From NCBI GenBank assembly GCA_026415715.1, contig JAOAGO010000002.1, positions 62,001 to 126,000 on the forward strand: a stretch of 64,000 nucleotides of DNA, in the 5' to 3' direction. The notes below the pieces were generated by a model that saw only the letters and a list, made by a program, of their open reading frames with translations, was not told the origin of the DNA and did not search any database. The position numbers and the translations under genes were made by a program. Shown here piece after piece: positions 1-64,000 of this stretch (position 1 is its first letter; each line of letters begins with the position of its first letter). This DNA is from Chitinophagaceae bacterium. GTDB lineage: Bacteria > Bacteroidota > Bacteroidia > Chitinophagales > Chitinophagaceae.

Positions 1-1488
1 CATTGGCAGGTTGTTGCCAAAACGGATGGATTAAAAATCCCGCACCGAAAAAAATATTTTATATTTTCAGCTGCAGTGTTGAGTTGGATGGCCTGGGGAA
101 GTCTTTCGGCGCAGCCGTTAAAACGTAACGATTGTTTCCGTTTAAAAAATAATTTTTACTCTTACTTAGCCATAAATCCTCTGCAAAATTTTTTTACTAC
201 TTTAAAATTCAGGCATCCGGAATACGATATAAAGAAAGTCAGAGATTTATTTCCTGTCATGGCGGAATGGCTTGAGCTGCCCGACAAAAACTTGTTTACG
301 TTTTACAGAGAAATAGGTCCGCGCAGCACGGGATTGGAAAGTAAACCGAATATTATTCTGGTTCAATGCGAATCGTTCAGTATGTACAAAACCAGCATGA
401 GCGGCAATCCGCTGAATGCTACACCTTTTTTTGATTCGTTGTGCAGGAAAGGTATTTTCTTTGAGCGCTGCTTTACACCTCACTTCTCTACTGCCAGAGG
501 GTTATTTGCTATAATTACCGGTATTCCTGATGCTCAGTTTTTTAAATTTTCCACAAGAAATCCTCAGGCCTTGAGTCAATATACTATCATCAATAACTGG
601 ACAGATTACGAGAAGCATTATTTTCTTGGCGGTGATCCGGAGTTTGGAAATTTTGAAGGGGTATTGAAAAATATAGACGGGCTGAAAATGCATGTGGGCA
701 GGCGCCCGCATATTCCTGAAGTGAGTGTATGGGGTATCAGCGATAAAGATTTATTTTATGAAGCGCATGAAATTTTTAAGAAAACCAAACAGCCTTTTTT
801 TGCCTATATACAAACTTCAGGCAATCATCGCCCCTATGATAAAACCATGGCAAAATCAGACACCGATTTTATTAAGCTGTTTCCTGCACCGGATACACTC
901 CGTAAATACGGATTTGAATCGGCAGATGAATATAACAGCCTTCGTTATTTTGATTACTGTATCCGTAAATTTATAGAGGCCGCAGCAGAAGAAAAGTATT
1001 TTCATAATACCATTTTTGTTTTTTTAGGCGATCACGGCGTAGCGGGGAATGCTGAAGCCATTTATCCGCCTGTATGGACGGAGCAACGCCTTACAGATGA
1101 GCATGTGCCGATGTTATTTTATGCACCGCAGTTACTGACTCCGCAGTGGCGAAGCGAAGTGGTTTCTCAGATTGATGTATTGCCCACCATAGCCGGTATG
1201 TTGCAGCAATCTTATGTAAACAGAACCCTTGGAAGAGACCTGCTTGAACCGGCAAAAACAAAACATTTCGCTTTTATTACTAATTCATCAGATATGATTG
1301 GTGTTGTAACCGATGATTTTTACTATTCAACCAACGTAAATACCGGGCAGGAACAGTTGAGCATGATGCGAAAAGAGGCGATGCGCTTTACCCCGCAGGA
1401 AAAAGATTCAATCAAAACGAAACTGGCATTGCTTACGCATGCATTTTTTGAAACGTCAAAATACCTGATTATGAATAATCGTCCTTAA
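1..1488 (+). CDS. LTA-synthase-like membrane sulfatase (5' partial)
   Basis: Member of the alkaline phosphatase/sulfatase superfamily, closest in layout to lipoteichoic-acid-synthase-type phosphoglycerol transferases. The frame is open from base 1 with no stop, so the N-terminal membrane part lies outside the window; a hydrophobic stretch near codons 19-32 (FIFSAAVLSWMAWG) looks like the last transmembrane helix. The catalytic domain follows: NIILVQCES (first metal-ligand region), HFSTARG (likely Ser/Thr nucleophile region), SGNHRPY and GDHGVAG (metal-binding His/Asp). These enzymes act outside the cytoplasmic membrane and move phospho-alcohol groups. The substrate in this organism cannot be told. 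It converges on the methyltransferase gene with a 20-bp overlap at the 3' ends. Confidence 0.8.
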   Translation, partial: HWQVVAKTDGLKIPHRKKYFIFSAAVLSWMAWGSLSAQPLKRNDCFRLKNNFYSYLAINPLQNFFTTLKFRHPEYDIKKVRDLFPVMAEWLELPDKNLFTFYREIGPRSTGLESKPNIILVQCESFSMYKTSMSGNPLNATPFFDSLCRKGIFFERCFTPHFSTARGLFAIITGIPDAQFFKFSTRNPQALSQYTIINNWTDYEKHYFLGGDPEFGNFEGVLKNIDGLKMHVGRRPHIPEVSVWGISDKDLFYEAHEIFKKTKQPFFAYIQTSGNHRPYDKTMAKSDTDFIKLFPAPDTLRKYGFESADEYNSLRYFDYCIRKFIEAAAEEKYFHNTIFVFLGDHGVAGNAEAIYPPVWTEQRLTDEHVPMLFYAPQLLTPQWRSEVVSQIDVLPTIAGMLQQSYVNRTLGRDLLEPAKTKHFAFITNSSDMIGVVTDDFYYSTNVNTGQEQLSMMRKEAMRFTPQEKDSIKTKLALLTHAFFETSKYLIMNNRP

Positions 1489-2227
1489 ACCTGCGGGAGG
1501 CAATTAAAATTAACCGGGGCGAATGCTGAGTGTGATAAGGCTCCAGTGCATAATTTCCGAATACTTCACGAATTTGCATGCCCTGATAAGAAAGCATATC
1601 ATTAAAATCACCTAAAGAAAATTTGGCAACTTTTTCGGTGTATTCTTTGCAGAAATTTTTTTTAGAATCCGTAACTTTTATTTTTTTATAAAAGTGAGAG
1701 GCATCGTGCCAACGGGTAATTTCATAAGTTATATTTTCTATTTTTTTTGTTTCGTGAAATATCATGTGATTTTCGGCATAGTGAACATTCAGGTAATCTA
1801 TTACAAGAATACCTTCCGGAAGTAAGGCTTTTGCCAAGGTACTCATGGCATCATCATGTTCCCGTTGTGTTTTAAAATATCCGAAACTGGTAAAAAAATT
1901 AAACACATAATGATAATAGTTGCATCGAAAAGGTTGTCGTATATCATGTATAAAAAATTCCAGATTTTCGGTTTCAGATTGTTTGGCTATTTGAATACTT
2001 GAAGGCGACAAGTCAATGCCGGTGACATAAAAGCCCATGGATGCCAGAATTTTACTGTGGCGTCCGCGGCCGCAACCCGTATCCAGCATTCTGGAGTGAG
2101 GCTCAGGTTTTAAATAATCAACTAATTTTTCAATAAACAATCTGGCTTCTTTTTCATCTCTGTGAAAGTAAAGCGTATGATAATATTCTGTATCAAACCA
2201 TTCCTGATACCAGGTTTGTCCGCTCAT
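1469..2227 (-). CDS. class I SAM-dependent methyltransferase
   Basis: About 252 aa. The N-terminal half has the Rossmann-type SAM site (MLDTGCGRGRHSK, motif I, then VTGIDLSP, the acidic residue that binds the ribose). Hydrophobic beta strands (YVFNFFTSFGYF, EGILVIDYLNV) complete the fold. The start was placed at the ATG before SGQTWYQEWFD, because this motif begins many homologous methyltransferases; an upstream in-frame ATG would add 11 residues that look non-coding. Nothing around it reveals the methyl acceptor. It is convergent with the sulfatase and divergent from glmM. Confidence 0.8.
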   Translation of the reverse strand: MSGQTWYQEWFDTEYYHTLYFHRDEKEARLFIEKLVDYLKPEPHSRMLDTGCGRGRHSKILASMGFYVTGIDLSPSSIQIAKQSETENLEFFIHDIRQPFRCNYYHYVFNFFTSFGYFKTQREHDDAMSTLAKALLPEGILVIDYLNVHYAENHMIFHETKKIENITYEITRWHDASHFYKKIKVTDSKKNFCKEYTEKVAKFSLGDFNDMLSYQGMQIREVFGNYALEPYHTQHSPRLILIASRRFKDDYS

Positions 2228-2308
2228 GCAACAAATATAATTGTCATACATGATTTTCACGCTTTTTTAAAATTTTTCCGGAAATCCGTTATTTAACTCA
2301 ACTCATCT

Positions 2309-2316
2309 TATTTTTG
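2309..2316 (+). promoter_or_regulatory. predicted -7 element of glmM
   Basis: TATTTTTG matches the Bacteroidota -7 consensus TAnnTTTG and lies 28 nt before the glmM start. No clear TTTG sits 19 nt upstream, so only half of the promoter is supported. Confidence 0.4.
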
Positions 2317-2344
2317 CAATTCATCTGATTAACTGGCATTTAGA

Positions 2345-3730
2345 ATGGCATTGATATCATCTGTTTCCGGCATTCGCGGCACCATTGGTGGAGAATATAA
2401 AAAAAACCTGACTCCATTAGATATTGTTATTTATACTTCAGCTTTTGCTTCTTTAGTAGCTCGTGCGAATAAAAAACCCAGGGTTGTAGTAGGACGTGAC
2501 GCAAGAGTCAGCGGTGAAATGGTGCAATCCATGGTTATGCAAACCTTAGTTGCCATGGGTGTTGATGTAATTGATGCCGGTTATTCTACCACACCAACAT
2601 TGGAGATGGCTGTTCGTTTCAGCGAAGCCGATGGCGGTATTATGATTACGGCCAGCCATAATCCGAAAGAATGGAATGCGTTAAAACTCCTGAACCGGAA
2701 TGGTGAATGTATTACGGAAGACGAAGGTGTAAAGGTGAAAAAACTGGCAGAAGAAATGGCTTTTCAATATGCATCTGTTGATAAACTTGGACATATTTCT
2801 ACAGATGATTCATTTCTTCAAAAACATATTCAGGCTATTCTGAAATATCCTTTGGTGAATGCTAAGGCCATTGCTAAAAAAAATTTTAAAATCGTTGTAG
2901 ATGCCATTAATTCCACCGGTGCCCTGGCCGTACCGCAGTTGCTCAAATCGCTTGGCGTATCAGATGTTATTGTTTTGAATGAAGAAATGCATGGCCGGTT
3001 TGCACACAACCCGGAACCGTTGCCGGAACATCTTAATCAGCTTTCGCTGGAAGTAACGCAAAGGGGCGCTCATCTGGGTATTGCCGTAGATCCTGACGTT
3101 GACCGGCTGTGTTTTGTGTGCGAAGACGGCAGTATGTTCGGCGAAGAATATACTTTGGTGGCCGTTGCCGATTATGTGTTGAGCAAGAAAAAAGGAAACA
3201 CGGTAAGCAACCTGAGCAGCAGCCGGGCGTTGAAGGAAATTACCGAAAAACATGGTTGTTCATATTATGCATCGCCTGTGGGCGAAGTGAATGTAGTAAA
3301 GAAGATGAAAGAAGTAAATGCAGTGATTGGTGGTGAAGGAAACGGCGGTGTCATTGTTCCTGATTTGCACTATGGAAGAGATGCGCTGATAGGTATTGCT
3401 TTATTCCTAAGCCATCTGTCTGCTCATAAAAAAGGTGCTTTGTCACTTCGAAGTCTTTATCCGAATTATTTCATTTCTAAAAACAAAATAGAACTTTCTG
3501 TCGGCATTCTTCTTGAAGATTTGTTTAAAAAATTAAAAGCCAAATACAAACAGTATCCGATAAACACGGAAGATGGGTTGCGCATAGATTTTAACGGCGA
3601 CTGGGTGCATCTCAGAGCCAGTAACACCGAGCCCATAATCCGCATCTACGCTGAAAGTGATCTGGAAACCAAGGCTGAAAACATCGCTCAGCAGATACTC
3701 AGAGATATAAGGGAGTTTTCTACTTTATAA
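2345..3730 (+). CDS. glmM: phosphoglucosamine mutase / phosphohexomutase
   Basis: Alpha-D-phosphohexomutase family, 461 aa. The active-site serine loop TASHNPKEWNALKLL, the metal-binding loop DPDVDRLCF, the sugar-binding GEGNGG and the C-terminal phosphate-binding RASNTEPIIRIYAE are all present in the usual order. In Bacteroidota this form is normally annotated as GlmM, which converts glucosamine-6-phosphate to glucosamine-1-phosphate for peptidoglycan and LPS precursors. A phosphomannomutase role cannot be excluded from sequence alone. It is monocistronic here and convergent with the molybdenum hydroxylase genes. Confidence 0.85.
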   Translation: MALISSVSGIRGTIGGEYKKNLTPLDIVIYTSAFASLVARANKKPRVVVGRDARVSGEMVQSMVMQTLVAMGVDVIDAGYSTTPTLEMAVRFSEADGGIMITASHNPKEWNALKLLNRNGECITEDEGVKVKKLAEEMAFQYASVDKLGHISTDDSFLQKHIQAILKYPLVNAKAIAKKNFKIVVDAINSTGALAVPQLLKSLGVSDVIVLNEEMHGRFAHNPEPLPEHLNQLSLEVTQRGAHLGIAVDPDVDRLCFVCEDGSMFGEEYTLVAVADYVLSKKKGNTVSNLSSSRALKEITEKHGCSYYASPVGEVNVVKKMKEVNAVIGGEGNGGVIVPDLHYGRDALIGIALFLSHLSAHKKGALSLRSLYPNYFISKNKIELSVGILLEDLFKKLKAKYKQYPINTEDGLRIDFNGDWVHLRASNTEPIIRIYAESDLETKAENIAQQILRDIREFSTL

Positions 3731-3749
3731 TTTTTATACTTTTTTTCTG

Positions 3750-5966
3750 TCAGCTTCGTTCTATTAATTTATCCGGAGTTACCGGCAAATCCGTAATCCG
3801 TTTTCCGGTAGCGTTATAAATGGCATTCAATATAGCCGGCGCTACGCCTGCAATAGCAATTTCCCCGATTCCTTTGGCGCCGGTGGGACTGATAATCCTA
3901 TCTTCCTTATTCACAAACAATACATCAATTTTCGGCACATCGGCATGAACGGGAATATGATAATCAGCCAGATTTGCGGTTATATATCTTCCGTAACGAT
4001 GATCAAGGATTGCCGCTTCAGTCATAGCCATACCGATTCCGCCAACGGCTCCCCCAATCATCTGACTTCGGGCTGTTGTATAACTGATGATTTTTCCGGC
4101 ATCAGCTACCGATACAATATGGCTGACATGTACAACACCGGTTTCCGGGTGCACCCGTACTTTGGCAAAATGCACCGAAAAAGAATGTGCTTCATATTTA
4201 CCGCTTCTTTCAAACCAACCCGAGCTTTTGGTAACATTTAATTCCTCTTTGCCTGCTTTGTCCAGAATTTCAGTATAATGATATTTTAAAGAATCTTTGG
4301 TAGACGACGATATGAATCCTTTCTGGTAAATCAAATCCTGCGGTTTCAGGGATTTGAATTCTGTGATATGCTCAACGGCTGATTTTTTGATTTCATTTTT
4401 CAGTTCTTCACATGCTGCAATAACGGCAGAGCCCACTGCAGTCAATGAGCCGGATCCTCCCTGCATGGGGCCGAAAGGATAATCTGTATCCCCCAGTTCA
4501 AAACGAATCAAATGGTGATCAATTTCCATCTGTTCAGAAGCAATTTTTAACATGGCGGTGGTTGTTCCCGGTCCCATATCGCTTACAGCGCTTTGAAAAA
4601 TGATTTTTCCGTCTGCTTTCAATATGGCTTTTACGTTTGCCATTCCCCTGCCAGCCCAAAACCATCCGACTGCCATTCCATACCCTGTAAGCATTTCGTT
4701 TTCTTTTAAAGTGGCGGGTAAGGCAGGGCGATTTTTCCAACCGATTTTTTCTTTTCCTAAAGCATAACATTCTTTCAGATATTTAGTAGTCCAGGGTAAT
4801 TTGCTTACGGGATGTATATCCGTATCATTGATGAGCCGTAATTCTATCGGGTCAATTTGTAATGCATAACTCAGTTCATCCAACGCACATTCCAGGGCTA
4901 CGGCTCCGGTAGCCGGGCCCGGAGCTCTCATCCATATAGGCGTATTTATATCTAAGGGTAGAATTTGATAGCGGGTTGTTACATTCGGGCACTGATATAA
5001 GAATTGTGATCCATTTACAATACCCTCCCGAAAATCCTCATAAGAAGAAGTGTTACTTACTGCTTCATGAAAAATACCAACCAGTTTACCGTTTTTTTCC
5101 GCACTGATTGAAATGCGCTGCCAGCTTTGTGGCCTGTAACCTACCATGGTAAACATCTGTTCGCGGGTAAGCACAAGTTTTACGGGCCTGCCAAGTTTAC
5201 GGGCAGCTATCACGGCGGCATACACATGCGGCCATGAACGCAGGGCGCTGCCAAAAGCTCCCCCCACAAATTCGGTGATGACACGAACATTTTTTTCTTC
5301 TAATCCGAACATACGGGCCAGCTCTGCCTGCGTAACTTTTGGCCCCTGTGTTTTATCATATACGGTTAAACGGTCCTGGCCTTCCCAAACAGCCAGCGTG
5401 GCGTGCGGCTCTAAGGGATTGTGGGTTTCAATGGGAATATTGAATTCCAGCGACACACGGGCGTCACCTTTTTGCCAGGCTTCTGTATCACCCCGCTCAT
5501 AAATTTCTGGTGATTTCAGCCGGGAGCCATTTATTCGCTCCTTATCAAAATCAGTGACATGGGGTTCCTGATGATACTGAATTTCTACAAGTGATGCGGC
5601 GTGTACGGCTCTTTCGTAGGTGTCGGCAACCACTAAAGCCACTGGCTGTCCGTTGCTGTGAATAATATTATTGTGAAAGATTTTAAGACCACGGTAAGGA
5701 TTTTTGTTTTTATCGTCGGGCTTGAATCCGGGAACCGAAAGACTATTCAGATAATAAAAAATATCAACTACACCCGGCGCATTCCGGGCTTTATAGAGCA
5801 CCATATTTTTTATATAGCCTTTTGCTATTGTACTGCATACAAGTACACCGTACAGCATGCCCTGTACCTTCTGGTCTGCCGTAAATTTTGCTTTTCCCGT
5901 GACTTTTGCAAGTCCGTCGGCCCGTTCTTCATCAGCATTTAAGAAATTCAGATATAAATCATCCAT
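3750..5966 (-). CDS. PaoC-like molybdenum-binding subunit of periplasmic aldehyde oxidoreductase
   Basis: Large subunit (738 aa) of a xanthine-oxidase-family molybdenum hydroxylase. The N-terminal fusolin-like domain (GLAKVTGKAKFTAD) is followed by molybdopterin-binding segments (FVGGAFGS, MQGGSGSLTAVGSA) and the catalytic glutamate in GAKGIGE (Glu702). Length and three-gene order match E. coli PaoABC (YagTSR) better than xanthine dehydrogenase, so aldehydes, probably aromatic, are the likely substrates. It has no signal peptide; in PaoABC the folded complex is carried out by the Tat signal of the small subunit. It lies 10 bp after the FAD subunit. No PaoD/XdhC-type cofactor-insertion chaperone gene follows. 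Confidence 0.88.
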   Translation of the reverse strand: MDDLYLNFLNADEERADGLAKVTGKAKFTADQKVQGMLYGVLVCSTIAKGYIKNMVLYKARNAPGVVDIFYYLNSLSVPGFKPDDKNKNPYRGLKIFHNNIIHSNGQPVALVVADTYERAVHAASLVEIQYHQEPHVTDFDKERINGSRLKSPEIYERGDTEAWQKGDARVSLEFNIPIETHNPLEPHATLAVWEGQDRLTVYDKTQGPKVTQAELARMFGLEEKNVRVITEFVGGAFGSALRSWPHVYAAVIAARKLGRPVKLVLTREQMFTMVGYRPQSWQRISISAEKNGKLVGIFHEAVSNTSSYEDFREGIVNGSQFLYQCPNVTTRYQILPLDINTPIWMRAPGPATGAVALECALDELSYALQIDPIELRLINDTDIHPVSKLPWTTKYLKECYALGKEKIGWKNRPALPATLKENEMLTGYGMAVGWFWAGRGMANVKAILKADGKIIFQSAVSDMGPGTTTAMLKIASEQMEIDHHLIRFELGDTDYPFGPMQGGSGSLTAVGSAVIAACEELKNEIKKSAVEHITEFKSLKPQDLIYQKGFISSSTKDSLKYHYTEILDKAGKEELNVTKSSGWFERSGKYEAHSFSVHFAKVRVHPETGVVHVSHIVSVADAGKIISYTTARSQMIGGAVGGIGMAMTEAAILDHRYGRYITANLADYHIPVHADVPKIDVLFVNKEDRIISPTGAKGIGEIAIAGVAPAILNAIYNATGKRITDLPVTPDKLIERS

Positions 5967-5976
5967 ATAAAAACAT

Positions 5977-6960
5977 TTAAAATGAAGATTCGACAGCTCT
6001 TTTTAAAGCTTCCGTTACTGCTTTTTTTCCTAATGGAATTTTGAATGCATTATGTTTAAATGCAGAAGCATCCCGCATAGCCTCTTCGCCGGCTTCCCTG
6101 AACAATTCAGGAGTAATTTTTTTTCCGTTCAGTAATTTTTCTGAAGTATATAACCGCCATGGTTTGGGAGCAACACCGCCCATGGCCAGGCGGGAATCCG
6201 TAATCACGCCCTGTTCAACATGAAGAGCAACAGCGACCGACACCAGGGCAAATGCAAAGGATTGCCTGTCTCTGATTTTGAGGTAATAACTTTTATTAAA
6301 TTTATTTTCGGGAATAAATACCGAAGCAATCAATTCGTCAGCAAGCAATACCGTATCTTTTTCTGGATTTTTTTCGGGTAAACGATGAAATTGAGTGATT
6401 AATATTTGTCGTTTTCCTTTTTTCCCTTCAGTATTAACGATGGTATCCAGTGCGGCTAAAGCCACGCACATATCGCTGGGATGTACGGCAATACAAGAAT
6501 CGCTGAAGCCAAACACCGCATGCATACGATTATACCCGTCAATAGCACCGCAACCGCTACCGGGGTTTCTTTTATTGCATGGCATGGCCGTGTCATAAAA
6601 GTACGGGCAACGGGTTCGTTGCATTATATTTCCGCCAACGGTAGCCATATTTCTTAACTGAACGGAAGCGCCGGCCAGGATTGCCATCCGGAGTAAAGGA
6701 AACTTTGTTCTTACAGTCGGGTGTTCAGCCACATCGGCATTGGTGGCCAGGGCACCAATTCGTAGACCGTTTTTTTCCTCGGTAATGCTTTTTAAGGGCA
6801 AATGCGATATGTCTATAACTTTCCCCGGCGATGTTACTCCTTTCTTCATTAAGTCCACCAGGTTGGTTCCGCCGGCAATAAATTCTGCATTTGGAAATTT
6901 CAGTTTGGCTTCCCACGCCGCCGAAATGCTATTTACGCTCGAATAATCAAAAGCTATCAT
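5977..6960 (-). CDS. PaoB-like FAD-binding subunit
   Basis: FAD-binding medium subunit (327 aa) of the molybdenum hydroxylase. It shows the FAD-binding PCMH pattern (EFIAGGTNLVDLMKKGV, then MATVGGNIMQ). Next comes a cysteine-rich insertion beginning QRTRCPYFYD, with further cysteines at PCNK and GSGCGA. In PaoB and 4-hydroxybenzoyl-CoA reductase beta this insertion holds an extra [4Fe-4S] cluster, and the four cysteines here support that. The C-terminal CO_deh_flav_C domain ends the protein. The ATG overlaps the end of the iron-sulfur subunit gene by 4 bp, indicating translational coupling. Confidence 0.88.
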   Translation of the reverse strand: MIAFDYSSVNSISAAWEAKLKFPNAEFIAGGTNLVDLMKKGVTSPGKVIDISHLPLKSITEEKNGLRIGALATNADVAEHPTVRTKFPLLRMAILAGASVQLRNMATVGGNIMQRTRCPYFYDTAMPCNKRNPGSGCGAIDGYNRMHAVFGFSDSCIAVHPSDMCVALAALDTIVNTEGKKGKRQILITQFHRLPEKNPEKDTVLLADELIASVFIPENKFNKSYYLKIRDRQSFAFALVSVAVALHVEQGVITDSRLAMGGVAPKPWRLYTSEKLLNGKKITPELFREAGEEAMRDASAFKHNAFKIPLGKKAVTEALKRAVESSF

Positions 6961-7583
6961 AGAGCACCTCCTTGTTTTTTCACATCCATTATGGCATCAA
7001 TTATATTAGGATAAGCTCCGCAACGACACAGATTTCCACTCATAAATTCCTTGATTTGATCATAAGTGGATATTTCCTCATTTTTGACACAAGCAACGGC
7101 GTTCATAATTTGCCCCGGGGTGCAAAACCCGCATTGAAAGCCGTCATGTTTTAAAAAGGCTTTTTGAACGGGGTGCAAATTTTCATTTTGTGCCAGTCCT
7201 TCAATGGTTGTTATTTTTTTTCCTTCCTGCATAACAGCCAGGACCAGGCAGGAATAAACCGGTTTACCTTCAATATGTACGGTACAGCATCCGCATTGGC
7301 CATGATCGCAGCCCTTTTTGGTACCGGTCAGTCCCAGCTGCTCACGTAACAGGTCTAATAAGGTGGTGCGAGGCTCAATGGACAGGGAATATGTTTTTCC
7401 ATTAATGTTAAGATTGACATCTTTTTTTTCAAAAAAAGAAGAAATGAATTCATCTTGTTCTCCTGCTTTAATTAGCAGGGGAGGTGAGGCAGAGAGTGCG
7501 GTAAGAGCCACTGCTTTCTTGATAAATAATCTTCGTCCGGTATGTTTCTGTTTAGAAGAAGATGCTGCGTTTGACATAATCAT
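6957..7583 (-). CDS. PaoA-like [2Fe-2S] subunit with Tat signal
   Basis: Small iron-sulfur subunit, about 208 aa. The N-terminus has a twin-arginine motif, TGRRLFIKK, followed by a weakly hydrophobic stretch (AVALTALSASPPLLI), as in E. coli PaoA, so the assembled complex should be periplasmic. The ferredoxin-type cluster uses GCDHGQCGCCTVH...YSC, and the second cluster uses QCGFCTPGQ...NLCRCGAY. The start is set at an ATG preceded by an A-rich stretch; a TTG 33 nt further upstream is less likely, and an ATG two codons downstream is also possible. First gene of the paoABC-like operon, divergent from a cysteine desulfurase. Confidence 0.88.
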   Translation of the reverse strand: MIMSNAASSSKQKHTGRRLFIKKAVALTALSASPPLLIKAGEQDEFISSFFEKKDVNLNINGKTYSLSIEPRTTLLDLLREQLGLTGTKKGCDHGQCGCCTVHIEGKPVYSCLVLAVMQEGKKITTIEGLAQNENLHPVQKAFLKHDGFQCGFCTPGQIMNAVACVKNEEISTYDQIKEFMSGNLCRCGAYPNIIDAIMDVKKQGGAL

Positions 7584-7614
7584 TTTTTTCGAATTTACAA
7601 TTTTAGGCTTATTC

Positions 7615-7630
7615 AAAACAAATTTGTTTT
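7615..7630. promoter_or_regulatory. 16-bp perfect palindrome in divergent promoter region
   Basis: AAAACAAATTTGTTTT is a perfect inverted repeat between the paoA-like gene and the cysteine desulfurase gene. It could be an operator for either unit. It is AT-rich, so chance is a real alternative. It does not resemble the 29-bp box found at 16.0 and 29.3 kb. Confidence 0.3.
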
Positions 7631-7661
7631 TCTGACTTTTGGAATACGCTATTTTTACGCA

Positions 7662-8789
7662 ATGAAACGGATTTATCTGGATAATGCGGCTACCACCCCG
7701 TTAGATCCGGAAGTGCTGGAAGCCATGTTGCCTTATCTGAAGGAACATTTCGGTAATCCCTCTTCCATTTATTCTTACGGCAGAGAGGCAAGGCTGGCTG
7801 TGGAAAATGCCCGAAAAAAGGTGGCCTCTATTTTACAGGCAAATCCCGGAGAAATTTTTTTTACCAGCGGCGGAACCGAAAGCGACAACATGGCCATTTT
7901 CTCTGCAGTACATGATCTGGGTTGCCGTCATATCATTACTTCACCTATAGAGCATCATGCCGTACTGCATACGGTAGAATTTTTAGACAAAAAAGATATT
8001 GTAACGGTAAGTTATGTGAAATTATTTTCTGACGGGCATGTGGATCTGGAAGACCTGGAAAAACAACTGGCGGGTCGAAAAGAACGTTGCCTGGTTTCGC
8101 TCATGCATGCAAACAATGAAATCGGTAATTTACTGGATATTTATGAGGCGGGAGAAATCTGTAAGAAATATAATGCCATATTTCATTCCGATACGGTACA
8201 AACTGTGGGACATTATAAATTAAACCTCAGAAGCAAACCTCTTCATTTTGCCACGGCCTCGGCGCATAAATTTCACGGCCCGAAAGGAGTGGGTATGCTT
8301 TACATCAACGATAAAATCAAGGTCAATCCGTTTATACACGGCGGAGGTCAGGAGCGGAATATGAGGGCCGGAACAGAAAATGTTTCCGGCATTGTGGGTT
8401 TTGCCAAAGCGCTGGAACTGGCCGATACCCATCTGGAAAAAGACAGTGCCTATATCCGGTCGCTGAAAAAGTATATGATAGAACAACTCAGAGCCCATTT
8501 GCCCGATGTTCAGTTTAATGGTGATTATGAAGGCAACAGTTTATATACCGTGTTAAATGTTTCTTTTCCGAAAACCGAAAAATCGGAAATGATTTTATTT
8601 AATCTGGACATGGAAGGCATCTGTGCGTCAGGGGGTAGCGCCTGCAGCAGTGGTGCAGATGTTGGCAGTCATGTTATTCGTTCTATTAATAATAATCCTA
8701 ACCGTGTTCCGGTTCGCTTTTCGTTCAGCAAAATGAATACCCGAGAGGAAATTGACGTTGTGGTACAAAAACTGAAAAAATTAATATAA
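7662..8789 (+). CDS. cysteine desulfurase (IscS/NifS family)
   Basis: PLP-dependent enzyme (375 aa) that removes sulfur from L-cysteine as a persulfide. It opens with YLDNAATTPLD, has the TSGGTESDN cofactor loop, the PLP lysine in SAHKFHGPKG and the catalytic cysteine loop SGGSACSSG, placing it in group I with IscS/NifS. No iscU or iscR lies next to it. Its divergent position beside the molybdenum hydroxylase operon is suggestive, since such enzymes need sulfuration of their cofactor and have iron-sulfur clusters. It may equally be the general desulfurase for tRNA or Fe-S work. Confidence 0.9.
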   Translation: MKRIYLDNAATTPLDPEVLEAMLPYLKEHFGNPSSIYSYGREARLAVENARKKVASILQANPGEIFFTSGGTESDNMAIFSAVHDLGCRHIITSPIEHHAVLHTVEFLDKKDIVTVSYVKLFSDGHVDLEDLEKQLAGRKERCLVSLMHANNEIGNLLDIYEAGEICKKYNAIFHSDTVQTVGHYKLNLRSKPLHFATASAHKFHGPKGVGMLYINDKIKVNPFIHGGGQERNMRAGTENVSGIVGFAKALELADTHLEKDSAYIRSLKKYMIEQLRAHLPDVQFNGDYEGNSLYTVLNVSFPKTEKSEMILFNLDMEGICASGGSACSSGADVGSHVIRSINNNPNRVPVRFSFSKMNTREEIDVVVQKLKKLI

Positions 8790-8845
8790 TACATTTAAAG
8801 AAAGATAAATCTTTTTTAGTGGCCGAAGCCGCAATAGTGAAATAA

Positions 8846-9346
8846 CTAATATCTGTTTTTTAAATCTTCTTCAATAAAGTCTATGCATTGAGATAAAAAG
8901 CGGATGATTTGTTGTTTTTGTTTTTCACTGAAGCGATTAAGAAGTATGGCATTATAGGCATGTCGTTTTTTTTCCAGTTTTTTCAGCAGTTTTTTACCTA
9001 AGGGAGTAAGCTTTAGCCGTTTTCGTCTTTTGTCTAAATTATCATTAACCTGAAAAATAAGTTTTTTTTTCAAAAGCAAATTCAGCAGGTTGGTCACATT
9101 GGCACGGGATACGTTCAGGGCATCCGCCAGCTCCATAGCCATCAGCGGTTTTTTCTGAGGATGCTTTTGCAAATAAATAATATTGGGGTCATTTGCCAGC
9201 AGCAGTAAAATAAACCATTGTTGTACGGTAATGCCATATTCGCGGGTAAGACATTCGCCGTATTTTTTCCATGTTTCACTCAGTTTAATAACATGAAATA
9301 TAACGGAAGCATTCTGATTAACCGGTATAAAACTTTTAGCCCTCAT
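8846..9346 (-). CDS. MarR-family transcriptional regulator
   Basis: Winged-helix regulator of about 166 aa. The HTH core is MAMELADALNVSRANVTNLLNLLLKKKLI, followed by a charged wing (DKRRKRLKLTPLGKKLL) with the Asp-Lys-Arg-Arg typical of MarR. The start was set at the ATG before RAKSFIPV; a TTG 51 nt upstream would force a 62-bp overlap with the transporter gene, while this ATG overlaps by 11 bp. It is the last gene of unit A, downstream of the MFS carrier, so it would be autoregulated if it binds the repeat at 15998-16026. MarR proteins usually sense aromatic or other small acids and repress until ligand binds. Best candidate regulator of the island. Confidence 0.88.
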   Translation of the reverse strand: MRAKSFIPVNQNASVIFHVIKLSETWKKYGECLTREYGITVQQWFILLLLANDPNIIYLQKHPQKKPLMAMELADALNVSRANVTNLLNLLLKKKLIFQVNDNLDKRRKRLKLTPLGKKLLKKLEKKRHAYNAILLNRFSEKQKQQIIRFLSQCIDFIEEDLKNRY

Positions 9347-10586
9347 GAAAAGCTTTTGATATTTTTTCCGCTCTTCGATTAATGATATATGTTGCAATAA
9401 GCGAAAGTAAGGATAAAAATGTCATGAGAAGAAAAGCTTCTTCATAACTGCCAAAAGTTTTACGAAAATATCCCAATGCCGCTACACCAAGCGAGGCACA
9501 CAAGGTATCTACAAAAGTTAATAAGCCGAGAATCGGCCCGTAAGCAGCTCCGCCGAATAGGCTGATGATATACAGTTGTATCATGGTAAATGTGCCGCTG
9601 TATCCCAGTCCGAAAACAACGGCAGCCGGAATAATCATTGCTTTGTATTTCAGGCTTAACCAAAGAAAAAATGAACCGATAATCATGTTGGCTACACTCA
9701 GTAACATAATTTTTCTGGGCTTAAATTTATCGCTGAGCCATCCGAATAATAATTTTCCAATCAAACCAAAAAAGAAAAAAACGCCTTGTAATTGTCCGCT
9801 TTTGGCTACATCCAGTTGAAGATCTGCCTGATAGTTTCTTTGATTTTGTATAAATCCGCCAATACAAAACCAAAGCGCTGCCGTTACTGTTGCCAACAAA
9901 TAAAATTCGGGCTGAGAAAATGCTTTGTTTAAAATAGCTTTTCTCTCGCTTTTGTCTGAGCGGGGTTGACGGGGTACAGTGCCTTCTATTCCGTCGGCAT
10001 ACGCACCGATATGCGATGGATGACTGAAAATCAGCAGTGCAGGTACAAGAATCAGTATGCTGCAAATCCAGGCTTGTTGTTCCGCAGCCTGCTGCCAACC
10101 TAAGTTTTTAATCCATTTACCTACAATGGGTGCAAAAACAGCCGGGCCTACACTGCTTGCCATTAATAAAATACCGGTGGCAATTCCTTTGTATCGTACA
10201 AACCAGTTATTGATTACATACATGCTGGTCAACAGTCCCGCCAGTCCTAAGAATAAAGGATAAATGATGGTAAAATACCGAAGGGTCTGAAAACTTCCGG
10301 CGTTTGCCATCACAAACAGACCGACGCTTACGCCTACGGCACCAGTTAAAATGAGGATTTTAGGGGAATATCTTTCCAGCAAGCTGCCTATAAAAGGCAA
10401 GGGGAGAGCCAGTACAAAATATAAAGTGGCTGCCAGCCCTGTTGCCCGGGCAAGATCAACTTTAAACGTTTTGGCAAACTCAGGGATATATAAATTAAAA
10501 GTATTTAATACAATCCCGTTGCTGCACATATACATGATAAACAAACAGGAAATAATAATCCAGCAGTAATATTTTTTTATAAACAT
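9336..10586 (-). CDS. MFS transporter, oxalate/formate or monocarboxylate (OFA/MCT) type
   Basis: A 416-aa polytopic membrane protein with about 12 hydrophobic segments. The loop between helices 4 and 5 (NNWFVRYKGIATGI) is characteristic of the OFA/monocarboxylate group. The helix 8-9 loop (FGWLSDKFKPRK) is the second MFS signature. It is cotranscribed with the amidohydrolase and regulator, so it probably moves an organic acid, either the substrate or a product of the unit A pathway, across the inner membrane. Confidence 0.85.
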   Translation of the reverse strand: MFIKKYYCWIIISCLFIMYMCSNGIVLNTFNLYIPEFAKTFKVDLARATGLAATLYFVLALPLPFIGSLLERYSPKILILTGAVGVSVGLFVMANAGSFQTLRYFTIIYPLFLGLAGLLTSMYVINNWFVRYKGIATGILLMASSVGPAVFAPIVGKWIKNLGWQQAAEQQAWICSILILVPALLIFSHPSHIGAYADGIEGTVPRQPRSDKSERKAILNKAFSQPEFYLLATVTAALWFCIGGFIQNQRNYQADLQLDVAKSGQLQGVFFFFGLIGKLLFGWLSDKFKPRKIMLLSVANMIIGSFFLWLSLKYKAMIIPAAVVFGLGYSGTFTMIQLYIISLFGGAAYGPILGLLTFVDTLCASLGVAALGYFRKTFGSYEEAFLLMTFLSLLSLIATYIINRRAEKISKAFHEG

Positions 10587-10615
10587 AGAAATGGAATTAT
10601 GCGTTACTGAACAGA

Positions 10616-12082
10616 TTATGCTATGCCATAAGGCCTGAAAAGATACTTTCCTTTGGGCACAGGGTCAAAAATGCCGTTCTCATAAATTTTATGTCCGCGC
10701 AAAAAGGTGGTCTTTATTTTACCATAAAATTCCATGCCTTCAAAAACACTATATCCCTGACTGCTCGGCGAATCTTTTCCACTCACTACAAATGAAGTAT
10801 CCGGATCCATAAGCACCAAATCGGCATCGTATCCTTCTGCAATGTCTCCCTTTTGAAAACATCCGAATCGTTGTGCGGGATTGCGGCTCAGCAGTTCAGC
10901 TATTTTGTTCAGCGACAATCCTCTTTTCCGTCCCTCGGTGTAAAGCCCGCTGAGCAGCATTTCAGTGCCGCCAAATCCGCTTTTGGCCAGCCATACATTT
11001 TCTTTTTGCAAGGCATCTAATTTGAATTCGGCTTTGCAGCAGGCATGGTCGCTGCACACCCAGTCTATATTTCCTTCCAATACATGTTTCCATAAATATT
11101 CAACGTCGTTTCGGCTGCGGATAGGCGGATTAACTTTAGCATGCAGTCCGGTAGCGCAGTCATAATCCAGCAAGAGATGCGCCAGTGTAACTTCACGTTT
11201 AAAATGGATATGGGGAAATACCTGTTGCATCATCAGCGCTGCCTCTACCGCTTTTTTTGAGGTTAGATGTAACAGATTGATATTTTTCAACTCGGTTTCG
11301 TGAGCAAGATATCCGGCAATAAAAATAGCAAGGCCCTCGCTATGCGGTGGTCGGGCAGCCGAATAAGCTCTTAGCCCTTTAAGCTTTCCTTCCTCTTGCA
11401 CCAGTTTGGTATAAGCCCGCATGATTTCTGCGGTTTCGCAATGTAAACTCAGGCTCAGGGCCTCCTTTTTATCGGAAAATTTTACTACGGCTTCCTGCAG
11501 TTCACGCATAATAAATTCAAAATGGGCTACATCATAGTATTCATCCTCTTTCAGCATTAAAAAATCTTTTTGATTCTGACTGCTGCCATGCAATCCATAG
11601 TTTCCATAAAACATAAATATTTTAAAACTGGTTACTCCGAATTCCTCTATTAAAAGCGGTATTTCTTTAATATGCGATGAATGAATGGGAGCAATATGGT
11701 AGGCATAATCTACATAAAACCGGTTTTTACTGATTTCTAAAACTTCAGGGTAAAATTCCCGATAAGGTCCGGTTTTGTTTAAATAATATTTTCCCGTACG
11801 GATATAATTCAAAGAAGTGGTAACGCCGCCCATGGCCGCCGCTTTGCTTTCAGACACCGCATCTTCTGCCAGGGGATTATAAATTCCGGTGTGCATGTGC
11901 GCATCTACAAGTCCGGGAAAGCATAACAAATTTTTTGCATCATAAACTTTTTGGTTTTCCAATATTTCAATTTCGGGTGCCACCTTTACAATTTTTTCAT
12001 TTTTTATAGCAATATCACCTTGAAAAACATTTTGATTTCCGGGCCTTACAATTCTTGCGTTTTTAATAACTAAATCGTACAT
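10616..12082 (-). CDS. dihydropyrimidinase / D-hydantoinase-like amidohydrolase
   Basis: Cyclic amidohydrolase, 488 aa. All metal ligands of the hydantoinase/dihydropyrimidinase/allantoinase group are visible: HMH in VDAHMHTG, the lysine that is carbamylated in TSFKIFMFYG, His in SLHCETA, His in NLLHLTS, and Asp in CSDHACC. The family opens cyclic ureides and cyclic imides hydrolytically without ATP; characterised imidases also belong here. It sits 12 bp downstream of the CoA-transferase gene. In this context it could open an imide such as a maleimide to a half-amide, or a hydantoin. Substrate is inference only. Confidence 0.87.
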   Translation of the reverse strand: MYDLVIKNARIVRPGNQNVFQGDIAIKNEKIVKVAPEIEILENQKVYDAKNLLCFPGLVDAHMHTGIYNPLAEDAVSESKAAAMGGVTTSLNYIRTGKYYLNKTGPYREFYPEVLEISKNRFYVDYAYHIAPIHSSHIKEIPLLIEEFGVTSFKIFMFYGNYGLHGSSQNQKDFLMLKEDEYYDVAHFEFIMRELQEAVVKFSDKKEALSLSLHCETAEIMRAYTKLVQEEGKLKGLRAYSAARPPHSEGLAIFIAGYLAHETELKNINLLHLTSKKAVEAALMMQQVFPHIHFKREVTLAHLLLDYDCATGLHAKVNPPIRSRNDVEYLWKHVLEGNIDWVCSDHACCKAEFKLDALQKENVWLAKSGFGGTEMLLSGLYTEGRKRGLSLNKIAELLSRNPAQRFGCFQKGDIAEGYDADLVLMDPDTSFVVSGKDSPSSQGYSVFEGMEFYGKIKTTFLRGHKIYENGIFDPVPKGKYLFRPYGIA

Positions 12083-12094
12083 AACGATGATTTT

Positions 12095-13294
12095 CTAAAA
12101 AGAAGTTTCAACTTCAGAAACGGAAATAATTTTTTCTGATAGCATTTGTCGTACTTCGTCGTCAGTATAGTTTAATTTTTTTATTATTTCCAGTGTATGT
12201 TCTCCGATGTCGGGCGGATGATTCCTTAAAAAGAATCTTTGGTTTTGATACTCAATAGGCAGAGCCGGCAGTTTTGAAACTCGACCGTCGGGCAGTCGGG
12301 TAGTAAGCAAACTGTTGTTTTGGTTCAAATGAATGTCTTCAAACAAATCTTCTGTTTTTGCTATCGGTGCAAAGGGGATTGCTGCTTTTTCGCATTTCTC
12401 TAAAATTTCCGTTTTGGAAAATATCTTCAGACGTTTTTCAAGCTCGGGCAATAACCAGTTTCTTTCGTCAATCCGTTTGTTGTTTGTATTGAGTCGTTCA
12501 TCATGAACGAAATCGGTCCAGCCGAATTCTTCACAAAAGCGCTTCCAGTGTTTGTCGCTGATGATTCCGATAAATACCTGCTCACCGTCTTTGGTTTCAA
12601 ATATGCGATATATGCTCCATGCACTTACCCGGGCCGGCATCGGCGGGACGGGTTGTTGTGAAATAGCGCCGTATGCCATATGCTGACCCATCAGAAAAGC
12701 CGTCGTTTCAAAAAGGCCGGACTTGATAAATTTTCCTTTTCCGGTTTGTTGCCTTTCCAGCAAGGCAAGAAGAATACCAATGAATCCAAACATTCCACCG
12801 GTTATATCAACAATGGATGTACCGGCCCTAAGGGGGTCGCCGGGTCTTCCGGTCATGTAAGCTAACCCGCCCATCATCTGCACCACTTCATCCATGGCAT
12901 GGCGATGTTCATAAGGGCCTTTCAGAAATCCTTTCAAAGAGCAATAAATCAACGAAGGATTTATTTCAGTTAATCGCTCATACGAAAAACCAAGTCTGTC
13001 CATAGTGCCGGGACCAAAATTTTCAACCACTATATCCGTCTCGGCTGTTAAACGATAAATAATTTCTTTTCCTTTTGGTGATTTTAAATCAACGGCAAGA
13101 CTTTTTTTATTGCGATTATAAAACGTGAAATACCCGGTGCCGAATCCTTTTAATCGTCTGGTCTCATCGCCACCCGGTGGTTCCACATGAATCACTTCTG
13201 CGCCGGCATCAGCCAGTAATAACCCTGCTGCCGGACCCATCACGGCGTGGGTAAATTCCAAAACCCTGATTCCGTATAAAGGTAAAGTATCCAT
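12095..13294 (-). CDS. class III (CaiB/BaiF) CoA-transferase
   Basis: 399 aa. The N-terminal pattern GIRVLEFTHAVMGPAAGLLLADAGAEVI..EPPGGD is that of formyl-CoA transferase relatives. The catalytic aspartate that forms the acyl anhydride is in AMDEVVQMMGGLAY. ENFGPGTMDRLG and the RAGTSIVDITGG segment follow. It moves CoA from a donor such as succinyl-CoA to a carboxylic acid. Being between the dehydratase and amidohydrolase genes, and with a lyase acting on acyl-CoA in the same unit, it probably activates the hydroxy-dicarboxylate made by the dehydratase, as succinyl-CoA:citramalate CoA-transferase does. Confidence 0.88.
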   Translation of the reverse strand: MDTLPLYGIRVLEFTHAVMGPAAGLLLADAGAEVIHVEPPGGDETRRLKGFGTGYFTFYNRNKKSLAVDLKSPKGKEIIYRLTAETDIVVENFGPGTMDRLGFSYERLTEINPSLIYCSLKGFLKGPYEHRHAMDEVVQMMGGLAYMTGRPGDPLRAGTSIVDITGGMFGFIGILLALLERQQTGKGKFIKSGLFETTAFLMGQHMAYGAISQQPVPPMPARVSAWSIYRIFETKDGEQVFIGIISDKHWKRFCEEFGWTDFVHDERLNTNNKRIDERNWLLPELEKRLKIFSKTEILEKCEKAAIPFAPIAKTEDLFEDIHLNQNNSLLTTRLPDGRVSKLPALPIEYQNQRFFLRNHPPDIGEHTLEIIKKLNYTDDEVRQMLSEKIISVSEVETSF

Positions 13295-13307
13295 CGGGGC
13301 TGTTCAT

Positions 13308-13805
13308 TTAATCAGTTACGAAATCGCCGTATTTTTTTAAGTAGTTAACCAATCCGCCCTCGGCCAGAATATGTTTCATTACCCCGTTTAATCGGGTACA
13401 GGCATATACTTTTCCGGTGGTCAGGTTTTTTACAATACCGTTTTCAATATCTACACTTAACCGGTCGCCGTGTTGAATATCATGTTCCGGAGCTTCCAGA
13501 ACAGGTAATCCAAGATTGATGGCATTCCGGAAAAATATTCTGGCAAAAAATTTAGCAATGATGCAGGATACCCCGGCTGCCTTCAGGGCTAAGGGAGCTT
13601 GTTCACGGCTGCTGCCGCAACCAAAATTTTTTCCCGCTACCAGGATTTCGCCCGGAGAAAACTTTTGCAAAAATTCCGGGTCCAGATCTTCCATTACATG
13701 TTGCGCCAGTTGTGAAATGTCAAGCGTTTTGGTGTATTTACCGGGAATAATTCTGTCCGTATCTATATTATCGCCGTAAACATGTGCTTTGGCAACAATT
13801 ATCAT
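13308..13805 (-). CDS. aconitase-type dehydratase small subunit (LeuD-like, copy 1)
   Basis: 165-aa swivel domain of the aconitase superfamily. GDNIDTDRIIPGKY at the N-terminus and AGKNFGCGSSREQAP, which carries the catalytic Ser and Arg, are intact. In the substrate-specificity loop after IIPGK it reads YTKT, closer to the basic YLRT of homoaconitase than to the YLVY type of isopropylmalate isomerase. No leucine biosynthesis genes are present, so a catabolic hydratase such as a maleate, citraconate or dimethylmaleate hydratase is likelier than LeuD proper. It overlaps the large-subunit gene by 4 bp. Confidence 0.85.
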   Translation of the reverse strand: MIIVAKAHVYGDNIDTDRIIPGKYTKTLDISQLAQHVMEDLDPEFLQKFSPGEILVAGKNFGCGSSREQAPLALKAAGVSCIIAKFFARIFFRNAINLGLPVLEAPEHDIQHGDRLSVDIENGIVKNLTTGKVYACTRLNGVMKHILAEGGLVNYLKKYGDFVTD

Positions 13806-15046
13806 ACACTTTCATTTTCGGGTGAAGTAATTTTTCCGTAAAGTGCCGATAAGGCTACTGTAGCCGGGCTGGCTAAAAATATTTTGGCGCGGGGATTTCC
13901 CATTCTTCCTTTGAAATTCCGGTTTGCCGTACTGATAACTATTTCATCATCGCCGGGCACGCCTTCATGAGTTCCTACACAAGGGCCGCAACCGCTGTTG
14001 ATAACCGTGGCGCCGGCTTCAATAAGTGTCTGAATTGTCCCATCGGCCAGGGCTTCAAGAAATACTTTTCGGCTGGCAGGCGCTACCACCAGTCTCACAC
14101 CTGTAGCAATATGTTTCCCCTTAAGGATTTTGGCGGCAGTTTGTAAATCATCTAAGCGGCTGTTAGTACAGGATCCGATAAAGGCATACGTAACCGGAGT
14201 TCCTTCAAACTTCCTTACATCGTAAACATTATCAGGTGAATCAGGAGCAGCTAATTGAGGTTTCAGCCCGCAGACATCCAATTCTATTGTTTGAACATAA
14301 TTTGCGTTTGAATCTGGAAATATGGGAGTATAATCATAAGGCAGTACCAAACCTTCCGGCGAAACAATTCCCGTTTTTGCACCCAGTTCGGCGCTCATGT
14401 TGCACAGTGCCATACGCTGAGACAGTGTTAAAGATGCCACGGCACTTCCATGATATTCTACGGCCATATAGGTAGCGCCCCCTGTAGTTAGTTTTTTGCA
14501 AAGCAAAAGCGCCAGGTCTTTTCCGCTGACGTAAGGTGAAAGTTTTCCATTGAGAATTACTTTTATGCTCTGCGGAACTTTTAACCATATTTTTCCGGTA
14601 AGCATAACCGCCGCCAGATCGGTAGAACCTACTCCACAGGCAAAAGTGTTCAGCGCGCCATACGTGGGGGTATGACTATCAGCGCCAATAAATAAATCGC
14701 CGGGTTTAACCTTTTGATGATCTACCATCACCTGATGACAAATTCCGCTTCCGATGTCAAAAAGATTGCACCCCTGTTCTTTTGCAAAATTTCTCATCAT
14801 CTGATGCAGGTTTGCTACTTTTTCATTAGGTGCGGGAGCGGCGTGGTCTATGATTAAATGAAATCTTGCCGGATCAAACACTTTCAATCCACCCATTTCA
14901 CGAAATGCTTTGATGGCCATGGGTGCCGTTGTATCGGTAGCCATACAACCATCCACTTTTACCACACAAAGCTCGCCGGCCCTGACTATTCTGTTGGTAT
15001 GACGGCTTATTATTTTTTCGGCTATGGTATATCCTGCTGAAGCCAT
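13802..15046 (-). CDS. aconitase-type dehydratase large subunit (LeuC-like, copy 1)
   Basis: 414-aa [4Fe-4S] dehydratase. The three cluster cysteines are seen in GSCTNSRLDD and SGCGPCVGTHEG, and the ADSHTPTYGALNTFACGVGSTD substrate/cluster region is well kept. The archaeal/short-type LeuC length suits partnership with a separate small subunit, encoded next with a 4-bp overlap. It reversibly adds or removes water on di- or tricarboxylates. Together with the CoA-transferase and lyase it resembles the chemistry used to break down citramalate or dimethylmalate. The exact substrate cannot be read from sequence. Confidence 0.88.
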   Translation of the reverse strand: MASAGYTIAEKIISRHTNRIVRAGELCVVKVDGCMATDTTAPMAIKAFREMGGLKVFDPARFHLIIDHAAPAPNEKVANLHQMMRNFAKEQGCNLFDIGSGICHQVMVDHQKVKPGDLFIGADSHTPTYGALNTFACGVGSTDLAAVMLTGKIWLKVPQSIKVILNGKLSPYVSGKDLALLLCKKLTTGGATYMAVEYHGSAVASLTLSQRMALCNMSAELGAKTGIVSPEGLVLPYDYTPIFPDSNANYVQTIELDVCGLKPQLAAPDSPDNVYDVRKFEGTPVTYAFIGSCTNSRLDDLQTAAKILKGKHIATGVRLVVAPASRKVFLEALADGTIQTLIEAGATVINSGCGPCVGTHEGVPGDDEIVISTANRNFKGRMGNPRAKIFLASPATVALSALYGKITSPENESV

Positions 15047-15056
15047 TTAATTACTT

Positions 15057-15977
15057 TTAAATCATCATCAAATCATTTTCTTTTTGCGACAATAATTTAT
15101 AAACTAATCCGGGTAACGGGCATGATAACATTTTTTCTACTTCCTTACTTACCTCAGCAACTTTACCAATATCAATTCCGGTTTGCATCCCCATCTGGTG
15201 CAACATGTGAACTGTGTCTTCTGTGGCAATATTTCCGGTAGCATTTTTTATAAACGGACATCCGCCAAGACCTCCGAAGGCGGTATCAAAACGACGTATT
15301 CCTGCTTCAAGAGCAGCAAAAACATTTGCGTAACCCTTGTTTTCCGTGTTGTGCAGATGAAGGCTTACCGGAATGTCTTTACATAAATCTATCGCTTTTC
15401 GGGAAAGTTGATACACCTGTCTTGGATTTCCCATTCCCGTGCTATCGGCTAACGCCAATTCATCTACTCCGTTTTGCAGGTGCGACTCAATTAATTCTAA
15501 AATTTTTACTTCTGAAATTTTACCTTCATAGCGACATCCGAAGGCGCATTGAATTCCGCCACGGACATAGATTCCCGAATCTTTTGCCATCCTCACCATT
15601 TCCCGAAATTCCGTCACCGCTTCTTCCAGACTTTTACGGGTGTTTTTGCGGCTATGTGTATCACTGGCGCTGAGGCTGACAGCCAGATATTTTATTCCGG
15701 CATTTCGGGCTCTCTCCACCCCCTTTGTATTTAATACCAAAGCGCTGAACTGTACCTCGGGATATTGCCCGAAATCTTCACACAATAATTCAGCATCAGC
15801 CATCTGGGGCACAAGCTCCGGATGAACAAAACTGACTGCCTGAATTTTTTTTATTCCGGCTTCAACCAGTTTATTGATCCAAACTTTTTTTTGTTCGGTC
15901 GGAATGATAAGACTGAGGCTTTGAAGCCCGTCCCGCAATCCTTGTTCTTCAATCCAAACCCAATGATCCGTATTCAT
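15057..15977 (-). CDS. HMG-CoA lyase-like enzyme
   Basis: 306-aa member of the DRE-TIM metallolyase family. The metal-binding aspartate is in GLRDGLQS, the divalent-metal histidines in SLHLHNT, and the catalytic cysteine loop reads GLGGCPFIKNATGNIATED, as in HMG-CoA lyase. The family splits beta-hydroxyacyl-CoA with a tertiary alcohol by retro-Claisen reaction. Candidate substrates besides HMG-CoA are citramalyl-CoA (to acetyl-CoA and pyruvate) or an alkylated homologue. First gene of unit A; its start lies 21 bp from the 29-bp inverted repeat, so it should be under direct control of the island regulator. Confidence 0.87.
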   Translation of the reverse strand: MNTDHWVWIEEQGLRDGLQSLSLIIPTEQKKVWINKLVEAGIKKIQAVSFVHPELVPQMADAELLCEDFGQYPEVQFSALVLNTKGVERARNAGIKYLAVSLSASDTHSRKNTRKSLEEAVTEFREMVRMAKDSGIYVRGGIQCAFGCRYEGKISEVKILELIESHLQNGVDELALADSTGMGNPRQVYQLSRKAIDLCKDIPVSLHLHNTENKGYANVFAALEAGIRRFDTAFGGLGGCPFIKNATGNIATEDTVHMLHQMGMQTGIDIGKVAEVSKEVEKMLSCPLPGLVYKLLSQKENDLMMI

Positions 15978-15997
15978 ATCGCAGATGCTAATTTCGT

Positions 15998-16026
15998 AAA
16001 AATAGTTAATATAGTTAACTAATTTT
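15998..16026. promoter_or_regulatory. island operator 1 (29-bp inverted repeat)
   Basis: Arms of 12 bp with one mismatch around a 5-nt spacer; the core is TAGTTAA-TATAG-TTAACTA. It lies between the divergent starts of unit A (15977) and unit B (16072). It is identical at 26 of 29 positions to the repeat at 29299-29327. It covers a candidate leftward -7 element (TATTTTTA on the minus strand, 15997-16004) and reaches the -33 position of the rightward promoter. Size and symmetry fit a MarR-family operator. Confidence 0.7.
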
Positions 16027-16054
16027 TTTATCTTATTTTTAACGCGTAATTTAG
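16024..16054 (+). promoter_or_regulatory. predicted promoter of unit B (hyuA)
   Basis: A TAATTTAG element at 16047-16054 matches the Bacteroidota -7 consensus at seven of eight positions. The -33 position 19 nt before it reads TTTT and overlaps the right arm of the operator. The start codon follows 17 nt after the -7 element. The geometry matches that at the TonB receptor promoter. Confidence 0.45.
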
Positions 16055-16071
16055 TCCCATACAGGTACTAT

Positions 16072-18171
16072 ATGAATCCGAAATTAATATTGGGAATTGA
16101 CGTTGGCGGTACGTTTACAGATCTGGCGTTATTGTTTGCCGAATCCGGCCGGCTTATTTTAGGTAAAACGCTCACCACTTATCCGGATCCTACGCCCGGT
16201 ATATTCAGCGGGATAAACGATTTACTGCAAAAGGCCGGTATTTCCATATCAGAACCTGAGGGTATTATTCACGGCACTACGTTGGTGACGAACGCCGTGA
16301 TTGAGCGGAAAGGGGAAAAAACCGGATTAATAACAACAAAAGGTTTTGAAGATATTCTGGAAATAGGCCGTGAAATCCGGTATGATATTTATGATCTCTT
16401 TATCAGCATGCCTCAACCCTTAGTGCCAACTTCAAAGCGCTTTGGCATTACCGAAAGAATCAATGCCAAAGGGGAGGTCATCACGGCTCCCGATTTAGAC
16501 GAAATCAGAAAAATTATTACTGAGCTGGAAACAGAAGGTGTTCGAAGTGTGGCGGTGGTTCTTCTCCACAGCTACCTGAATCCGTCTCATGAAAAGCAAA
16601 TCGGAAATTTTATCCGACGGAATTATCCACATCTCTATTGCTCACTCAGTTGTGAAATCATACCCGAAATCAGGGAATATGAACGTAGTTCAGCTACCGT
16701 GATGAATGCTTATGTACAACCGGTAGCCGATATGTATTTGAATAATCTTTCGGAAAACCTGAAAAGCTCAGGTTTTAAGGGTTTTTTTCAGGTCATGAAT
16801 TCATCCGGAAGGTTAATTACGGCTGAACAGGCATCAAAAAAACCGATTGACTTACTTGAGAGCGGCCCGGCAGGCGGATGTATGGCCGGAGTATATTTTT
16901 CCAAAAAATTAAGTATACCTGATCTCCTGGCTTTTGATATGGGAGGAACTACGGCAAAAGCCTCGTTAATCAGAGAATCCGAACCTCAGATTACGTATCA
17001 GTTTGAAGCGGCACGGGAAAAAAGATTCAAAAAAGGAAGCGGTTTGCCCGTTAGGATACCGGTGATTGATTTGATAGAAATCGGTGCGGGGGGCGGCAGT
17101 GTGGCCAGGGTTAATGAATTGGGACTGCTTACCGTGGGTCCCGACAGTGCATCCAGTCAACCGGGACCAGCTTGTTATGGTAATGGCGGAATATATCCTA
17201 CCGTAACGGATGCTGACCTGGTTCTCGGATATCTTAATGAAAGCTATTTTCTGGGCGGCAAAATGAAATTGTGCAAAGAAAAAGCCGCAGAAGCCATTGA
17301 AAGCTTTATAGCAAAACCTTTGGGTATTTCGGTTGAAAAGGCAGCATGGGGTATTCATCGGGTAGTAAATGAAAATATGGCAAATGCTGCCCGTGTACAC
17401 ATTATCGAAAAAGGATTGAATCCGAAACATTTTAAAATGATCGCTTTCGGAGGTGCAGGCCCAGTTCATGCGTACCATGTTGCCCGGCTTTTACATGCGC
17501 CTGGGCTGATCATTCCCGGTGCAGCCGGGGTGCTCAGTGCTTTTGGTTTTCTGGTCAGTCAGCCAGCCATAGAATTTACTTACAGTAAAGTGCAAAAAAT
17601 TGATTGTTTGGATTTTAATGATTTGAATGAAACTTTTGAAAAATTCAAAAAAGAGGGGATGGCTTATCTTCTGGGTGCCGGTGCGGATGAGAAATATCTC
17701 CATTTTAAAATATCGTGTGAGATGAGATATGCGGGACAAGGCCATGAAATTCATGTACCGATGCCATTACCTCCATATCATAACAAAACCGGCGATGATA
17801 TCAAAATGCTTTTTGAAAATCAATATCAGCAAAAATTCGGACGAATCATGCAGGGCCATAACATTGAAACGGTAACCTGGCGGGTATTAATCAGCGGAAA
17901 TCCTTTTTTTCAACAAACGGCAAGAGTAGTCGTTGAAGATGGTGGAGCAGTTTTGAAGGGATACCGGATGGCTTATTTTAAGGGACAATATATCAACACT
18001 CCTGTTTACAACCGCTATGCCTTGTCAGCAAATACAATATTAAAAGGTCCTTGCATTATAGAAGAACACGAGAGTACGGTGGTAGTTGGATGCGAAGGAG
18101 AAGTTTTTGTTGACGAAGCCAATATACTTCATATTCAATTTGTGAAAAATGATGAACCGGTTAATTCATAA
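16072..18171 (+). CDS. hyuA: HyuA-type hydantoinase/oxoprolinase subunit A
   Basis: 699 aa, ATP-dependent subunit of the hydantoinase/oxoprolinase/acetone carboxylase family. It starts GIDVGGTFTDLALL (actin-like ATPase motif), with GTTLVTNAVIERKG, the ESGPAGGCMAG and DMGGTTAKASLI motifs, and a C-terminal domain with VVVGCEGEV. Members phosphorylate an amide or carbonyl to open lactam, hydantoin or imide rings, or to carboxylate ketones. It needs subunit B, encoded two genes downstream. Which chemistry applies here is open; co-regulation with a hydantoinase-type amidohydrolase favours a ring amide. First gene of unit B. Confidence 0.88.
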   Translation: MNPKLILGIDVGGTFTDLALLFAESGRLILGKTLTTYPDPTPGIFSGINDLLQKAGISISEPEGIIHGTTLVTNAVIERKGEKTGLITTKGFEDILEIGREIRYDIYDLFISMPQPLVPTSKRFGITERINAKGEVITAPDLDEIRKIITELETEGVRSVAVVLLHSYLNPSHEKQIGNFIRRNYPHLYCSLSCEIIPEIREYERSSATVMNAYVQPVADMYLNNLSENLKSSGFKGFFQVMNSSGRLITAEQASKKPIDLLESGPAGGCMAGVYFSKKLSIPDLLAFDMGGTTAKASLIRESEPQITYQFEAAREKRFKKGSGLPVRIPVIDLIEIGAGGGSVARVNELGLLTVGPDSASSQPGPACYGNGGIYPTVTDADLVLGYLNESYFLGGKMKLCKEKAAEAIESFIAKPLGISVEKAAWGIHRVVNENMANAARVHIIEKGLNPKHFKMIAFGGAGPVHAYHVARLLHAPGLIIPGAAGVLSAFGFLVSQPAIEFTYSKVQKIDCLDFNDLNETFEKFKKEGMAYLLGAGADEKYLHFKISCEMRYAGQGHEIHVPMPLPPYHNKTGDDIKMLFENQYQQKFGRIMQGHNIETVTWRVLISGNPFFQQTARVVVEDGGAVLKGYRMAYFKGQYINTPVYNRYALSANTILKGPCIIEEHESTVVVGCEGEVFVDEANILHIQFVKNDEPVNS

Positions 18172-18946
18172 TATCATTCAATTTAAAAAAATTACAACGG
18201 TATGCATTTTTATTGTGCCGGTGTGTTATGGGTATGGTAAAGACTCTGACGCTGTTCGGATTGTTAAAAAAATAATTGAATCATTAGGCGGGCAGGTGTG
18301 GCTGCGTCCGGAATCTTTGATTTTAAAAGGTTATGCGTACTGGTCACCTCACGGAATAAAAGATCGGGACAGTGCTTTTTTGCTGAAACCGTATTATATG
18401 TACAGAATTTTTCCCGATACGAGCCATGCGGCTCATGGACCGAACGGAAAAATACGATTTGATGCCTACCGCAGTGAAGAGGTCTTTCTTCGTTTGATTT
18501 ATGACGGCAAACAAACGCAGCAGCATTTGCATGCCCTGGCCACAAAATATAAAGATTATTTCAGCTGGAGCAACAATTTCGGTTTTGGAATAATACGTTT
18601 TTGCCTTGATGAGGGATTTAACTTGAAACTGTTACAGGAAGATGATCTGGACGGTCACCATTGTTATGTGTTATATATCCGCGATCCATCGGGAATGAAG
18701 ACCTGGTTTTGGGTAGATAAAAAGAAATACTTCATTCGTGGTATGGGATTTAACACACCGCTCGGATGGCATTTGAGAATTTACAGCAACTACAAAAAAG
18801 ACAAAAAGAGCGGTTTTGTACAACCCAAAAGAGTTCGCATTTATTTTGAAGGAATAAAATGGATTGATATATACTGGAATGAATTTGATGTGAATCGCAA
18901 ACTCGACGATAACCTGTTTTTAATTGATGAAACTAGAAGCTCATGA
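18149..18946 (+). CDS. secreted LolA-like protein inserted between HyuA and HyuB
   Basis: 265 aa. A signal peptide is likely (KKITTVCIFIVPVCYGYGK). The mature part begins AVRIVKKIIESLGGQVW, as in many LolA/LolB-fold outer-membrane lipid-carrier relatives, and continues as an antiparallel beta-rich domain with LRIYSNYKK and RVRIYFEG strands. It overlaps hyuA by 23 bp at its start and hyuB by 4 bp at its end, so it is translationally coupled to both. A periplasmic protein between two cytosolic subunit genes is unusual. It may bind or shuttle the hydrophobic substrate. The fold assignment is from pattern only. Confidence 0.6.
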   Translation: MMNRLIHNIIQFKKITTVCIFIVPVCYGYGKDSDAVRIVKKIIESLGGQVWLRPESLILKGYAYWSPHGIKDRDSAFLLKPYYMYRIFPDTSHAAHGPNGKIRFDAYRSEEVFLRLIYDGKQTQQHLHALATKYKDYFSWSNNFGFGIIRFCLDEGFNLKLLQEDDLDGHHCYVLYIRDPSGMKTWFWVDKKKYFIRGMGFNTPLGWHLRIYSNYKKDKKSGFVQPKRVRIYFEGIKWIDIYWNEFDVNRKLDDNLFLIDETRSS

Positions 18947-20526
18947 AAAACAAATTTACCGATCCGATTGATTTATCCATTTTATGGAACCGGTTGATTT
19001 CACTGGTAGATGAAGCGGCCTCTACCTTGCAACAAACAGCCTTCAGCAGTGTAACCAGGGAAAGCGCGGATTTTGCCATTGTATTAATGGATTCAAAAGG
19101 GCAGAGCATGGTTCAGAGCAGCATCAGCGTGCCCAGTTTTCTCGGGGTATTGCCTTTTTTGGTGAAATCGTTGATTAAAAATTATTTTCCACAGGAAGTC
19201 TTAAAACCGGGTGATGTTTTGATAACTAACGACCCCTGGTTATGCGCCGGCCATAAACCGGATATCGGAATAGTTACTCCAATCTTTCATCCAAATCAAA
19301 CTCATATTATCGGATATATCGGATGTATAGCGCACAGTCCCGATATCGGGGGTACACTTTGGGGCGCCGGTGCCCGTGATTTTTACGAAGAAGGTTTATA
19401 TATTCCGCCGTTGAAGCTTATTGAGTCGGGTAAATTAAATGATACGGTCATCAAAATCATAGAAGGAAACGTCAGGGCGCCGTATCAGACACTTGGAGAT
19501 ATCATGGCGCAGGTAGCCGCTAATAATCAAGGAATACAAAGCCTTATGCAACTGGTGAATGAATACGGGTTGGAAGATTTAGACGGTCTGTCTGACCAGA
19601 TTATTCAGGCTACGGAAAATGCCATGAGACAGGCTATTCGGAATGCGCCTGATGGGGTATATAAAAGCAGATATGAAGCTGATGGTGATGCAGAAAACCA
19701 TCCCGTTACTATTGAATGTACGGTAACCATCAACGGCGATTCCATACATGTGGATTATACAGGCAGCAGTCCGCAACATCCTTTGGCAATAAATGCCGTT
19801 ATGAATTATGTATTTGCTTATACGGCATACCCTATAAAATGTATTTTTAATCCGGAAATTCCAAACAATGAAGGAGCCTTCCGTCCCGTAACCGTATATG
19901 CGCCGGAAGGATGTATTCTGAATGCCAAAAAACCGGCCCCGTTAGGCGCACGGAACGTTATCGGAAATTTGTTGCACGCTCCGGTGATGTTGGCCTTAAG
20001 CCAGGCGGTTCCTGAAAAAGTTCAGGCCGATTGCGGCGCCCCGGTTTGGGTTATGCCGTTGAGTGGCACAAAAGATGACGGAACGGAATTTGTTGAATAT
20101 CTTTTTCTGGCAGGGGGTTATGGAGGGCGCAACGGGCTGCCGGGTCCTCCGACATTATGTTTTCCAACCAATGTGGCCAACGTTCCGGTGGAAGTTTTTG
20201 AACATGATGCACCCGTGCTTGTTCTGGAAAAAAAACTGATACCCGGAAGCGGCGGATCCGGAAAATTTCCCGGAGGTGACGGACAACGATTTAGTTATAA
20301 AAACATAAGTAAGCGTCCTTTACAAATATCCAATGTAACGGAAAAAATAAAAACACAGGCTTATGGTTTATTCGGCGGCGAACACGGAAGAAAGGGTGAT
20401 ATATTCGTAATCACCAAAGACGGTAAAAGAAGATATACTCCGCCAAAAGGAATTGACTATTTGCAACCTGATGAAATATTGGTGATGGAACTTCCCGGCG
20501 GGGGAGGGTACGGTAAAGCCGAATAA
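18943..20526 (+). CDS. hyuB: HyuB-type hydantoinase/oxoprolinase subunit B
   Basis: 527 aa, partner of HyuA. Recognised by TRESADFAIVLMD near the N-terminus, LITNDPWLCAGHKPDIG, GYIGCIAHSPDIGG, the AGGYGGRNGLPG stretch and the glycine-rich PGSGGSGKFPGGDGQ typical of hydantoinase B. It ends with MELPGGGGYG, a standard family terminus. The start overlaps the upstream stop (ATGA). Together with HyuA it should form a cytosolic complex, with HyuB carrying out ring opening or carboxylation of the activated intermediate. Confidence 0.88.
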   Translation: MKNKFTDPIDLSILWNRLISLVDEAASTLQQTAFSSVTRESADFAIVLMDSKGQSMVQSSISVPSFLGVLPFLVKSLIKNYFPQEVLKPGDVLITNDPWLCAGHKPDIGIVTPIFHPNQTHIIGYIGCIAHSPDIGGTLWGAGARDFYEEGLYIPPLKLIESGKLNDTVIKIIEGNVRAPYQTLGDIMAQVAANNQGIQSLMQLVNEYGLEDLDGLSDQIIQATENAMRQAIRNAPDGVYKSRYEADGDAENHPVTIECTVTINGDSIHVDYTGSSPQHPLAINAVMNYVFAYTAYPIKCIFNPEIPNNEGAFRPVTVYAPEGCILNAKKPAPLGARNVIGNLLHAPVMLALSQAVPEKVQADCGAPVWVMPLSGTKDDGTEFVEYLFLAGGYGGRNGLPGPPTLCFPTNVANVPVEVFEHDAPVLVLEKKLIPGSGGSGKFPGGDGQRFSYKNISKRPLQISNVTEKIKTQAYGLFGGEHGRKGDIFVITKDGKRRYTPPKGIDYLQPDEILVMELPGGGGYGKAE

Positions 20527-20587
20527 AAGAATTTTGAGAATGGAAGAAGGCAAAATCAGATTTTTTAACTGAATAAAATGATATGTT

Positions 20588-21769
20588 ATGCAATATCAAC
20601 TTCCTCCGGTATGGACAAAATTATATCGCCATGCCGTATTTCCGGAATTCTCACATGATGAAAGGGCGAGATATAATTTTCTTGCCAACCTGAACCGTTT
20701 TATTAGTACGGTAATTGCTCCCGGCAATCAGATTGCCTTTCAAAACAGGGTAAAGCCGGCTTTCGAAAAAGAAAAGGGCAGAACCTTTGCAAACCGTCAT
20801 GAGGTAGCGGAAGCCATGTCAAAGGATCCGGTGTATCAGAGCTGGGCCGCTTTACGAAGATGTACCATGGAGATGCGACAGCAGAACGGACGGGCCGTTG
20901 TGATGCGGCAGGCAAAAGAGCTGGCCGATAAAGTGAAACAGTATGCGGGTGATAATCTGATTTTGAAAAAAAATTTCAAAGTGCCTGAATATTTGCGTCA
21001 TGTGGACAATCACCTGATGCCCGGAAGTTATCACACCAGTTATTTTGAAGGTGATGTTTCCAATGCAGCAAACTATGACAGCGGCTTGTTTGTAACAAGC
21101 GGCGGTATGTTGGGAAGTCTTACTGACGGCGGCGGTAAAGCCATAGCAAAATGGGTGAAGGAATATTATCCGGATTTCCGTCCTAAGAAAATTCTGGATA
21201 TTGGTTGCGGGCTTGGGCACAACACACTTCCACTGGCCGAAGCATTCCCGGATGCGGAAGTGATCGGAATTGATGCCGGTGAACCTATGCTTAGATACGG
21301 AGCGGCAAGAGCCAATGCGCTCGGGGTGAAAAACGTAAAATTCATTCAAATGGATGCCGAAGACATGAGTGAATTTGAAGATGAAACGTTTGATTGGGTA
21401 CAGACTACGATGTTTTTACATGAAACCGGCGGTAAAGCCATTCATAAAATCATGAAGGAAATCGGAAGAGTATTGAAAAAAGGAGGATTGTGCCTTCACA
21501 TTGAACAGCCTCAGTACACTCCCGATATGAGTTACTACGAACAATTTATGCGTGACTGGGACGCCTATTACAATGCCGAACCTTATTGGGGACATATGCA
21601 TGATTTGCAACCGGAAGATTTGATGGCCGAATGCGGCATTCCAAAAGAACGATTCATGCAAATTGGTGTAAAAGCGGTTAATGATCTGGATACCCAAAAG
21701 AAAGATGATAAAATAACAGAAGATTATGGCCGAACACCTATCTGGAATGTGTTTGGCGGTTGGAAATAG
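20588..21769 (+). CDS. SAM-dependent methyltransferase with long N-terminal domain
   Basis: 393 aa. The C-terminal half has a class I methyltransferase fold: ILDIGCGLGHNTLPLAE (motif I), EVIGIDAGEPML, VKFIQMDAEDMS and FDWVQTTMFLHE. The first 190 residues form an alpha-helical region I do not recognise, with many basic and Met/Gln residues; it could bind the acceptor. It is 61 nt downstream of hyuB and 29 nt upstream of an orphan gene. A methylation or demethylation-linked role in the pathway is possible, but methyltransferases are rare in pure degradation operons. Confidence 0.75.
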   Translation: MQYQLPPVWTKLYRHAVFPEFSHDERARYNFLANLNRFISTVIAPGNQIAFQNRVKPAFEKEKGRTFANRHEVAEAMSKDPVYQSWAALRRCTMEMRQQNGRAVVMRQAKELADKVKQYAGDNLILKKNFKVPEYLRHVDNHLMPGSYHTSYFEGDVSNAANYDSGLFVTSGGMLGSLTDGGGKAIAKWVKEYYPDFRPKKILDIGCGLGHNTLPLAEAFPDAEVIGIDAGEPMLRYGAARANALGVKNVKFIQMDAEDMSEFEDETFDWVQTTMFLHETGGKAIHKIMKEIGRVLKKGGLCLHIEQPQYTPDMSYYEQFMRDWDAYYNAEPYWGHMHDLQPEDLMAECGIPKERFMQIGVKAVNDLDTQKKDDKITEDYGRTPIWNVFGGWK

Positions 21770-21798
21770 AAATATTTTAAAAATAAAATAAAAAAATT

Positions 21799-22242
21799 AT
21801 GTCAGTCAATGCAAAAAACGAATTAAGCGGTTCCCATGCCGGAAGCAATCAGGCTCCGGTTTCAGAACAAAACGGCGCATTCGGTTTCGGCGCCGATATT
21901 CTGATGGCAGGAAATAAAAGCAAGGGAAAAAGGCCGTATTTTTTTAACAGCGAAGAAACCGAGAGGGTACTCAATATTGCCATGGCAGCCGCTGCCGAAG
22001 TTGCGGTCATCCGCGAACGGCTGGACACCATTGAGCGTCTTCTGGAAAGTAAAGGGCTTTTAAAGCAAAGCGAAATTGAAGCGTACGAGCCGGATGACAA
22101 AGCCGCGGAAGAAAGGCAGTTATGGCATGCCCGTTTTGCGGCCCGTCTTTTGCGTATCATTCAACAGGAAATAGAAGCTGTTGCCAAACCGGAAGAAAAC
22201 AAGCCCATGCAGCAAATTGCTGATGAAATTAATGAAATGTAA
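21799..22242 (+). CDS. orphan 147-aa protein of unit B
   Basis: Not recognised. The first 35 residues are low-complexity and rich in Ser, Asn, Gly and Gln (NELSGSHAGSNQAPVSEQNG), then comes KSKGKRPYFFNSEETERVLNIAMAAAAEVAVIRERLDTIERLL, a likely amphipathic helix or coiled coil, followed by an acidic helical end. No signal peptide or membrane segment. It is tightly packed between the methyltransferase and SnoaL-like genes (29 and 9 nt), so it is a real operon member, perhaps a small accessory subunit of the methyltransferase. Confidence 0.6.
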   Translation: MSVNAKNELSGSHAGSNQAPVSEQNGAFGFGADILMAGNKSKGKRPYFFNSEETERVLNIAMAAAAEVAVIRERLDTIERLLESKGLLKQSEIEAYEPDDKAAEERQLWHARFAARLLRIIQQEIEAVAKPEENKPMQQIADEINEM

Positions 22243-22251
22243 ATTTTCTGA

Positions 22252-22671
22252 ATGCATCCCATAGATTTTATAAATGAATTTTATCAGCATATCATTCAGC
22301 GCAACATAGAACAAATTTGTGCTCATTATGCTGAAGGAGAGAACACTTATGTTTTTGTAGAAGGGCCGCGTTTAAGCACACTAGGTTCCTCGCATATCTT
22401 AAAAGGATGGAATGATTTCTGTAACTCTGATATTCATTTAAGAGAAATTACATGGAAGGAGGGACCGTATTTTGAAATCAGTGATTCCATGGCCTGGGTG
22501 GCGGGTATTATACATCTGCAAATTCTGGTGAAAGAAAAATATTTTGAAAATACGTTCAGGGCCAGTTTCGTGCTGATTAAACAAAACGGTTCATGGAAAA
22601 TTAAACACGAACATGTCAGTGCGGCACATCCGGATCCTTACGGCATTGGCGACTGGTTGAAAAAAACATAA
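22252..22671 (+). CDS. SnoaL/NTF2-like protein
   Basis: 139 aa with the cone-shaped alpha+beta barrel pattern of SnoaL-like/DUF4440 proteins: N-terminal helix (PIDFINEFYQHIIQRNIEQICAHY), then strands ending in FVLIKQNGSWKIKHEHVS and the DPYGIGDWL tail. Such small domains act as isomerases, cyclases, hydratases or simply bind ligand. No catalytic residue can be assigned safely. Placed 9 nt after the orphan gene in unit B. Confidence 0.7.
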   Translation: MHPIDFINEFYQHIIQRNIEQICAHYAEGENTYVFVEGPRLSTLGSSHILKGWNDFCNSDIHLREITWKEGPYFEISDSMAWVAGIIHLQILVKEKYFENTFRASFVLIKQNGSWKIKHEHVSAAHPDPYGIGDWLKKT

Positions 22672-22701
22672 ACAACGTTGCATGAACAGTTTTTTTTCTT
22701 A

Positions 22702-23652
22702 ATGAAGGCCTGTTTGAAAGATATCGTTATCATCACAACGGATTTGGATTATTGGAAAAAGTTGTTTTGTCAGTATGGCGGCTGGGAAATCGTATCCGAA
22801 GGTTATGTTTCTTCGTCGCTCTCAAAAATCTATTTTTCAGAAACTCCCATTAAGGGCTCGGAATGTGTTTTACGGTTTCCTCATTCCGATGTGGGGCGCA
22901 TTCGCTTCATAAAATGGGAACTGCCCTGCCGGCAAGATTACAAAAGGCCGGCCGGAAAAATCTGGGATACCGGCGGAATAGCCGATTTTGATTTAAGAGT
23001 ACATGATATATATAAAACTTATTTTGATTTGCAGGAATGGGGCTGGCGACCTGCTTATCTTCCCAACCGTATGCCCGCTCCGCCTTTTGAGTTGGATGAA
23101 ATGCTGATGAGCGGTCCCGACGGCGTAATGATTGCTTTTATTCAACGTTATCAGCCTCCTCTTGAATTACCCGAAGGTTATCTTTTTCCTTCACAGGCTT
23201 ATTTAAGCGCCATGATCGTGAAAGATTATGTAACGGCATATGATTTTTTTATCAATCGGCTGCAGTTTGTTACCGTTACGGAATTAAATATTTCATTTCA
23301 GGATGATGTTCCGAATAATTTCGGAATACCGCGGAATTTCAGCCAGTGCATACAAGGACGTTTATGTATGTTTTCACCCGACGGAGGCAAGGAATCCATG
23401 ATGGAAATTATACACTGGCCTCAGCTTAGAGGTGAAGACTACTCGGCTAACACTCATCCTTCGCTTCGGGGGATTTTTTCTTATCGCATTGAATTAAAAA
23501 ATCTGACAGAGTACTTCACAAAAATTTCAGATAACAACGTGAAATGGCACGTTCCGGTTAAAAAAACAGAAATAGACGGAAGGTTTTGCCTTTATTGCAG
23601 TATTTTTTCGCCTGACGGAGCTTTACTTGAATTTTTTGAATTTGAGGAATAA
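22702..23652 (+). CDS. two-domain VOC (glyoxalase/dioxygenase fold) protein
   Basis: About 316 aa. Two vicinal-oxygen-chelate modules are visible: the first begins LKDIVIITTDLDYWKKLF and ends with MSGPDGVMIAFIQR, the second begins AYLSAMIVKDYVTAYDFFINRL and ends with FSPDGALLEFFEFEE. This doubled layout is shared by extradiol dioxygenases and glyoxalase-like enzymes, but the classic iron ligand pattern (two His and one Glu) is not clear here. The start was moved to the ATG before KACLKDIV, because an upstream TTG gives an unlikely leader. The role could be isomerisation or ring chemistry on the pathway substrate. Confidence 0.7.
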   Translation: MKACLKDIVIITTDLDYWKKLFCQYGGWEIVSEGYVSSSLSKIYFSETPIKGSECVLRFPHSDVGRIRFIKWELPCRQDYKRPAGKIWDTGGIADFDLRVHDIYKTYFDLQEWGWRPAYLPNRMPAPPFELDEMLMSGPDGVMIAFIQRYQPPLELPEGYLFPSQAYLSAMIVKDYVTAYDFFINRLQFVTVTELNISFQDDVPNNFGIPRNFSQCIQGRLCMFSPDGGKESMMEIIHWPQLRGEDYSANTHPSLRGIFSYRIELKNLTEYFTKISDNNVKWHVPVKKTEIDGRFCLYCSIFSPDGALLEFFEFEE

Positions 23653-23660
23653 AACGTATT

Positions 23661-24902
23661 ATGAAAGATTTTTTTGATTATTGTAAAAACAATAAGAAAA
23701 CTTTCACCGCCATTCTGGCATCTGCTTTAGGTTTTTTTGTGGATTTATATGATATCATCATATTCAGTGCAGAACGGGTTGATAGTTTTATAAGCCTGAA
23801 AATCCCTCAGTCTGCCTGGCCTTCCGAAACGGCACGCATTCTGAATGCGCAGATGGCCGGGATGTTACTGGGTGGTTTTCTCTGGGGTATTGTCGGAGAT
23901 AAATTCGGGCGTCGGAAAGTATTATTTGGCAGTATTGCCATGTACAGTTTTTTTACATTATTAAATGCATTCGTCAGTAACGAAAATCAATATATGTTTT
24001 GTCGTTTTCTGGCCGGAATCGGGTTGGCCGGTGAGCTGGGAGCAGGAATCACGCTGGTCAGCGAACAAATGGATAAAAAGTTTCGTGGACTAGCCGTGTC
24101 GCTGGTGGGTGGAGTAGGAATGCTCGGCGCGGTGACTGCCGGAATAGTGGCCAATTTTTTTTCATGGCAAATCAGTTATCTTATCGGCGCGGTTTTAGGC
24201 TTTTTGTTATTGTTTTTTCGCTTCAGTGTTCTGGAAAGTATTTTATTTCAGACATTGCCTGTTCCTTCTTCAAAAAGAGGTAATTTTATTATTATATTGA
24301 AAGATAAAAATTTACTGAAAAAATTTATTTGTGTTTTGCTTGTGGGTATGCCGGGATGGCTTAATACGGGTGTATTAATCACGTTTACCCCCGAAATTGC
24401 GGGCAGTATGGAAATGAACCCTGCACCGGTTGCCGCAACGGTAATTTCCATTAATTTTTTTGCATTCGCCTTCGGCGATCCGTTATGCGGTTTGCTGAGT
24501 CAATACCTTCAAAGTCGAAAAAAAGCTATATCGGCTTTCCTGCTTTTGCATGGATTGGGTCTTATCCTCTTTTTTACCTTAGCCCGAAAAAGTATTTATA
24601 TCTATTATTCCGTATTTGTTATATTGGGCATAAGCGTAGGCTACACAATTATGTTATTTATGCTGGCTGCAGAACAGTTTGGAACAAATATCAGGACTTT
24701 GGTAACCAGCGCCTCGTTGAATCTTACCCGTGCATGGGTAATTCCGCTTACCTTGATTTTTAACTGGCTTACCTTACAACTCAATCATCAATCACATTAT
24801 GCCGTTTTGATGATGTCGGCCGTTGCTCTCAGTCTGGCTTTATGGGCTTTATCCAGGCTGGACGAAACCTTTCATGTAGATATGAATTATTCAAATATTT
24901 AG
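23661..24902 (+). CDS. MFS transporter, organic/aromatic acid type
   Basis: 413-aa, about 12 membrane segments. The loop between helices 2 and 3 reads GIVGDKFGRRK, the standard MFS signature, and GIGLAGELGAGITLVSEQM after helix 4 is like the sugar-porter/aromatic-acid and metabolite:H+ symporter groups. It is the last gene of unit B. Together with the unit A carrier it makes two inner-membrane carriers in one regulon, perhaps for substrate uptake and product export. The substrate is unknown. Confidence 0.82.
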   Translation: MKDFFDYCKNNKKTFTAILASALGFFVDLYDIIIFSAERVDSFISLKIPQSAWPSETARILNAQMAGMLLGGFLWGIVGDKFGRRKVLFGSIAMYSFFTLLNAFVSNENQYMFCRFLAGIGLAGELGAGITLVSEQMDKKFRGLAVSLVGGVGMLGAVTAGIVANFFSWQISYLIGAVLGFLLLFFRFSVLESILFQTLPVPSSKRGNFIIILKDKNLLKKFICVLLVGMPGWLNTGVLITFTPEIAGSMEMNPAPVAATVISINFFAFAFGDPLCGLLSQYLQSRKKAISAFLLLHGLGLILFFTLARKSIYIYYSVFVILGISVGYTIMLFMLAAEQFGTNIRTLVTSASLNLTRAWVIPLTLIFNWLTLQLNHQSHYAVLMMSAVALSLALWALSRLDETFHVDMNYSNI

Positions 24903-24986
24903 ATTCTTTGATAACAGATAGAAATCTGAACACTTGAGGTAAAAAGAAATCGGATACCGAAATTTCAGAACAGCAAAAAAAAGAAG

Positions 24987-25823
24987 TTAATGATATTCTT
25001 CTCCGCCGCTAACGTTTAAAGCTTCTCCGTTAATATATGAGGCTTCGTCGCTGCAAAGAAAGGCCACCGCGTTTGCTATATCTTCCACCATTCCCGTACG
25101 GCGAAGCGGATTTCTGTCTTTGATTCCCTGAAGATAGGTTTGATAATCCAGACCGAATTTTTTACTGAAAAATTCATTTTGCCAGTGACCTAAACCAGTA
25201 GTAATATGATTGGGGCAAATGGCATTTACCCGAATTCCTTTTGGACCTAATTCTACTGCATTACTGCGGGTTAAACCTACAAGTCCGTGCTTGCTGGCTG
25301 TGTATGCCGCAGCATAAGGAAAACCGCTTTTGGCCGCCTGTGAAGCGATATTAATGATGCAACCGCTATTTTGAGCTATCATATAACGCGCCGCATGTTT
25401 GCTGCACAGAAAAGCACCTTTCAGATTCACATCCAAAACAGCATCCCAACTGCTTTCTTTAAATTCCGTAAATTCTTCCATAAGATAACCCACACCGGCA
25501 TTATTAACCAGAATATCAATTCTGCCGAATGTATCTACAGCTGCTTTTATCAATGCCTCACAATCGCTTTCCAGTCTCACATCAGCGGGTTGAGCAATTA
25601 CCCGGGCGCCTGATTTTATTAACTCTTCTGTCAGTTGATTCATTTCATCCGTAATGCCGATATGTTCTGAAGAAAATTCATTTCCTTTCGGAACGCCCAG
25701 GTCACTCAGCACGATGCAACATCCTTCAGCGGCTAATTTGCTGGCAATGGCAAAACCGATTCCCTTTTTTCGTCCGCTGCCGGTAATTACGGCTACTTTT
25801 CCTTGAAGTCCATAATTTGCCAT
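24987..25823 (-). CDS. short-chain dehydrogenase/reductase
   Basis: 278-aa classical SDR. The cofactor loop is TGSGRKKGIGFAIA, with DLG at the end of beta-2, NNAG at beta-4, the catalytic Ser in NIASQAAKSGF, and Tyr/Lys in AAAYTASKHG. The C-terminus shows CSDEASYINGEALNVSGG. It carries a longer insertion after beta-2 than most (FSSEHIGITDEMNQLTEEL). Last gene of unit C; probably oxidises or reduces an alcohol or ketone made by the aldolase or upstream enzymes. The acidic residue after beta-2 suggests NAD(H). Confidence 0.87.
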   Translation of the reverse strand: MANYGLQGKVAVITGSGRKKGIGFAIASKLAAEGCCIVLSDLGVPKGNEFSSEHIGITDEMNQLTEELIKSGARVIAQPADVRLESDCEALIKAAVDTFGRIDILVNNAGVGYLMEEFTEFKESSWDAVLDVNLKGAFLCSKHAARYMIAQNSGCIINIASQAAKSGFPYAAAYTASKHGLVGLTRSNAVELGPKGIRVNAICPNHITTGLGHWQNEFFSKKFGLDYQTYLQGIKDRNPLRRTGMVEDIANAVAFLCSDEASYINGEALNVSGGEEYH

Positions 25824-25841
25824 AGAATATTATTTTTTTTG

Positions 25842-26150
25842 TTAAATTTCTTCACAAACAATAAATGAAGGATTATCTGCAAATCCGTTAAATTCCTTAG
25901 CGCCCTGCTGAATGGTTTCGCTTTGAATTTCTTTGAAAAATAAATCCATGTCATTTACTTCTATAATTTCCGCATATTGATAAGGGGCCGGTGTGTCTGA
26001 ACCTAAAAGATTTTTCATTTTCACCACTTTAAACTGCTGTACGGACTGAAGTGCATTTACATTAGGGATATCTTTTTCTTTAGCCCATTTTTCATAAGCC
26101 TCGGCCGAAGCGTCCGGCTTCAGATTATATAAAACGAGAATGGTCGCCAT
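25842..26150 (-). CDS. RedY/HapK-like dimeric alpha-beta barrel protein
   Basis: 102 aa. The pattern ILVLYNLKPDASAEAYEKWAKEKDIPNVNAL, then PYQYAEIIEVNDM and a terminal FADNPSFIVCEEI, matches the RedY-like/HapK small proteins of the EthD-type ferredoxin-like fold, first noted in prodigiosin (tripyrrole) clusters. Their role is not settled; members may be monooxygenases or binding proteins. It sits between the aldolase and SDR genes (11 and 18 nt), so it is a member of unit C. Confidence 0.65.
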   Translation of the reverse strand: MATILVLYNLKPDASAEAYEKWAKEKDIPNVNALQSVQQFKVVKMKNLLGSDTPAPYQYAEIIEVNDMDLFFKEIQSETIQQGAKEFNGFADNPSFIVCEEI

Positions 26151-26161
26151 ACAAAAAATTT

Positions 26162-26914
26162 TTAGGGTTTAAAAGATTTTATTCCGGCCGTTAAAAGTCC
26201 GGATATGCTGTTTATCATAATTTGTACACCTTGTTCGGCAAGCGATTTCACCTGCTCAGCCGTGTAAGCTACCGTGCCTATAAATTTACCATGCCGGCGA
26301 ATAGTTTGAATGGAATGTGAAATAGCTTCTTTTACTTCCTGATGATTCGGCCCGTCGGTATAACCCATACTCAAAGCCAAATCTCTGGGACCGATAATAA
26401 ATCCGTCCACACCTTCCACTTTACACATCGATTCAAGTTGTGAGATGGCCTCAGGCGTTTCAATCATGGGAAAAATAAGTGTCTCCTGATTGCTGAATTC
26501 AATATATTCTGCTTGCGTCATCGGGCCAAGCATATATTCAGCCGAGCGAACGGGGCCAAGCCCTCTTTTTCCCAAGGGCGGGTATTTAATAAATTCCACC
26601 AACTGCTTGCAATCTTCTGCAGAATTTGTACCCGGCATCATAACGCCCATAATTCCGGCGTCAAAAAATTGTAAAATCATTTTTTCATCCAATGAAGGGA
26701 TGCGGGCTAAGGGTGTGATACCGGCAATTTCACAGGCTCGTACCATGTGCAATACATCACGGATGGTCAAGGCGCCGTGTTCTCCGTCCATTATGTAAAA
26801 ATCCAGTTGGCTGAATCCGGTATACTCACAAACAACGGGATCGGTGGTGGGAGAAATTACTCCATAGGCCACGCTGCCGTTTTTCAAAATATTTTTTAAT
26901 TGATTTTTCTTCAT
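26162..26914 (-). CDS. HpcH/HpaI-family aldolase
   Basis: About 250 aa. The family pattern is complete: DGEHGALTIRD, PLARIPSLDEKMILQFFDAG, GVMMPGTNSAED, RGLGPVRSAEY, FPMIETPEAISQLE and GVDGFIIGPRDLALSMG, giving the divalent metal site (Glu in MIETPEA and Asp in GPRDL). These class II aldolases cleave 4-hydroxy-2-oxoacids to pyruvate and an aldehyde. The start was set at the ATG before KKNQLKNILK, 7 nt after the upstream stop. It probably acts on the product of the second dehydratase pair. Confidence 0.88.
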   Translation of the reverse strand: MKKNQLKNILKNGSVAYGVISPTTDPVVCEYTGFSQLDFYIMDGEHGALTIRDVLHMVRACEIAGITPLARIPSLDEKMILQFFDAGIMGVMMPGTNSAEDCKQLVEFIKYPPLGKRGLGPVRSAEYMLGPMTQAEYIEFSNQETLIFPMIETPEAISQLESMCKVEGVDGFIIGPRDLALSMGYTDGPNHQEVKEAISHSIQTIRRHGKFIGTVAYTAEQVKSLAEQGVQIMINSISGLLTAGIKSFKP

Positions 26915-26921
26915 AAGCCTT

Positions 26922-27458
26922 TCATCTGAGATCTGCAATCGTTCCGTCTGCAATTTTTTTTCTGATAAATTGACTCAGTCCGCCTGCTTCGGCAATTTCT
27001 CTGACGAATGCCGGAATGGGTGCGCAGGAAAAACTGACAGACCGGGTATGATTAATCACTTTTCCTTCTTCCGGGAAGTATTCTAAAAGATCTCCGGTTT
27101 CACATCCATGAATCATATCGGGTGCCGTGACAAACGGAAGGCCGTAGTTGATGGCATTTCTGAATTGCAGCCTTGAGAAGTTGATGGCAAATACCGCTTT
27201 TATACCGGCGCCCATTAATCCGGTAATTACGTGCTCTATACTTTTCCCCCCTCCGGCAAAATTATGCCCCGCCACAATAAACGTATATCCTTTGCTTTTA
27301 AATCCGTTTTCCGTATTAAAATCGGGATGAACACCGGCCATTACCCATTTACTGTTTTCTTCGGGATCAATCGGACTGGTCCAGAATTTTTGAATGATGA
27401 TATCATAGGCCATTACATAATCTTTGCTGCACCAGCAAGTTCCGGTTATACTTTTCAT
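26922..27458 (-). CDS. aberrant aconitase-type small subunit (LeuD-like, copy 2)
   Basis: About 178 aa, clearly paired with the large subunit upstream (7-nt gap). The fold is recognisable from AVFAINFSRLQFRNAINYGLPF, which aligns with the other small subunit in this window. Two hallmark motifs have changed: the N-terminal DNIDTD is DYVMAYD, and the catalytic GSSRE loop is GKSIEH (residues 71-76) with one extra residue, so the catalytic arginine is replaced by Ile. Either chemistry differs or the arginine comes from elsewhere. The C-terminus also has a longer tail. Start set at the ATG before KSITGTCWC. Confidence 0.75.
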   Translation of the reverse strand: MKSITGTCWCSKDYVMAYDIIIQKFWTSPIDPEENSKWVMAGVHPDFNTENGFKSKGYTFIVAGHNFAGGGKSIEHVITGLMGAGIKAVFAINFSRLQFRNAINYGLPFVTAPDMIHGCETGDLLEYFPEEGKVINHTRSVSFSCAPIPAFVREIAEAGGLSQFIRKKIADGTIADLR

Positions 27459-27465
27459 ATCGGTA

Positions 27466-28728
27466 TTACAATTTTCTCGGATCGGTAATTTTTCCATAAA
27501 TGGCGCTGGCTGCAACCACTGCCGGGCTACTCAGATAAATTTGCGCATTACGGCTTCCCATTCTTCCTTTCATATTCCGGTTTCCGGAGCTGAGAATAAC
27601 GTCGCCGTCACCGGCTACTCCGGTATGTATTCCGGCGCAGGCAGCACAGCTAGGTGTATCAACAGCTACTCCCGCTTCAATCAATGTCTGAATATGGCCC
27701 TGTTTCAGCGCTTCTAAATAGACCTGTTGAGATGCCGGAACAACCCACATATTTACAGCAGGATGCACTTGTTTTCCTTTCAATATTTCTGCCGCAACGG
27801 CAAAATCTTCCACTCTTCCGTTTGTACAGGTTCCGATAAATGCCTTATTGATCGGTGTGCCTTCCACTTCTTCTATGGGCACCACATCATCTAATTTGTC
27901 CGGCCGGCTGACCATGGGTGAAAGATTGGATATGTCAATTTCATAAACGGCCTCATAAACGGCATCTTCATCGCTGGAAATCATTTCCCAGTTGTCTTTA
28001 GCAATACCTTTCAGGAATTCGGCCGTTTTTTGATCAGGGGCTATAATTCCGTTTTTAGCTCCCAGGTCAACCGTCATGTTACAAAGTGTCATCCGTCCGG
28101 CTATGTCCAGTTCTTCAATGGCAGGACCTTTAAACTCCAGCGTTTTATAAATTAAATGACCGTTCCATCGCATCATATTCATAATGTACAGGCTCAGATC
28201 TTTGGCCATTATGCGGGGCTGCCATTTTCCTGTAATGTAAAAGCAAATTTGTTCGGGAACTCTGAACCAGCATTTGCCCGTGGCCATGGCAACGGCGGCA
28301 TCCGTTACGCCAACCGCATTCCCCACAGCGCCTACGGCGCCATATGTATTGGCATGGCTGTCTGTACCGATACTGATTTTGCCCGGTAAAACATGTCCTT
28401 GTTCCACCATAATTTGATGAGCTATTCCCTGCCTTCCAAAATCATAGAAATAAGTGATGTTATGTTCTCTCACTAATTTTCTCCACTCGTTCAGCATAGT
28501 GGCAAAATGCTCATTGGGTGGCGGAACGAGATGATCACTTACACAAATGACACGGTTTTTGTCAAAGACTTCGCTGACGCCAAGGCTGCGAAATTGTTTA
28601 AAAGTGCCGGCGCCGAGATAATCCATGGTCATCACCGTGTACACATCAGCCCATATCAACTCGCCGGGTTTAACTCGACTACGGCCGCTCTGTGAGGCCA
28701 TGATTTTTTCGGTAAGGGTAAGTCCCAT
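27466..28728 (-). CDS. aconitase-type dehydratase large subunit (LeuC-like, copy 2)
   Basis: About 420 aa. Cluster cysteines are kept in GTCTNGRVEDF and PSCAACAGIHTG, and the GTDSHANTYGAVGAVGNAVGVTD region is intact, so it should carry a [4Fe-4S] cluster. The start was put at the ATG before GLTLTEKIMASQSG; the longer frame would overlap the upstream gene by 101 bp and adds 42 residues unlike the family. It is similar to but distinct from the unit A large subunit. Its partner lacks the usual catalytic arginine, so a different substrate or reaction is likely. Confidence 0.85.
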   Translation of the reverse strand: MGLTLTEKIMASQSGRSRVKPGELIWADVYTVMTMDYLGAGTFKQFRSLGVSEVFDKNRVICVSDHLVPPPNEHFATMLNEWRKLVREHNITYFYDFGRQGIAHQIMVEQGHVLPGKISIGTDSHANTYGAVGAVGNAVGVTDAAVAMATGKCWFRVPEQICFYITGKWQPRIMAKDLSLYIMNMMRWNGHLIYKTLEFKGPAIEELDIAGRMTLCNMTVDLGAKNGIIAPDQKTAEFLKGIAKDNWEMISSDEDAVYEAVYEIDISNLSPMVSRPDKLDDVVPIEEVEGTPINKAFIGTCTNGRVEDFAVAAEILKGKQVHPAVNMWVVPASQQVYLEALKQGHIQTLIEAGVAVDTPSCAACAGIHTGVAGDGDVILSSGNRNMKGRMGSRNAQIYLSSPAVVAASAIYGKITDPRKL

Positions 28729-28753
28729 AGCTGATTTATAATCAACGGTTAAA

Positions 28754-29260
28754 TTAATGATCACTCCGGCTGGGCCCCTTGGTTCTTTTGTATGGTAGTT
28801 CTTCCCAGAAAGTTTCCGGAATTTCATTTTCAAAAGCCACTCTTCTTTCTTCAATCATTGTATTACCTTGAAAAATATCCCCTTCACTCCATTTCCAGGT
28901 ACGAATCCGATGATGGCCTTCTCCAATCAGGTCTATCATTTCAAAGAGTTTGCTCCCGGGTCGGTTTTTATACGTCCATACCAGCACTACACTGTCACCC
29001 GTTTCCCAGGCTTTTCCCTGAATTCGTTCATTATCAAAGATAAGTTCGCCTTTTTCATTGAAGGTACAAACGCCAAAATCATGACATTCTTCATATCCGT
29101 CGGGCCAGAAATACTGATTTACCTGATGATATTTATTACCGTCAAACATACGAATAGTAAGGCGGCTTTTCCATTGGTCAATTTTATTCCCAGCGGCATC
29201 AATACGGGTGTAGGTTCCTTCCCAGATACCGGTATGTTTTGGAAACAGACGTAGTTCCAT
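28754..29260 (-). CDS. calycin-like protein resembling DUF3598
   Basis: About 168 aa, no signal peptide. It starts LFPKHTGIWEGTYTRIDAAG and continues with YHQVNQYFWPDGYEE, LIFDNERIQGKAWE and RIRTWKWSEGDIFQGNTMIEER, a sequence of short beta hairpins as in the DUF3598/lipocalin-like group. Calycin barrels bind hydrophobic ligands such as bilins and fatty acids. It is the first gene of unit C, 38 bp from the 29-bp inverted repeat. Start set at ATG (a GTG two codons upstream is possible). Function not known; ligand binding or chaperoning of the substrate is a guess. Confidence 0.6.
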   Translation of the reverse strand: MELRLFPKHTGIWEGTYTRIDAAGNKIDQWKSRLTIRMFDGNKYHQVNQYFWPDGYEECHDFGVCTFNEKGELIFDNERIQGKAWETGDSVVLVWTYKNRPGSKLFEMIDLIGEGHHRIRTWKWSEGDIFQGNTMIEERRVAFENEIPETFWEELPYKRTKGPSRSDH

Positions 29261-29298
29261 ATACACTTTTTTTAAATTAACGTATTTTTCGCTAAGTT

Positions 29299-29327
29299 AA
29301 AATTAGTTAATTAAGTTAACTAATTTT
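29299..29327. promoter_or_regulatory. island operator 2 (29-bp inverted repeat)
   Basis: Perfect 12-bp arms around a 5-nt spacer; the core is TTAGTTAA-TTAAG-TTAACTAA. It lies between the divergent starts of unit C (29260) and the TonB receptor (29394). It differs from the repeat at 15998-16026 at only three positions. It overlaps a candidate leftward -7 element (TAATTTTA, minus strand, 29298-29305) and ends 2 bp before the -33 element of the receptor promoter. Binding here should block transcription both ways. Confidence 0.72.
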
Positions 29328-29328
29328 T

Positions 29329-29359
29329 TTTGAAAAATTCTTTTTAATTCTCATCTTTG
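29329..29359 (+). promoter_or_regulatory. predicted promoter of TonB-dependent receptor
   Basis: TTTG at 29329-29332, exactly 19 nt, then CATCTTTG at 29352-29359. This fits the Bacteroidota promoter (TTTG, N19, TAnnTTTG) with one change in the -7 element. Transcription would begin about 30 nt before the start codon. Confidence 0.6.
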
Positions 29360-29393
29360 TATAAAACCTTTTTGTTCACAAAACTAACCAGCT

Positions 29394-32141
29394 ATGACTA
29401 CCGGTATTAAAAAAATTTTTTTTCATATTTTTTTTCTGCTTTTGTGCCTCAGTTCGGCCATAACGCTTTTCTCCCAATATTCAGTAACCGGAACGGTGAA
29501 AAATACCGACGGGCAACCGCTTGAGGGTGTATCCGTAGCGGAAAAGGGAACAAACAAAGGGGTAATAACCGATGCCAACGGGAAGTTTTCTATAAACGTT
29601 TCAGGTGCAAAGTCTGTTTTGGTGTTTACTTCAACCGGCTACAGGTCCAGAGAAATTCAAGCCGAAAAAGCTGTGTCGGTGGTGATGGATGTGGACTTAA
29701 GCGAAATGGATGTGGTTATTGTAACCGCAGGTAGACAACCCGTTCGTAAACTGGAAACAATTACGGCTGTAGAAATCATCAGCTCGAAAAGTCTGAAAAC
29801 AATTAAACCTGAAGGTATCAGTGAAGCCATTAATCTGGCCCCCGGCGTTTATATCAATCAAAGCCAGGGTAGAAGGGGAGGGATTGTAACCCGGGGCTTT
29901 CCGGACGGTGGAAATCCGCTCGGCGGTTTGGATTATACGGCCATACTTTTGGATGGTATTCCGAGTTTTGGTACTACCGGAAGATTACCGGAAGCCGGCT
30001 TCGGGTTTGATTTGAATGTGGACAGGGTAGAAGTTGTTCGTGGAAGTACCGCTACTTTGTTTGGAAGAGCCTCTGCCGCCGGCGCCATTAACGTTATTTC
30101 CAAAACCGGCGGAGAAAGGATTGGCGGAAGCTTTCGCTTTACAAATTACAATAACGTATTTGATGAAAATAAGCAATTCAATTACAGAGTGGATTTCAAC
30201 ATCAACGGCCCGATTACGAAAGACAAATCGTTGCGCTTTAGTCTGGGCGGATGGATGATTAACGATAACGGTTTTAAAAATACAGGATTTCAGGATAAAG
30301 GATATCAGTTCCGCGGAAATCTGGAATATCAGGACCCCGACAAAAAAGCCAAAATCCGGCTTTATTTTCTCAAAGCAGACTATGTTTTCCAGAATCTGAC
30401 CGACGTTCCGGCAGATCCGAACACCATGAAAATAGCCGGAGGATATAAACAACATCAGACCTTACAAAACTATCCTGCTTTATATAATTTGAAATATACC
30501 GTATATGAATCCGGTTCAGGATTCCCGACCCGAAGAGTTACCACTAACGGAACTGATAGTATTTATCGGGATATCGGCGAACAGATGCGGAGAAACAGTT
30601 ACGGCGATAATTTTCACGTAGGAACGATGATGAACTTCAAGCTCCCAAAAGGATTTGAAATAGAAGAACATTTCCGATATCAGAATCTTAAAAGCGGCAC
30701 GAAATACAGTTTTGCTCTTCCCAGTTACTATTTCAATAACTACGTACAGCGCCTGTTGCTGGATGGTGATGCTAATGACAAAGACATAATTAATGAAATA
30801 CGTTTAAAAAAGAAACTTAACACCCGTAATTTAGGTGAGCACACCTTTGTGCTGGGACATTTCATTAGCAATATGGAGCTACTTCCTACAACTTACAGTT
30901 TTCTCCATGTTATGAATCCCAGCAATCCGAATAATTATCAGTGGGCTGCTTTGGCGCCTCCTTTTGCTCCCAACCCCTGGAGCGGACCTGCAGCCTATCC
31001 GAGAGGTTCAATTACCCGAAGAGGAGATTATCTGGAAAGAGTAAACGGAGTATTCTTCGGAGATGAAATCAAATATAAAAACAAACTCACCGTGGTGGCC
31101 GGATTAAGATATGACTGGGTGCTTCTTGATATGAAAGAAAGAAAAAGGCCTTTTGACAGTTTATATACCCGTAAGGAAAAACATGAAGACTGGAGTGGTT
31201 CTATAGGAATTAATTATCTCTTCAATCAGAAAACAGCCATTTATGCGAATTACACCAGAGCATTCCGCGCCCCGGATTACACAGCTTATACCTCACTGGA
31301 GCCGGTAAGTTTTACAAACCGAAACTATCTGCGTGCACCTAACGGCATACCCGAAAACGAACATGTATATAATTTTGAAGTCGGATATCGTACCACCAAA
31401 GGAGATTTTACGTTTGATATTGCCGGTTTTCATACAAAAATCACCAATCGTTTGGCCAGTATCTTTCAGGGTGGTATCGTCATTTCAGTTCCGTTCGGAA
31501 CAAATCGTATTGTAGGTACTGAGCTTTCGGTAAGTTACTTCAGCAGTGTAGTAAAGGGGCTTACCCTTCGTTCAAATCTTACCGTGCAGAAACCTTATTT
31601 CGAAAAATTCAAAATTCCCGTTGGGCGGGGCGGAGTGCTCGGGAATACTTCTACTCAGCTGAATGTGAATCCTAACGGTAACCTGTATGGTAACAAATTG
31701 ATCAGCGAAGGTGGAGGTAACTACAGTATAGATTTAGCAGGTCGGCGTTTGCCGGGAGTTCCCAGCGTAATCTGGAATTCTACGGCCAACTACACGCATA
31801 AATATTTCGGGTTGGATTTCAGCAGCAATGTCAATGCCAATCGTTGGGTTGACCCGACTCAGATTCTGCGGTATCGCGATTTATGGATTTTAAATGCCGG
31901 CGCTTACCTGCGTATGCCCTTCAAATCACAACGGGAAGTCAGATTGGGCGCTCAGGTGAAAAACCTTACCGGCCAGAATGTAATTCAAAATATTGCAGGA
32001 TTAGCAGCCAGCGACCTTACCTTAGGAAACAAACAAAAGTTTCCGGGATGGGTTAATACATCAAATAATGTTCCTATTTGGGGACAAGGTTATGTGCAAT
32101 TACCCCGAAGATGGCTGATTTATTTAAGTGTTGATTTCTAA
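29394..32141 (+). CDS. TonB-dependent outer-membrane receptor
   Basis: 915 aa. Signal peptide (about residues 1-28), then a carboxypeptidase-like regulatory domain (YSVTGTVKNTDGQPLEGVSV..GVITDANGKFSI, about 30-115), the plug (TITAVEIISSKSL, VTRGFPDGG, VEVVRGSTATLFGRASAAGAINVISKTGG) and a beta barrel ending in an aromatic residue (YLSVDF). There is no SusD gene next to it and the plug is of the siderophore/small-molecule type, so the ligand is probably a small compound and not a glycan. It starts divergently from unit C across the shared operator, which makes it the likely outer-membrane gate of the island. Confidence 0.88.
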   Translation: MTTGIKKIFFHIFFLLLCLSSAITLFSQYSVTGTVKNTDGQPLEGVSVAEKGTNKGVITDANGKFSINVSGAKSVLVFTSTGYRSREIQAEKAVSVVMDVDLSEMDVVIVTAGRQPVRKLETITAVEIISSKSLKTIKPEGISEAINLAPGVYINQSQGRRGGIVTRGFPDGGNPLGGLDYTAILLDGIPSFGTTGRLPEAGFGFDLNVDRVEVVRGSTATLFGRASAAGAINVISKTGGERIGGSFRFTNYNNVFDENKQFNYRVDFNINGPITKDKSLRFSLGGWMINDNGFKNTGFQDKGYQFRGNLEYQDPDKKAKIRLYFLKADYVFQNLTDVPADPNTMKIAGGYKQHQTLQNYPALYNLKYTVYESGSGFPTRRVTTNGTDSIYRDIGEQMRRNSYGDNFHVGTMMNFKLPKGFEIEEHFRYQNLKSGTKYSFALPSYYFNNYVQRLLLDGDANDKDIINEIRLKKKLNTRNLGEHTFVLGHFISNMELLPTTYSFLHVMNPSNPNNYQWAALAPPFAPNPWSGPAAYPRGSITRRGDYLERVNGVFFGDEIKYKNKLTVVAGLRYDWVLLDMKERKRPFDSLYTRKEKHEDWSGSIGINYLFNQKTAIYANYTRAFRAPDYTAYTSLEPVSFTNRNYLRAPNGIPENEHVYNFEVGYRTTKGDFTFDIAGFHTKITNRLASIFQGGIVISVPFGTNRIVGTELSVSYFSSVVKGLTLRSNLTVQKPYFEKFKIPVGRGGVLGNTSTQLNVNPNGNLYGNKLISEGGGNYSIDLAGRRLPGVPSVIWNSTANYTHKYFGLDFSSNVNANRWVDPTQILRYRDLWILNAGAYLRMPFKSQREVRLGAQVKNLTGQNVIQNIAGLAASDLTLGNKQKFPGWVNTSNNVPIWGQGYVQLPRRWLIYLSVDF

Positions 32142-32164
32142 GAATTCCGAAAAATTATAAGGTT

Positions 32165-32172
32165 GACCGGTC
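32165..32172. promoter_or_regulatory. GACCGGTC palindrome (site 1)
   Basis: 8-bp palindrome GACCGGTC in the gap between the TonB receptor and the CpcT-like gene. It repeats the core of the larger palindrome 67 bp downstream. Confidence 0.35.
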
Positions 32173-32231
32173 TTCATAGAGGAATAAATAAATTTCTTTT
32201 AATCAAATATATCGTAAAATTTTTTCCTTTT

Positions 32232-32247
32232 GAATGACCGGTCATTC
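32232..32247. promoter_or_regulatory. TetR-type palindrome upstream of CpcT-like gene
   Basis: GAATGACCGGTCATTC is a perfect 16-bp inverted repeat lying 15 nt before the preferred start codon. Arms of the form TGAATGA..TCATTC are known for FadR-like TetR regulators of acyl-CoA metabolism. No TetR gene is seen in the window. Confidence 0.5.
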
Positions 32248-32262
32248 CGAAATAATTTGCTT

Positions 32263-33237
32263 ATGATGAAGAAGTATAAGAATTCATTGATTTTTTTTGT
32301 CTTTGTGATTTTCTCTTTACCCCTTTCGTCACAGCATAAATCCATTAAAAATCAATACGGCACAATTGAAGAATTTTTATCGTGGTTTAACGGTGAGTTT
32401 GATAATTTTCAACAGGTATTTGCTGAAAAAGAAGAAAAAGCATCTGAACCTCATGAGCATATTCATAGCGTATTTAAAAGTGTAGAATTGCCATGGCTTG
32501 GAAAGCACGTCATTTATGTATATCAGTACATGGATGGCGATACCTTGAAAGTTTATCGTCAGCGGCTTTATCGTTTTGAAGAGTATAAATCGGAAAAGGC
32601 GATCCGGCTTGAAATTTTTTCATTTAAAAATGATACTCCTTATTACTTTTCTCATTTGAACCTTGATAAATTAAAAAATCTGACAGCTGCCGATATTCAA
32701 TCTGCCAAAGGGTGTGAAGTGTATTGGAAAAAAACAGAAGATTATTATGTTGGCTACATGAAGCCCAACAGTTGTAAAGTAGTAAGCAAAAAAAGCGGAA
32801 AAACTTTATACATTACGGACAGCCTGCGCTTATCCGCTAAAGAAATCTGGATCAGGGATGAAGCGTTTGACTCGGCAGGACAGAGAGTTTTCGGAAGAAT
32901 AGACCGGGTTCATCACAAATTAAAACGTTGCGAATTTTACACGGGATGGATGGTTCTGCAAAAAGCAGGATTTGAAAATGAATATCATGTAATGAGAGGT
33001 TTGGTTTGGCATAATCAGGGTAAAAGGCATAGACTTGTTACTGAAGACGGAAAGCCGACAAAATATGAACTGGAACTGGCCACGGTAGTATATAATAAAA
33101 ATCTTGAAGTTTTAAAGCTGGCGCTTTATGAGTCGGGTTCCTCAAAAGCTATTGCTTATACCTGGGCAAGTCCGCAAAGCAAAAATATAGGGTTGAATCT
33201 CCGTTGGTTTCAGGCAGGACTCACAAAAATGGAATAA
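32263..33237 (+). CDS. secreted CpcT/CpeT-like protein
   Basis: About 324 aa with a signal peptide (NSLIFFVFVIFSLPLSSQ). The middle matches the CpcT/CpeT phycobiliprotein-lyase family: VYRQRLYRFEE, AKGCEVYWKKTEDYYVGYMKPNSC, the GKTLYITDSL strand and DSAGQRVFGRID. Cyanobacterial members attach bilins to phycobiliproteins; heterotroph members are uncharacterised calycin barrels. An extra domain of about 75 residues follows. Start placed at ATG ATG, since the only longer start is TTG inside an operator-like palindrome. It follows the receptor by 121 nt that include two palindromes, so it may have its own control. Confidence 0.7.
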   Translation: MMKKYKNSLIFFVFVIFSLPLSSQHKSIKNQYGTIEEFLSWFNGEFDNFQQVFAEKEEKASEPHEHIHSVFKSVELPWLGKHVIYVYQYMDGDTLKVYRQRLYRFEEYKSEKAIRLEIFSFKNDTPYYFSHLNLDKLKNLTAADIQSAKGCEVYWKKTEDYYVGYMKPNSCKVVSKKSGKTLYITDSLRLSAKEIWIRDEAFDSAGQRVFGRIDRVHHKLKRCEFYTGWMVLQKAGFENEYHVMRGLVWHNQGKRHRLVTEDGKPTKYELELATVVYNKNLEVLKLALYESGSSKAIAYTWASPQSKNIGLNLRWFQAGLTKME

Positions 33238-33296
33238 TACATATGAAACTGACATTTTTGGGCATCTGATTTTAGAACTTTTACATTTTTTTTAAA

Positions 33297-33833
33297 CTAA
33301 AATTTATTCTTCCACATCATGCTTTCTACCGGTTTATCCGGCTGGCCGCTGTATTTCGCATTTTTCTTTTCATTATATTTTAATTCAATATCTCCGTCAA
33401 CCGGAAAATAAATCAGTTGCCCGATAGGCATCCCTTTATAAACTCTGACCGGCTGCTTTACCGAAATTTCCAGCGTCCAGTGTCCGCAAAATCCCACATC
33501 TCCTTTTCCGGCCGTTGCATGAATGTCTATACCCAGTCTGCCGGTTGAGGATTTGCCTTCCAGAAACGGAACATGAGCATGTGTTTCGGTATATTCTTCC
33601 GTTACCCCCAGATAAAAGCGATTCGGTTCAAGTATGATGCCTTCGTCCGGAATTTCTATATAGCTGATGGTATTATGTTTACGGGCATCCAGAATCGCGT
33701 CGTTGTAAACGGCGAGCCATTTTCCCAAATGTACGTCGTAACTGTTACTTCCCAGATTTTCCCTTCGGAAGGGGAGGATTTTGATGTTCCCTTTTTCAAT
33801 TTCCTGCAGAATTCTTTTGTCAGACAATATCAT
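33297..33833 (-). CDS. dcd: dCTP deaminase
   Basis: 178 aa. Typical dCTP deaminase/dUTPase-fold protein: MILSDKRILQEIEKG at the start, NLGSNSYDVHLG, GKSSTGRLGIDIHATAG with the catalytic region, and WTLEISVKQPVRVYKGMPIGQLIYF. It supplies dUTP for thymidylate synthesis. The aromatic-rich end (YSGQPDKPVES) is usual for bacterial Dcd. Marks the return to core genome after the island. Confidence 0.92.
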   Translation of the reverse strand: MILSDKRILQEIEKGNIKILPFRRENLGSNSYDVHLGKWLAVYNDAILDARKHNTISYIEIPDEGIILEPNRFYLGVTEEYTETHAHVPFLEGKSSTGRLGIDIHATAGKGDVGFCGHWTLEISVKQPVRVYKGMPIGQLIYFPVDGDIELKYNEKKNAKYSGQPDKPVESMMWKNKF

Positions 33834-33882
33834 TTTATTATTTGTTTTAAGTTTGGCAAAATAAAAACGCTTTCACCAAATC

Positions 33883-34488
33883 ATGCCGGTTTTTTTTCAA
33901 CATCACATAAACGAAAATACCTGTTTAGGCGTATGGAAAATTGAGGAAACGGAAGATTTTTTTCTGAAACATGTGACTGCGCAACGTGAAATACGTCATC
34001 CGGTTAAGCGGTTGCAGCACCTGGCAGGCCGGTATCTTCTTCAGTATTTGTTTCCGGATTTTCCGAACGATGAGATAGCCGTATCTTCTTCAGGCCGTCC
34101 TTTTCTGAATTCCCGCCATTTCTTTTTTTCAGTTTCTCACTGCAGGGATTTTGCAGCAGGTATTGTGAGCCGTGTATCTGAAGTGGGGATAGATGTGGAA
34201 CTTGTTCAACCGAAAGTTGAAAAGTTATCTGAAAAGTTTTTAAGCGAAGCTGAACTCCGGGGTTTTAAAGAGTTGGATACAGTACAGAGGACTTTATTCT
34301 GGTCTGTAAAAGAAGCTGTTTTCAAGTGGTATGGGAAAGGGGGTGTGGATTTTCGCAGCGATATCATGATTTACCATCATGATCCGGATGCGCAGAAGCT
34401 TATTTGTTTTTTTCACAAAAAGAAAATTCCGTTGGAGGTCTGTTACAGGATTTTTGATTCGCTGGTTTTGACATGGATAGTAAGCTAA
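33883..34488 (+). CDS. 4'-phosphopantetheinyl transferase
   Basis: 201 aa. The Sfp/AcpT signature is intact: VGIDVELV, whose Asp and Glu bind Mg, and WSVKEAVFKWYGKG with the catalytic Lys. The N-terminal half is a shorter Sfp-like repeat (HPVKRLQHLAGRYLLQ, SSSGRPFL, SVSHC). It transfers phosphopantetheine from CoA to acyl or peptidyl carrier proteins. It is divergent from dcd and converges on the broken DUF2130 gene. Confidence 0.85.
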   Translation: MPVFFQHHINENTCLGVWKIEETEDFFLKHVTAQREIRHPVKRLQHLAGRYLLQYLFPDFPNDEIAVSSSGRPFLNSRHFFFSVSHCRDFAAGIVSRVSEVGIDVELVQPKVEKLSEKFLSEAELRGFKELDTVQRTLFWSVKEAVFKWYGKGGVDFRSDIMIYHHDPDAQKLICFFHKKKIPLEVCYRIFDSLVLTWIVS

Positions 34489-34503
34489 ACGAAAAACAGA
34501 CTT

Positions 34504-35673
34504 TTATTCATCTTCGGACTCAGATACTTTGCCGTTTTCCAGTAAATTAAAATCTACTTCAGCGCCTGAAATACCTTCAATAGAGCCTTTGATATGTGCT
34601 GCGCTGAGCAGGATTTTTTCCAGTTGTTTTTCCCTGGCTTTCCATAATTTTTCCATCGCTTCCCTTTCTTTTTGAATGGAATTTCTGAGCTGTGCAAAAC
34701 CTTCCCGCATGGCATTCCATTGCTCTGCAAACTCGCGGCTGGTCAGGTAGTCATACAGCATACTCATTTTATCTCCTTTTTTTTCCCGGCTTCGGAGGGC
34801 TGCCGCATGCTGAATCATCCCGAAACGAAGCATCTGTACAACGCCTTTTACGTCGCGAAAGTGGCAAATCCATACCCCTTCCTTCTCCCCAAAAGATGTA
34901 AAATCTTTCGGCAGGGCCTGAGTAACCAATACAGCCACGTCGGCCTGCTGACTCCTCATGTCGGCTTTGAGTTTTTCAATCCATTCATTTGAAAAATCTT
35001 TCGTACGCTTACTCTCAAAAATAATTTTTCCGCATTCCTGTCCCAGGTGGTTGCGAACCGTGAGTATGCAATCTGCACCTCTTACTCCTTTTCCTACTTC
35101 GCTGACAAGATCAAACGGAAAAGCCAATCGTAAAATTTCTTCCAATGCCAGTTCCTGTACTTCACCCTGCAGTTGCATACTACCCTGTTCGGCCTTACGC
35201 CGCATTTCTTCCGCTAATTTTTTCTAGTCTTCCAGTTGTTTCTGAAGTTCTTTGATGACCAGCTGATATTCGGTTTCCTTTATCTCGATTTTTTTTGCTT
35301 CCTGCTCTCTGATGACCTGCTTTAGATTTTCCCGCTCCTGCATTAATCTTTTTTGGACGGTAAGTTCAAGCTCTTCTTCTTTGTTTTTTAATTCCTGTTC
35401 TCTTTTCAGCAGTTCGGTAAATCGTTTATTGGCATCATTCAGTTTTTGCTGCTGCTCCTGATTTATTTTTTCCAACAGGGAAATCTTGTTTTCATAATCA
35501 GGGAGCAGGGTTTTTCGGATTTGTTCTTCCAGTTCTTTTTCTTTCTTTTTTTTCCATTGTTCTACCCGTTCGTTATATTCTTTCTTTATATCTTCTTCCA
35601 GAGTTTTGCGAAGTGAATCCTGAAGTTCAAATTCGGCTTGGCAGGATGGACATTTTATCATGGTAACCGGCAT
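34504..35673 (-). pseudogene. DUF2130 gene interrupted by an in-frame amber codon
   Basis: Two pieces in one frame form a single DUF2130 protein of about 389 residues. The 5' part (to 35224) has a zinc-ribbon start (IKCPSCQAEFEL) and a long Lys/Glu coiled coil; the 3' part has the conserved globular domain (ECGKIIFESKRTKDFSNEWIEKLKADM, ADVAVLVTQALPKDF). They are separated only by a TAG at 35226-35224 inside the coiled coil, where CAG (Gln) would fit. No frameshift is needed. It may be a true nonsense mutation, an assembly error or a readthrough codon. Function of the family is unknown; the C-terminal part resembles a nuclease-like domain. Confidence 0.7.
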
Positions 35674-35771
35674 GGACAGTAATTTAATCAAAACTAAACA
35701 AAATCAATTTTAAAAGGAAAAAAACAATTTTCTTACTTAATGACTTTGTATATTTAACGGCAATAACGGAT

Positions 35772-36248
35772 ATGAATAATTATGAAATACGGTTTTTAGA
35801 AAAAGCCATAGAGCTTTCCCGAAAAGGTATGCGGGAAGGAAAAGGCGGTCCTTTCGGATGCGTGATTGTTAAAAACGAACAAATTATTGGCGAAGGGTAC
35901 AATATGGTCATTTCATTAAATGACCCTACGGCACATGCCGAAATCGTAGCCATTCGTGATGCCTGTGCCCGCCTGAACAATTTTCAGTTAGCCGGTTGTA
36001 CCCTATATAGCAGTTGTGAGCCTTGCCCGATGTGTCTTGGCGCCATATACTGGGCCCGGCCGGATAGAGTGATTTATGCCAACACACGGTTACAGGCGGC
36101 TGCCATTCAATTTGATGACGAGCTGATATATAATGAAATTGTGCGGAGCGGAAACGAACGGAAGATTCCATTTATCCATGTACCGCATCCCGATGCCTTG
36201 GCTGTTTTTGAAGAATGGAATCAATGGGAAGGGAAGGTCAGGTATTGA
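35772..36248 (+). CDS. guaD: guanine deaminase (CDA-fold)
   Basis: 158-aa cytidine-deaminase-fold enzyme. Zinc site: HAEIVAIRDA and SSCEPCPMCLGAIYWARPDRV. The C-terminal part, IQFDDELIYNEI...ERKIPF, matches Bacillus subtilis guanine deaminase more closely than tRNA adenosine deaminase TadA, so guanine to xanthine is the most likely reaction. It is monocistronic and ends 1 bp before the anti-sigma-like gene on the other strand. Confidence 0.82.
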   Translation: MNNYEIRFLEKAIELSRKGMREGKGGPFGCVIVKNEQIIGEGYNMVISLNDPTAHAEIVAIRDACARLNNFQLAGCTLYSSCEPCPMCLGAIYWARPDRVIYANTRLQAAAIQFDDELIYNEIVRSGNERKIPFIHVPHPDALAVFEEWNQWEGKVRY

Positions 36249-36249
36249 A

Positions 36250-36609
36250 TTATTGCTGAGTATATCGTATCAGCAGGTATGACAGTACGGCCAGTAGCAA
36301 AATCATGATCACAGCCAGATAAATCCAGGGCGGAAGATGAATAGGTTTCTTTAGAAATTTTCTTCGCCTTTTTTCGGTTTTCTTTTTCAGTTCACGGTTC
36401 AGCTTTTCAACCAGTAATTCAATTGTTTCCTTATCTCTGAATTGTTGCAAACCTTCCAGCGCTTCATCTGCAAACGGATCTCTGAGCAATTGCTTTTCTA
36501 CTTCGTGTTTCTGCGATTCGGAAAGCTTACCCTGCAGATAACGGAGCAGTAATTCCTGATCTATATGAGGCGACAGATGAGATAATATGTCTTTAAGATT
36601 ATCGTTCAT
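36250..36609 (-). CDS. anti-sigma-factor-like membrane protein
   Basis: 119 aa. The cytosolic N-terminus (DQELLLRYLQGKLSESQKHEVEKQLLRDPFADEALEGLQQF) is like the short regulatory part of anti-sigma proteins in Bacteroidota. A basic stretch (KKKTEKRRRKFLKK) precedes one transmembrane segment (WIYLAVIMILLLAVLSYLLI) near the C-terminus; little lies outside. It overlaps the sigma factor gene by 11 bp, which supports a pair. It probably holds the sigma factor at the membrane. Confidence 0.65.
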   Translation of the reverse strand: MNDNLKDILSHLSPHIDQELLLRYLQGKLSESQKHEVEKQLLRDPFADEALEGLQQFRDKETIELLVEKLNRELKKKTEKRRRKFLKKPIHLPPWIYLAVIMILLLAVLSYLLIRYTQQ

Positions 36610-37171
36610 CAGATTTTTTCAGCATTTGATTTTTTAATTTTTTTTCAAGCAAAATTCTGAGATTTCTTTTCCCGTTCTGGATATAGCTTTTCACCTGCAT
36701 CATGGTATATCCGGTAAGCCCGCTGATTTGCTGATAGCTTTTCTTTTCCAAATAAAATAAGGTAATGCAACGTTGTTGCTCTGCATTGAGTTCTTTTAAA
36801 CATTCCTGCATAAGTTCCAGTGACAGGTCGGTTTCCAAAAATTGCTGTCTAACCGTTTCTTGCCCGGTCAAAGTGATAACATGTTCGGAAATTTCTTTTT
36901 TTGATTTAACTTGTTTTTCTCTCAACTTCATCAGACAATGATTTTTTGTAATCATATACAGCCACGACTTAAAATATTCCACTTTGTATTTGTGTAATTC
37001 CTGAATAACTTTAAGAAAAATCTGCTGTACACTGTCTTTTGCTTCTTCTTCGTCTTTTAAATACTTCATACACACACCCAGCACCAGCAGCGTGTAACGT
37101 TCAAGAAGATAGCCGAGCCATTCGTTATTTTTTTCCGTAAAAAACCGCTCCAGCAGTTCATAGTCCGTCAT
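36599..37171 (-). CDS. ECF-type RNA polymerase sigma factor
   Basis: About 190 aa. Region 2 is visible in DEEEAKDSVQQIFLKVIQEL and VEYFKSWLYMITKNHCLMKLREK; region 4 in LNAEQQRCITLFYLEKKSYQQISGLTGYTMMQVKSYIQNGKRNL. Start set at the ATG before TDYELLERFF (a GTG seven codons upstream is weaker). It overlaps its likely anti-sigma partner and is divergent from a secreted protease gene, which may be a target. Confidence 0.85.
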   Translation of the reverse strand: MTDYELLERFFTEKNNEWLGYLLERYTLLVLGVCMKYLKDEEEAKDSVQQIFLKVIQELHKYKVEYFKSWLYMITKNHCLMKLREKQVKSKKEISEHVITLTGQETVRQQFLETDLSLELMQECLKELNAEQQRCITLFYLEKKSYQQISGLTGYTMMQVKSYIQNGKRNLRILLEKKLKNQMLKKSDER

Positions 37172-37301
37172 ATTTCTGAATTCAGCCTTCACTTTCTTAA
37201 AGTAGTTAATATTAAGGGGTTTAAATTTTAAATACCCTGATGTAGGTATTTGTATGACACATCTCCCGTCGTATATTTACAAATTAAGTGAAAATTTCAT
37301 T

Positions 37302-38615
37302 ATGCTTATCAGGAATTTCTTTTTTCTCATCTTCTTCTTGCCCTTTTCGTTTTTAAAAGCTCAGGAAATTACTTCCGTTAAGTGTACAAATCAATTAGCG
37401 CCTGTGCTTTTCGGTGCAAGAAAAGACACAATCAGTTCCAGGGGTATGGCAGATAATTACAAAACCTGGGAGCCCGGTATGACACTACTGATAAAATTTA
37501 TGCCCGGGGGCAGTCGATTTTTACGAAATCAGGTAATCGTACACTCAAGAGAATGGGAAAAGTTTGCAAACATCAGATTCAAATTTGTACCCGACAATAC
37601 CCCCTTTACGCATATCAGAATAAAGCTGGGCGAGGGTTTAGGACATAATTCGGCGGTGGGAACCGATGCGCTTCAAAAAGAGCAGAAAGATCAAACGATG
37701 AATTTTGATACGCTGGGTTTTATTGATGGAGATTATTACCTGGCAAAAATAAAAGAGAGAGGTATTAAGCCCCCTTTTACTTTTGATCATTTAAAAGAAG
37801 AATTGAAGCGGGGACCGGTACGTTGGCAGCTCAAAGAAATTCGTCGGGTAGTGATTCACGAATTTGGCCATGCGCTCGGACTTTTGCATGAACAAAGCTA
37901 TCCGGAGGCCATAAAATGGAAAAAAACCGACTCCATTTACCAATACTATATGAAAACGCAGGGATGGACAAAGCAACAGGTAGATTTTAATGTTTTTGAG
38001 GTCAACAACATTTTTTATTCCAATGGTTATGAATATGATCCAAAATCCATTATGCATTATGCGGTTCATCCCTGGGAAACGGAAGATGGTTTCAGTGTAA
38101 AAACAAATTATGAACTTTCAGAAGGAGATAAAAAAATTATTGCAGCGTTGTATCCCAAACAACCCTCTTTATTAAGCCGTATAGTTCCGAAGATTCAGGT
38201 AACAGGAGTTGGTAATTTGTCAGTTTATTATGATACTCAAAGAGACGGTTTGCTCATTGTTCCTTCTCTGGCGATAAAAACCAACCAAAGACTCGGAGAA
38301 GTATATTTTGTGGCCCGTGTGGCCAACCCTGAAGGTTTTTTTTACCTTACAGACACCGAATTATTTAACTGGGGAGGTACACTGGCAACATATATGAAAA
38401 TTCCCGTTTTTCCGAACACAACGAGAATTTTCAATCAAAATAAAGATAATCCTTTTTATTTATTTTTACCCTTGTATTTGTTTCCTCAACTTTATGGTAA
38501 AGAGGTAAGAATTACATTTGAAGTATTCATGAACGATGTTATGAATAATCATCTGAATAAGCTTGTATTTCAATCCGCAACCAATAGATTGTCCTTACCT
38601 GCCAGATCGTATTAA
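37302..38615 (+). CDS. secreted astacin-like zinc metalloprotease (M12A-type)
   Basis: About 437 aa. Signal peptide RNFFFLIFFLPFSFLKAQ, so the ATG at 37302 is preferred over one 48 nt upstream. The zinc-binding motif HEFGHALGLLHEQSYPEA fits HExxHxxGxxHE of astacins, and SIMHYAVHP supplies the Met-turn (SxMHY). The region after residue 300 is a beta-rich domain without a clear match. No T9SS sorting tail is obvious. It is divergent from an ECF sigma gene and is followed by a strong terminator. Confidence 0.82.
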   Translation: MLIRNFFFLIFFLPFSFLKAQEITSVKCTNQLAPVLFGARKDTISSRGMADNYKTWEPGMTLLIKFMPGGSRFLRNQVIVHSREWEKFANIRFKFVPDNTPFTHIRIKLGEGLGHNSAVGTDALQKEQKDQTMNFDTLGFIDGDYYLAKIKERGIKPPFTFDHLKEELKRGPVRWQLKEIRRVVIHEFGHALGLLHEQSYPEAIKWKKTDSIYQYYMKTQGWTKQQVDFNVFEVNNIFYSNGYEYDPKSIMHYAVHPWETEDGFSVKTNYELSEGDKKIIAALYPKQPSLLSRIVPKIQVTGVGNLSVYYDTQRDGLLIVPSLAIKTNQRLGEVYFVARVANPEGFFYLTDTELFNWGGTLATYMKIPVFPNTTRIFNQNKDNPFYLFLPLYLFPQLYGKEVRITFEVFMNDVMNNHLNKLVFQSATNRLSLPARSY

Positions 38616-38646
38616 TCCGGAATGAAAAATTTTTGATATGAATAAT

Positions 38647-38684
38647 AAACCTCCCGGAGCGTAAAAATTCCGGGAGGTTTTGAA
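38647..38684. terminator. bidirectional intrinsic terminator
   Basis: Perfect 12-bp stem AAACCTCCCGGA / TCCGGGAGGTTT with a 10-nt loop, between the convergent protease and DUF1573 genes. A T-run follows on the plus strand and an A/T-rich stretch on the minus strand, so it can end both transcripts. Confidence 0.85.
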
Positions 38685-38700
38685 ATTTATAACAGATAAA

Positions 38701-39234
38701 TTAACCTTTTGAAGTCGTGAACCTCGGCTTGCCGCTTTTGGAGTTTGACTTAACGGGTTTGGCAGCCGGTGTTTGGGCCTTTGCGGGTTGTACATCCGCG
38801 CTTGGAGCAGCTGCCTGGCCGTTTTTTTGACCGTTCTTATATTTTTCATAATCTTCAGCGCTCAATACCTCTCCGGTTACATAAACGATTTTTTGTTCAT
38901 TTACGCCCGCCAGTTTGATATATACTTCTTTTGTAAAGGGCCCCATCGCAGCGGCATTGTATTGCACTTTGATTTTTCCGGTAGCTCCGGGCATAATGGG
39001 TTCGGTGGGCCTTTCCGGAGTGGTACATCCGCAGGAAGCGCTGGTGCTTTCCACTACTACGGGTTTGGAAGAAATATTTTTTAATTCAAAAACAAATGAA
39101 ACCGGTTCATTTTGTTTGATTTTACCAAAATCATGCCTTTCCGTATTAAATTTTACCAAATCATCAGCTTTGCTCTGAGCAAAACTATATGTGCTCATGG
39201 ATACGAGACTTGCGAAAAGAAACAGTTTTTTCAT
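38701..39234 (-). CDS. DUF1573 secreted protein (copy 1)
   Basis: 177 aa with signal peptide (KKLFLFASLVSMSTYSFAQ). The Ig-like ASH/HYDIN-type domain has the family hallmark ASCGCTTPERPTEPIMPG and HDFGKIKQNEPVSFVFELKN. The C-terminus is low-complexity Ala/Pro/Lys (AAAPSADVQPAKAQTPAAKP), likely a linker or surface tail. Function unknown; such proteins are usually periplasmic or outer-membrane associated. It lies 16 nt after the second DUF1573 gene, so the two are probably cotranscribed. Confidence 0.85.
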   Translation of the reverse strand: MKKLFLFASLVSMSTYSFAQSKADDLVKFNTERHDFGKIKQNEPVSFVFELKNISSKPVVVESTSASCGCTTPERPTEPIMPGATGKIKVQYNAAAMGPFTKEVYIKLAGVNEQKIVYVTGEVLSAEDYEKYKNGQKNGQAAAPSADVQPAKAQTPAAKPVKSNSKSGKPRFTTSKG

Positions 39235-39250
39235 AATGTAAATTTTAAGT

Positions 39251-39685
39251 TTAAAATCTTATTTTTTTCAGAAAATCTACAGCAGTGTTCGGAGGTGCCG
39301 ACCCGGCAGGGGGCTTCCAAACATTTCCTTTTATAACGAGTATCTTTGAAGTATTGCCATAAATTACGGTGATGGTTTTTTCGAAAGGTCCTTCTGCTGC
39401 AGCGTTATATCCTACTTTAAGTTTTGTGGTTTCGCCCGGTGCAACCGGATCCCGGCTCCATTCCGGCGAAGTACACCCGCAACTTACCTGAACGTTGTCT
39501 ATCTGAACCGGCGATTGGCTGATATTGGTAATTTCAAAAATCGTATAAACCGGTTTGCCTTGTGGAATATTTCCGAAATCATGAGTGCTTTTTTTAAATG
39601 AAAACACCGTATCTGTATTTTCATTTTGGGTTTTTCCGTTCATGGAAATGAAAATGAAAAGAGGTATGAAAAAGTATTTTTTCAT
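39251..39685 (-). CDS. DUF1573 secreted protein (copy 2)
   Basis: 144 aa with signal peptide (KKYFFIPLFIFISMNGKTQ). Same domain as its downstream neighbour: HDFGNIPQGKPVYTIFEITN, SCGCTSPEWSRDPVAPGETTKLKV. It lacks the Ala/Pro tail and ends right after the domain. Tandem DUF1573 genes are common in Bacteroidota and probably arose by duplication. Role not known. Confidence 0.85.
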   Translation of the reverse strand: MKKYFFIPLFIFISMNGKTQNENTDTVFSFKKSTHDFGNIPQGKPVYTIFEITNISQSPVQIDNVQVSCGCTSPEWSRDPVAPGETTKLKVGYNAAAEGPFEKTITVIYGNTSKILVIKGNVWKPPAGSAPPNTAVDFLKKIRF

Positions 39686-39804
39686 AATTTATTCATAACC
39701 TTGCAAATATACGAAAAGATGATAAAATTTACGGGTACGTTGCATTGAAATTCAAGGATTATTTACAAAGTGAGGGAACATTAGATTCTCCTTAAATTTG
39801 TTTT

Positions 39805-42198
39805 ATGTTACAAAACGGTTTACAAGCGGCTGCAGAGGAGGAAAAACTTTCATTTGACCACTTCAGGCAATCTGTTTTGAATGATTTCCGCATAGCCTGC
39901 ATCAGTCGTGAAACCAGCTTATTGGGCCGAAAGGACGTTTTAAGCGGAAAAGCCAAATTCGGCATTTTTGGCGATGGTAAAGAAGTAGCGCAGGTAGCGA
40001 TGGCCCGTTTTTTTCAACCAGGTGATTTTCGCAGCGGGTATTACCGCGATCAAACCTTTATGCTGGCCATCGGCCTTACCACAGTAGAACAATTTTTTGC
40101 CCAGCTTTATGCCGACCCTGATCCCGAGAGGGAGCCTTTTAGCGCCGGCCGGCAAATGAGTTGCCATTATGCTACTCCCTTAACCGATGAGAAAGGGAAC
40201 TGGCTGCCATTGGCTAAAACACTGAACGTGGCAGCCGATATGGCGCCAACGGCGGCACAGATGCCACGCTCTCTGGGTTTGGCGCTGGCGTCAAAACTAT
40301 TCAGGGAAGTAGAAAGTTTAAAAGCATATAAAGAATTATCTCAAAACGGAAGGGAAGTTTGTTTTTGCACCATTGGCGACGCGGCAACCAGCGAAGGGCA
40401 TTTCTGGGAAACCATGAATGCCGCGGCGGTTTTACAGGTGCCTTTGGCCGTATTTGTATGGGATGATGGGTATGGAATTTCCGTTCCGAAAAAATACCAA
40501 ACGGTAAAAAGCTCGGTTTCAGAGGCCTTAAAAGGGTTTCAGAAAACAGACGATAGTAATGGCATTCTGATTTATAAAGTAAAGGGCTGGGATTATGCCG
40601 GAATGTGCGAGGCTTTTGAAGAAGGAATAGGGCTGGCACGTAACGAACATGTGCCCGTCTTATTTCATGTGGATGAATTGACACAACCGCAGGGGCATTC
40701 CACATCAGGAAGTCATGAACGTTATAAATCGCCTGAGCGTTTGGCGTGGGAGAGAGAATGGGACGGTTTGAAAAAAATGGAAGAATGGATTCTGCAAAAT
40801 CATCTGGCAAACGAACAGGAACTTTTACAGATAAAAGAAGAAGCGAAACTGTTTGTAAAACAAAGCCGCGATGCAGCCTGGGAAAAATTTCAGGCCCCGG
40901 TTCTGGAACAGGTAAACCGGGCTACACATCTTATCCGAACAGCGTCAGTCAAATTTCCTGAATCAGGCGATAAGCTGAAGAAACTTGCCGATCAGCTTCA
41001 ACATATTACTGACCCGTTACGGCGGGATGTGATGAAGTATTTGTATCGTGCCAATTCAATTTGTGACCAAAGTGGCGGCGACAGCGCTCTTCGTGATTAT
41101 TACGATCAATTACTTAAGGAGAATGAAAAAATTTTTAATTCGCATTTATATATAGAAGGCCCGGGAAGCGCCATGCATGTAAAAGAAGTAAAGCCCCTTT
41201 ATGCACCTGATGCGCCTCTCTTGAACGGTTTTGAAATTCTGAATAAATATTTTGATGCTTTGTTTTCGGCTAACCCCAAAGTACTGGCCTTTGGCGAAGA
41301 TGTGGGTTACATAGGTGACGTGAATCAAGGTTTCAGCGGATTACAAAAAAAGTACGGAGAGGGCAGAATATTCGACACCGGCATAAGAGAACTAACCATT
41401 ATCGGTCAGGGTATCGGGCTGGCCATGCGGGGATTGCGCCCGATAGCCGAAATACAATACCTGGATTATTTGTTGTTTGGCTTACAACCGCTCAGTGATG
41501 ACGTAGCCACTTTACATTACCGAACGGCAGGTAAGCAGTGTTGCTCTTTAATAGTGCGAACACGGGGGCATCGGCTGGAAGGAATATGGCATAGCGGTTC
41601 GCCGATGGGAATGATTATTCATTCACTTCGGGGAATGTATGTGTGCGTACCCCGAAATATGACTCAGGCAGCCCGTATGTATAATATGTTGCTGCAAAGT
41701 AACGAACCGGGTTTAATCATTGAGTGTTTGAACGGTTACCGTCTTAAAGAAAAACTTCCTTCCAACCTGCTGGAGATGACAGTAGCCCCCGGAGTGCCCG
41801 AAATTCTGAAAGAGGGGGAGGACGTGACCATCGTATCGTATGGCTCTACTTTGCGTATCATTCAGGAAGCCGCTTCTCATCTTGAGGAGCAAGGTATCAG
41901 TTGTGAAATTATTGATGTACAGACACTTCTTCCGTTCGACGTTCAGCATATCATCCTGGAGTCGCTGAAAAAAACCAATCGTATTTTATTTGTTGATGAA
42001 GATGTGCCCGGCGGTGCTGCCGGTTATATGTTTAATAAAGTGATGGAGGAGCAGGGCGGTTACCGGTATCTGGATGTTGCGCCACGCACCCTGACCGGCA
42101 AAGCCCACCGTCCGCCCTATGGCAGCGACGGCGATTATTTCAGCAAGCCCAATGCCGAGCAAATTGAACAGATTGTAAAAGAAATGATGCGGGAATAA
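39805..42198 (+). CDS. fused E1 alpha-beta 2-oxoacid dehydrogenase
   Basis: 797 aa. The first 340 residues are the alpha subunit with the thiamine diphosphate motif GDAATSEGHFWETMNAAAVLQVPLAVFV. After a helical linker, residues about 450-797 are the beta subunit (VLAFGEDVGYIGDVNQGF, AEIQYLDYL, VDEDVPGGAAGYM, PYGSDGDYFSKP). Such single-chain E1 proteins are usual in Bacteroidota and are annotated as branched-chain or general 2-oxoacid dehydrogenase E1. It would decarboxylate a 2-oxoacid and pass the acyl group to E2. No E2 or E3 lies nearby. A TAAATTTG element ends 4 nt before the start codon. Confidence 0.88.
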   Translation: MLQNGLQAAAEEEKLSFDHFRQSVLNDFRIACISRETSLLGRKDVLSGKAKFGIFGDGKEVAQVAMARFFQPGDFRSGYYRDQTFMLAIGLTTVEQFFAQLYADPDPEREPFSAGRQMSCHYATPLTDEKGNWLPLAKTLNVAADMAPTAAQMPRSLGLALASKLFREVESLKAYKELSQNGREVCFCTIGDAATSEGHFWETMNAAAVLQVPLAVFVWDDGYGISVPKKYQTVKSSVSEALKGFQKTDDSNGILIYKVKGWDYAGMCEAFEEGIGLARNEHVPVLFHVDELTQPQGHSTSGSHERYKSPERLAWEREWDGLKKMEEWILQNHLANEQELLQIKEEAKLFVKQSRDAAWEKFQAPVLEQVNRATHLIRTASVKFPESGDKLKKLADQLQHITDPLRRDVMKYLYRANSICDQSGGDSALRDYYDQLLKENEKIFNSHLYIEGPGSAMHVKEVKPLYAPDAPLLNGFEILNKYFDALFSANPKVLAFGEDVGYIGDVNQGFSGLQKKYGEGRIFDTGIRELTIIGQGIGLAMRGLRPIAEIQYLDYLLFGLQPLSDDVATLHYRTAGKQCCSLIVRTRGHRLEGIWHSGSPMGMIIHSLRGMYVCVPRNMTQAARMYNMLLQSNEPGLIIECLNGYRLKEKLPSNLLEMTVAPGVPEILKEGEDVTIVSYGSTLRIIQEAASHLEEQGISCEIIDVQTLLPFDVQHIILESLKKTNRILFVDEDVPGGAAGYMFNKVMEEQGGYRYLDVAPRTLTGKAHRPPYGSDGDYFSKPNAEQIEQIVKEMMRE

Positions 42199-42336
42199 AG
42201 AGCAAGAATTGTTCCATGTAGAAAACGAAAAAAAAGAGTAATTAAAGGAAATTTTCATGAAATAAATTTTGTATTTTAAAAAAGATTATTTGTATTTTGT
42301 TGATTCAAATTTTCGTTTTACTTAAATATAACAAAT

Positions 42337-42579
42337 ATGGCAATTGTAAAAGTTATTGAAGTGATTGCGTCGTCTGAAGAAAGCTTTGACGATGCCGTAA
42401 GGCAGGCGGTTAAGGAAGTGTCACGAACCGTACGCAACATAGATTCCGTTTGGGTAAAAGGGATGAAAGCTCATGTGAAAGACGGAAAGATTTCTTCTTA
42501 CGGAGTTATCTGTAATGTTTCTTTCAGAGTGGAAAATGATGACCGTAAAAAGAAAAAGAAAAAAAACGATGAGGATTGA
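42337..42579 (+). CDS. dodecin-family flavin-binding protein
   Basis: 80 aa. KVIEVIASSEESFDDAVRQAVKEVSRTVRNIDSVWVKGMKA is the dodecin pattern, including the Trp that stacks on flavin. Dodecins form 12-mers that store or buffer flavins. The last 12 residues (DRKKKKKKNDED) are unusual for the family, being a run of six lysines and an acidic end encoded by an A-rich stretch. Confidence 0.85.
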   Translation: MAIVKVIEVIASSEESFDDAVRQAVKEVSRTVRNIDSVWVKGMKAHVKDGKISSYGVICNVSFRVENDDRKKKKKKNDED

Positions 42580-42821
42580 TTTCTGAAGAAACAATACCCT
42601 CTTTTTACCTTTGTCTGAAATAATCGTATGGTTGCAATACAATTTGTTTCGGTTTAAAACCGCGGTTAGTTTCTTTTATCAAACATTTTGTATTTCCGGA
42701 TGATTTGATTTAAGGCAACTTTATTGTATTGTGACATTATTATTTGAAGCTTTCACTGTTCTTCATTCCTTGCTTTGAGAATATCCGGTTTCCCAAATGG
42801 AAGCTTTGGTAAAATGTATTT

Positions 42822-43241
42822 TTACTGCAGAAACCGGTCCTTATACTCAGACTGTGGCAAAAGGCATGACTCTGATTTTCCGAACCATTTATACCGGTTT
42901 GAGGAAATTATCTTATAAAAAAAATCCCGTATAAAAGAAGGAATTATTAATAAAAGAGAAAAGAGGGGATAAGGAGACCGCAGATATCTGCAAATACGAA
43001 GCACGGCCGTTGACCTGGTATATAATTTTTTGTTTTCGTAAAACAAAATGGTATCCTCAGAAGCAAATCCGGAATGCTTTTGGCTTAACAGAGTATTCGC
43101 CACAGGAGAATTTCTGGCAGCAAAACGAATCAGATTTTCTTTTTCATTTTTAAGAATAAATTTTACAAAAGCGTTGCATAAATTACACCCGGAGTCAAAA
43201 ATGACGAGGGGGAAATAAAGTATATTTTCGGGTTGACTCAT
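42822..43241 (-). CDS. DUF393 thiol-disulfide oxidoreductase-like protein
   Basis: 139 aa of the DCC family. The N-terminal [14 protein letters not shown] carries the CxxC, followed by RFAARNSP and [15 protein letters not shown] as in the family. A redox role is assumed but not shown. It overlaps yebC by 4 bp, so the two are coupled. Confidence 0.82.
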
Positions 43242-43960
43242 GACATGTTATGAAATACCTTTTGCACATCATCGTCCTGCTCCAGCTTTTCTATCAGCCG
43301 GCTTACATCGGCGGCCTGCTCGTCGGTAACCGGAACGGTAACCGTAGGAATCCACTCCACTTCGGCGCTGATTGGCGTGATTCCTTTATCTTCCAGTGCC
43401 TTTTGCATTTTGCCAAAGTCGTGAAATGCGCAGCGAAGCACCAGAATTTCTTCGCCGTTTTCTCCGCTGCTTTCGCCCATTTCTTCCAGGCCGTGATCAA
43501 TCATTTCCAGTTCCAGTTCTTCGGCATTAATCCCTTCGGGTTTCAGTTTGAATACTCCCATTTTTTTAAACTGAAACGAAACGCTGCCGCTGGTGCCCAG
43601 AGAACCGCCATGTTTGTTAAAACAGGCTTTGATGTTGGCCACTGTTCTTACATGATTATCGGTTGCGGTTTCTACCAGAATGGCAACGCCGTGAGGGCCG
43701 TACCCTTCGTATAAAATTTCATCATAGTTTTCCATTTCTTTGCCCATAGCCCGTTTAATAGCCGCTTCAATACGGTCTTTGGGCATATTTACTGATTTGG
43801 CGTTCTGAATACAACGGCGAAGCGCCGGATTGTTGTCGGGGTCGGGGCCACCGGCTTTTACGGCTATAACTATTTCCTTTCCGATGCGGGTAAACTGCTT
43901 GGCCATTCTGTCCCATCGGGCAAACATGGTAGCCTTTCGCACTTCGAATATTCTTCCCAT
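43238..43960 (-). CDS. YebC/PmpR-family protein
   Basis: About 240 aa. Pattern complete: [18 protein letters not shown] at the N-terminus (replacing the usual SKWANIKH), [47 protein letters not shown] and [19 protein letters not shown]. Members aid translation or act as regulators. Start set at ATG preceding [10 protein letters not shown] good promoter (TTTC, N19, TAAATTTG on the minus strand) lies 18 nt upstream. Confidence 0.88.
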
Positions 43961-43978
43961 AAATAATATTTCAGCTTG

Positions 43979-44009
43979 CAAATTTACATTCAAGTGTTTT
44001 TTCAGGAAA
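43979..44009 (-). promoter_or_regulatory. predicted yebC promoter
   Basis: On the minus strand, TTTC (44009-44006), 19 nt, then a perfect -7 element TAAATTTG (43986-43979). An inverted repeat CAGGAA-ACA-TTCCTG at 44003-44017 overlaps the -33 position. Confidence 0.5.
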
Positions 44010-44125
44010 CATTCCTGTTGTTAATCAAAAAAGTGATATGCAACCGGGTGTTTAAATTTTATTAATAATGGTTTACCCTGACCGATTTCCTTAAAGAATA
44101 AATTGCTGAATTTTTTTTGGGGGGG

Positions 44126-44710
44126 TTAAAAATCATAAACAATCGTTTCTTCCCAGTCCAGCATGGCGTTAATCAACATAATGGCCGAATACATTTTTAT
44201 ATCATTCAGTGAGACCGGTTTGGGGATTATCTTTCCTTTTTGAATGAGAACACTTCGGTGTATGCCGTAGAACAAAGGCGTATCCGGGGTAATCCATTCG
44301 CTGCCGTTCCATAAGGCAAGGTTGGCAAAGGAGGCGTCGGTCAGGTACCCGTTTTTTACGAAAACAGGCTCTGCCGATTCCGGAAGCTGTTGTTTGTATT
44401 TTTCCAGACAGGTTCGGTCGGTAAATTTCAGCGGATAGTCTATCGTATTGTCTTCAATAAAAATAATTTTCCTGACCGGCAGTGGATGATAAGGAAGCCG
44501 TTCTGTTTTAAAACTGTTTTCTCCGTAGAATAACCGGCATTTTTCCCGTTGCGGGGACCGGATGGTTTTTAATTCTTTTTCCAGCTCGTTCAGGTATGGG
44601 ATTTCGCCATGAAAGATTTGACAGTAGCTTTCTTTCATCCGGTTCAGATGACTATCCAGATGAAACAAACCGTCCGGCCCGCTTCGTATGGTTTCAAACA
44701 ACGGGAACAT
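44126..44710 (-). CDS. pabC: aminotransferase class IV (aminodeoxychorismate lyase-like)
   Basis: 194 aa, on the short side for fold type IV PLP enzymes (often 230-270). It has DSHLNRMKES near the start, YPLKFTDRTCLEKYK with the expected PLP lysine, and NGYLTDASFANLALWNGSEWITP. The start overlaps pabB by 17 bp, and this pair makes p-aminobenzoate for folate. The N-terminal domain is abbreviated, which is seen in several Bacteroidota homologues. Confidence 0.78.
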   Translation of the reverse strand: MFPLFETIRSGPDGLFHLDSHLNRMKESYCQIFHGEIPYLNELEKELKTIRSPQREKCRLFYGENSFKTERLPYHPLPVRKIIFIEDNTIDYPLKFTDRTCLEKYKQQLPESAEPVFVKNGYLTDASFANLALWNGSEWITPDTPLFYGIHRSVLIQKGKIIPKPVSLNDIKMYSAIMLINAMLDWEETIVYDF

Positions 44711-45674
44711 ATATTTTATCCGTCAGTTCCTGATATTCTTTTTCTGCTTCGCTGCGGACGGTGATGCCGCCGCCGCTTTTGAAAAAAATTCCCTGCGGCG
44801 TAAATTCCATAAACCGAATGAGCACACAGCTGTCAAATGAAGAGCCGTTATACATAAAAGCCACTCCGGTATAAAATCCGCGGTTATGCGTTTCGGCTTC
44901 CTTAATGATTTCAACCGTTTTTTGTTTCGGGGCGCCGCTGACAGAACCGGCGGGAAGCAGGGAGAATAGTATTCTGCTGATACTGGAATGATATCCTTCG
45001 GGTAATTTTCCTTCTATTTCCGAACTTACCTGCAGCAAGCTTTTCCGATTGGTTTTAATCACATCCACATAGCGAAATCGTTTTACTTTTACGTCATAAG
45101 CCACTCCGCTCAGGTCATTGCGAATCAGATCTACGATGGTGTAATGTTCTGCTTTTTCCTTTTCATCGTTCAGCAAAGTGTTTTCGGCATCCGGAAGAGA
45201 GGCGTCAATGGTGCCTTTCATAGGATTGGAGCGGATAAAGCCCGCTTCATCAATCGTAATGAACGTTTCCGGCGAAAAGCAAAGCCATTGATTTTTGTAC
45301 AGTATTTTATAGCGTGAAACAGCGGCATTAAACAACTGCACGGGGGATGCGTTGGTGAATATTTCCGATGATGCCGTGAGATTGATCAGATAGGAATCAC
45401 CGCGCTGCAGTGCGGCCATAACCCTTTCAAACGATTTTTTGTAATCTTTGTAGGCAGGCGGCTTTTTTTCAAAATGAAACGGTTGAGGCAATGACGTATT
45501 TTCCGGCAATATTTTGCAGCTTGGGAAGTCAATAAAAATCTGTTCCTGTTCTAATTCTTCCCGGGCATACAGTTCTGCACGGGTGAGGTCAAAGCTGCAT
45601 AGCAGCAGAAAAGGTTTTCCCTGATGTGTCCAAAGATTTACGGTTTCGGCTAAATGTTGATCAGGTGCTGTCAT
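44694..45674 (-). CDS. pabB: aminodeoxychorismate synthase component I
   Basis: 326 aa chorismate-binding enzyme. The C-terminal catalytic domain is complete: GDSYLINLTASSEI, NPMKGTIDASLPDAENTLLND, IVDLIRNDLSGVA, ISRILFSLLPAGSVSGAPK and the FKSGGGITVRSEAEKEYQE terminus. The N-terminal regulatory part is short, as in the PabB-like proteins of this phylum. Makes aminodeoxychorismate with a separate glutaminase, not found nearby. Followed by a class IV aminotransferase gene. Confidence 0.86.
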   Translation of the reverse strand: MTAPDQHLAETVNLWTHQGKPFLLLCSFDLTRAELYAREELEQEQIFIDFPSCKILPENTSLPQPFHFEKKPPAYKDYKKSFERVMAALQRGDSYLINLTASSEIFTNASPVQLFNAAVSRYKILYKNQWLCFSPETFITIDEAGFIRSNPMKGTIDASLPDAENTLLNDEKEKAEHYTIVDLIRNDLSGVAYDVKVKRFRYVDVIKTNRKSLLQVSSEIEGKLPEGYHSSISRILFSLLPAGSVSGAPKQKTVEIIKEAETHNRGFYTGVAFMYNGSSFDSCVLIRFMEFTPQGIFFKSGGGITVRSEAEKEYQELTDKIYVPVV

Positions 45675-46131
45675 TTACAAAGTCAAAAATAGTTACAGTG
45701 AGGTTATGTCTGTCCGGGATTTCTGATCGATTGATTTGGACGAATGAAGATAATGAGTATGCAGATTGTCAATATGGATAAGTTACAAGATATTTATCAG
45801 GGTGTACAAAATGTAGTTTTATTCGGGTAACCAAAAAGCCGGGTTATGCACCGGCGCGGAAGGGCTGCCCTGCCCGAAAGGCGAACGAAGTGAGGTGCGA
45901 AGCGGCGTGGAAAACATCTGAGAGAAATTTTTGATGGATTAAACCACCAACGAAAAACCGTGTTATTGCACATAAAAAAAACATCACGCCGCAAGCACGG
46001 AAGTGAATACGCACCCTGTAGGGCAGGGGGCTGCTGCTGAGTAATGAGAAGGACGACGACAGCCCCTGACAAACTAAAAATAAAGCATAATTTGCGCTAT
46101 TTTTGCCGAAATTTTTTTGTAAACAGATTTC
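45675..46131. other. GC-rich structured intergenic region
   Basis: A 457-bp gap between divergent pabB and lepA. From about 45830 to 46075 the sequence is G/C-rich compared with other gaps and contains pairs that could form stems: CCCTGCCC (45868-45875) with GGGCAGGG (46021-46028), and GCGGCGTG (45902-45909) with CACGCCGC (45985-45992). It also has GAACGAAGTGAG and GCGAAGCGGC motifs that look like a repetitive element. Open frames here lack family patterns and run antisense into lepA. It might be a structured RNA or a decayed repeat. I do not recognise RNase P, tmRNA, SRP or 6S RNA. Confidence 0.4.
46098..46105 (+). promoter_or_regulatory. predicted -7 element of lepA
   Basis: TATTTTTG matches TAnnTTTG, 26 nt before the lepA start. 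No TTTG is found 19 nt upstream. Confidence 0.4.
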
Positions 46132-47925
46132 ATGAAGCATATCCGGAATTTTTGCATCATTGCGCATATTGATCACGGAAAAAGTACGCTGGCCGACAGG
46201 TTGCTGCAGGTTACGAATACCATCAGCGAACGGGAAATGATGGATCAGGTGCTGGATGATATGGATTTGGAGCGGGAAAAAGGAATTACGATTAAAAGCC
46301 ATGCCATACAAATCAATTACCGCCATAAAGACGGGAACGAATACATACTGAATCTGATTGATACGCCCGGGCATGTGGATTTCAGTTATGAGGTGAGCCG
46401 TGCGCTGGCAGCCTGCGAAGGGGCGCTGTTGCTGGTGGATGCTACGCAGGGTATTCAGGCACAAACGATCAGTAATCTGTATCTGGCGCTGGAGAACAAT
46501 CTGGAAATTATTCCCGTGGTGAACAAAATAGATATGGATGGCGCCATGATTGAAGAAACCGAAGATCAAATTATAGAACTGGTGGGCTGCCGGCGTGAAG
46601 ATATTTTGCGGGCCAGCGGACGCACCGGCGAAGGGGTTGAAAAAATTCTGGAAGCGATTGTGGAGCGAATTTCCCCGCCTCAGGGAGACCCTAATGCACC
46701 CTTACAGGCTCTGATTTTTGACTCGATGTACAACTCTTTTCGCGGCGTGATTGTGTATTTCCGTATCATGAACGGAAAAATACGCAAAGGCGATAGGGTA
46801 AAATTTGTGAGTACGGCAAAAGAATATGAAGCCGATGAAGTAGGTATTCTGAAGCTCAACATGATGCCCAAGCCCGAAGTAACCTGCGGCGATGTGGGTT
46901 ATCTGATTACCGGCATTAAAGTGGCCCGTGAAGTGAAGGTGGGCGATACCATCACGCTGGCATCAAACGAACATCCCGAACCTATTAAAGGTTTTGAGGA
47001 GGTAAAGCCCATGGTGTTTGCAGGAATTTTTCCTGTGAATACGGATGATTTTGAAGAGTTGAGAGATTGTATGGAAAAACTGCAGTTGAATGATGCGGCG
47101 CTGACGTTTGAACTGGAGACATCCCAGGCGCTGGGCTTCGGGTTTCGGTGCGGATTTTTAGGTATGCTGCACATGGAGATCGTACAGGAGCGGCTGGAAC
47201 GGGAGTTTAATCAAACGGTGATAACCACCGTGCCGAACGTAAGTTTTATTGCCTATACCACCAAAGGGGAAAAAATTATTGTTAACAATCCAGCACAATT
47301 TCCGGATCCGGTAAAAACGGAGCACATAGAAGAGCCGTTTATTAAAGCCCAAATCATTACCAAGCCGGAATACATTGGAAATATCATGACTTTATGCCTT
47401 GGAAAACGGGGCATTTTAGTAAACCAGCATTATCTGACACCCACCCGAGTAGAGCTGATTTTTGAGATGCCGCTCACGGAAATTGTTTTTGATTTTTATG
47501 ATAAGCTGAAATCGCAAACACGGGGCTATGCTTCGTTTGATTATCATCCTATCGGTTACCGGGAAAGTGATATCGTGAAGATGGATATTTTATTGAACGG
47601 GGACAGGGTAGATGCTTTGTCGGCATTGATACACCGAAGCCGGGCACAGGATTTCGGGCGTAAGCTTTGCGAAAAACTGAAAGAGCTGTTGCCCCGACAG
47701 CAGTTTCAGATTGCCATACAGGCGGCCATTGGTTCAAAAATTATAGCCCGTGAAAACATTTCGGCGCTGCGAAAGGACGTTACGGCCAAGTGTTACGGAG
47801 GTGATGTTTCCCGCAAAAGAAAACTTCTGGAAAAGCAAAAAGAAGGGAAAAAACGGATGCGCCAGATTGGAACGGTGGAAGTGCCCCAGGAAGCTTTTCT
47901 GGCCGTATTGAAGCTGGATGATTAA
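46132..47925 (+). CDS. lepA: elongation factor 4 (LepA GTPase)
   Basis: 597 aa. G1 [16 protein letters not shown]3 DTPGHVDF, G4 NKIDM, then EF-G-like domains and the LepA-specific C-terminal region ([41 protein letters not shown]). Ribosome-associated GTPase that back-translocates or remodels stalled ribosomes. Length and motifs are standard. The last 4 bp overlap the flippase gene on the other strand. Confidence 0.96.
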
Positions 47926-49367
47926 GAAGTAGTTTTTTTCCCGATAGCGGCAAAAATTTTGTCTTTTAACATCAGCGCGGTTTCGTTCCGGAAAATCATC
48001 AGTATGAATATGATGTAAATTGCACTTCCGGTAACGAGTATGCCGATTCCCGACAACAGGTCTCCGGGGCGCACCCGGCTCTCAAAAATGAGACGGGCTA
48101 ATAAAAGAAACGGAAGCGCCGACAGCAGCGATTGAAAAAGTGTTTTCCACGGAAAACGGATTTTTATCACTAATCCGAATAATAGCATGACAAAGGTTTC
48201 GGCTCCCACAGAAGCCACAGCGGCGCCCCGATGTCCGAACGGTGGTATCAGCAAAAGATTCAGCAGAATATGTAAGACGAGTCCGCATGATGCAATAAGT
48301 ATGACGGGAAGAGCTTTTTTGTTGGGGTTAGAAAAATAAAACAAGCGCCAGAGATTACTCAGTGAAATGAGCAGCGGCAGCGGCGAAAGAATCTGCATGG
48401 CCGTTATGGCGGGTTCAAACTGTTTTCCCGAAAAAACAGAAATGATTTGCGGCGCCAGCGAAACATATACAGCCATGGCCGGTACTCCAAGCAGTAAGAT
48501 AAAAGAAACCGCATGGCGCATGAGGTGATTGATTTGTTCATAATTCTGTTGCTGATGGAGAAAAGAAAGCCGCGGAAAAAGGATAATGTTGAGATTGAGC
48601 ATGATGAGCAATGCCATGCGAACCAAACGAAGGGCTGCGGCATAATATCCCAGTTCCGTATCGTGAGACAGCCATCCGAGCAAAAGGGTATCTAAATAGT
48701 CATAAATGCTGACGAGCACGGAGGTAAAAAAGAAAAAACTCATTTGACGGACTTCAGCGATATGCGGTCCGGACCGGAAATATAACAGGTCAGGTTTTAT
48801 TCTGATCCAGTTTGCCAGAAAGACTAAAAACATGGACGCAACGGTTGTTGCATAGTAGAGATTGTAGTCTTCTGAATGACGGATGAGAATAAATACCGCT
48901 GCTATGCCGGCAACGCGTAAAACGACGTTGCGAACCGAAATATACCGAAACTGCTCCGTACCTTCCAGATACCAGTCGCAGGCCAGGGTGTGAAATAAAA
49001 CATACAGGCAGCCCAGCAAGAGCAGTGCGCTTTCATTTTTGTAATGAGGATGATTCATGAAAAAGACAACACAGAAAATGACCATGAAAGCCGAAATCAG
49101 CAAATGGAATCCGGCCAGGCAGGCAACCAGCCTGCGGCAGTAGGCAGGGTTATCGCGGTAACGGGCAACTTCTCTGGCACCAAACAAAGGTATGCCAAAT
49201 GAAGCCAACACAACAACCAGGTTGGCGGCATAGTCAAAAAGATGAACCCTTCCCAACAAATCCGGACCGAGAATGCGGGATACATAAGGGAATGTAATCA
49301 GCGGGGCCAGCAAGGAAACCAGGGTGGCCAGAAGCTGCCAGGTGAAATGTTGAGAAAGGGGCTTCAA
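47922..49367 (-). CDS. polysaccharide flippase (PST/MATE-like)
   Basis: 481 aa with about 14 hydrophobic helices. The N-terminus [60 protein letters not shown] is the classic Wzx/RfbX start. It likely flips lipid-linked sugars for capsule, EPS or LPS. A stop codon is immediately upstream of the TTG, so TTG is the only credible start. Heptose-activation genes follow within 2 kb, fitting a surface glycan role. Confidence 0.85.
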
Positions 49368-49534
49368 TTAACGCTATGTTTTCATGCGAAAAGATAGGTG
49401 AAAATGAGAAATTAAAAGCGATAACTTCTCTTGATTTTCAAAACAACGAAACAACTGTTGAAAGAGCATGCCTGATACGTTTATAGCTTGCATAACTGAA
49501 ACATGACAGCTTTTGTGGAAGAAGAAGATAAGAT

Positions 49535-50509
49535 TCAGTTATTGTTGTTTTTTCCTTTTTCTTTTTGCTTGTTCAGTTCAGATTTTTGCTGAAGTTTTTG
49601 TTCGTTGTAGTTTCCTTTTGCATCAAATACAGGGTCGGCCACCGGGGCCTGACCATCTTGCAGTTTGAAGGTGAAAACCTTGTCAACATGAACCCATTTG
49701 CCGTTTTCCCAAACAAACCCTTCCTGGTCGCCGTCGGGTACAAGCGTCCAGGGTAATTCCGGCTGATCGGTTTCTGAAACAAGATGGTCCATCAGAATCA
49801 TTTTCAGGTCGGGAAAATAGTTCATCAGCGCACGGGCCTGTTTTTTATATTCCAGTCCGATACGGTATTTTACTCCGCCCGGTACGGAATCTTTTTCATA
49901 GCTGAAAAAAGGGCCGCCAAATACCGGTTGGTTTTTTTCATTGAAGTAAAGCACTTCCATCCATTTTTTAGCGCTTTTGAGATTATTGGGATCAATGCCG
50001 AAAAGGGTATAGTAATTTTTTCCCCTGTAAGAGGTTTTGATGATATTATAGTACACGGCGCCGATCCAGTTCAGATGCGACCGCGCCGAATCATGCGGGT
50101 TTTCGGTAAACTCGGATACATCAAAAAGCGGAAAGAGTTTCAGCGAGCCGTCGGGAGTTCTCATCTGAATGGCGCCTTTCTGGCGGCAATAATATTCGTC
50201 AATCAACAGATTCCAGGTGAAGATGCGAAAAGCAGAGTCCGGCGCATACAGCCGGGATATTCCGAGCACGGAATCGAAGGGATAATAAAATGAGTTTTTG
50301 ATTCGTAAGGCCCTGACCAGCGTACGGGTAAAAATACTGTCCGATATCATACGGTCTTCCGTTAGCGAATCCGTAATCATGTATCGGGCATATTCTTTCA
50401 GCGTATCTTCTATGGCGCGCAGTTTTTTCAGATCGGCAGGGGTAATTTTCTGAGCTGCCGATATGCCGCCGCAGAGCAGTAAAAGTGATATGAAAAAGCG
50501 AATCATCAA
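49535..50509 (-). CDS. conserved secreted protein of unknown function
   Basis: 324 aa. Signal peptide (RFFISLLLLCGGISAAQ). Core motifs are NSFYYPFDSVLGISRLYAPDSAFRIFTWNL, QKGAIQMRTPDGSLKLFPLFDVSEF, NWIGAVYYNIIKTSYRGKNYYTLFGIDPNN and QPVFGGPFFSYEKD. I associate this family with Chitinophagaceae but know no function. The last 20 residues are Gln/Lys/Asn rich. I first considered GldN but the motifs do not fit. Single gene between the flippase and heptose genes. Confidence 0.7.
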   Translation of the reverse strand: MMIRFFISLLLLCGGISAAQKITPADLKKLRAIEDTLKEYARYMITDSLTEDRMISDSIFTRTLVRALRIKNSFYYPFDSVLGISRLYAPDSAFRIFTWNLLIDEYYCRQKGAIQMRTPDGSLKLFPLFDVSEFTENPHDSARSHLNWIGAVYYNIIKTSYRGKNYYTLFGIDPNNLKSAKKWMEVLYFNEKNQPVFGGPFFSYEKDSVPGGVKYRIGLEYKKQARALMNYFPDLKMILMDHLVSETDQPELPWTLVPDGDQEGFVWENGKWVHVDKVFTFKLQDGQAPVADPVFDAKGNYNEQKLQQKSELNKQKEKGKNNNN

Positions 50510-50598
50510 TTCTGTGTAAAATTACATGCTTTCAGATGCAGAATCGTTTTACTTCGTTGCTTTTCACAATTTGTTTAGAAAGTGAAACCTTGTTTTTA

Positions 50599-51861
50599 TT
50601 ATTTGGTGTTGTTCTTTAAAACAAATTCGGCAAATTCGGTCAGCGAAGAAAAACTCAAATCTATAAAATGTTCTTTTCCGGAAGGGAACCGTTCGGTGGT
50701 GGTGAGAAAGATGCCATACATTCCGGCATTCGCCGCAAAAAGCATATCGGAAAAGCGGTTGCCCACCATGACCGACCGGGAAAATTCAATCTCGGGAAAT
50801 TCTGCTTTTGCAAGAAAAGCCATGCCGGGATTCGGCTTACGTTCGGGATGAAGATCTTCTGTTGCGGTGCAGGTGTAAATCTTATCAATTCGTCCGCCCG
50901 CCCGGTTTATTTCATTCAGCAAAGACTGATGGATTTCATTTAAATCTTTTTCCGTCATCAATCCTTTGCCGACCCCGCGCTGATTGGTGACTATGAATAT
51001 GCGTCCGAATACGGAAGACAAAAGGTTGATGGTTTCGGCCATATTTTCATATAAGCGAAACTGACTGAGATTTCTGATATAATCTCCGGGAATGTCATGA
51101 TTGATGACACCGTCGCGGTCGAGAAAGAGCGTCCAGCTTTTGTCAATTTTTACGCGGGAAAGCGGCGGCCTGGCTAATTCGTTCTGCGCCCTGAAATAAT
51201 CTTCCGGCACACCAATATCAATAAAATAATCATCCGAAGGCATGCCGTAGAAGGGCAAAGTTTTCACATACGCTTCCAGCACGTCTTTTTCAAAAGAGAA
51301 AACTTCGGGCAGGGGCAGCGTTTCAAACATTTCTTTGTCCAAAACATAAATTCCGGCATTGATAAGCCCTGATTCATAATATTGTTTTTCGCGAAACCCC
51401 GTGATGCGGCCGTTTTCATGAAGTTCTACCACGCCGTACCGGCTGATTTCACGCATGGGCTTCAGCAAGAGGGTGCTGCATGCTTTATTTTTTATATGAA
51501 AGGCAAATGCATTATCAAGACTGGCTTTAAACAGTGTATCGCCGTTGGCAGCTATTACATGTCGTTCGCTGCAGGCAGATATTGCACGTTTTAATGCCCC
51601 GCCGGTACCTAGGGGTTTTTCTTCAACGACATAAGAAAAAGGAAGAGAATAAAAGTACTCATTCAGGAAGGAAAGAATTTTTTCATGTTTATATCCCAGC
51701 GAAAAAACAAATTTCTCAATTCCGGCCTTTCTTAAATGATTGATGACATAAAATAAAAAAGGCCGGCCGGCAACAGGGGCCAGGCATTTCGGCACATCGG
51801 GAACGGTATGCTGCAGCCTTGTGCCGAGTCCGCCGGCTAAAATGATGGCTTCTTTTTTCAT
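50599..51861 (-). CDS. HddC-GmhB fusion (heptose-1-P guanylyltransferase and heptose-bisphosphate phosphatase)
   Basis: 420 aa, two enzymes in one chain. Residues 1-230 are a sugar nucleotidyltransferase (AIILAGGLGTRLQHTVPDVPKCLAPVAGRPF, DYFIDIGVPEDYFRAQ). Residues about 245-420 are a HAD-III phosphatase (LFLDRDGVINHD, IVTNQRGVGKG, CTATEDLHPERKPNPGM, VMVGNRFSDMLFAANAG); the usual GDSxSDM carries Asn for Asp. With the isomerase gene upstream this makes GDP-D-glycero-D-manno-heptose except for the kinase step (HddA), not seen here. Product would feed S-layer, LPS or O-glycan heptose. Confidence 0.85.
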   Translation of the reverse strand: MKKEAIILAGGLGTRLQHTVPDVPKCLAPVAGRPFLFYVINHLRKAGIEKFVFSLGYKHEKILSFLNEYFYSLPFSYVVEEKPLGTGGALKRAISACSERHVIAANGDTLFKASLDNAFAFHIKNKACSTLLLKPMREISRYGVVELHENGRITGFREKQYYESGLINAGIYVLDKEMFETLPLPEVFSFEKDVLEAYVKTLPFYGMPSDDYFIDIGVPEDYFRAQNELARPPLSRVKIDKSWTLFLDRDGVINHDIPGDYIRNLSQFRLYENMAETINLLSSVFGRIFIVTNQRGVGKGLMTEKDLNEIHQSLLNEINRAGGRIDKIYTCTATEDLHPERKPNPGMAFLAKAEFPEIEFSRSVMVGNRFSDMLFAANAGMYGIFLTTTERFPSGKEHFIDLSFSSLTEFAEFVLKNNTK

Positions 51862-51932
51862 GGATCAATAGTTAGTAAAATAAAGCCTGTGCCTAAACGA
51901 TTTATGTATGCAGGAAATGAAATTTGACGTTT

Positions 51933-52517
51933 TCATGAAGCTTCATTAAAAAATTGTCTTTCGGCCAGTTCGCAGATAATATGCCCGACGGTGATATGAC
52001 ATTCCTGAATTCGCGGGGTGTCGTCGGAAGGCACATTAATCAGAAAGTCGCATAAACCTTTCATTTGACCCCCGCTGTCACCGGTCATACCCACGGTGAT
52101 CATTTCTTTTTCTTTAGCTGCTTTCAATGCATGTATGATGTTGGGCGAGTTGCCGGATGTAGAAATTCCTATCAGTACGTCGCCCGGTTTGCCGATTCCT
52201 TCAACCAGTCGGGAATAAACCCATTCATAACCGTAATCGTTGGCCACGGCAGTGAGGTATGAAGAGTTTGTATGGAGGGCTTCGGCCGGCAGGGCCTTTC
52301 TGTCCATATAAAACCGGCCTGAAAATTCGGCCGCAAGATGTTGGGCATCGGCGGCGCTGCCCCCGTTACCGCACAGGTATAGCCGGTTGCCTTTGCGAAA
52401 CGCTGAGGTTATGGCCTGCGCCACCCCGCTTATGGTTTCCAGCAAAGCCGGGTTTTTCAAAATTCTTTCTTTTACTTCCAGTGAACAGCGAAGAATGGAT
52501 TGAACGGATTCCGACAT
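51933..52517 (-). CDS. gmhA: sedoheptulose-7-phosphate isomerase
   Basis: About 194 aa, SIS domain. LYLCGNGGSAADAQHLAAEFSGRF, GDVLIGISTSGNSPNIIHALKAAKEK, GMTGDSGGQMKGLCDFLINVPSDDTPRIQECH are diagnostic of GmhA. First step of heptose synthesis. The start is the ATG before SESVQSILR; a TTG upstream is less likely. It precedes the HddC-GmhB fusion by 71 bp, so one operon is likely. Confidence 0.9.
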   Translation of the reverse strand: MSESVQSILRCSLEVKERILKNPALLETISGVAQAITSAFRKGNRLYLCGNGGSAADAQHLAAEFSGRFYMDRKALPAEALHTNSSYLTAVANDYGYEWVYSRLVEGIGKPGDVLIGISTSGNSPNIIHALKAAKEKEMITVGMTGDSGGQMKGLCDFLINVPSDDTPRIQECHITVGHIICELAERQFFNEAS

Positions 52518-52586
52518 GCGTAAGCGTTTAGGCTGCAAAGAAAAAGAAAAAAAGAAAGCGATTCAGGAAACTGCTCCGGAGTTCGA

Positions 52587-53051
52587 TTAAAGCTGTCTGA
52601 ATATCCGCCGGTCGAACGGAAATTTATACATATCGGTTACTTTGATATGTTTAAAATCTTTATGCCGGGGGTTAATGAGAATGTTGTAATCTCCTCGGGT
52701 AACAGCAAAAGGAACAATCAGAATACAGCATTTGTTTTGAAGTACAAAAGCATCCCCGATTTTTTGTGTAGAGTTAGGGTAGGGAAATACATTCCAGTTT
52801 GAAGGTAATTCTTTTCGTTTAAGTTTTCTTGCCGACACGCCATTGGGTATATCCAGTTCCATCATTACATAGTCGTCAGGTATGGTAGCCAATGATAAAT
52901 GCACGGCTACTTCAGCCATGGCTAAGGAGCGGTTAGCCGCGGTATAAATCAGTTCCGTTCCCGGTGAATTCCAACGTCCCCCTTTCAACGCGGCGCCTTT
53001 GCCGGATAAAGGCAAGGCATATTTTTTTCTGACCAGTCTGTACACTTTCAT
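52587..53051 (-). CDS. RES-domain toxin
   Basis: 154 aa. RES toxins degrade NAD+ like ADP-ribosyltransferases. Conserved Arg (YRLVRK), GGRWNSPGTELIY and Glu (AMAEVAVHLSL) are present. The third conserved residue, Ser of the usual VPSA, is Phe here (LIVPFAVTRGDYNILINPRH), so activity may be altered. The gene follows its antitoxin by 2 nt, on the same strand, as is normal. Confidence 0.85.
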   Translation of the reverse strand: MKVYRLVRKKYALPLSGKGAALKGGRWNSPGTELIYTAANRSLAMAEVAVHLSLATIPDDYVMMELDIPNGVSARKLKRKELPSNWNVFPYPNSTQKIGDAFVLQNKCCILIVPFAVTRGDYNILINPRHKDFKHIKVTDMYKFPFDRRIFRQL

Positions 53052-53053
53052 TC

Positions 53054-53560
53054 TTATGCCAAAATACCGTGGTTGATTCGGGTGAGTTCGCCGAGCATTA
53101 ATTCTTTGCCGTAAGAATCCTTCAGTAATTCCACGGGTTTCCTATTTCCTAATGCGAAGTTGGGCGTGTCAAGCCAAAGCCTGAATTTTCCAATATCTCC
53201 GAAAACATCCAGCCCTGCTTTTGTGACTTCGGCAATCTGAATGATTTTTTCGGAATGTATGGGCCTGAAATGATAACGGGGTGATTGTTTGTATCGTTGT
53301 AACGATTTGGCGGACAGATTGAGAAAAGAAGCCCATTCGGTTTCTGAAAACGGGGCTGTTTCACGCAAGGTTTTGAAAAAGGAATAGGGGATACCCTTTT
53401 GTATAGCCTTTATGATTAAAGTTTTATCAGCCAGGATATCCGCAATGGAAAATTTTTGTAAGCGGCCTTTTGCACGCGGCTTATTATCGTAATCTTTCAG
53501 TAAAACAGTAATTTCGCGGTCAAATCCGGTTTCACCTTTTTTTGGTTCCAGGCATGACAA
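53054..53560 (-). CDS. Xre/ParS-type antitoxin of RES system
   Basis: 168 aa. An N-terminal Xre-like helical domain (FSETEWASFLNLSAKSLQRYKQSPRYHF) and the C-terminal DUF2384 part (FRLWLDTPNFALGNRKPVELLKDSYGKELMLGELTRINHGILA), typical of RES partners. The nominal start is TTG, with no in-frame ATG upstream before a stop; a -7-like TATATTTG overlaps it, so the real start may be a little downstream. Neutralises the RES toxin and probably represses the operon. Confidence 0.85.
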   Translation of the reverse strand: MSCLEPKKGETGFDREITVLLKDYDNKPRAKGRLQKFSIADILADKTLIIKAIQKGIPYSFFKTLRETAPFSETEWASFLNLSAKSLQRYKQSPRYHFRPIHSEKIIQIAEVTKAGLDVFGDIGKFRLWLDTPNFALGNRKPVELLKDSYGKELMLGELTRINHGILA

Positions 53561-54052
53561 ATATATTAGACATCTGTCTGTAAAAATACGACAATTTTCT
53601 TAATTTTAAAATCCTGGTATCCGCTTCGGATTCAGCCGGTTTTTTGGGAAAATCTTTTTGATACTCCCGGGAATCCTTTATGGTAAATGCTTTTCTTTTG
53701 CCGGCACCATAGGGCGGTATTGTAAATTAAATGAATGTCAATATGTGGTCATCCGGAATAATTCAGCATAGTTTATAATACCAAGTTCTAAAAAAAGTTT
53801 TGAAAGGTTCAACTCATTAAATTAATTCGAAAAAAAGAAATCGCATACGACTCTTACAATTCAAATACAAACAACAGAAAGAAAGTCGATCCTGTTTTTT
53901 TTACCCGGAAAATGAGTATTAAACGTTTTATATCAAATACTTTGAAACATCCTGAATTATGAGTAAGAAATGAAAAACTATTTTAAGACAGCATGTTGTG
54001 AACAGGATGCAGTTTTTATTCAGTTCACAAAACCTTTATGCGGATAATCGCA
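53561..54052. other. 492-bp non-coding gap
   Basis: AT-rich stretch between the antitoxin start and the end of prpD, both on the minus strand. It must hold the toxin-antitoxin promoter; a TATATTTG (minus strand) adjoins the antitoxin start. I see no RNA gene, long repeat or terminator in the rest. Confidence 0.5.
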
Positions 54053-55507
54053 TCAAGGGGTTATCATCAAATCCATAAACCGGTTAACGGGCATGGCAAT
54101 GAGTTTGTTATAGTCCATGACATGATCCAGTATCAGCTGCTGTTGTTTTTCGGCGAAACGTCGCGCCAGATTGGTTTTGAATTTGGCGATGAGCAGTGGA
54201 ATTCCTTCTTCCCGGCGCCGCTTGTGGCCGATGGGGTATTCCACTACCACTTCGTCAAGTGTTGTGCCATCATTTAGCTGCACGGTAAGGGCATTGGCGA
54301 TGGATCGCTTTTCGGGGTCGTGGTAATCTTTGGTAAACTGCGGGTCTTCAACGCAGATAATTTTTTCTCTCAGCGCATCAATCCGGGGGTCGGCGGCAAC
54401 ATTATCTTCATAGTCGGCAGCCGTGAGGCGTCCATAAAGAAGCGGAACGGCTACCATGTACTGAATGCAATGGTCACGGTCGGCCGGATTGTGAAGCGGG
54501 CCTTTTTTGTCAATGATTCGGATGGCTGCTTCGTGAGTGCGAATCGTGATGCTTTGTATATCCTGGGCCGATTTTCCGTTTTGAACGAGTTTATGGTAAA
54601 TAGTCATGGCAGCTTCAACAGCGGTTTGAGCATGAAATTCGGCGGGGTAAGAGATTTTAAACAACACGTTTTCCATCACATAGCTGCCGAAGGGCCGCTG
54701 GAACCGGAATGTATTGCTTTTAAACAGCACATCATAAAATCCCCATTTGGGCGCCGTGAGTACTGAGGGGTATCCCATTTCTCCGGTTTTGGCAATGAGA
54801 GCAAGGCGAACGGCTCGGGAGGTAGCATCGCCGGCCGCCCATGACTTACGGCTTCCGGTATTGGGCGCATGGCGATAGGTGCGAAGCGGGTGTCCGTCAA
54901 CGAACACATGAGAAAGCAGATTGACCAACTCGTCATAGTTCAGGTTCAGCAATTTTCCGGCTACGGCGGCGCTGGCCAGTTTGACCAGAATGACATGGTC
55001 AAGCCCGACTTTATTGAAGGAATTTTCCAGCGCCATCACACCCTGTACTTCGTGTGCACGGATCATCGCATCCAGCACGTCTTTCATGAGCAATGGTTCT
55101 TTTCCTTCGGCGATGCGGCTTCGGGAAAGCCAGTCGGCCACAGCCAGAATGGCACCCAGGTTGTCTGAAGGATGACCCCATTCGGCGGCGAGCCAGGTAT
55201 CATTAAAATCAAGCCAGCGAATCAAGGTACCGATATTGAATGCAGCCTGCACAGGGTCAAGTTGGTAGTTGGTGCCTGGCACTCTGGCTCCATTAGGAAC
55301 GATGGTTCCCGGTATAACAGGGCCCAGCAGTTTGCAGCAGGCGGGATAAGTGAGCGCTTCAAATGCACAGCCCAGAGAATCTAACAGGCAATAATGAGCC
55401 GTTTTCCATGCTAGGTCGGAACGGATTTCGTATTGCGAAACATAATCGGCAATGTCGGTTAATACCTTATCGGGTTGTGGTCTTTCGTTTGAGATATAGC
55501 TGCTCAT
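54053..55507 (-). CDS. prpD: 2-methylcitrate dehydratase
   Basis: 484 aa MmgE/PrpD family. [64 protein letters not shown] is almost as in enterobacterial PrpD, so 2-methylcitrate is the right substrate. Forms 2-methyl-cis-aconitate in the methylcitrate cycle of propionyl-CoA breakdown. Last gene of a prpB-prpC-prpD order. Confidence 0.93.
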
Positions 55508-55518
55508 GGCTGAGATAA

Positions 55519-56670
55519 TTATCGTTGTTCAATAGGGATAAAAGGTCTGTTTTCGGGGCCGATGTAATTGGCCGAGGGACGAATGATTTTTCCGTCCAGG
55601 CGTTGTTCAATGATATGAGCACACCAGCCGGTAATGCGTGACATGACGAACAGGGGCGTGAACATCGGTGTGGGCACGCCCATGCGGTGATACGATACGG
55701 CAGAAAACCAATCCAGATTGGGAAACATTTTTTTCTCTTCCCACATCAGCGTTTCCAGCCTTTCGGCAATCTGATATAGCAACATGTCGCCGGCTTCTTC
55801 AGACAGGTCTTTGGCTACTTTTTTGATGATAACGTTGCGGGGGTCGGAAATGGTGTAAACGGGATGTCCGAATCCGATGATGATTTCTTTGCGGGCCAGC
55901 CGTTCGCGGATGTCTTTTTCCGCTTCGTCGGGTGAGGAGTAGCGACTTTGGATTTCAAAAGCTACTTCATTGGCGCCGCCGTGTTTCGGGCCTCTGAGCG
56001 CACCGATAGCCCCGCACACGGCAGAATAAATGTCAGAGCCGGTGCCGGCAATAACGCGGCCGGTAAATGTGGAAGCGTTGAATTCATGTTCGGCATAAAG
56101 AATCAGTGAAATCTGCATGGCTTTTACCCATGAAGCCGGCGGCTTTTTTCCATGCAGCAGATGGAGGAAATGGCCACCGGTAGTGTCTTCATCGGTTTGA
56201 ACGTCAATGATTTTCCCGTTGTGCGCATAATGATACCAGTACAGTAACGCCGAAGGAAGCGAAGCCAGCAACTTATCGGCAATATGAGCAGCTTCGGCGG
56301 TGGTATGTGTTTCTTTTTCGGGCATAGCATGGCCCATCACGGAAACGGCAGTGCGTAGCACATCCATGGGATGGGCTGAAGCAGGTACCTGATGCAAAAC
56401 ATTTTTTACGATGGCGGGTAAACCGCGCAGCGATTTGAGTTTGTTTACGTAGGCCTTCAACTGAGGCGCTGTTGGCAATTGCCCGTAAATAAGCAAGTAA
56501 GCCACTTCTTCAAATGTGGCCTTTGCCGCCAGGTCGTGAATATCATAGCCGCGGTAGTGCAGGTCGTTTCCGCTTTTACCTACCGTACAGAGAGCGGTAT
56601 TGCCAGCCGGTACGCCGGAAAGTGCAACACTTTTTTTGGGTTTGAATGCGGTGGTTTCGTTGCCCGTCAT
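55519..56670 (-). CDS. prpC: 2-methylcitrate synthase
   Basis: 383 aa citrate-synthase fold. Opening [33 protein letters not shown] is the PrpC type; catalytic His in [11 protein letters not shown] and [14 protein letters not shown], and Asp in [14 protein letters not shown]. Condenses propionyl-CoA with oxaloacetate. The start codon overlaps the prpB end by 4 bp and prpD follows after 11 bp, so one operon. Confidence 0.93.
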
Positions 56671-57566
56671 TTTCTATTTTTTTTAAAAAGGTTATCCAAT
56701 TTTTTTTCATAGTCGTAATAGCCGATGCTTTCATAAAGTTCGGCCCGGGTTTGCATGGTATGAATTACTTTTTTCTGTGTTCCGTCTTTACGGATATGCT
56801 GATACACATTTAGTGCGGCTTTGTTGGCTGCCCGGAATGCCGAAAGCGGATACAACACGATGCTGACTCCTGATTTTCGCAACTCGTCAACGGTAAACAG
56901 AGGCGTCAAGCCGAATTCCGTGATATTGGCCAGTATGGGCAATTTAACTTTTTGGGCAAAGGTTTTGTATTGATGCAGTTCGGTTACGGCTTCTGCAAAA
57001 ATGAAATCTGCTCCCGCTTCTTTGTAGGCCAGCGCTCTTTCTATGGCACGAGGTAGTCCTTCATTGGCAATAGCATCGGTGCGTGCTCCGATAACAAAGT
57101 GGGGGTCGGTGCGGGCATCAACGGCGGCCTTAATACGGTCCACCATTTCTTCCGTTGATACCAGTTCTTTTCCGGGACGGTGGCCGCAGCGCTTTGCTCC
57201 AACCTGATCTTCTATATGAATAGCTGCCGCGCCTGCTTTGATTAAGGATTTTACTGTGCGGGCAATGTTAAAGGCTGAAGGGCCAAAGCCGGTGTCAACA
57301 TCTACCAGTAACGGAACATCCGTCACGTTTGTGATTCGGTTTACATCGGTAAGTACGTCGTCTAACGTGGTAATGCCCAGGTCCGGAATGCCGAGCGAGC
57401 CGGCGGCTACTCCACCGCCCGAAAGATAAATAGCCCGGAATCCTGATTGAACGGCTAACAATGCATGGTTGGCATTGATGGCACCCACTACCTGAAGCGG
57501 TTTTTCTTTTTTCATGGCCTGCCGGAAACGAAATCCCGGCGAATGGGGTGAATAGGTTTTTTTCAT
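56667..57566 (-). CDS. prpB: 2-methylisocitrate lyase
   Basis: About 299 aa, PEP mutase/isocitrate lyase family. It has [60 protein letters not shown] and the catalytic [12 protein letters not shown]. Makes pyruvate and succinate from 2-methylisocitrate. Start set at the ATG before [11 protein letters not shown]; 49 extra residues in the longer frame are not family-like. A dimethylmalate-lyase activity is conceivable but the PrpB motifs and the operon argue against it. Confidence 0.92.
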
Positions 57567-57718
57567 AAAACGCTGCAAGATACCAAAAACAGGGTATCTG
57601 TTCAGAAATGTTGCTTGAAAAGAAAAAAAATGTCCAGAAAAAAAGTTATTATGTTTGGCGAAGTAATGAGGTTCAAAGAGCGTAATTAATAAATTTGAAA
57701 ATCCGGAAAACACTTCCG

Positions 57719-58729
57719 ATGTATAAGATAGACATTCATACCCATATCATTCCTGAAACCTTTCCGAACTGGACAAAGAAATTCGGGTACGGTGAATTTA
57801 TTCATCTGGAGCACCGGGAATGTGATGCCTGTATGATGAAAGGAGATAAACTGTTTCGAGTGGTAGAAAGAAATTGTTTTTCTGTGGAAGACAGGCTTAG
57901 GGATATGGAAAGCTGTGGCGTGGAGATACAGGTAATTTCCACCATACCCGTATTATTTAATTATTGGGCAAAACCCGAACACGGCTATGAAACTTCCCGG
58001 TTTTTCAATGACCATATTGCAGAAACTGTGGCCGGCGAACCCCGTCGCTTTATCGGGTTAGGTACCGTGCCCATGCAGGATACGGAACTGAGCATTCGAG
58101 AAATGGAACGATGTATGAAAGAGCTGAAACTGGCCGGGATAGAAATAGGAACCAACATTAACGGAGAAAATCTTTCGGAACCGAAGTTCTTTCCTTTTTT
58201 TAAAGCCGCCGAAGCGTTGAATTGTCCAATATTTATTCATCCCTGGAACATGATGGGGGAATCTGAAATGACAAAATACTTGCTGCCCTGGCTAGTTGGT
58301 ATGCCCGCAGAAACATCCCGGGCCATTTGTTCTTTAATATTTAGCGGTGTTTTCGAAAAATTGCCGAAGCTGAGAATTGCATTTGCGCATGGCGGCGGTT
58401 CTTTTCCGTTTACATTAGGCCGTATAGAGCAGGGGTTTAAGGCAAGGCCGGATTTAACGGCTGTTGATAATCCTGTTAATCCGAGAAATTATTTAGGTAA
58501 ATTTTGGGTGGACAGCCTTGTGCACGACATCAAAAGCCTTTGCTTTTTAATTGATGTAATGGGAGAGGATTTTGTTTGTCTGGGCAGCGACTATCCTTTT
58601 CCTTTAGGAGAAGAAGTGCCGGGGCGTTTGATTGAAGAGTCAGGTATGGATTTGCCTGTGCGTGAAAAATTATTTTTCCGTAATGCATTAAAATGGCTAA
58701 AAGGAGCAGATAATCAGGAAAATATTTAG
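57719..58729 (+). CDS. ACMSD-like amidohydrolase (decarboxylase)
   Basis: 336 aa, the same length as human [21 protein letters not shown] (HxH zinc site), [33 protein letters not shown] and [11 protein letters not shown] (catalytic Asp) match 2-amino-3-carboxymuconate-6-semialdehyde decarboxylase of the kynurenine/nitrobenzoate route. Other kynurenine genes are not here. A TAAATTTG element (57690-57697) precedes the start by 21 nt. It is divergent from prpBCD. Confidence 0.87.
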
Positions 58730-58738
58730 TTTTTGAAA

Positions 58739-59668
58739 TTAATCAAACAAATCAGGATAGTCCGTAATGATTCCGTCAACCCCCATTTTCATTAATTCAC
58801 GTATTTTTTCTTTGTCGTTTACCGTCCAGGGGATGATTTTCATTTTCTTTTCATGGCAGAAACGAATCAGTTCGGGAGTTACCTTTTTAAAATGCGGGCT
58901 GTACACATCGGGCACAAACCCCAGATCTTTTAGTTGCTTTTCCGGACTGCGGGGATCATTTCCTTCGATCAACAGGCTGATTTTAATATCCGGATATTTC
59001 TTTCTGGCATATTGTAAGGTTCGGAAATCAAAGGATTGAAGCGTAACGTATTTGCGGATTCCTTTTTCATTAACTACCTGCATGACGAGTTCCACGAATT
59101 CTTCAGGGCCCGGATGAAAACGATGATCGCCTTCGGGACGAAGTTTGGTTTCGATATTATAATTTACGGGGGGCCTTCGCCGGTTAATCATGGCCTGTTG
59201 TATGCTGTCAATGACTTCGGAAAGCAGCGGTTTGACGGTTTTCATTTTCTGTTGTTTCGGAAAGTCAGGGTGAGGTTTCATGCCCACATCGTATCGGCGG
59301 GTTTCTTCATAAGTCATTTGATATATATTGTATTTCACTTCATCGCCGGGCTTAATGAAAGAGCCGTCGGGTAAAGTGGTTATCAGATGACTGAACCAGG
59401 GTTCATGCGAAAGGATCACTTTTTTATCTTTTGTAATCACAACATCCATTTCCAGTGTGGTAACGCCCCAGTCCAGCGCATGAATCATGGCCGCAATAGT
59501 ATTTTCAGGCATCAAACCGCGGCAACCCCGATGTCCCTGTTTGTCGAAAGAAGCGGATACACTGTTTTCGTTGGCCGGCCGATTTTTGCCCTGGGTGTAC
59601 ATTGTATTCTTCTTCGATGCTTTGCAACTCAGCAATGAAAAAATGACTAAACACAAGATAAAACGCAT
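58739..59668 (-). CDS. glycerophosphodiester phosphodiesterase lipoprotein
   Basis: 309 aa. A lipobox-like LLSC after a short hydrophobic leader suggests lipidation, so it acts in the envelope. GHRGCRGLMPENTIAAM, TTLEMDVVITKDKKVILSHEPWF, NIETKLRPEGDH and the C-terminal GVDGIITDYPDLF are the GDPD motifs (catalytic His pair and Glu/Asp metal ligands). Hydrolyses glycerophosphodiesters to sn-glycerol-3-phosphate. Confidence 0.9.
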   Translation of the reverse strand: MRFILCLVIFSLLSCKASKKNTMYTQGKNRPANENSVSASFDKQGHRGCRGLMPENTIAAMIHALDWGVTTLEMDVVITKDKKVILSHEPWFSHLITTLPDGSFIKPGDEVKYNIYQMTYEETRRYDVGMKPHPDFPKQQKMKTVKPLLSEVIDSIQQAMINRRRPPVNYNIETKLRPEGDHRFHPGPEEFVELVMQVVNEKGIRKYVTLQSFDFRTLQYARKKYPDIKISLLIEGNDPRSPEKQLKDLGFVPDVYSPHFKKVTPELIRFCHEKKMKIIPWTVNDKEKIRELMKMGVDGIITDYPDLFD

Positions 59669-59853
59669 GGCAGAATTTTTTTTCGGATAAAATTATATTT
59701 ACTGCAAATATGTTCAGATTTTTTCGGTCAGCAGCACATAAAGGGGATTCCAACAAGTTAAATTTATAGTTATCCTTCTGAAAACAGAAAAGCAATTTCT
59801 CAGGTATAATAGTTCAGAGCACATCAAAAAAATCTTTCAGAAGAATCAATTCA

Positions 59854-60948
59854 TCAGGCCGGTATTTCTAATGATGGAGATGTGATTCCCGCATTTAACC
59901 GGGCAATGCGGCGGATAACCGTTTCCGAAAAATGGCGAAACGCGTTGATGGTTACGGTATCGTCACTCATCAGAACGGGAACACCGACATCTCCGCCTTC
60001 GCGGATTCCTTCCACCAGCGGAATTTGTCCCAGTAACGGTATTTCATATTCTTCTGCCAGTTTTTTCCCTCCTTCTTTTCCGAAGATGTAATATTTTTTT
60101 TCCGGCATATCGGCCGGCACAAAGTAACTCATGTTTTCCACAATGCCCAGAACGGGAGTTTGAATCTGCGCCTGTCCAAACATGGCAATGGCTTTCCGCG
60201 CATCGGCCAGCGCCACTTCCTGTGGGGTAGTTACCACTATAACTCCTGTAAGCGGCACGGTTTGTACAAGGGTAAGATGAATGTCGCCCGTGCCCGGCGG
60301 CATATCAATAATCAGATAATCCAGTTCGCCCCAGTGCACATCGGTGATAAACTGGCGGATGGCGCTGCTGGCCATGGGGCCACGCCATACCACGGCATTT
60401 TTTTCGTCAACCAACAATCCGATACTCATCAGTTTCAGACCAAACCGTTCCAGCGGAGCAATTTTTGGTTTTTCTTCGCCCGTGTCAATCATTAGCGGAC
60501 GCATCCCACGTACGCCAAACATAATGGGTATGCTTGGCCCGTATATATCAGCATCCATTAGTCCCACGGCTGCTCCGCTTTGCGAAATGGCTAAAGCCAG
60601 ATTGGCCGATACGGTGGATTTTCCTACTCCGCCTTTACCGCTGACGACGGCAATAATATTTTTAACGCCTTTCAAAAGTTGCCCAGCGTCTTTGCGTGCA
60701 GAAGTGGTGGACGAAGTAAACTGAATGTTTACCTGTGCTTCTTTATTAACTAGGAGGCGAATGGCGTTTTCGGCAGCCGATTTCATCATCTCTTTCATGG
60801 GGCAGGCGGGTGTCGTCAGCACAATTGTGAAGGATACCTTATTGCCCTGAATCTCGATATCCCGCACCATGTTCAGCGTCACCAAGTCTTTTCCCAGGTC
60901 AGGCTCCTGAACATGCTTTAAAGCTTCCAGAATTTTTTCTTTTGTCAT
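59854..60948 (-). CDS. mrp: Mrp/NBP35-type iron-sulfur carrier ATPase
   Basis: 364 aa. N-terminal DUF59/MIP18 domain (EALKHVQEPDLGKDLVTLNMV) and C-terminal P-loop domain (VSGKGGVGKSTVSANLALAI, LMDADIYGPSIPIMFG, DYLIIDMPPGTGD). The CxxC of many Mrp proteins is absent in VENMSYFVPADMPEKKYYIFG, as is usual in Bacteroidota. Delivers Fe-S clusters to apo-proteins. Confidence 0.92.
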   Translation of the reverse strand: MTKEKILEALKHVQEPDLGKDLVTLNMVRDIEIQGNKVSFTIVLTTPACPMKEMMKSAAENAIRLLVNKEAQVNIQFTSSTTSARKDAGQLLKGVKNIIAVVSGKGGVGKSTVSANLALAISQSGAAVGLMDADIYGPSIPIMFGVRGMRPLMIDTGEEKPKIAPLERFGLKLMSIGLLVDEKNAVVWRGPMASSAIRQFITDVHWGELDYLIIDMPPGTGDIHLTLVQTVPLTGVIVVTTPQEVALADARKAIAMFGQAQIQTPVLGIVENMSYFVPADMPEKKYYIFGKEGGKKLAEEYEIPLLGQIPLVEGIREGGDVGVPVLMSDDTVTINAFRHFSETVIRRIARLNAGITSPSLEIPA

Positions 60949-61014
60949 TTCAAAAGTTTATGTTAAAAAAGAGCATTTATGCAAATGTAAACACAATAAT
61001 CCGTCTCTTGTTTT

Positions 61015-61689
61015 ATGAATTATAACCTTTCGCTTATTTTTGAGCCTGTGAAATTTTTAATTCGATTTTTCATATTGATTCCCGCATTTTTTCTTTCAAA
61101 GAAAAATTATGCACAGTTTGAGCCATCCCGCGACTCAGTAGTACAACTGTTTGGGATTGTGATGACGGCGGACAGCCTGGAAGGAATACCGGCCGTAAGC
61201 GTAACAATAAAAGGGCAAAACCGGGGAACGATTACCAATGCGCAGGGTGTTTTTTCCATTGTGGTGCTGAAGGGTGATCAGGTAGAATTTACGCATGTTA
61301 CCTACAAACCCAAAACCATTACCATTCCGCGAAATCTGGAAGGAAATCAATACAGCGTGGTTCAGCTGATGGTAGTGGATACGGTGTATTTACCCGCAAC
61401 GATTATCAAGCCAAGACCTACGCCTGAACAGTTTGCCCGGGATTTTGTAAACCTGAAAGTGCCTGACGATGATATTGAAATTGCCCGGAAAAATACCAAT
61501 GCTGCCACAAGAAGAGCCCTGATGCAGGTTACACCCGCCGATGCCGGTGAAGCTACGAGGGTTCAATTCAATAAAATTGCTACCCGCGCTATGTATCAGG
61601 GGCAAATGCCGCCTATGAATATTTTTAATCCGGCCGCCTGGGCTGAATTTATTCAGGCCTGGAAACGAGGTGATTTTAAAAGAAAATAA
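61015..61689 (+). CDS. secreted protein with carboxypeptidase-like regulatory domain
   Basis: 224 aa. A signal region (FLIRFFILIPAFFLSKKNYAQ) is followed by a CarboxypepD_reg-like beta domain (VQLFGIVMTADSLEGIPAVSVTIKGQNRGTITNAQGVFSIVV) and a helical C-terminus. Likely periplasmic or outer-membrane linked. The family is common in Bacteroidota; function unknown. Confidence 0.8.
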   Translation: MNYNLSLIFEPVKFLIRFFILIPAFFLSKKNYAQFEPSRDSVVQLFGIVMTADSLEGIPAVSVTIKGQNRGTITNAQGVFSIVVLKGDQVEFTHVTYKPKTITIPRNLEGNQYSVVQLMVVDTVYLPATIIKPRPTPEQFARDFVNLKVPDDDIEIARKNTNAATRRALMQVTPADAGEATRVQFNKIATRAMYQGQMPPMNIFNPAAWAEFIQAWKRGDFKRK

Positions 61690-61783
61690 TTTCTGCATTT
61701 CATTCCTTGTTAAAAATGTAAGGAGTTTATTTACCACCAGATTATTTGAATACACCGTTTTCTTTTCTTTGCAAAAAAATTTT

Positions 61784-62674
61784 ATGGAAAAAGTTACCGT
61801 TATCGGCGCCGGCACCATGGGCAACGGCATTGCACATGTTTTTGCAATGAACGGATACGCCGTTTCACTCACCGATATTTCCGCTTCACAGTTAGAGAAA
61901 GCCTTACAAACCATTGATAAAAATTTAGACCGGATGATTGCCAAGCAAATCATAACGGCTGAGCAAAAACAAGCTACGCTGAAAAATATTTCCACTACCG
62001 TTTCTCTGCCCGATGCTGTGAAAGATGCATTTCTCGTGGTGGAAGCCGCAACGGAAAATGCGTCGTTGAAAAGAGATATTTTCCGCGAGTTGGATGTTCA
62101 TGCGCCAAAAAATTGTATCCTGGCCACCAATACTTCCTCCATTTCAATTACCCGCATAGCTTCGGCTACCCAACGGCCGGAATTCGTTATCGGCATGCAT
62201 TTTATGAATCCGGTTCCGGTGATGAAACTGGTAGAAATTATTAACGGTTATTCTACTAAAAAAGAAGTTACGGAAACCATAGTTGAGCTCACCAAAAAAA
62301 TCGGCAAGACGCCCTGTGTGGTGAATGATTTTCCCGGTTTTGTAGCCAACCGGATTCTGATGCCCATGATTAATGAAGCCATCTATACGTTATATGAAGG
62401 TGTTGCCGGCGTAGAGGAAATTGATACGGTTATGAAATTGGGTATGGCGCATCCCATGGGGCCTTTGCAACTGGCTGATTTTATAGGGCTGGATGTTTGT
62501 CTTGCCATACTGAATGTGATGCATGAAGGATTCGGTAATCCCAAATATGCACCTTGTCCATTGCTGGTTAATATGGTAACGGCCGGTAAACTGGGGGTAA
62601 AATCGGGTGAAGGATTTTATGATTATTCCCACGGTGGCAAAGAGCTGATTGTAGCCTCGCGGTTTTGCAAATAA
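61784..62674 (+). CDS. 3-hydroxyacyl-CoA (3-hydroxybutyryl-CoA) dehydrogenase
   Basis: About 296 aa. NAD-binding VTVIGAGTMGNGIAHVFAMNGY, EAATENASLKRDIFRELD, TNTSSISITRIAS, HFMNPVPVMKLVEII with the catalytic His, and NDFPGFVANRILMPMINEAI are all standard. Single-function short form, like Hbd. Start set at the ATG before EKVTVIG. Role in fatty acid or butanoate metabolism; overlap with the island pathway is only a possibility. Confidence 0.92.
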   Translation: MEKVTVIGAGTMGNGIAHVFAMNGYAVSLTDISASQLEKALQTIDKNLDRMIAKQIITAEQKQATLKNISTTVSLPDAVKDAFLVVEAATENASLKRDIFRELDVHAPKNCILATNTSSISITRIASATQRPEFVIGMHFMNPVPVMKLVEIINGYSTKKEVTETIVELTKKIGKTPCVVNDFPGFVANRILMPMINEAIYTLYEGVAGVEEIDTVMKLGMAHPMGPLQLADFIGLDVCLAILNVMHEGFGNPKYAPCPLLVNMVTAGKLGVKSGEGFYDYSHGGKELIVASRFCK

Positions 62675-62675
62675 T

Positions 62676-63758
62676 TCACAGAAAAGGATTTTCTTTTGAT
62701 TTGAAGATACGGATGAGGTCCTGACGCAGGCAAAATTCATTTTTCAATTCGTGATTTGTTAATTCCGGCGCTGCCAGTCCTTTTTCCGCTTTCATACGGG
62801 TGTTGGTAATTACCCGGGCTTCATCCCACAATCCTTCTTCAATAAAGGATTGAATCGTTCTTGCACCACCCTCTACGAGCACGCTCTGGATGTGTAAGTG
62901 ATAAAGAGCATGTATGATTTGATGAACGATGTTTACATCGGCGGTGATACGATAGTAAAAATTCCTGGGCGGCAATTTCAGGGCCGTATTTTCCGTTTCC
63001 AACTCGTGATGATGAAAATTAAAAACAATGGTCGGCGCTGTTTGATTAAAAAGTTGCAGAGCGGGAGATAGCTCTAATTCCTTGTCTAATGCCAAGCGAA
63101 TCGGATGCGGGCCTTTCCAGAGGCGGGTGGTCAACTGTGGGTTATCGAGTTGAGCCGTATGTGTGCCAACCAGGATAGAGGCTTCTTCGCTTCGCCATTT
63201 GTGCACCAGCCGGTTGGTCAGTTCGTTGGAAATGATGAGCCGTTCATCTGCATGGGCGGCTATTTTTCCGTTTACTGTTTGTGCCCATTTTAAAATGATG
63301 TAAGGGCGGTGCCGGGTATGAAAAGTTAAAAACCGACGGTTCAGTCGCCTGCATTCCTTTTCCAGTACGCCGCATATTACCTCAGTCCCGGCCTCTTTCA
63401 ATATGGCCAATCCTGCGCCGTTTACTTTTTGAAAAGGATCCGGATGCCCTATCACCACTTTCGGAATTTTTTCTTTAACGATAAGCGGAGCGCAGGGCGG
63501 TGTTTTACCGTAATGAGCGCAGGGTTCAAGCGAGACATACAGTACCGATTCCGGAATTTTCGGTTTATCAACTTCCTTCACTGAAGCAAGACAGTTTACC
63601 TCGGCATGCGGTTCACCGAATTTTTTATGCCAGCCTTCTCCGATAATGGTATGATTATGCACCAGAACGGCGCCAACCATTGGATTGGGCATAACATACC
63701 CGGCCCCTCGGGCAGCCAGTTCAAGGCAACGATACATGTATTTTTCTTCCGTTGTCAA
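62676..63758 (-). CDS. ribD: riboflavin biosynthesis protein RibD
   Basis: 360 aa, bifunctional. The deaminase half has HAEVNCLASV and LEPCAHYGKTPPCAPLIV (zinc site); the reductase half has FLTFHTRHRPYIILKWAQTVNGKIA and VLVEGGARTIQSFIEEGLWDE. Length is normal. The TTG start is kept because homologues have about seven residues before YRCLELA; an ATG seven codons later is possible. Divergent from a prmC-like gene, a common pairing in Bacteroidota. Confidence 0.92.
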   Translation of the reverse strand: MTTEEKYMYRCLELAARGAGYVMPNPMVGAVLVHNHTIIGEGWHKKFGEPHAEVNCLASVKEVDKPKIPESVLYVSLEPCAHYGKTPPCAPLIVKEKIPKVVIGHPDPFQKVNGAGLAILKEAGTEVICGVLEKECRRLNRRFLTFHTRHRPYIILKWAQTVNGKIAAHADERLIISNELTNRLVHKWRSEEASILVGTHTAQLDNPQLTTRLWKGPHPIRLALDKELELSPALQLFNQTAPTIVFNFHHHELETENTALKLPPRNFYYRITADVNIVHQIIHALYHLHIQSVLVEGGARTIQSFIEEGLWDEARVITNTRMKAEKGLAAPELTNHELKNEFCLRQDLIRIFKSKENPFL

Positions 63759-63826
63759 AGGCTAACATTATATACTTTGGCAAAATTATTTTTTTACCTG
63801 AGGTAACTGCCAAAAGATTGAGTAAA

Positions 63827-63834
63827 TAAATTTG
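63827..63834 (+). promoter_or_regulatory. predicted -7 element of prmC-like gene
   Basis: TAAATTTG, a perfect match to TAnnTTTG, ends 22 nt before the start codon. The -33 position is not TTTG. Confidence 0.4.
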
Positions 63835-63856
63835 AATTTTGTTTTTAAACCATAAA

Positions 63857-64000
63857 ATGACATTTTCAGAAAGTATTTTTTTTGTGAAGGAGCAGCTACA
63901 ACGCCTTTATGATGAATCCGAAGCTTCGTTTATTTCTGACAGGCTTTTGGAGCATATTACCGGTTTACCTCGTGAAAAGCGGTTTCTGAAACCTCATCAA
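63857..64000 (+). CDS. PrmC/HemK-like N-terminus (3' partial)
   Basis: 48 codons to the window end: MTFSESIFFVKEQLQRLYD, then ESEASFISDRLLEHITG. This resembles the helical N-terminal domain of PrmC, the glutamine methyltransferase for release factors. The catalytic domain with NPPY lies beyond the edge, so the call rests on helix pattern and on the ribD neighbour. Confidence 0.6.
   Translation, partial: MTFSESIFFVKEQLQRLYDESEASFISDRLLEHITGLPREKRFLKPHQ

Follow-up and report, generated by a model that had tools for sequence, protein, structure and literature searches.

The 64-kb stretch of DNA analysed here (the window), from the genome of a freshwater Bacteroidota, carries four divergent gene units in which one operator palindrome (box 1) separates units A and B and a second (box 2) separates units C and D (Table 1). 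The boxes are identical at 26 of 29 positions and share the core TAGTTAA-N5-TTAACTA, which reproduces the coordinates and the identity given by a first-pass annotation. Their arms are complementary at 92% and 100% and enclose a 5-nt spacer. As that annotation also noted, a leftward -7-like element lies inside each box and ends 1 bp outside it; each has five of the six defined bases of TAnnTTTG, the final G being missing. The contrast that had been drawn between the leftward and rightward directions is not compelled, however, since the right arms carry a symmetric copy of the element.

Table 1. Boxes, -7-like elements and genes of units A to D in the window.
Feature	Position	Strand	Sequence, family match or remark
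MarR-family regulator, last gene of unit A, proposed repressor	8846-9397	-	PF12802 7.4e-10; conserved start probably ~9346
MFS transporter 1, unit A	9336-10586	-	PF07690
Cyclic amidohydrolase, hydantoinase/allantoinase type, unit A	10616-12082	-	PF01979; allantoinase/hydantoinase-like, below equivalog cut-offs
Class III CoA-transferase, unit A	12095-13294	-	PF02515
LeuD-like hydratase small subunit 1, unit A	13308-13805	-	PF00694
LeuC-like hydratase large subunit 1, unit A	13802-15046	-	PF00330; above subfamily cut-off of homoaconitate hydratase family
HMG-CoA-lyase-like enzyme, first gene of unit A	15057-15977	-	PF00682; above subfamily cut-off NF004283
Box 1	15998-16026		AAAAATAGTTAATATAGTTAACTAATTTT
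Leftward -7-like element, box 1	16004-15997		TATTTTTA
Symmetric copy, right arm of box 1	16020-16027		TAATTTTT
HyuA-like ATP-dependent lactamase/hydantoinase subunit, first gene of unit B	16072-18171	+	PF01968/PF05378; nearest caprolactamase alpha, N-methylhydantoinase
Protein without known family, leader-like N-terminus, unit B	18149-18946	+	no Pfam match; homologs in same place in G025, L026, L028, L030
HyuB-like subunit, unit B	18943-20526	+	PF02538 2.4e-146
SAM methyltransferase, extra N-terminal domain, unit B; cluster marker	20588-21769	+	PF13649
147-aa protein without known family, unit B	21799-22242	+	no Pfam or NCBIfam match; orthologs in most clusters
SnoaL-like protein, unit B	22252-22671	+	PF13474
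Glyoxalase/VOC-fold protein, unit B	22678-23652	+	PF00903
MFS transporter 2, unit B	23661-24902	+	PF07690
SDR oxidoreductase, last gene of unit C	24987-25823	-	PF13561
HapK/REDY-like protein, unit C	25842-26150	-	PF11639 1.5e-8
HpcH/HpaI-type aldolase, unit C	26162-26953	-	PF03328
LeuD-like hydratase small subunit 2, unit C	26922-27515	-	PF00694
LeuC-like hydratase large subunit 2, unit C	27466-28854	-	PF00330
DUF3598 calycin-type beta-barrel protein, first gene of unit C	28754-29266	-	PF12204; model pLDDT 94.9
Box 2	29299-29327		AAAATTAGTTAATTAAGTTAACTAATTTT
Leftward -7-like element, box 2	29305-29298		TAATTTTA
Symmetric copy, right arm of box 2	29321-29328		TAATTTTT
TonB-dependent outer-membrane receptor, first gene of unit D	29394-32141	+	PF00593/PF07715
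CpeT/CpcT-family protein, leader-like N-terminus, unit D	32230-33237	+	PF06206 2.5e-31; phycocyanobilin lyase CpcT 4o4o 3.9e-5

Beyond the two boxes, no further exact core occurs in the window, in line with the earlier remark that the repeat was not noticed elsewhere, and matches with three mismatches are present at chance level. The whole 2.63-Mb genome holds three exact copies (reversed control, 0), while a Markov estimate predicts ~0.0002 per window and ~0.01 per genome. These counts rule out chance or A/T-richness as the source of the boxes. When the genome was scanned with a sequence-only 29-position model built solely from 33 boxes of other genomes, the three exact sites took ranks 1 to 3, with 24.9 bits for box 1 (E 6.8e-5) and 26.5 bits for box 2 (E 1.9e-5), the top match genome-wide. 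The whole-genome search proposed by the first-pass annotation thus yielded few unrelated sites, and all three exact cores adjoin pathway genes. One further site with E < 0.01 (C37:17241, one mismatch, a score nearly as high) precedes a sulfate-assimilation operon encoding a MetX-like alpha/beta hydrolase, homoserine DH, two PAPS-reductase-domain proteins, a CysN-like GTPase, a tetrapyrrole methylase and sulfite reductase; it was left out of the regulon, as just one of its two copies has a good score and the model finds solely cluster sites in G025, a genome of the same genus. Another candidate (C22:56504), with a broken arm and E 0.22 at the end of a tRNA-nucleotidyltransferase-like gene, was attributed to chance.

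The third exact box lies on another contig (G000:C12:27385) between eight genes, with CN-hydrolase, DUF1838-like, ALDH and CpcT-like genes on its left and FAD reductase, ene-reductase, VOC and DUF1838 genes on its right. The DUF1838 model (pLDDT 92.3) has no convincing solved relative (best Z 8.9, shared by tied matches). Seven of the eight genes have orthologs inside the G025 cluster (49-62% identity), so the regulon is larger than first proposed. The units originally placed at the two window boxes stand, but the count of about 20 genes in four units was too low: the predicted regulon comprises three boxes on two contigs and six units with 31 genes, 23 of them at the window boxes. That these form one regulon is strongly supported by the position of every exact genomic copy at pathway genes and by conservation in relatives.

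In G025, five exact boxes fall within 21 kb, at promoters of a rearranged cluster. The 28 cluster loci compared, which come from Chitinophagaceae and Saprospiraceae, contain 25 exact boxes: 24 fall in intergenic DNA, which makes up only 8.5% of the sequence, and precede genes, and the remaining one overlaps a predicted start. The genes downstream are almost always cluster genes, in rearranged orders. As a control, 139 permuted half-sites gave 2 matches in total in the same loci; a separate background set consisted partly of loci chosen for holding a box, and its 9 matches were left out. The comparison with orthologous clusters therefore bears out the earlier proposal and shows what comparative genomics looks for in a regulon: a site that stays in front of orthologous units despite rearrangement, in genomes that also encode the regulator.

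We also surveyed 398 genomes of the order, 11 of which carry the cluster as judged by the SAM methyltransferase marker. At least two boxes occur in five genomes, all five with the cluster (Fisher 6e-9), and a MarR ortholog is found in 11 of 11 cluster genomes and 3 of 387 others (4e-19); the genomes are related by descent, which makes these p-values optimistic. The exact core is absent from six cluster genomes: G145 and G222 have versions with two mismatches, G238 has one with four in the gap between the DUF3598 and TonB receptor genes, no version was found in G416, and neither the exact nor the model scan gave a match in G246 and G301. Eight genomes of the order that lack cluster and MarR carry a single box each (L024, L025, L090-L095); these boxes were set aside as background, since none of the eight has cluster genes in its surroundings.

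The MarR-family protein is the sole regulator shown by Pfam in its own island, as had been reported. Its wHTH domain scores above curated cut-offs (PF12802, 39.3 bits vs 27; PF01047, 24.8 vs 24.6), and its nearest solved structures are those of MepR (profile match 1.8e-14 vs 1.6e-7 for AdcR). The gene often lies inside the cluster in relatives, and within the genus it occurs together with the cluster marker in 2 of 42 genomes. The recognition helix VSRANVTNLLN is conserved in orthologs with 34-57% overall identity. Complete co-occurrence, co-localisation, the conserved helix and the MepR-like DNA-binding domain indirectly support a regulatory role, and this protein is probably the reader of the box.

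Both operator and regulon are new; the kind of system is well known. MepR has a wHTH with a similar recognition helix (RTGPTVSNLLRNL, vs VSRANVTNLLNLL here), although the likeness is confined to the DNA-binding and following region, and its operator overlaps promoter elements, with self-repression and a GTTAG motif (PMC3617543). The PefR target (TAAAATAGTTCTCACGATAACTATTAAA) has TAGTT/AACTA half-sites and A/T flanks in common with the present boxes (PMC8044140). The spacing differs: TAGTT and AACTA are 9 nt apart here and 8 in PefR, the present half-sites being AGTTAA around 5 nt. Regulators of the MepR/PefR kind control efflux genes, whereas the genes here appear catabolic. The zinc repressors AdcR/ZitR, likewise of the MarR family, use the operator TTAAC-YR-GTTAA. 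AdcR is among the profile matches of the present protein and the TTAAC/GTTAA half-sites recur, but the spacing is different and no zinc genes were recognised in the present regulon.

Taken together, the boxes are most likely the operators of one regulon controlled by this MarR-family protein; we infer that it is the binder, that control is by repression and that an inducer relieves it. A MarR dimer would grip the two AGTTAA half-sites, with its wings reaching the outer A/T tracts, and would block RNA polymerase at the core promoter overlapped by the box, in both directions at divergent units. The boxes lie near start codons and overlap the core promoter, a position that is best explained by repression through occlusion, although it is an indirect guide to the sign of control. 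Over the 28 loci, the median distance from core box to nearest start codon is 20 nt, so that at most units a promoter would not fit between box and gene; the first gene of unit A starts 20 nt from the 29-bp box 1. As the last gene of unit A, MarR would repress its own synthesis. Entry of the substrate, or formation of an intermediate, of the TonB-dependent catabolic pathway would provide a ligand that binds MarR and frees the DNA, switching on all six units at the three boxes.

Some MarR proteins activate, and the rightward start codons lie 45 nt from the 29-bp box 1 and 66 nt from the 29-bp box 2, so that there the box could sit upstream of -33. Activation by MarR or another box-bound factor is nevertheless improbable, given that most units have 11 to 30 nt between the end of the core box and the start codon, so that box and core promoter have to overlap, and that one symmetric box serves both directions. 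Only slightly less improbable is that the boxes are real operators read by a different DNA-binding protein encoded elsewhere, MarR having another target, as the three genomes with a MarR ortholog and no marker methyltransferase might suggest. The presence of MarR in every cluster genome, often within the cluster, argues against such a reader, as do the position of box 1 at MarR's own unit and the palindrome with its conserved A/T flanks, a good match for a MarR dimer of the sort seen in the PefR-DNA complex (PMC8044140). Short palindromes are common in A/T-rich promoters, and the likeness of the two boxes could in principle be accidental or stem from a single promoter region that was recently duplicated; the expected number of exact cores, the empty reversed control and the recurrence of the same box with differing flanks at unrelated promoters in two families leave this virtually no probability, and comparison with relatives refutes it.

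The genes suggest catabolism of a cyclic imide or lactam compound. As in caprolactamase, N-methylhydantoinase and 5-oxoprolinase (HyuA/HyuB), both subunits are present; HyuA matches N-methylhydantoinase at 4e-120 and caprolactamase alpha with 511 bits, below the 1000-bit caprolactamase equivalog cut-off (NF050156). The unit D protein, which matches CpcT, belongs to the CpeT/CpcT family (PF06206, 109.4 bits vs a cut-off of 21), and the predicted DUF3598 model has BFA1, DUF3598, nitrobindin and CpeS as its closest folds. The calycin-type barrel in common with CpeS is by itself no proof of a bilin ligand. In contrast to the hosts of phycobilin lyases, the present lineage is non-phototrophic, and the loci read showed no phycobiliprotein gene.

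A more specific and rather doubtful reading, drawn from gene content, is that the regulon lets the cell feed aerobically on a linear tetrapyrrole (a bilin, or pyrrolic products of chlorophyll or haem breakdown). The TonB receptor would take it up and the CpeT, DUF3598 and DUF1838 barrels would shuttle it; HyuAB, the amidohydrolase and the CN-hydrolase would open lactam and cyclic imide to alkylated maleates; the two LeuCD-like enzymes would hydrate these before CoA activation and lyase/aldolase cleavage; and MarR would sense a pyrrolic ligand. No haem oxygenase is among the cluster genes examined, which speaks neither for nor against this. The open-access literature gave no matching pathway for bilin, maleimide or hydantoinase catabolism, and no matching pathway or operator for CpeT with MarR, DUF1838 or a MarR TTAACT operator, an absence of little weight.

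Two look-alike sequences have thus become a defined Chitinophagales regulon, for which a precise operator, a candidate regulator and ~30 co-regulated genes can now be named. Most likely, a MarR-type repressor keeps a catabolic gene set off until its food molecule is present. The regulon genes fit no pathway that we could name, and some of their products belong to no family or to one known only by a DUF number (the 147-aa protein, DUF1838); the operator offers a handle toward the pathway substrate. If that substrate were a tetrapyrrole, the regulon would point to a bacterial recycling route for a class of pigment that is among the most abundant.

Both palindromes described by the first-pass annotation, between units A and B and between units C and D, were found where it had placed them and are identical at 26 of 29 positions. 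Exact matches to the core TAGTTAA-N5-TTAACTA number two in the window and three in the whole genome (2,626,356 bases); a first-order Markov model trained on the window (43% G+C) expects about 0.0002 by chance in the window and about 0.01 in the genome. Read backwards, the core pattern had no match in this genome. A 29-position model built from 33 boxes, all from other genomes, placed the three exact boxes at ranks 1-3 of a whole-genome scan (best E 1.9e-5, 6.8e-5 and 1.2e-4). Rank 4 (E 6.3e-4) lies upstream of a sulfate-assimilation operon. In the congeneric genome G025 every site found by the model belongs to the cluster, so rank 4 is not conserved there. This operon is preceded by two box-like palindromes 100 bp apart, the second copy being weak.

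The third exact copy is on a different contig, between two divergent gene sets. Seven of the eight genes there have G025 orthologs (49-62% identity), which share one cluster with the orthologs of the window's island (the catabolic genes around the boxes); therefore, the regulon has three sites and six units. Boxes 1 and 2 account for 7 + 8 + 6 + 2 genes and the third site for 4 + 4, which makes 31 genes. The box regulon is real: the single regulon first proposed, with four units, is better supported than could be known from that reading, and larger.

Coordinates of the regulon and associated features (G000, genome holding the window; other G, relatives' genomes; C, contigs; L, extracted loci)
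Feature	Position	Detail
Box 1	window 15998-16026	between units A and B
Box 2	window 29299-29327	between units C and D
MarR gene	window 8846-9397 (-)	last in unit A
Methyltransferase gene	window 20588-21769	unit B, SAM-dependent
Oxidoreductase	window 3750-7616	three genes; molybdopterin/FAD/[2Fe-2S]
Third site	G000:C12:27385 (L021:9386)	exact core
Third site, leftward set		CN-hydrolase, DUF1838-like protein, aldehyde dehydrogenase, CpcT-like protein
Third site, rightward set		FAD-dependent reductase, ADH_N_2-type ene-reductase, VOC protein, DUF1838 protein
Rank 4 site	C37:17241	model scan
Sulfate-operon palindromes	G000:C37:17138-17266 (L023:8139-8266)	pair
Island edge, G029/G025	L020:9862-10087 (G029 contig end) / L018:384-610	227 bp, 98% DNA identity
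Flavin amine-oxidase-like proteins	L040:2289-3680, L079:9961-11298, L076:10752-12233, L101:15232-16632	Saprospiraceae; Tat-like leaders
MarR helix, K for N	L103:10356-10829, L111:2713-3201	one Saprospiraceae genus (G238, G246, G301)
Degenerate box	L101:8140-8275	same genus; DUF3598/TonB gap

With the methyltransferase as query, 26 loci were recovered from genome contigs, chiefly in Sediminibacterium and other Chitinophagaceae and Saprospiraceae; Sphingomonadales and Stenotrophomonas contributed distant members. Most Bacteroidota loci again have the box at promoters, despite differing gene order and partners, and it was not found in the Sphingomonadales and Stenotrophomonas loci. G025, whose cluster is rearranged, has five exact boxes within 21 kb, every one at a cluster promoter. 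The 28 cluster loci contain 25 exact boxes, 24 of which fall in intergenic sequence, upstream of genes (intergenic share of sequence, 8.5%); the other overlaps a start chosen by a simple ORF caller. Among 140 half-site permutations with the spacer unchanged, the true one gave 25 matches and the remaining 139 together gave two.

Several observations concern the surroundings of these clusters. The Stenotrophomonas loci (L046-L050) hold a small related set without a box (TonB receptor, DUF1838, methyltransferase, DUF3598 and CN-hydrolase). The oxidoreductase adjoining the window's island is of xanthine-dehydrogenase type, its small subunit has a Tat-like leader, and no counterpart was found in the other clusters compared. 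Saprospiraceae clusters carry extra flavin amine-oxidase-like proteins, and a protein of this kind also lies near the Stenotrophomonas terrae cluster. Besides a box, the G029 fragment holds the beginning of the HMG-CoA-lyase gene before the contig ends, and the sequence outside it differs; neither MarR nor methyltransferase was found in G029, and the fragment could be an island border or a strain mixture.

Among 398 genomes of the order Chitinophagales (counts that ignore shared ancestry), five have at least two exact boxes, all with a methyltransferase ortholog (Fisher 6e-9). That ortholog occurs in eleven genomes, all of them among the fourteen with a MarR ortholog (4e-19). Eight genomes with one box and neither gene were taken as background. 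At genus level, the two genes occur together in 2/42 genomes, both with several boxes.

Six cluster genomes of this sample lack the exact core. Versions with two mismatches occur in G145 and G222, and in G238 the corresponding DUF3598/TonB gap holds one with four mismatches, AAATTAACTCAGTTAATCA; no version was seen in G416, and neither exact pattern nor model scan found anything in G246 and G301. In both of these last genomes, the recognition helix of MarR reads VTKLLN instead of VTNLLN. Judged from sequence, this substitution and the degenerate box may reflect co-change of protein and operator.

Bacteroidota sigma-A promoters include a -33 element. The start codon nearest to a core box is a median of 20 nt away (mostly 11-30). 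Between box and start codon there is then no room for a sigma-A promoter, and promoter and box must overlap. The outer arms match the -7 element (TAnnTTTG; PMC9723704) at 5/6 defined bases in both directions. Such placement is that of a repressor. The closest solved relatives of the MarR protein are MepR, which recognises GTTAG (PMC8044140) and has sites at mepA that overlap its -35 and -10 elements (PMC3617543). In its complex with DNA, the MarR-family protein PefR inserts its wings into the A/T-rich minor grooves on either side (PMC8044140), contacts that the A/T tracts conserved outside the half-sites here fit. We infer binding, sign and ligand alike: MarR would sit on the box and occlude the promoter and, since its gene is the last of unit A, behind box 1, would also repress itself through that box. 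Control of the regulon by MarR, the regulator originally suggested, through occlusion is the best explanation, and quite a likely one.

Candidates for ring opening are a cyclic amidohydrolase, a CN-hydrolase and an HyuAB pair closest to N-methylhydantoinase and caprolactamase. The regulon further encodes a class III CoA-transferase, an HMG-CoA-lyase-like enzyme, two LeuCD-like pairs, an aldolase, SDR, ALDH and reductases; by homology, the set is a predicted toolkit for opening a lactam or cyclic imide and then cleaving the resulting branched di-acid. The CpeT/CpcT-like proteins, DUF3598 barrel, HapK-like protein and TonB receptor suggest, each by a weak link, a large pyrrolic substrate. The DUF3598 barrel is close to the nitrobindin and CpeS folds, a likeness that alone shows no ligand, and we know of no role established by tests for CpeT-like proteins outside phototrophs. 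A tetrapyrrole is a rather doubtful substrate. MarR-controlled catabolic regulons are already known as a kind; the operator and gene set described here are new members of it, and the pathway probably is too.
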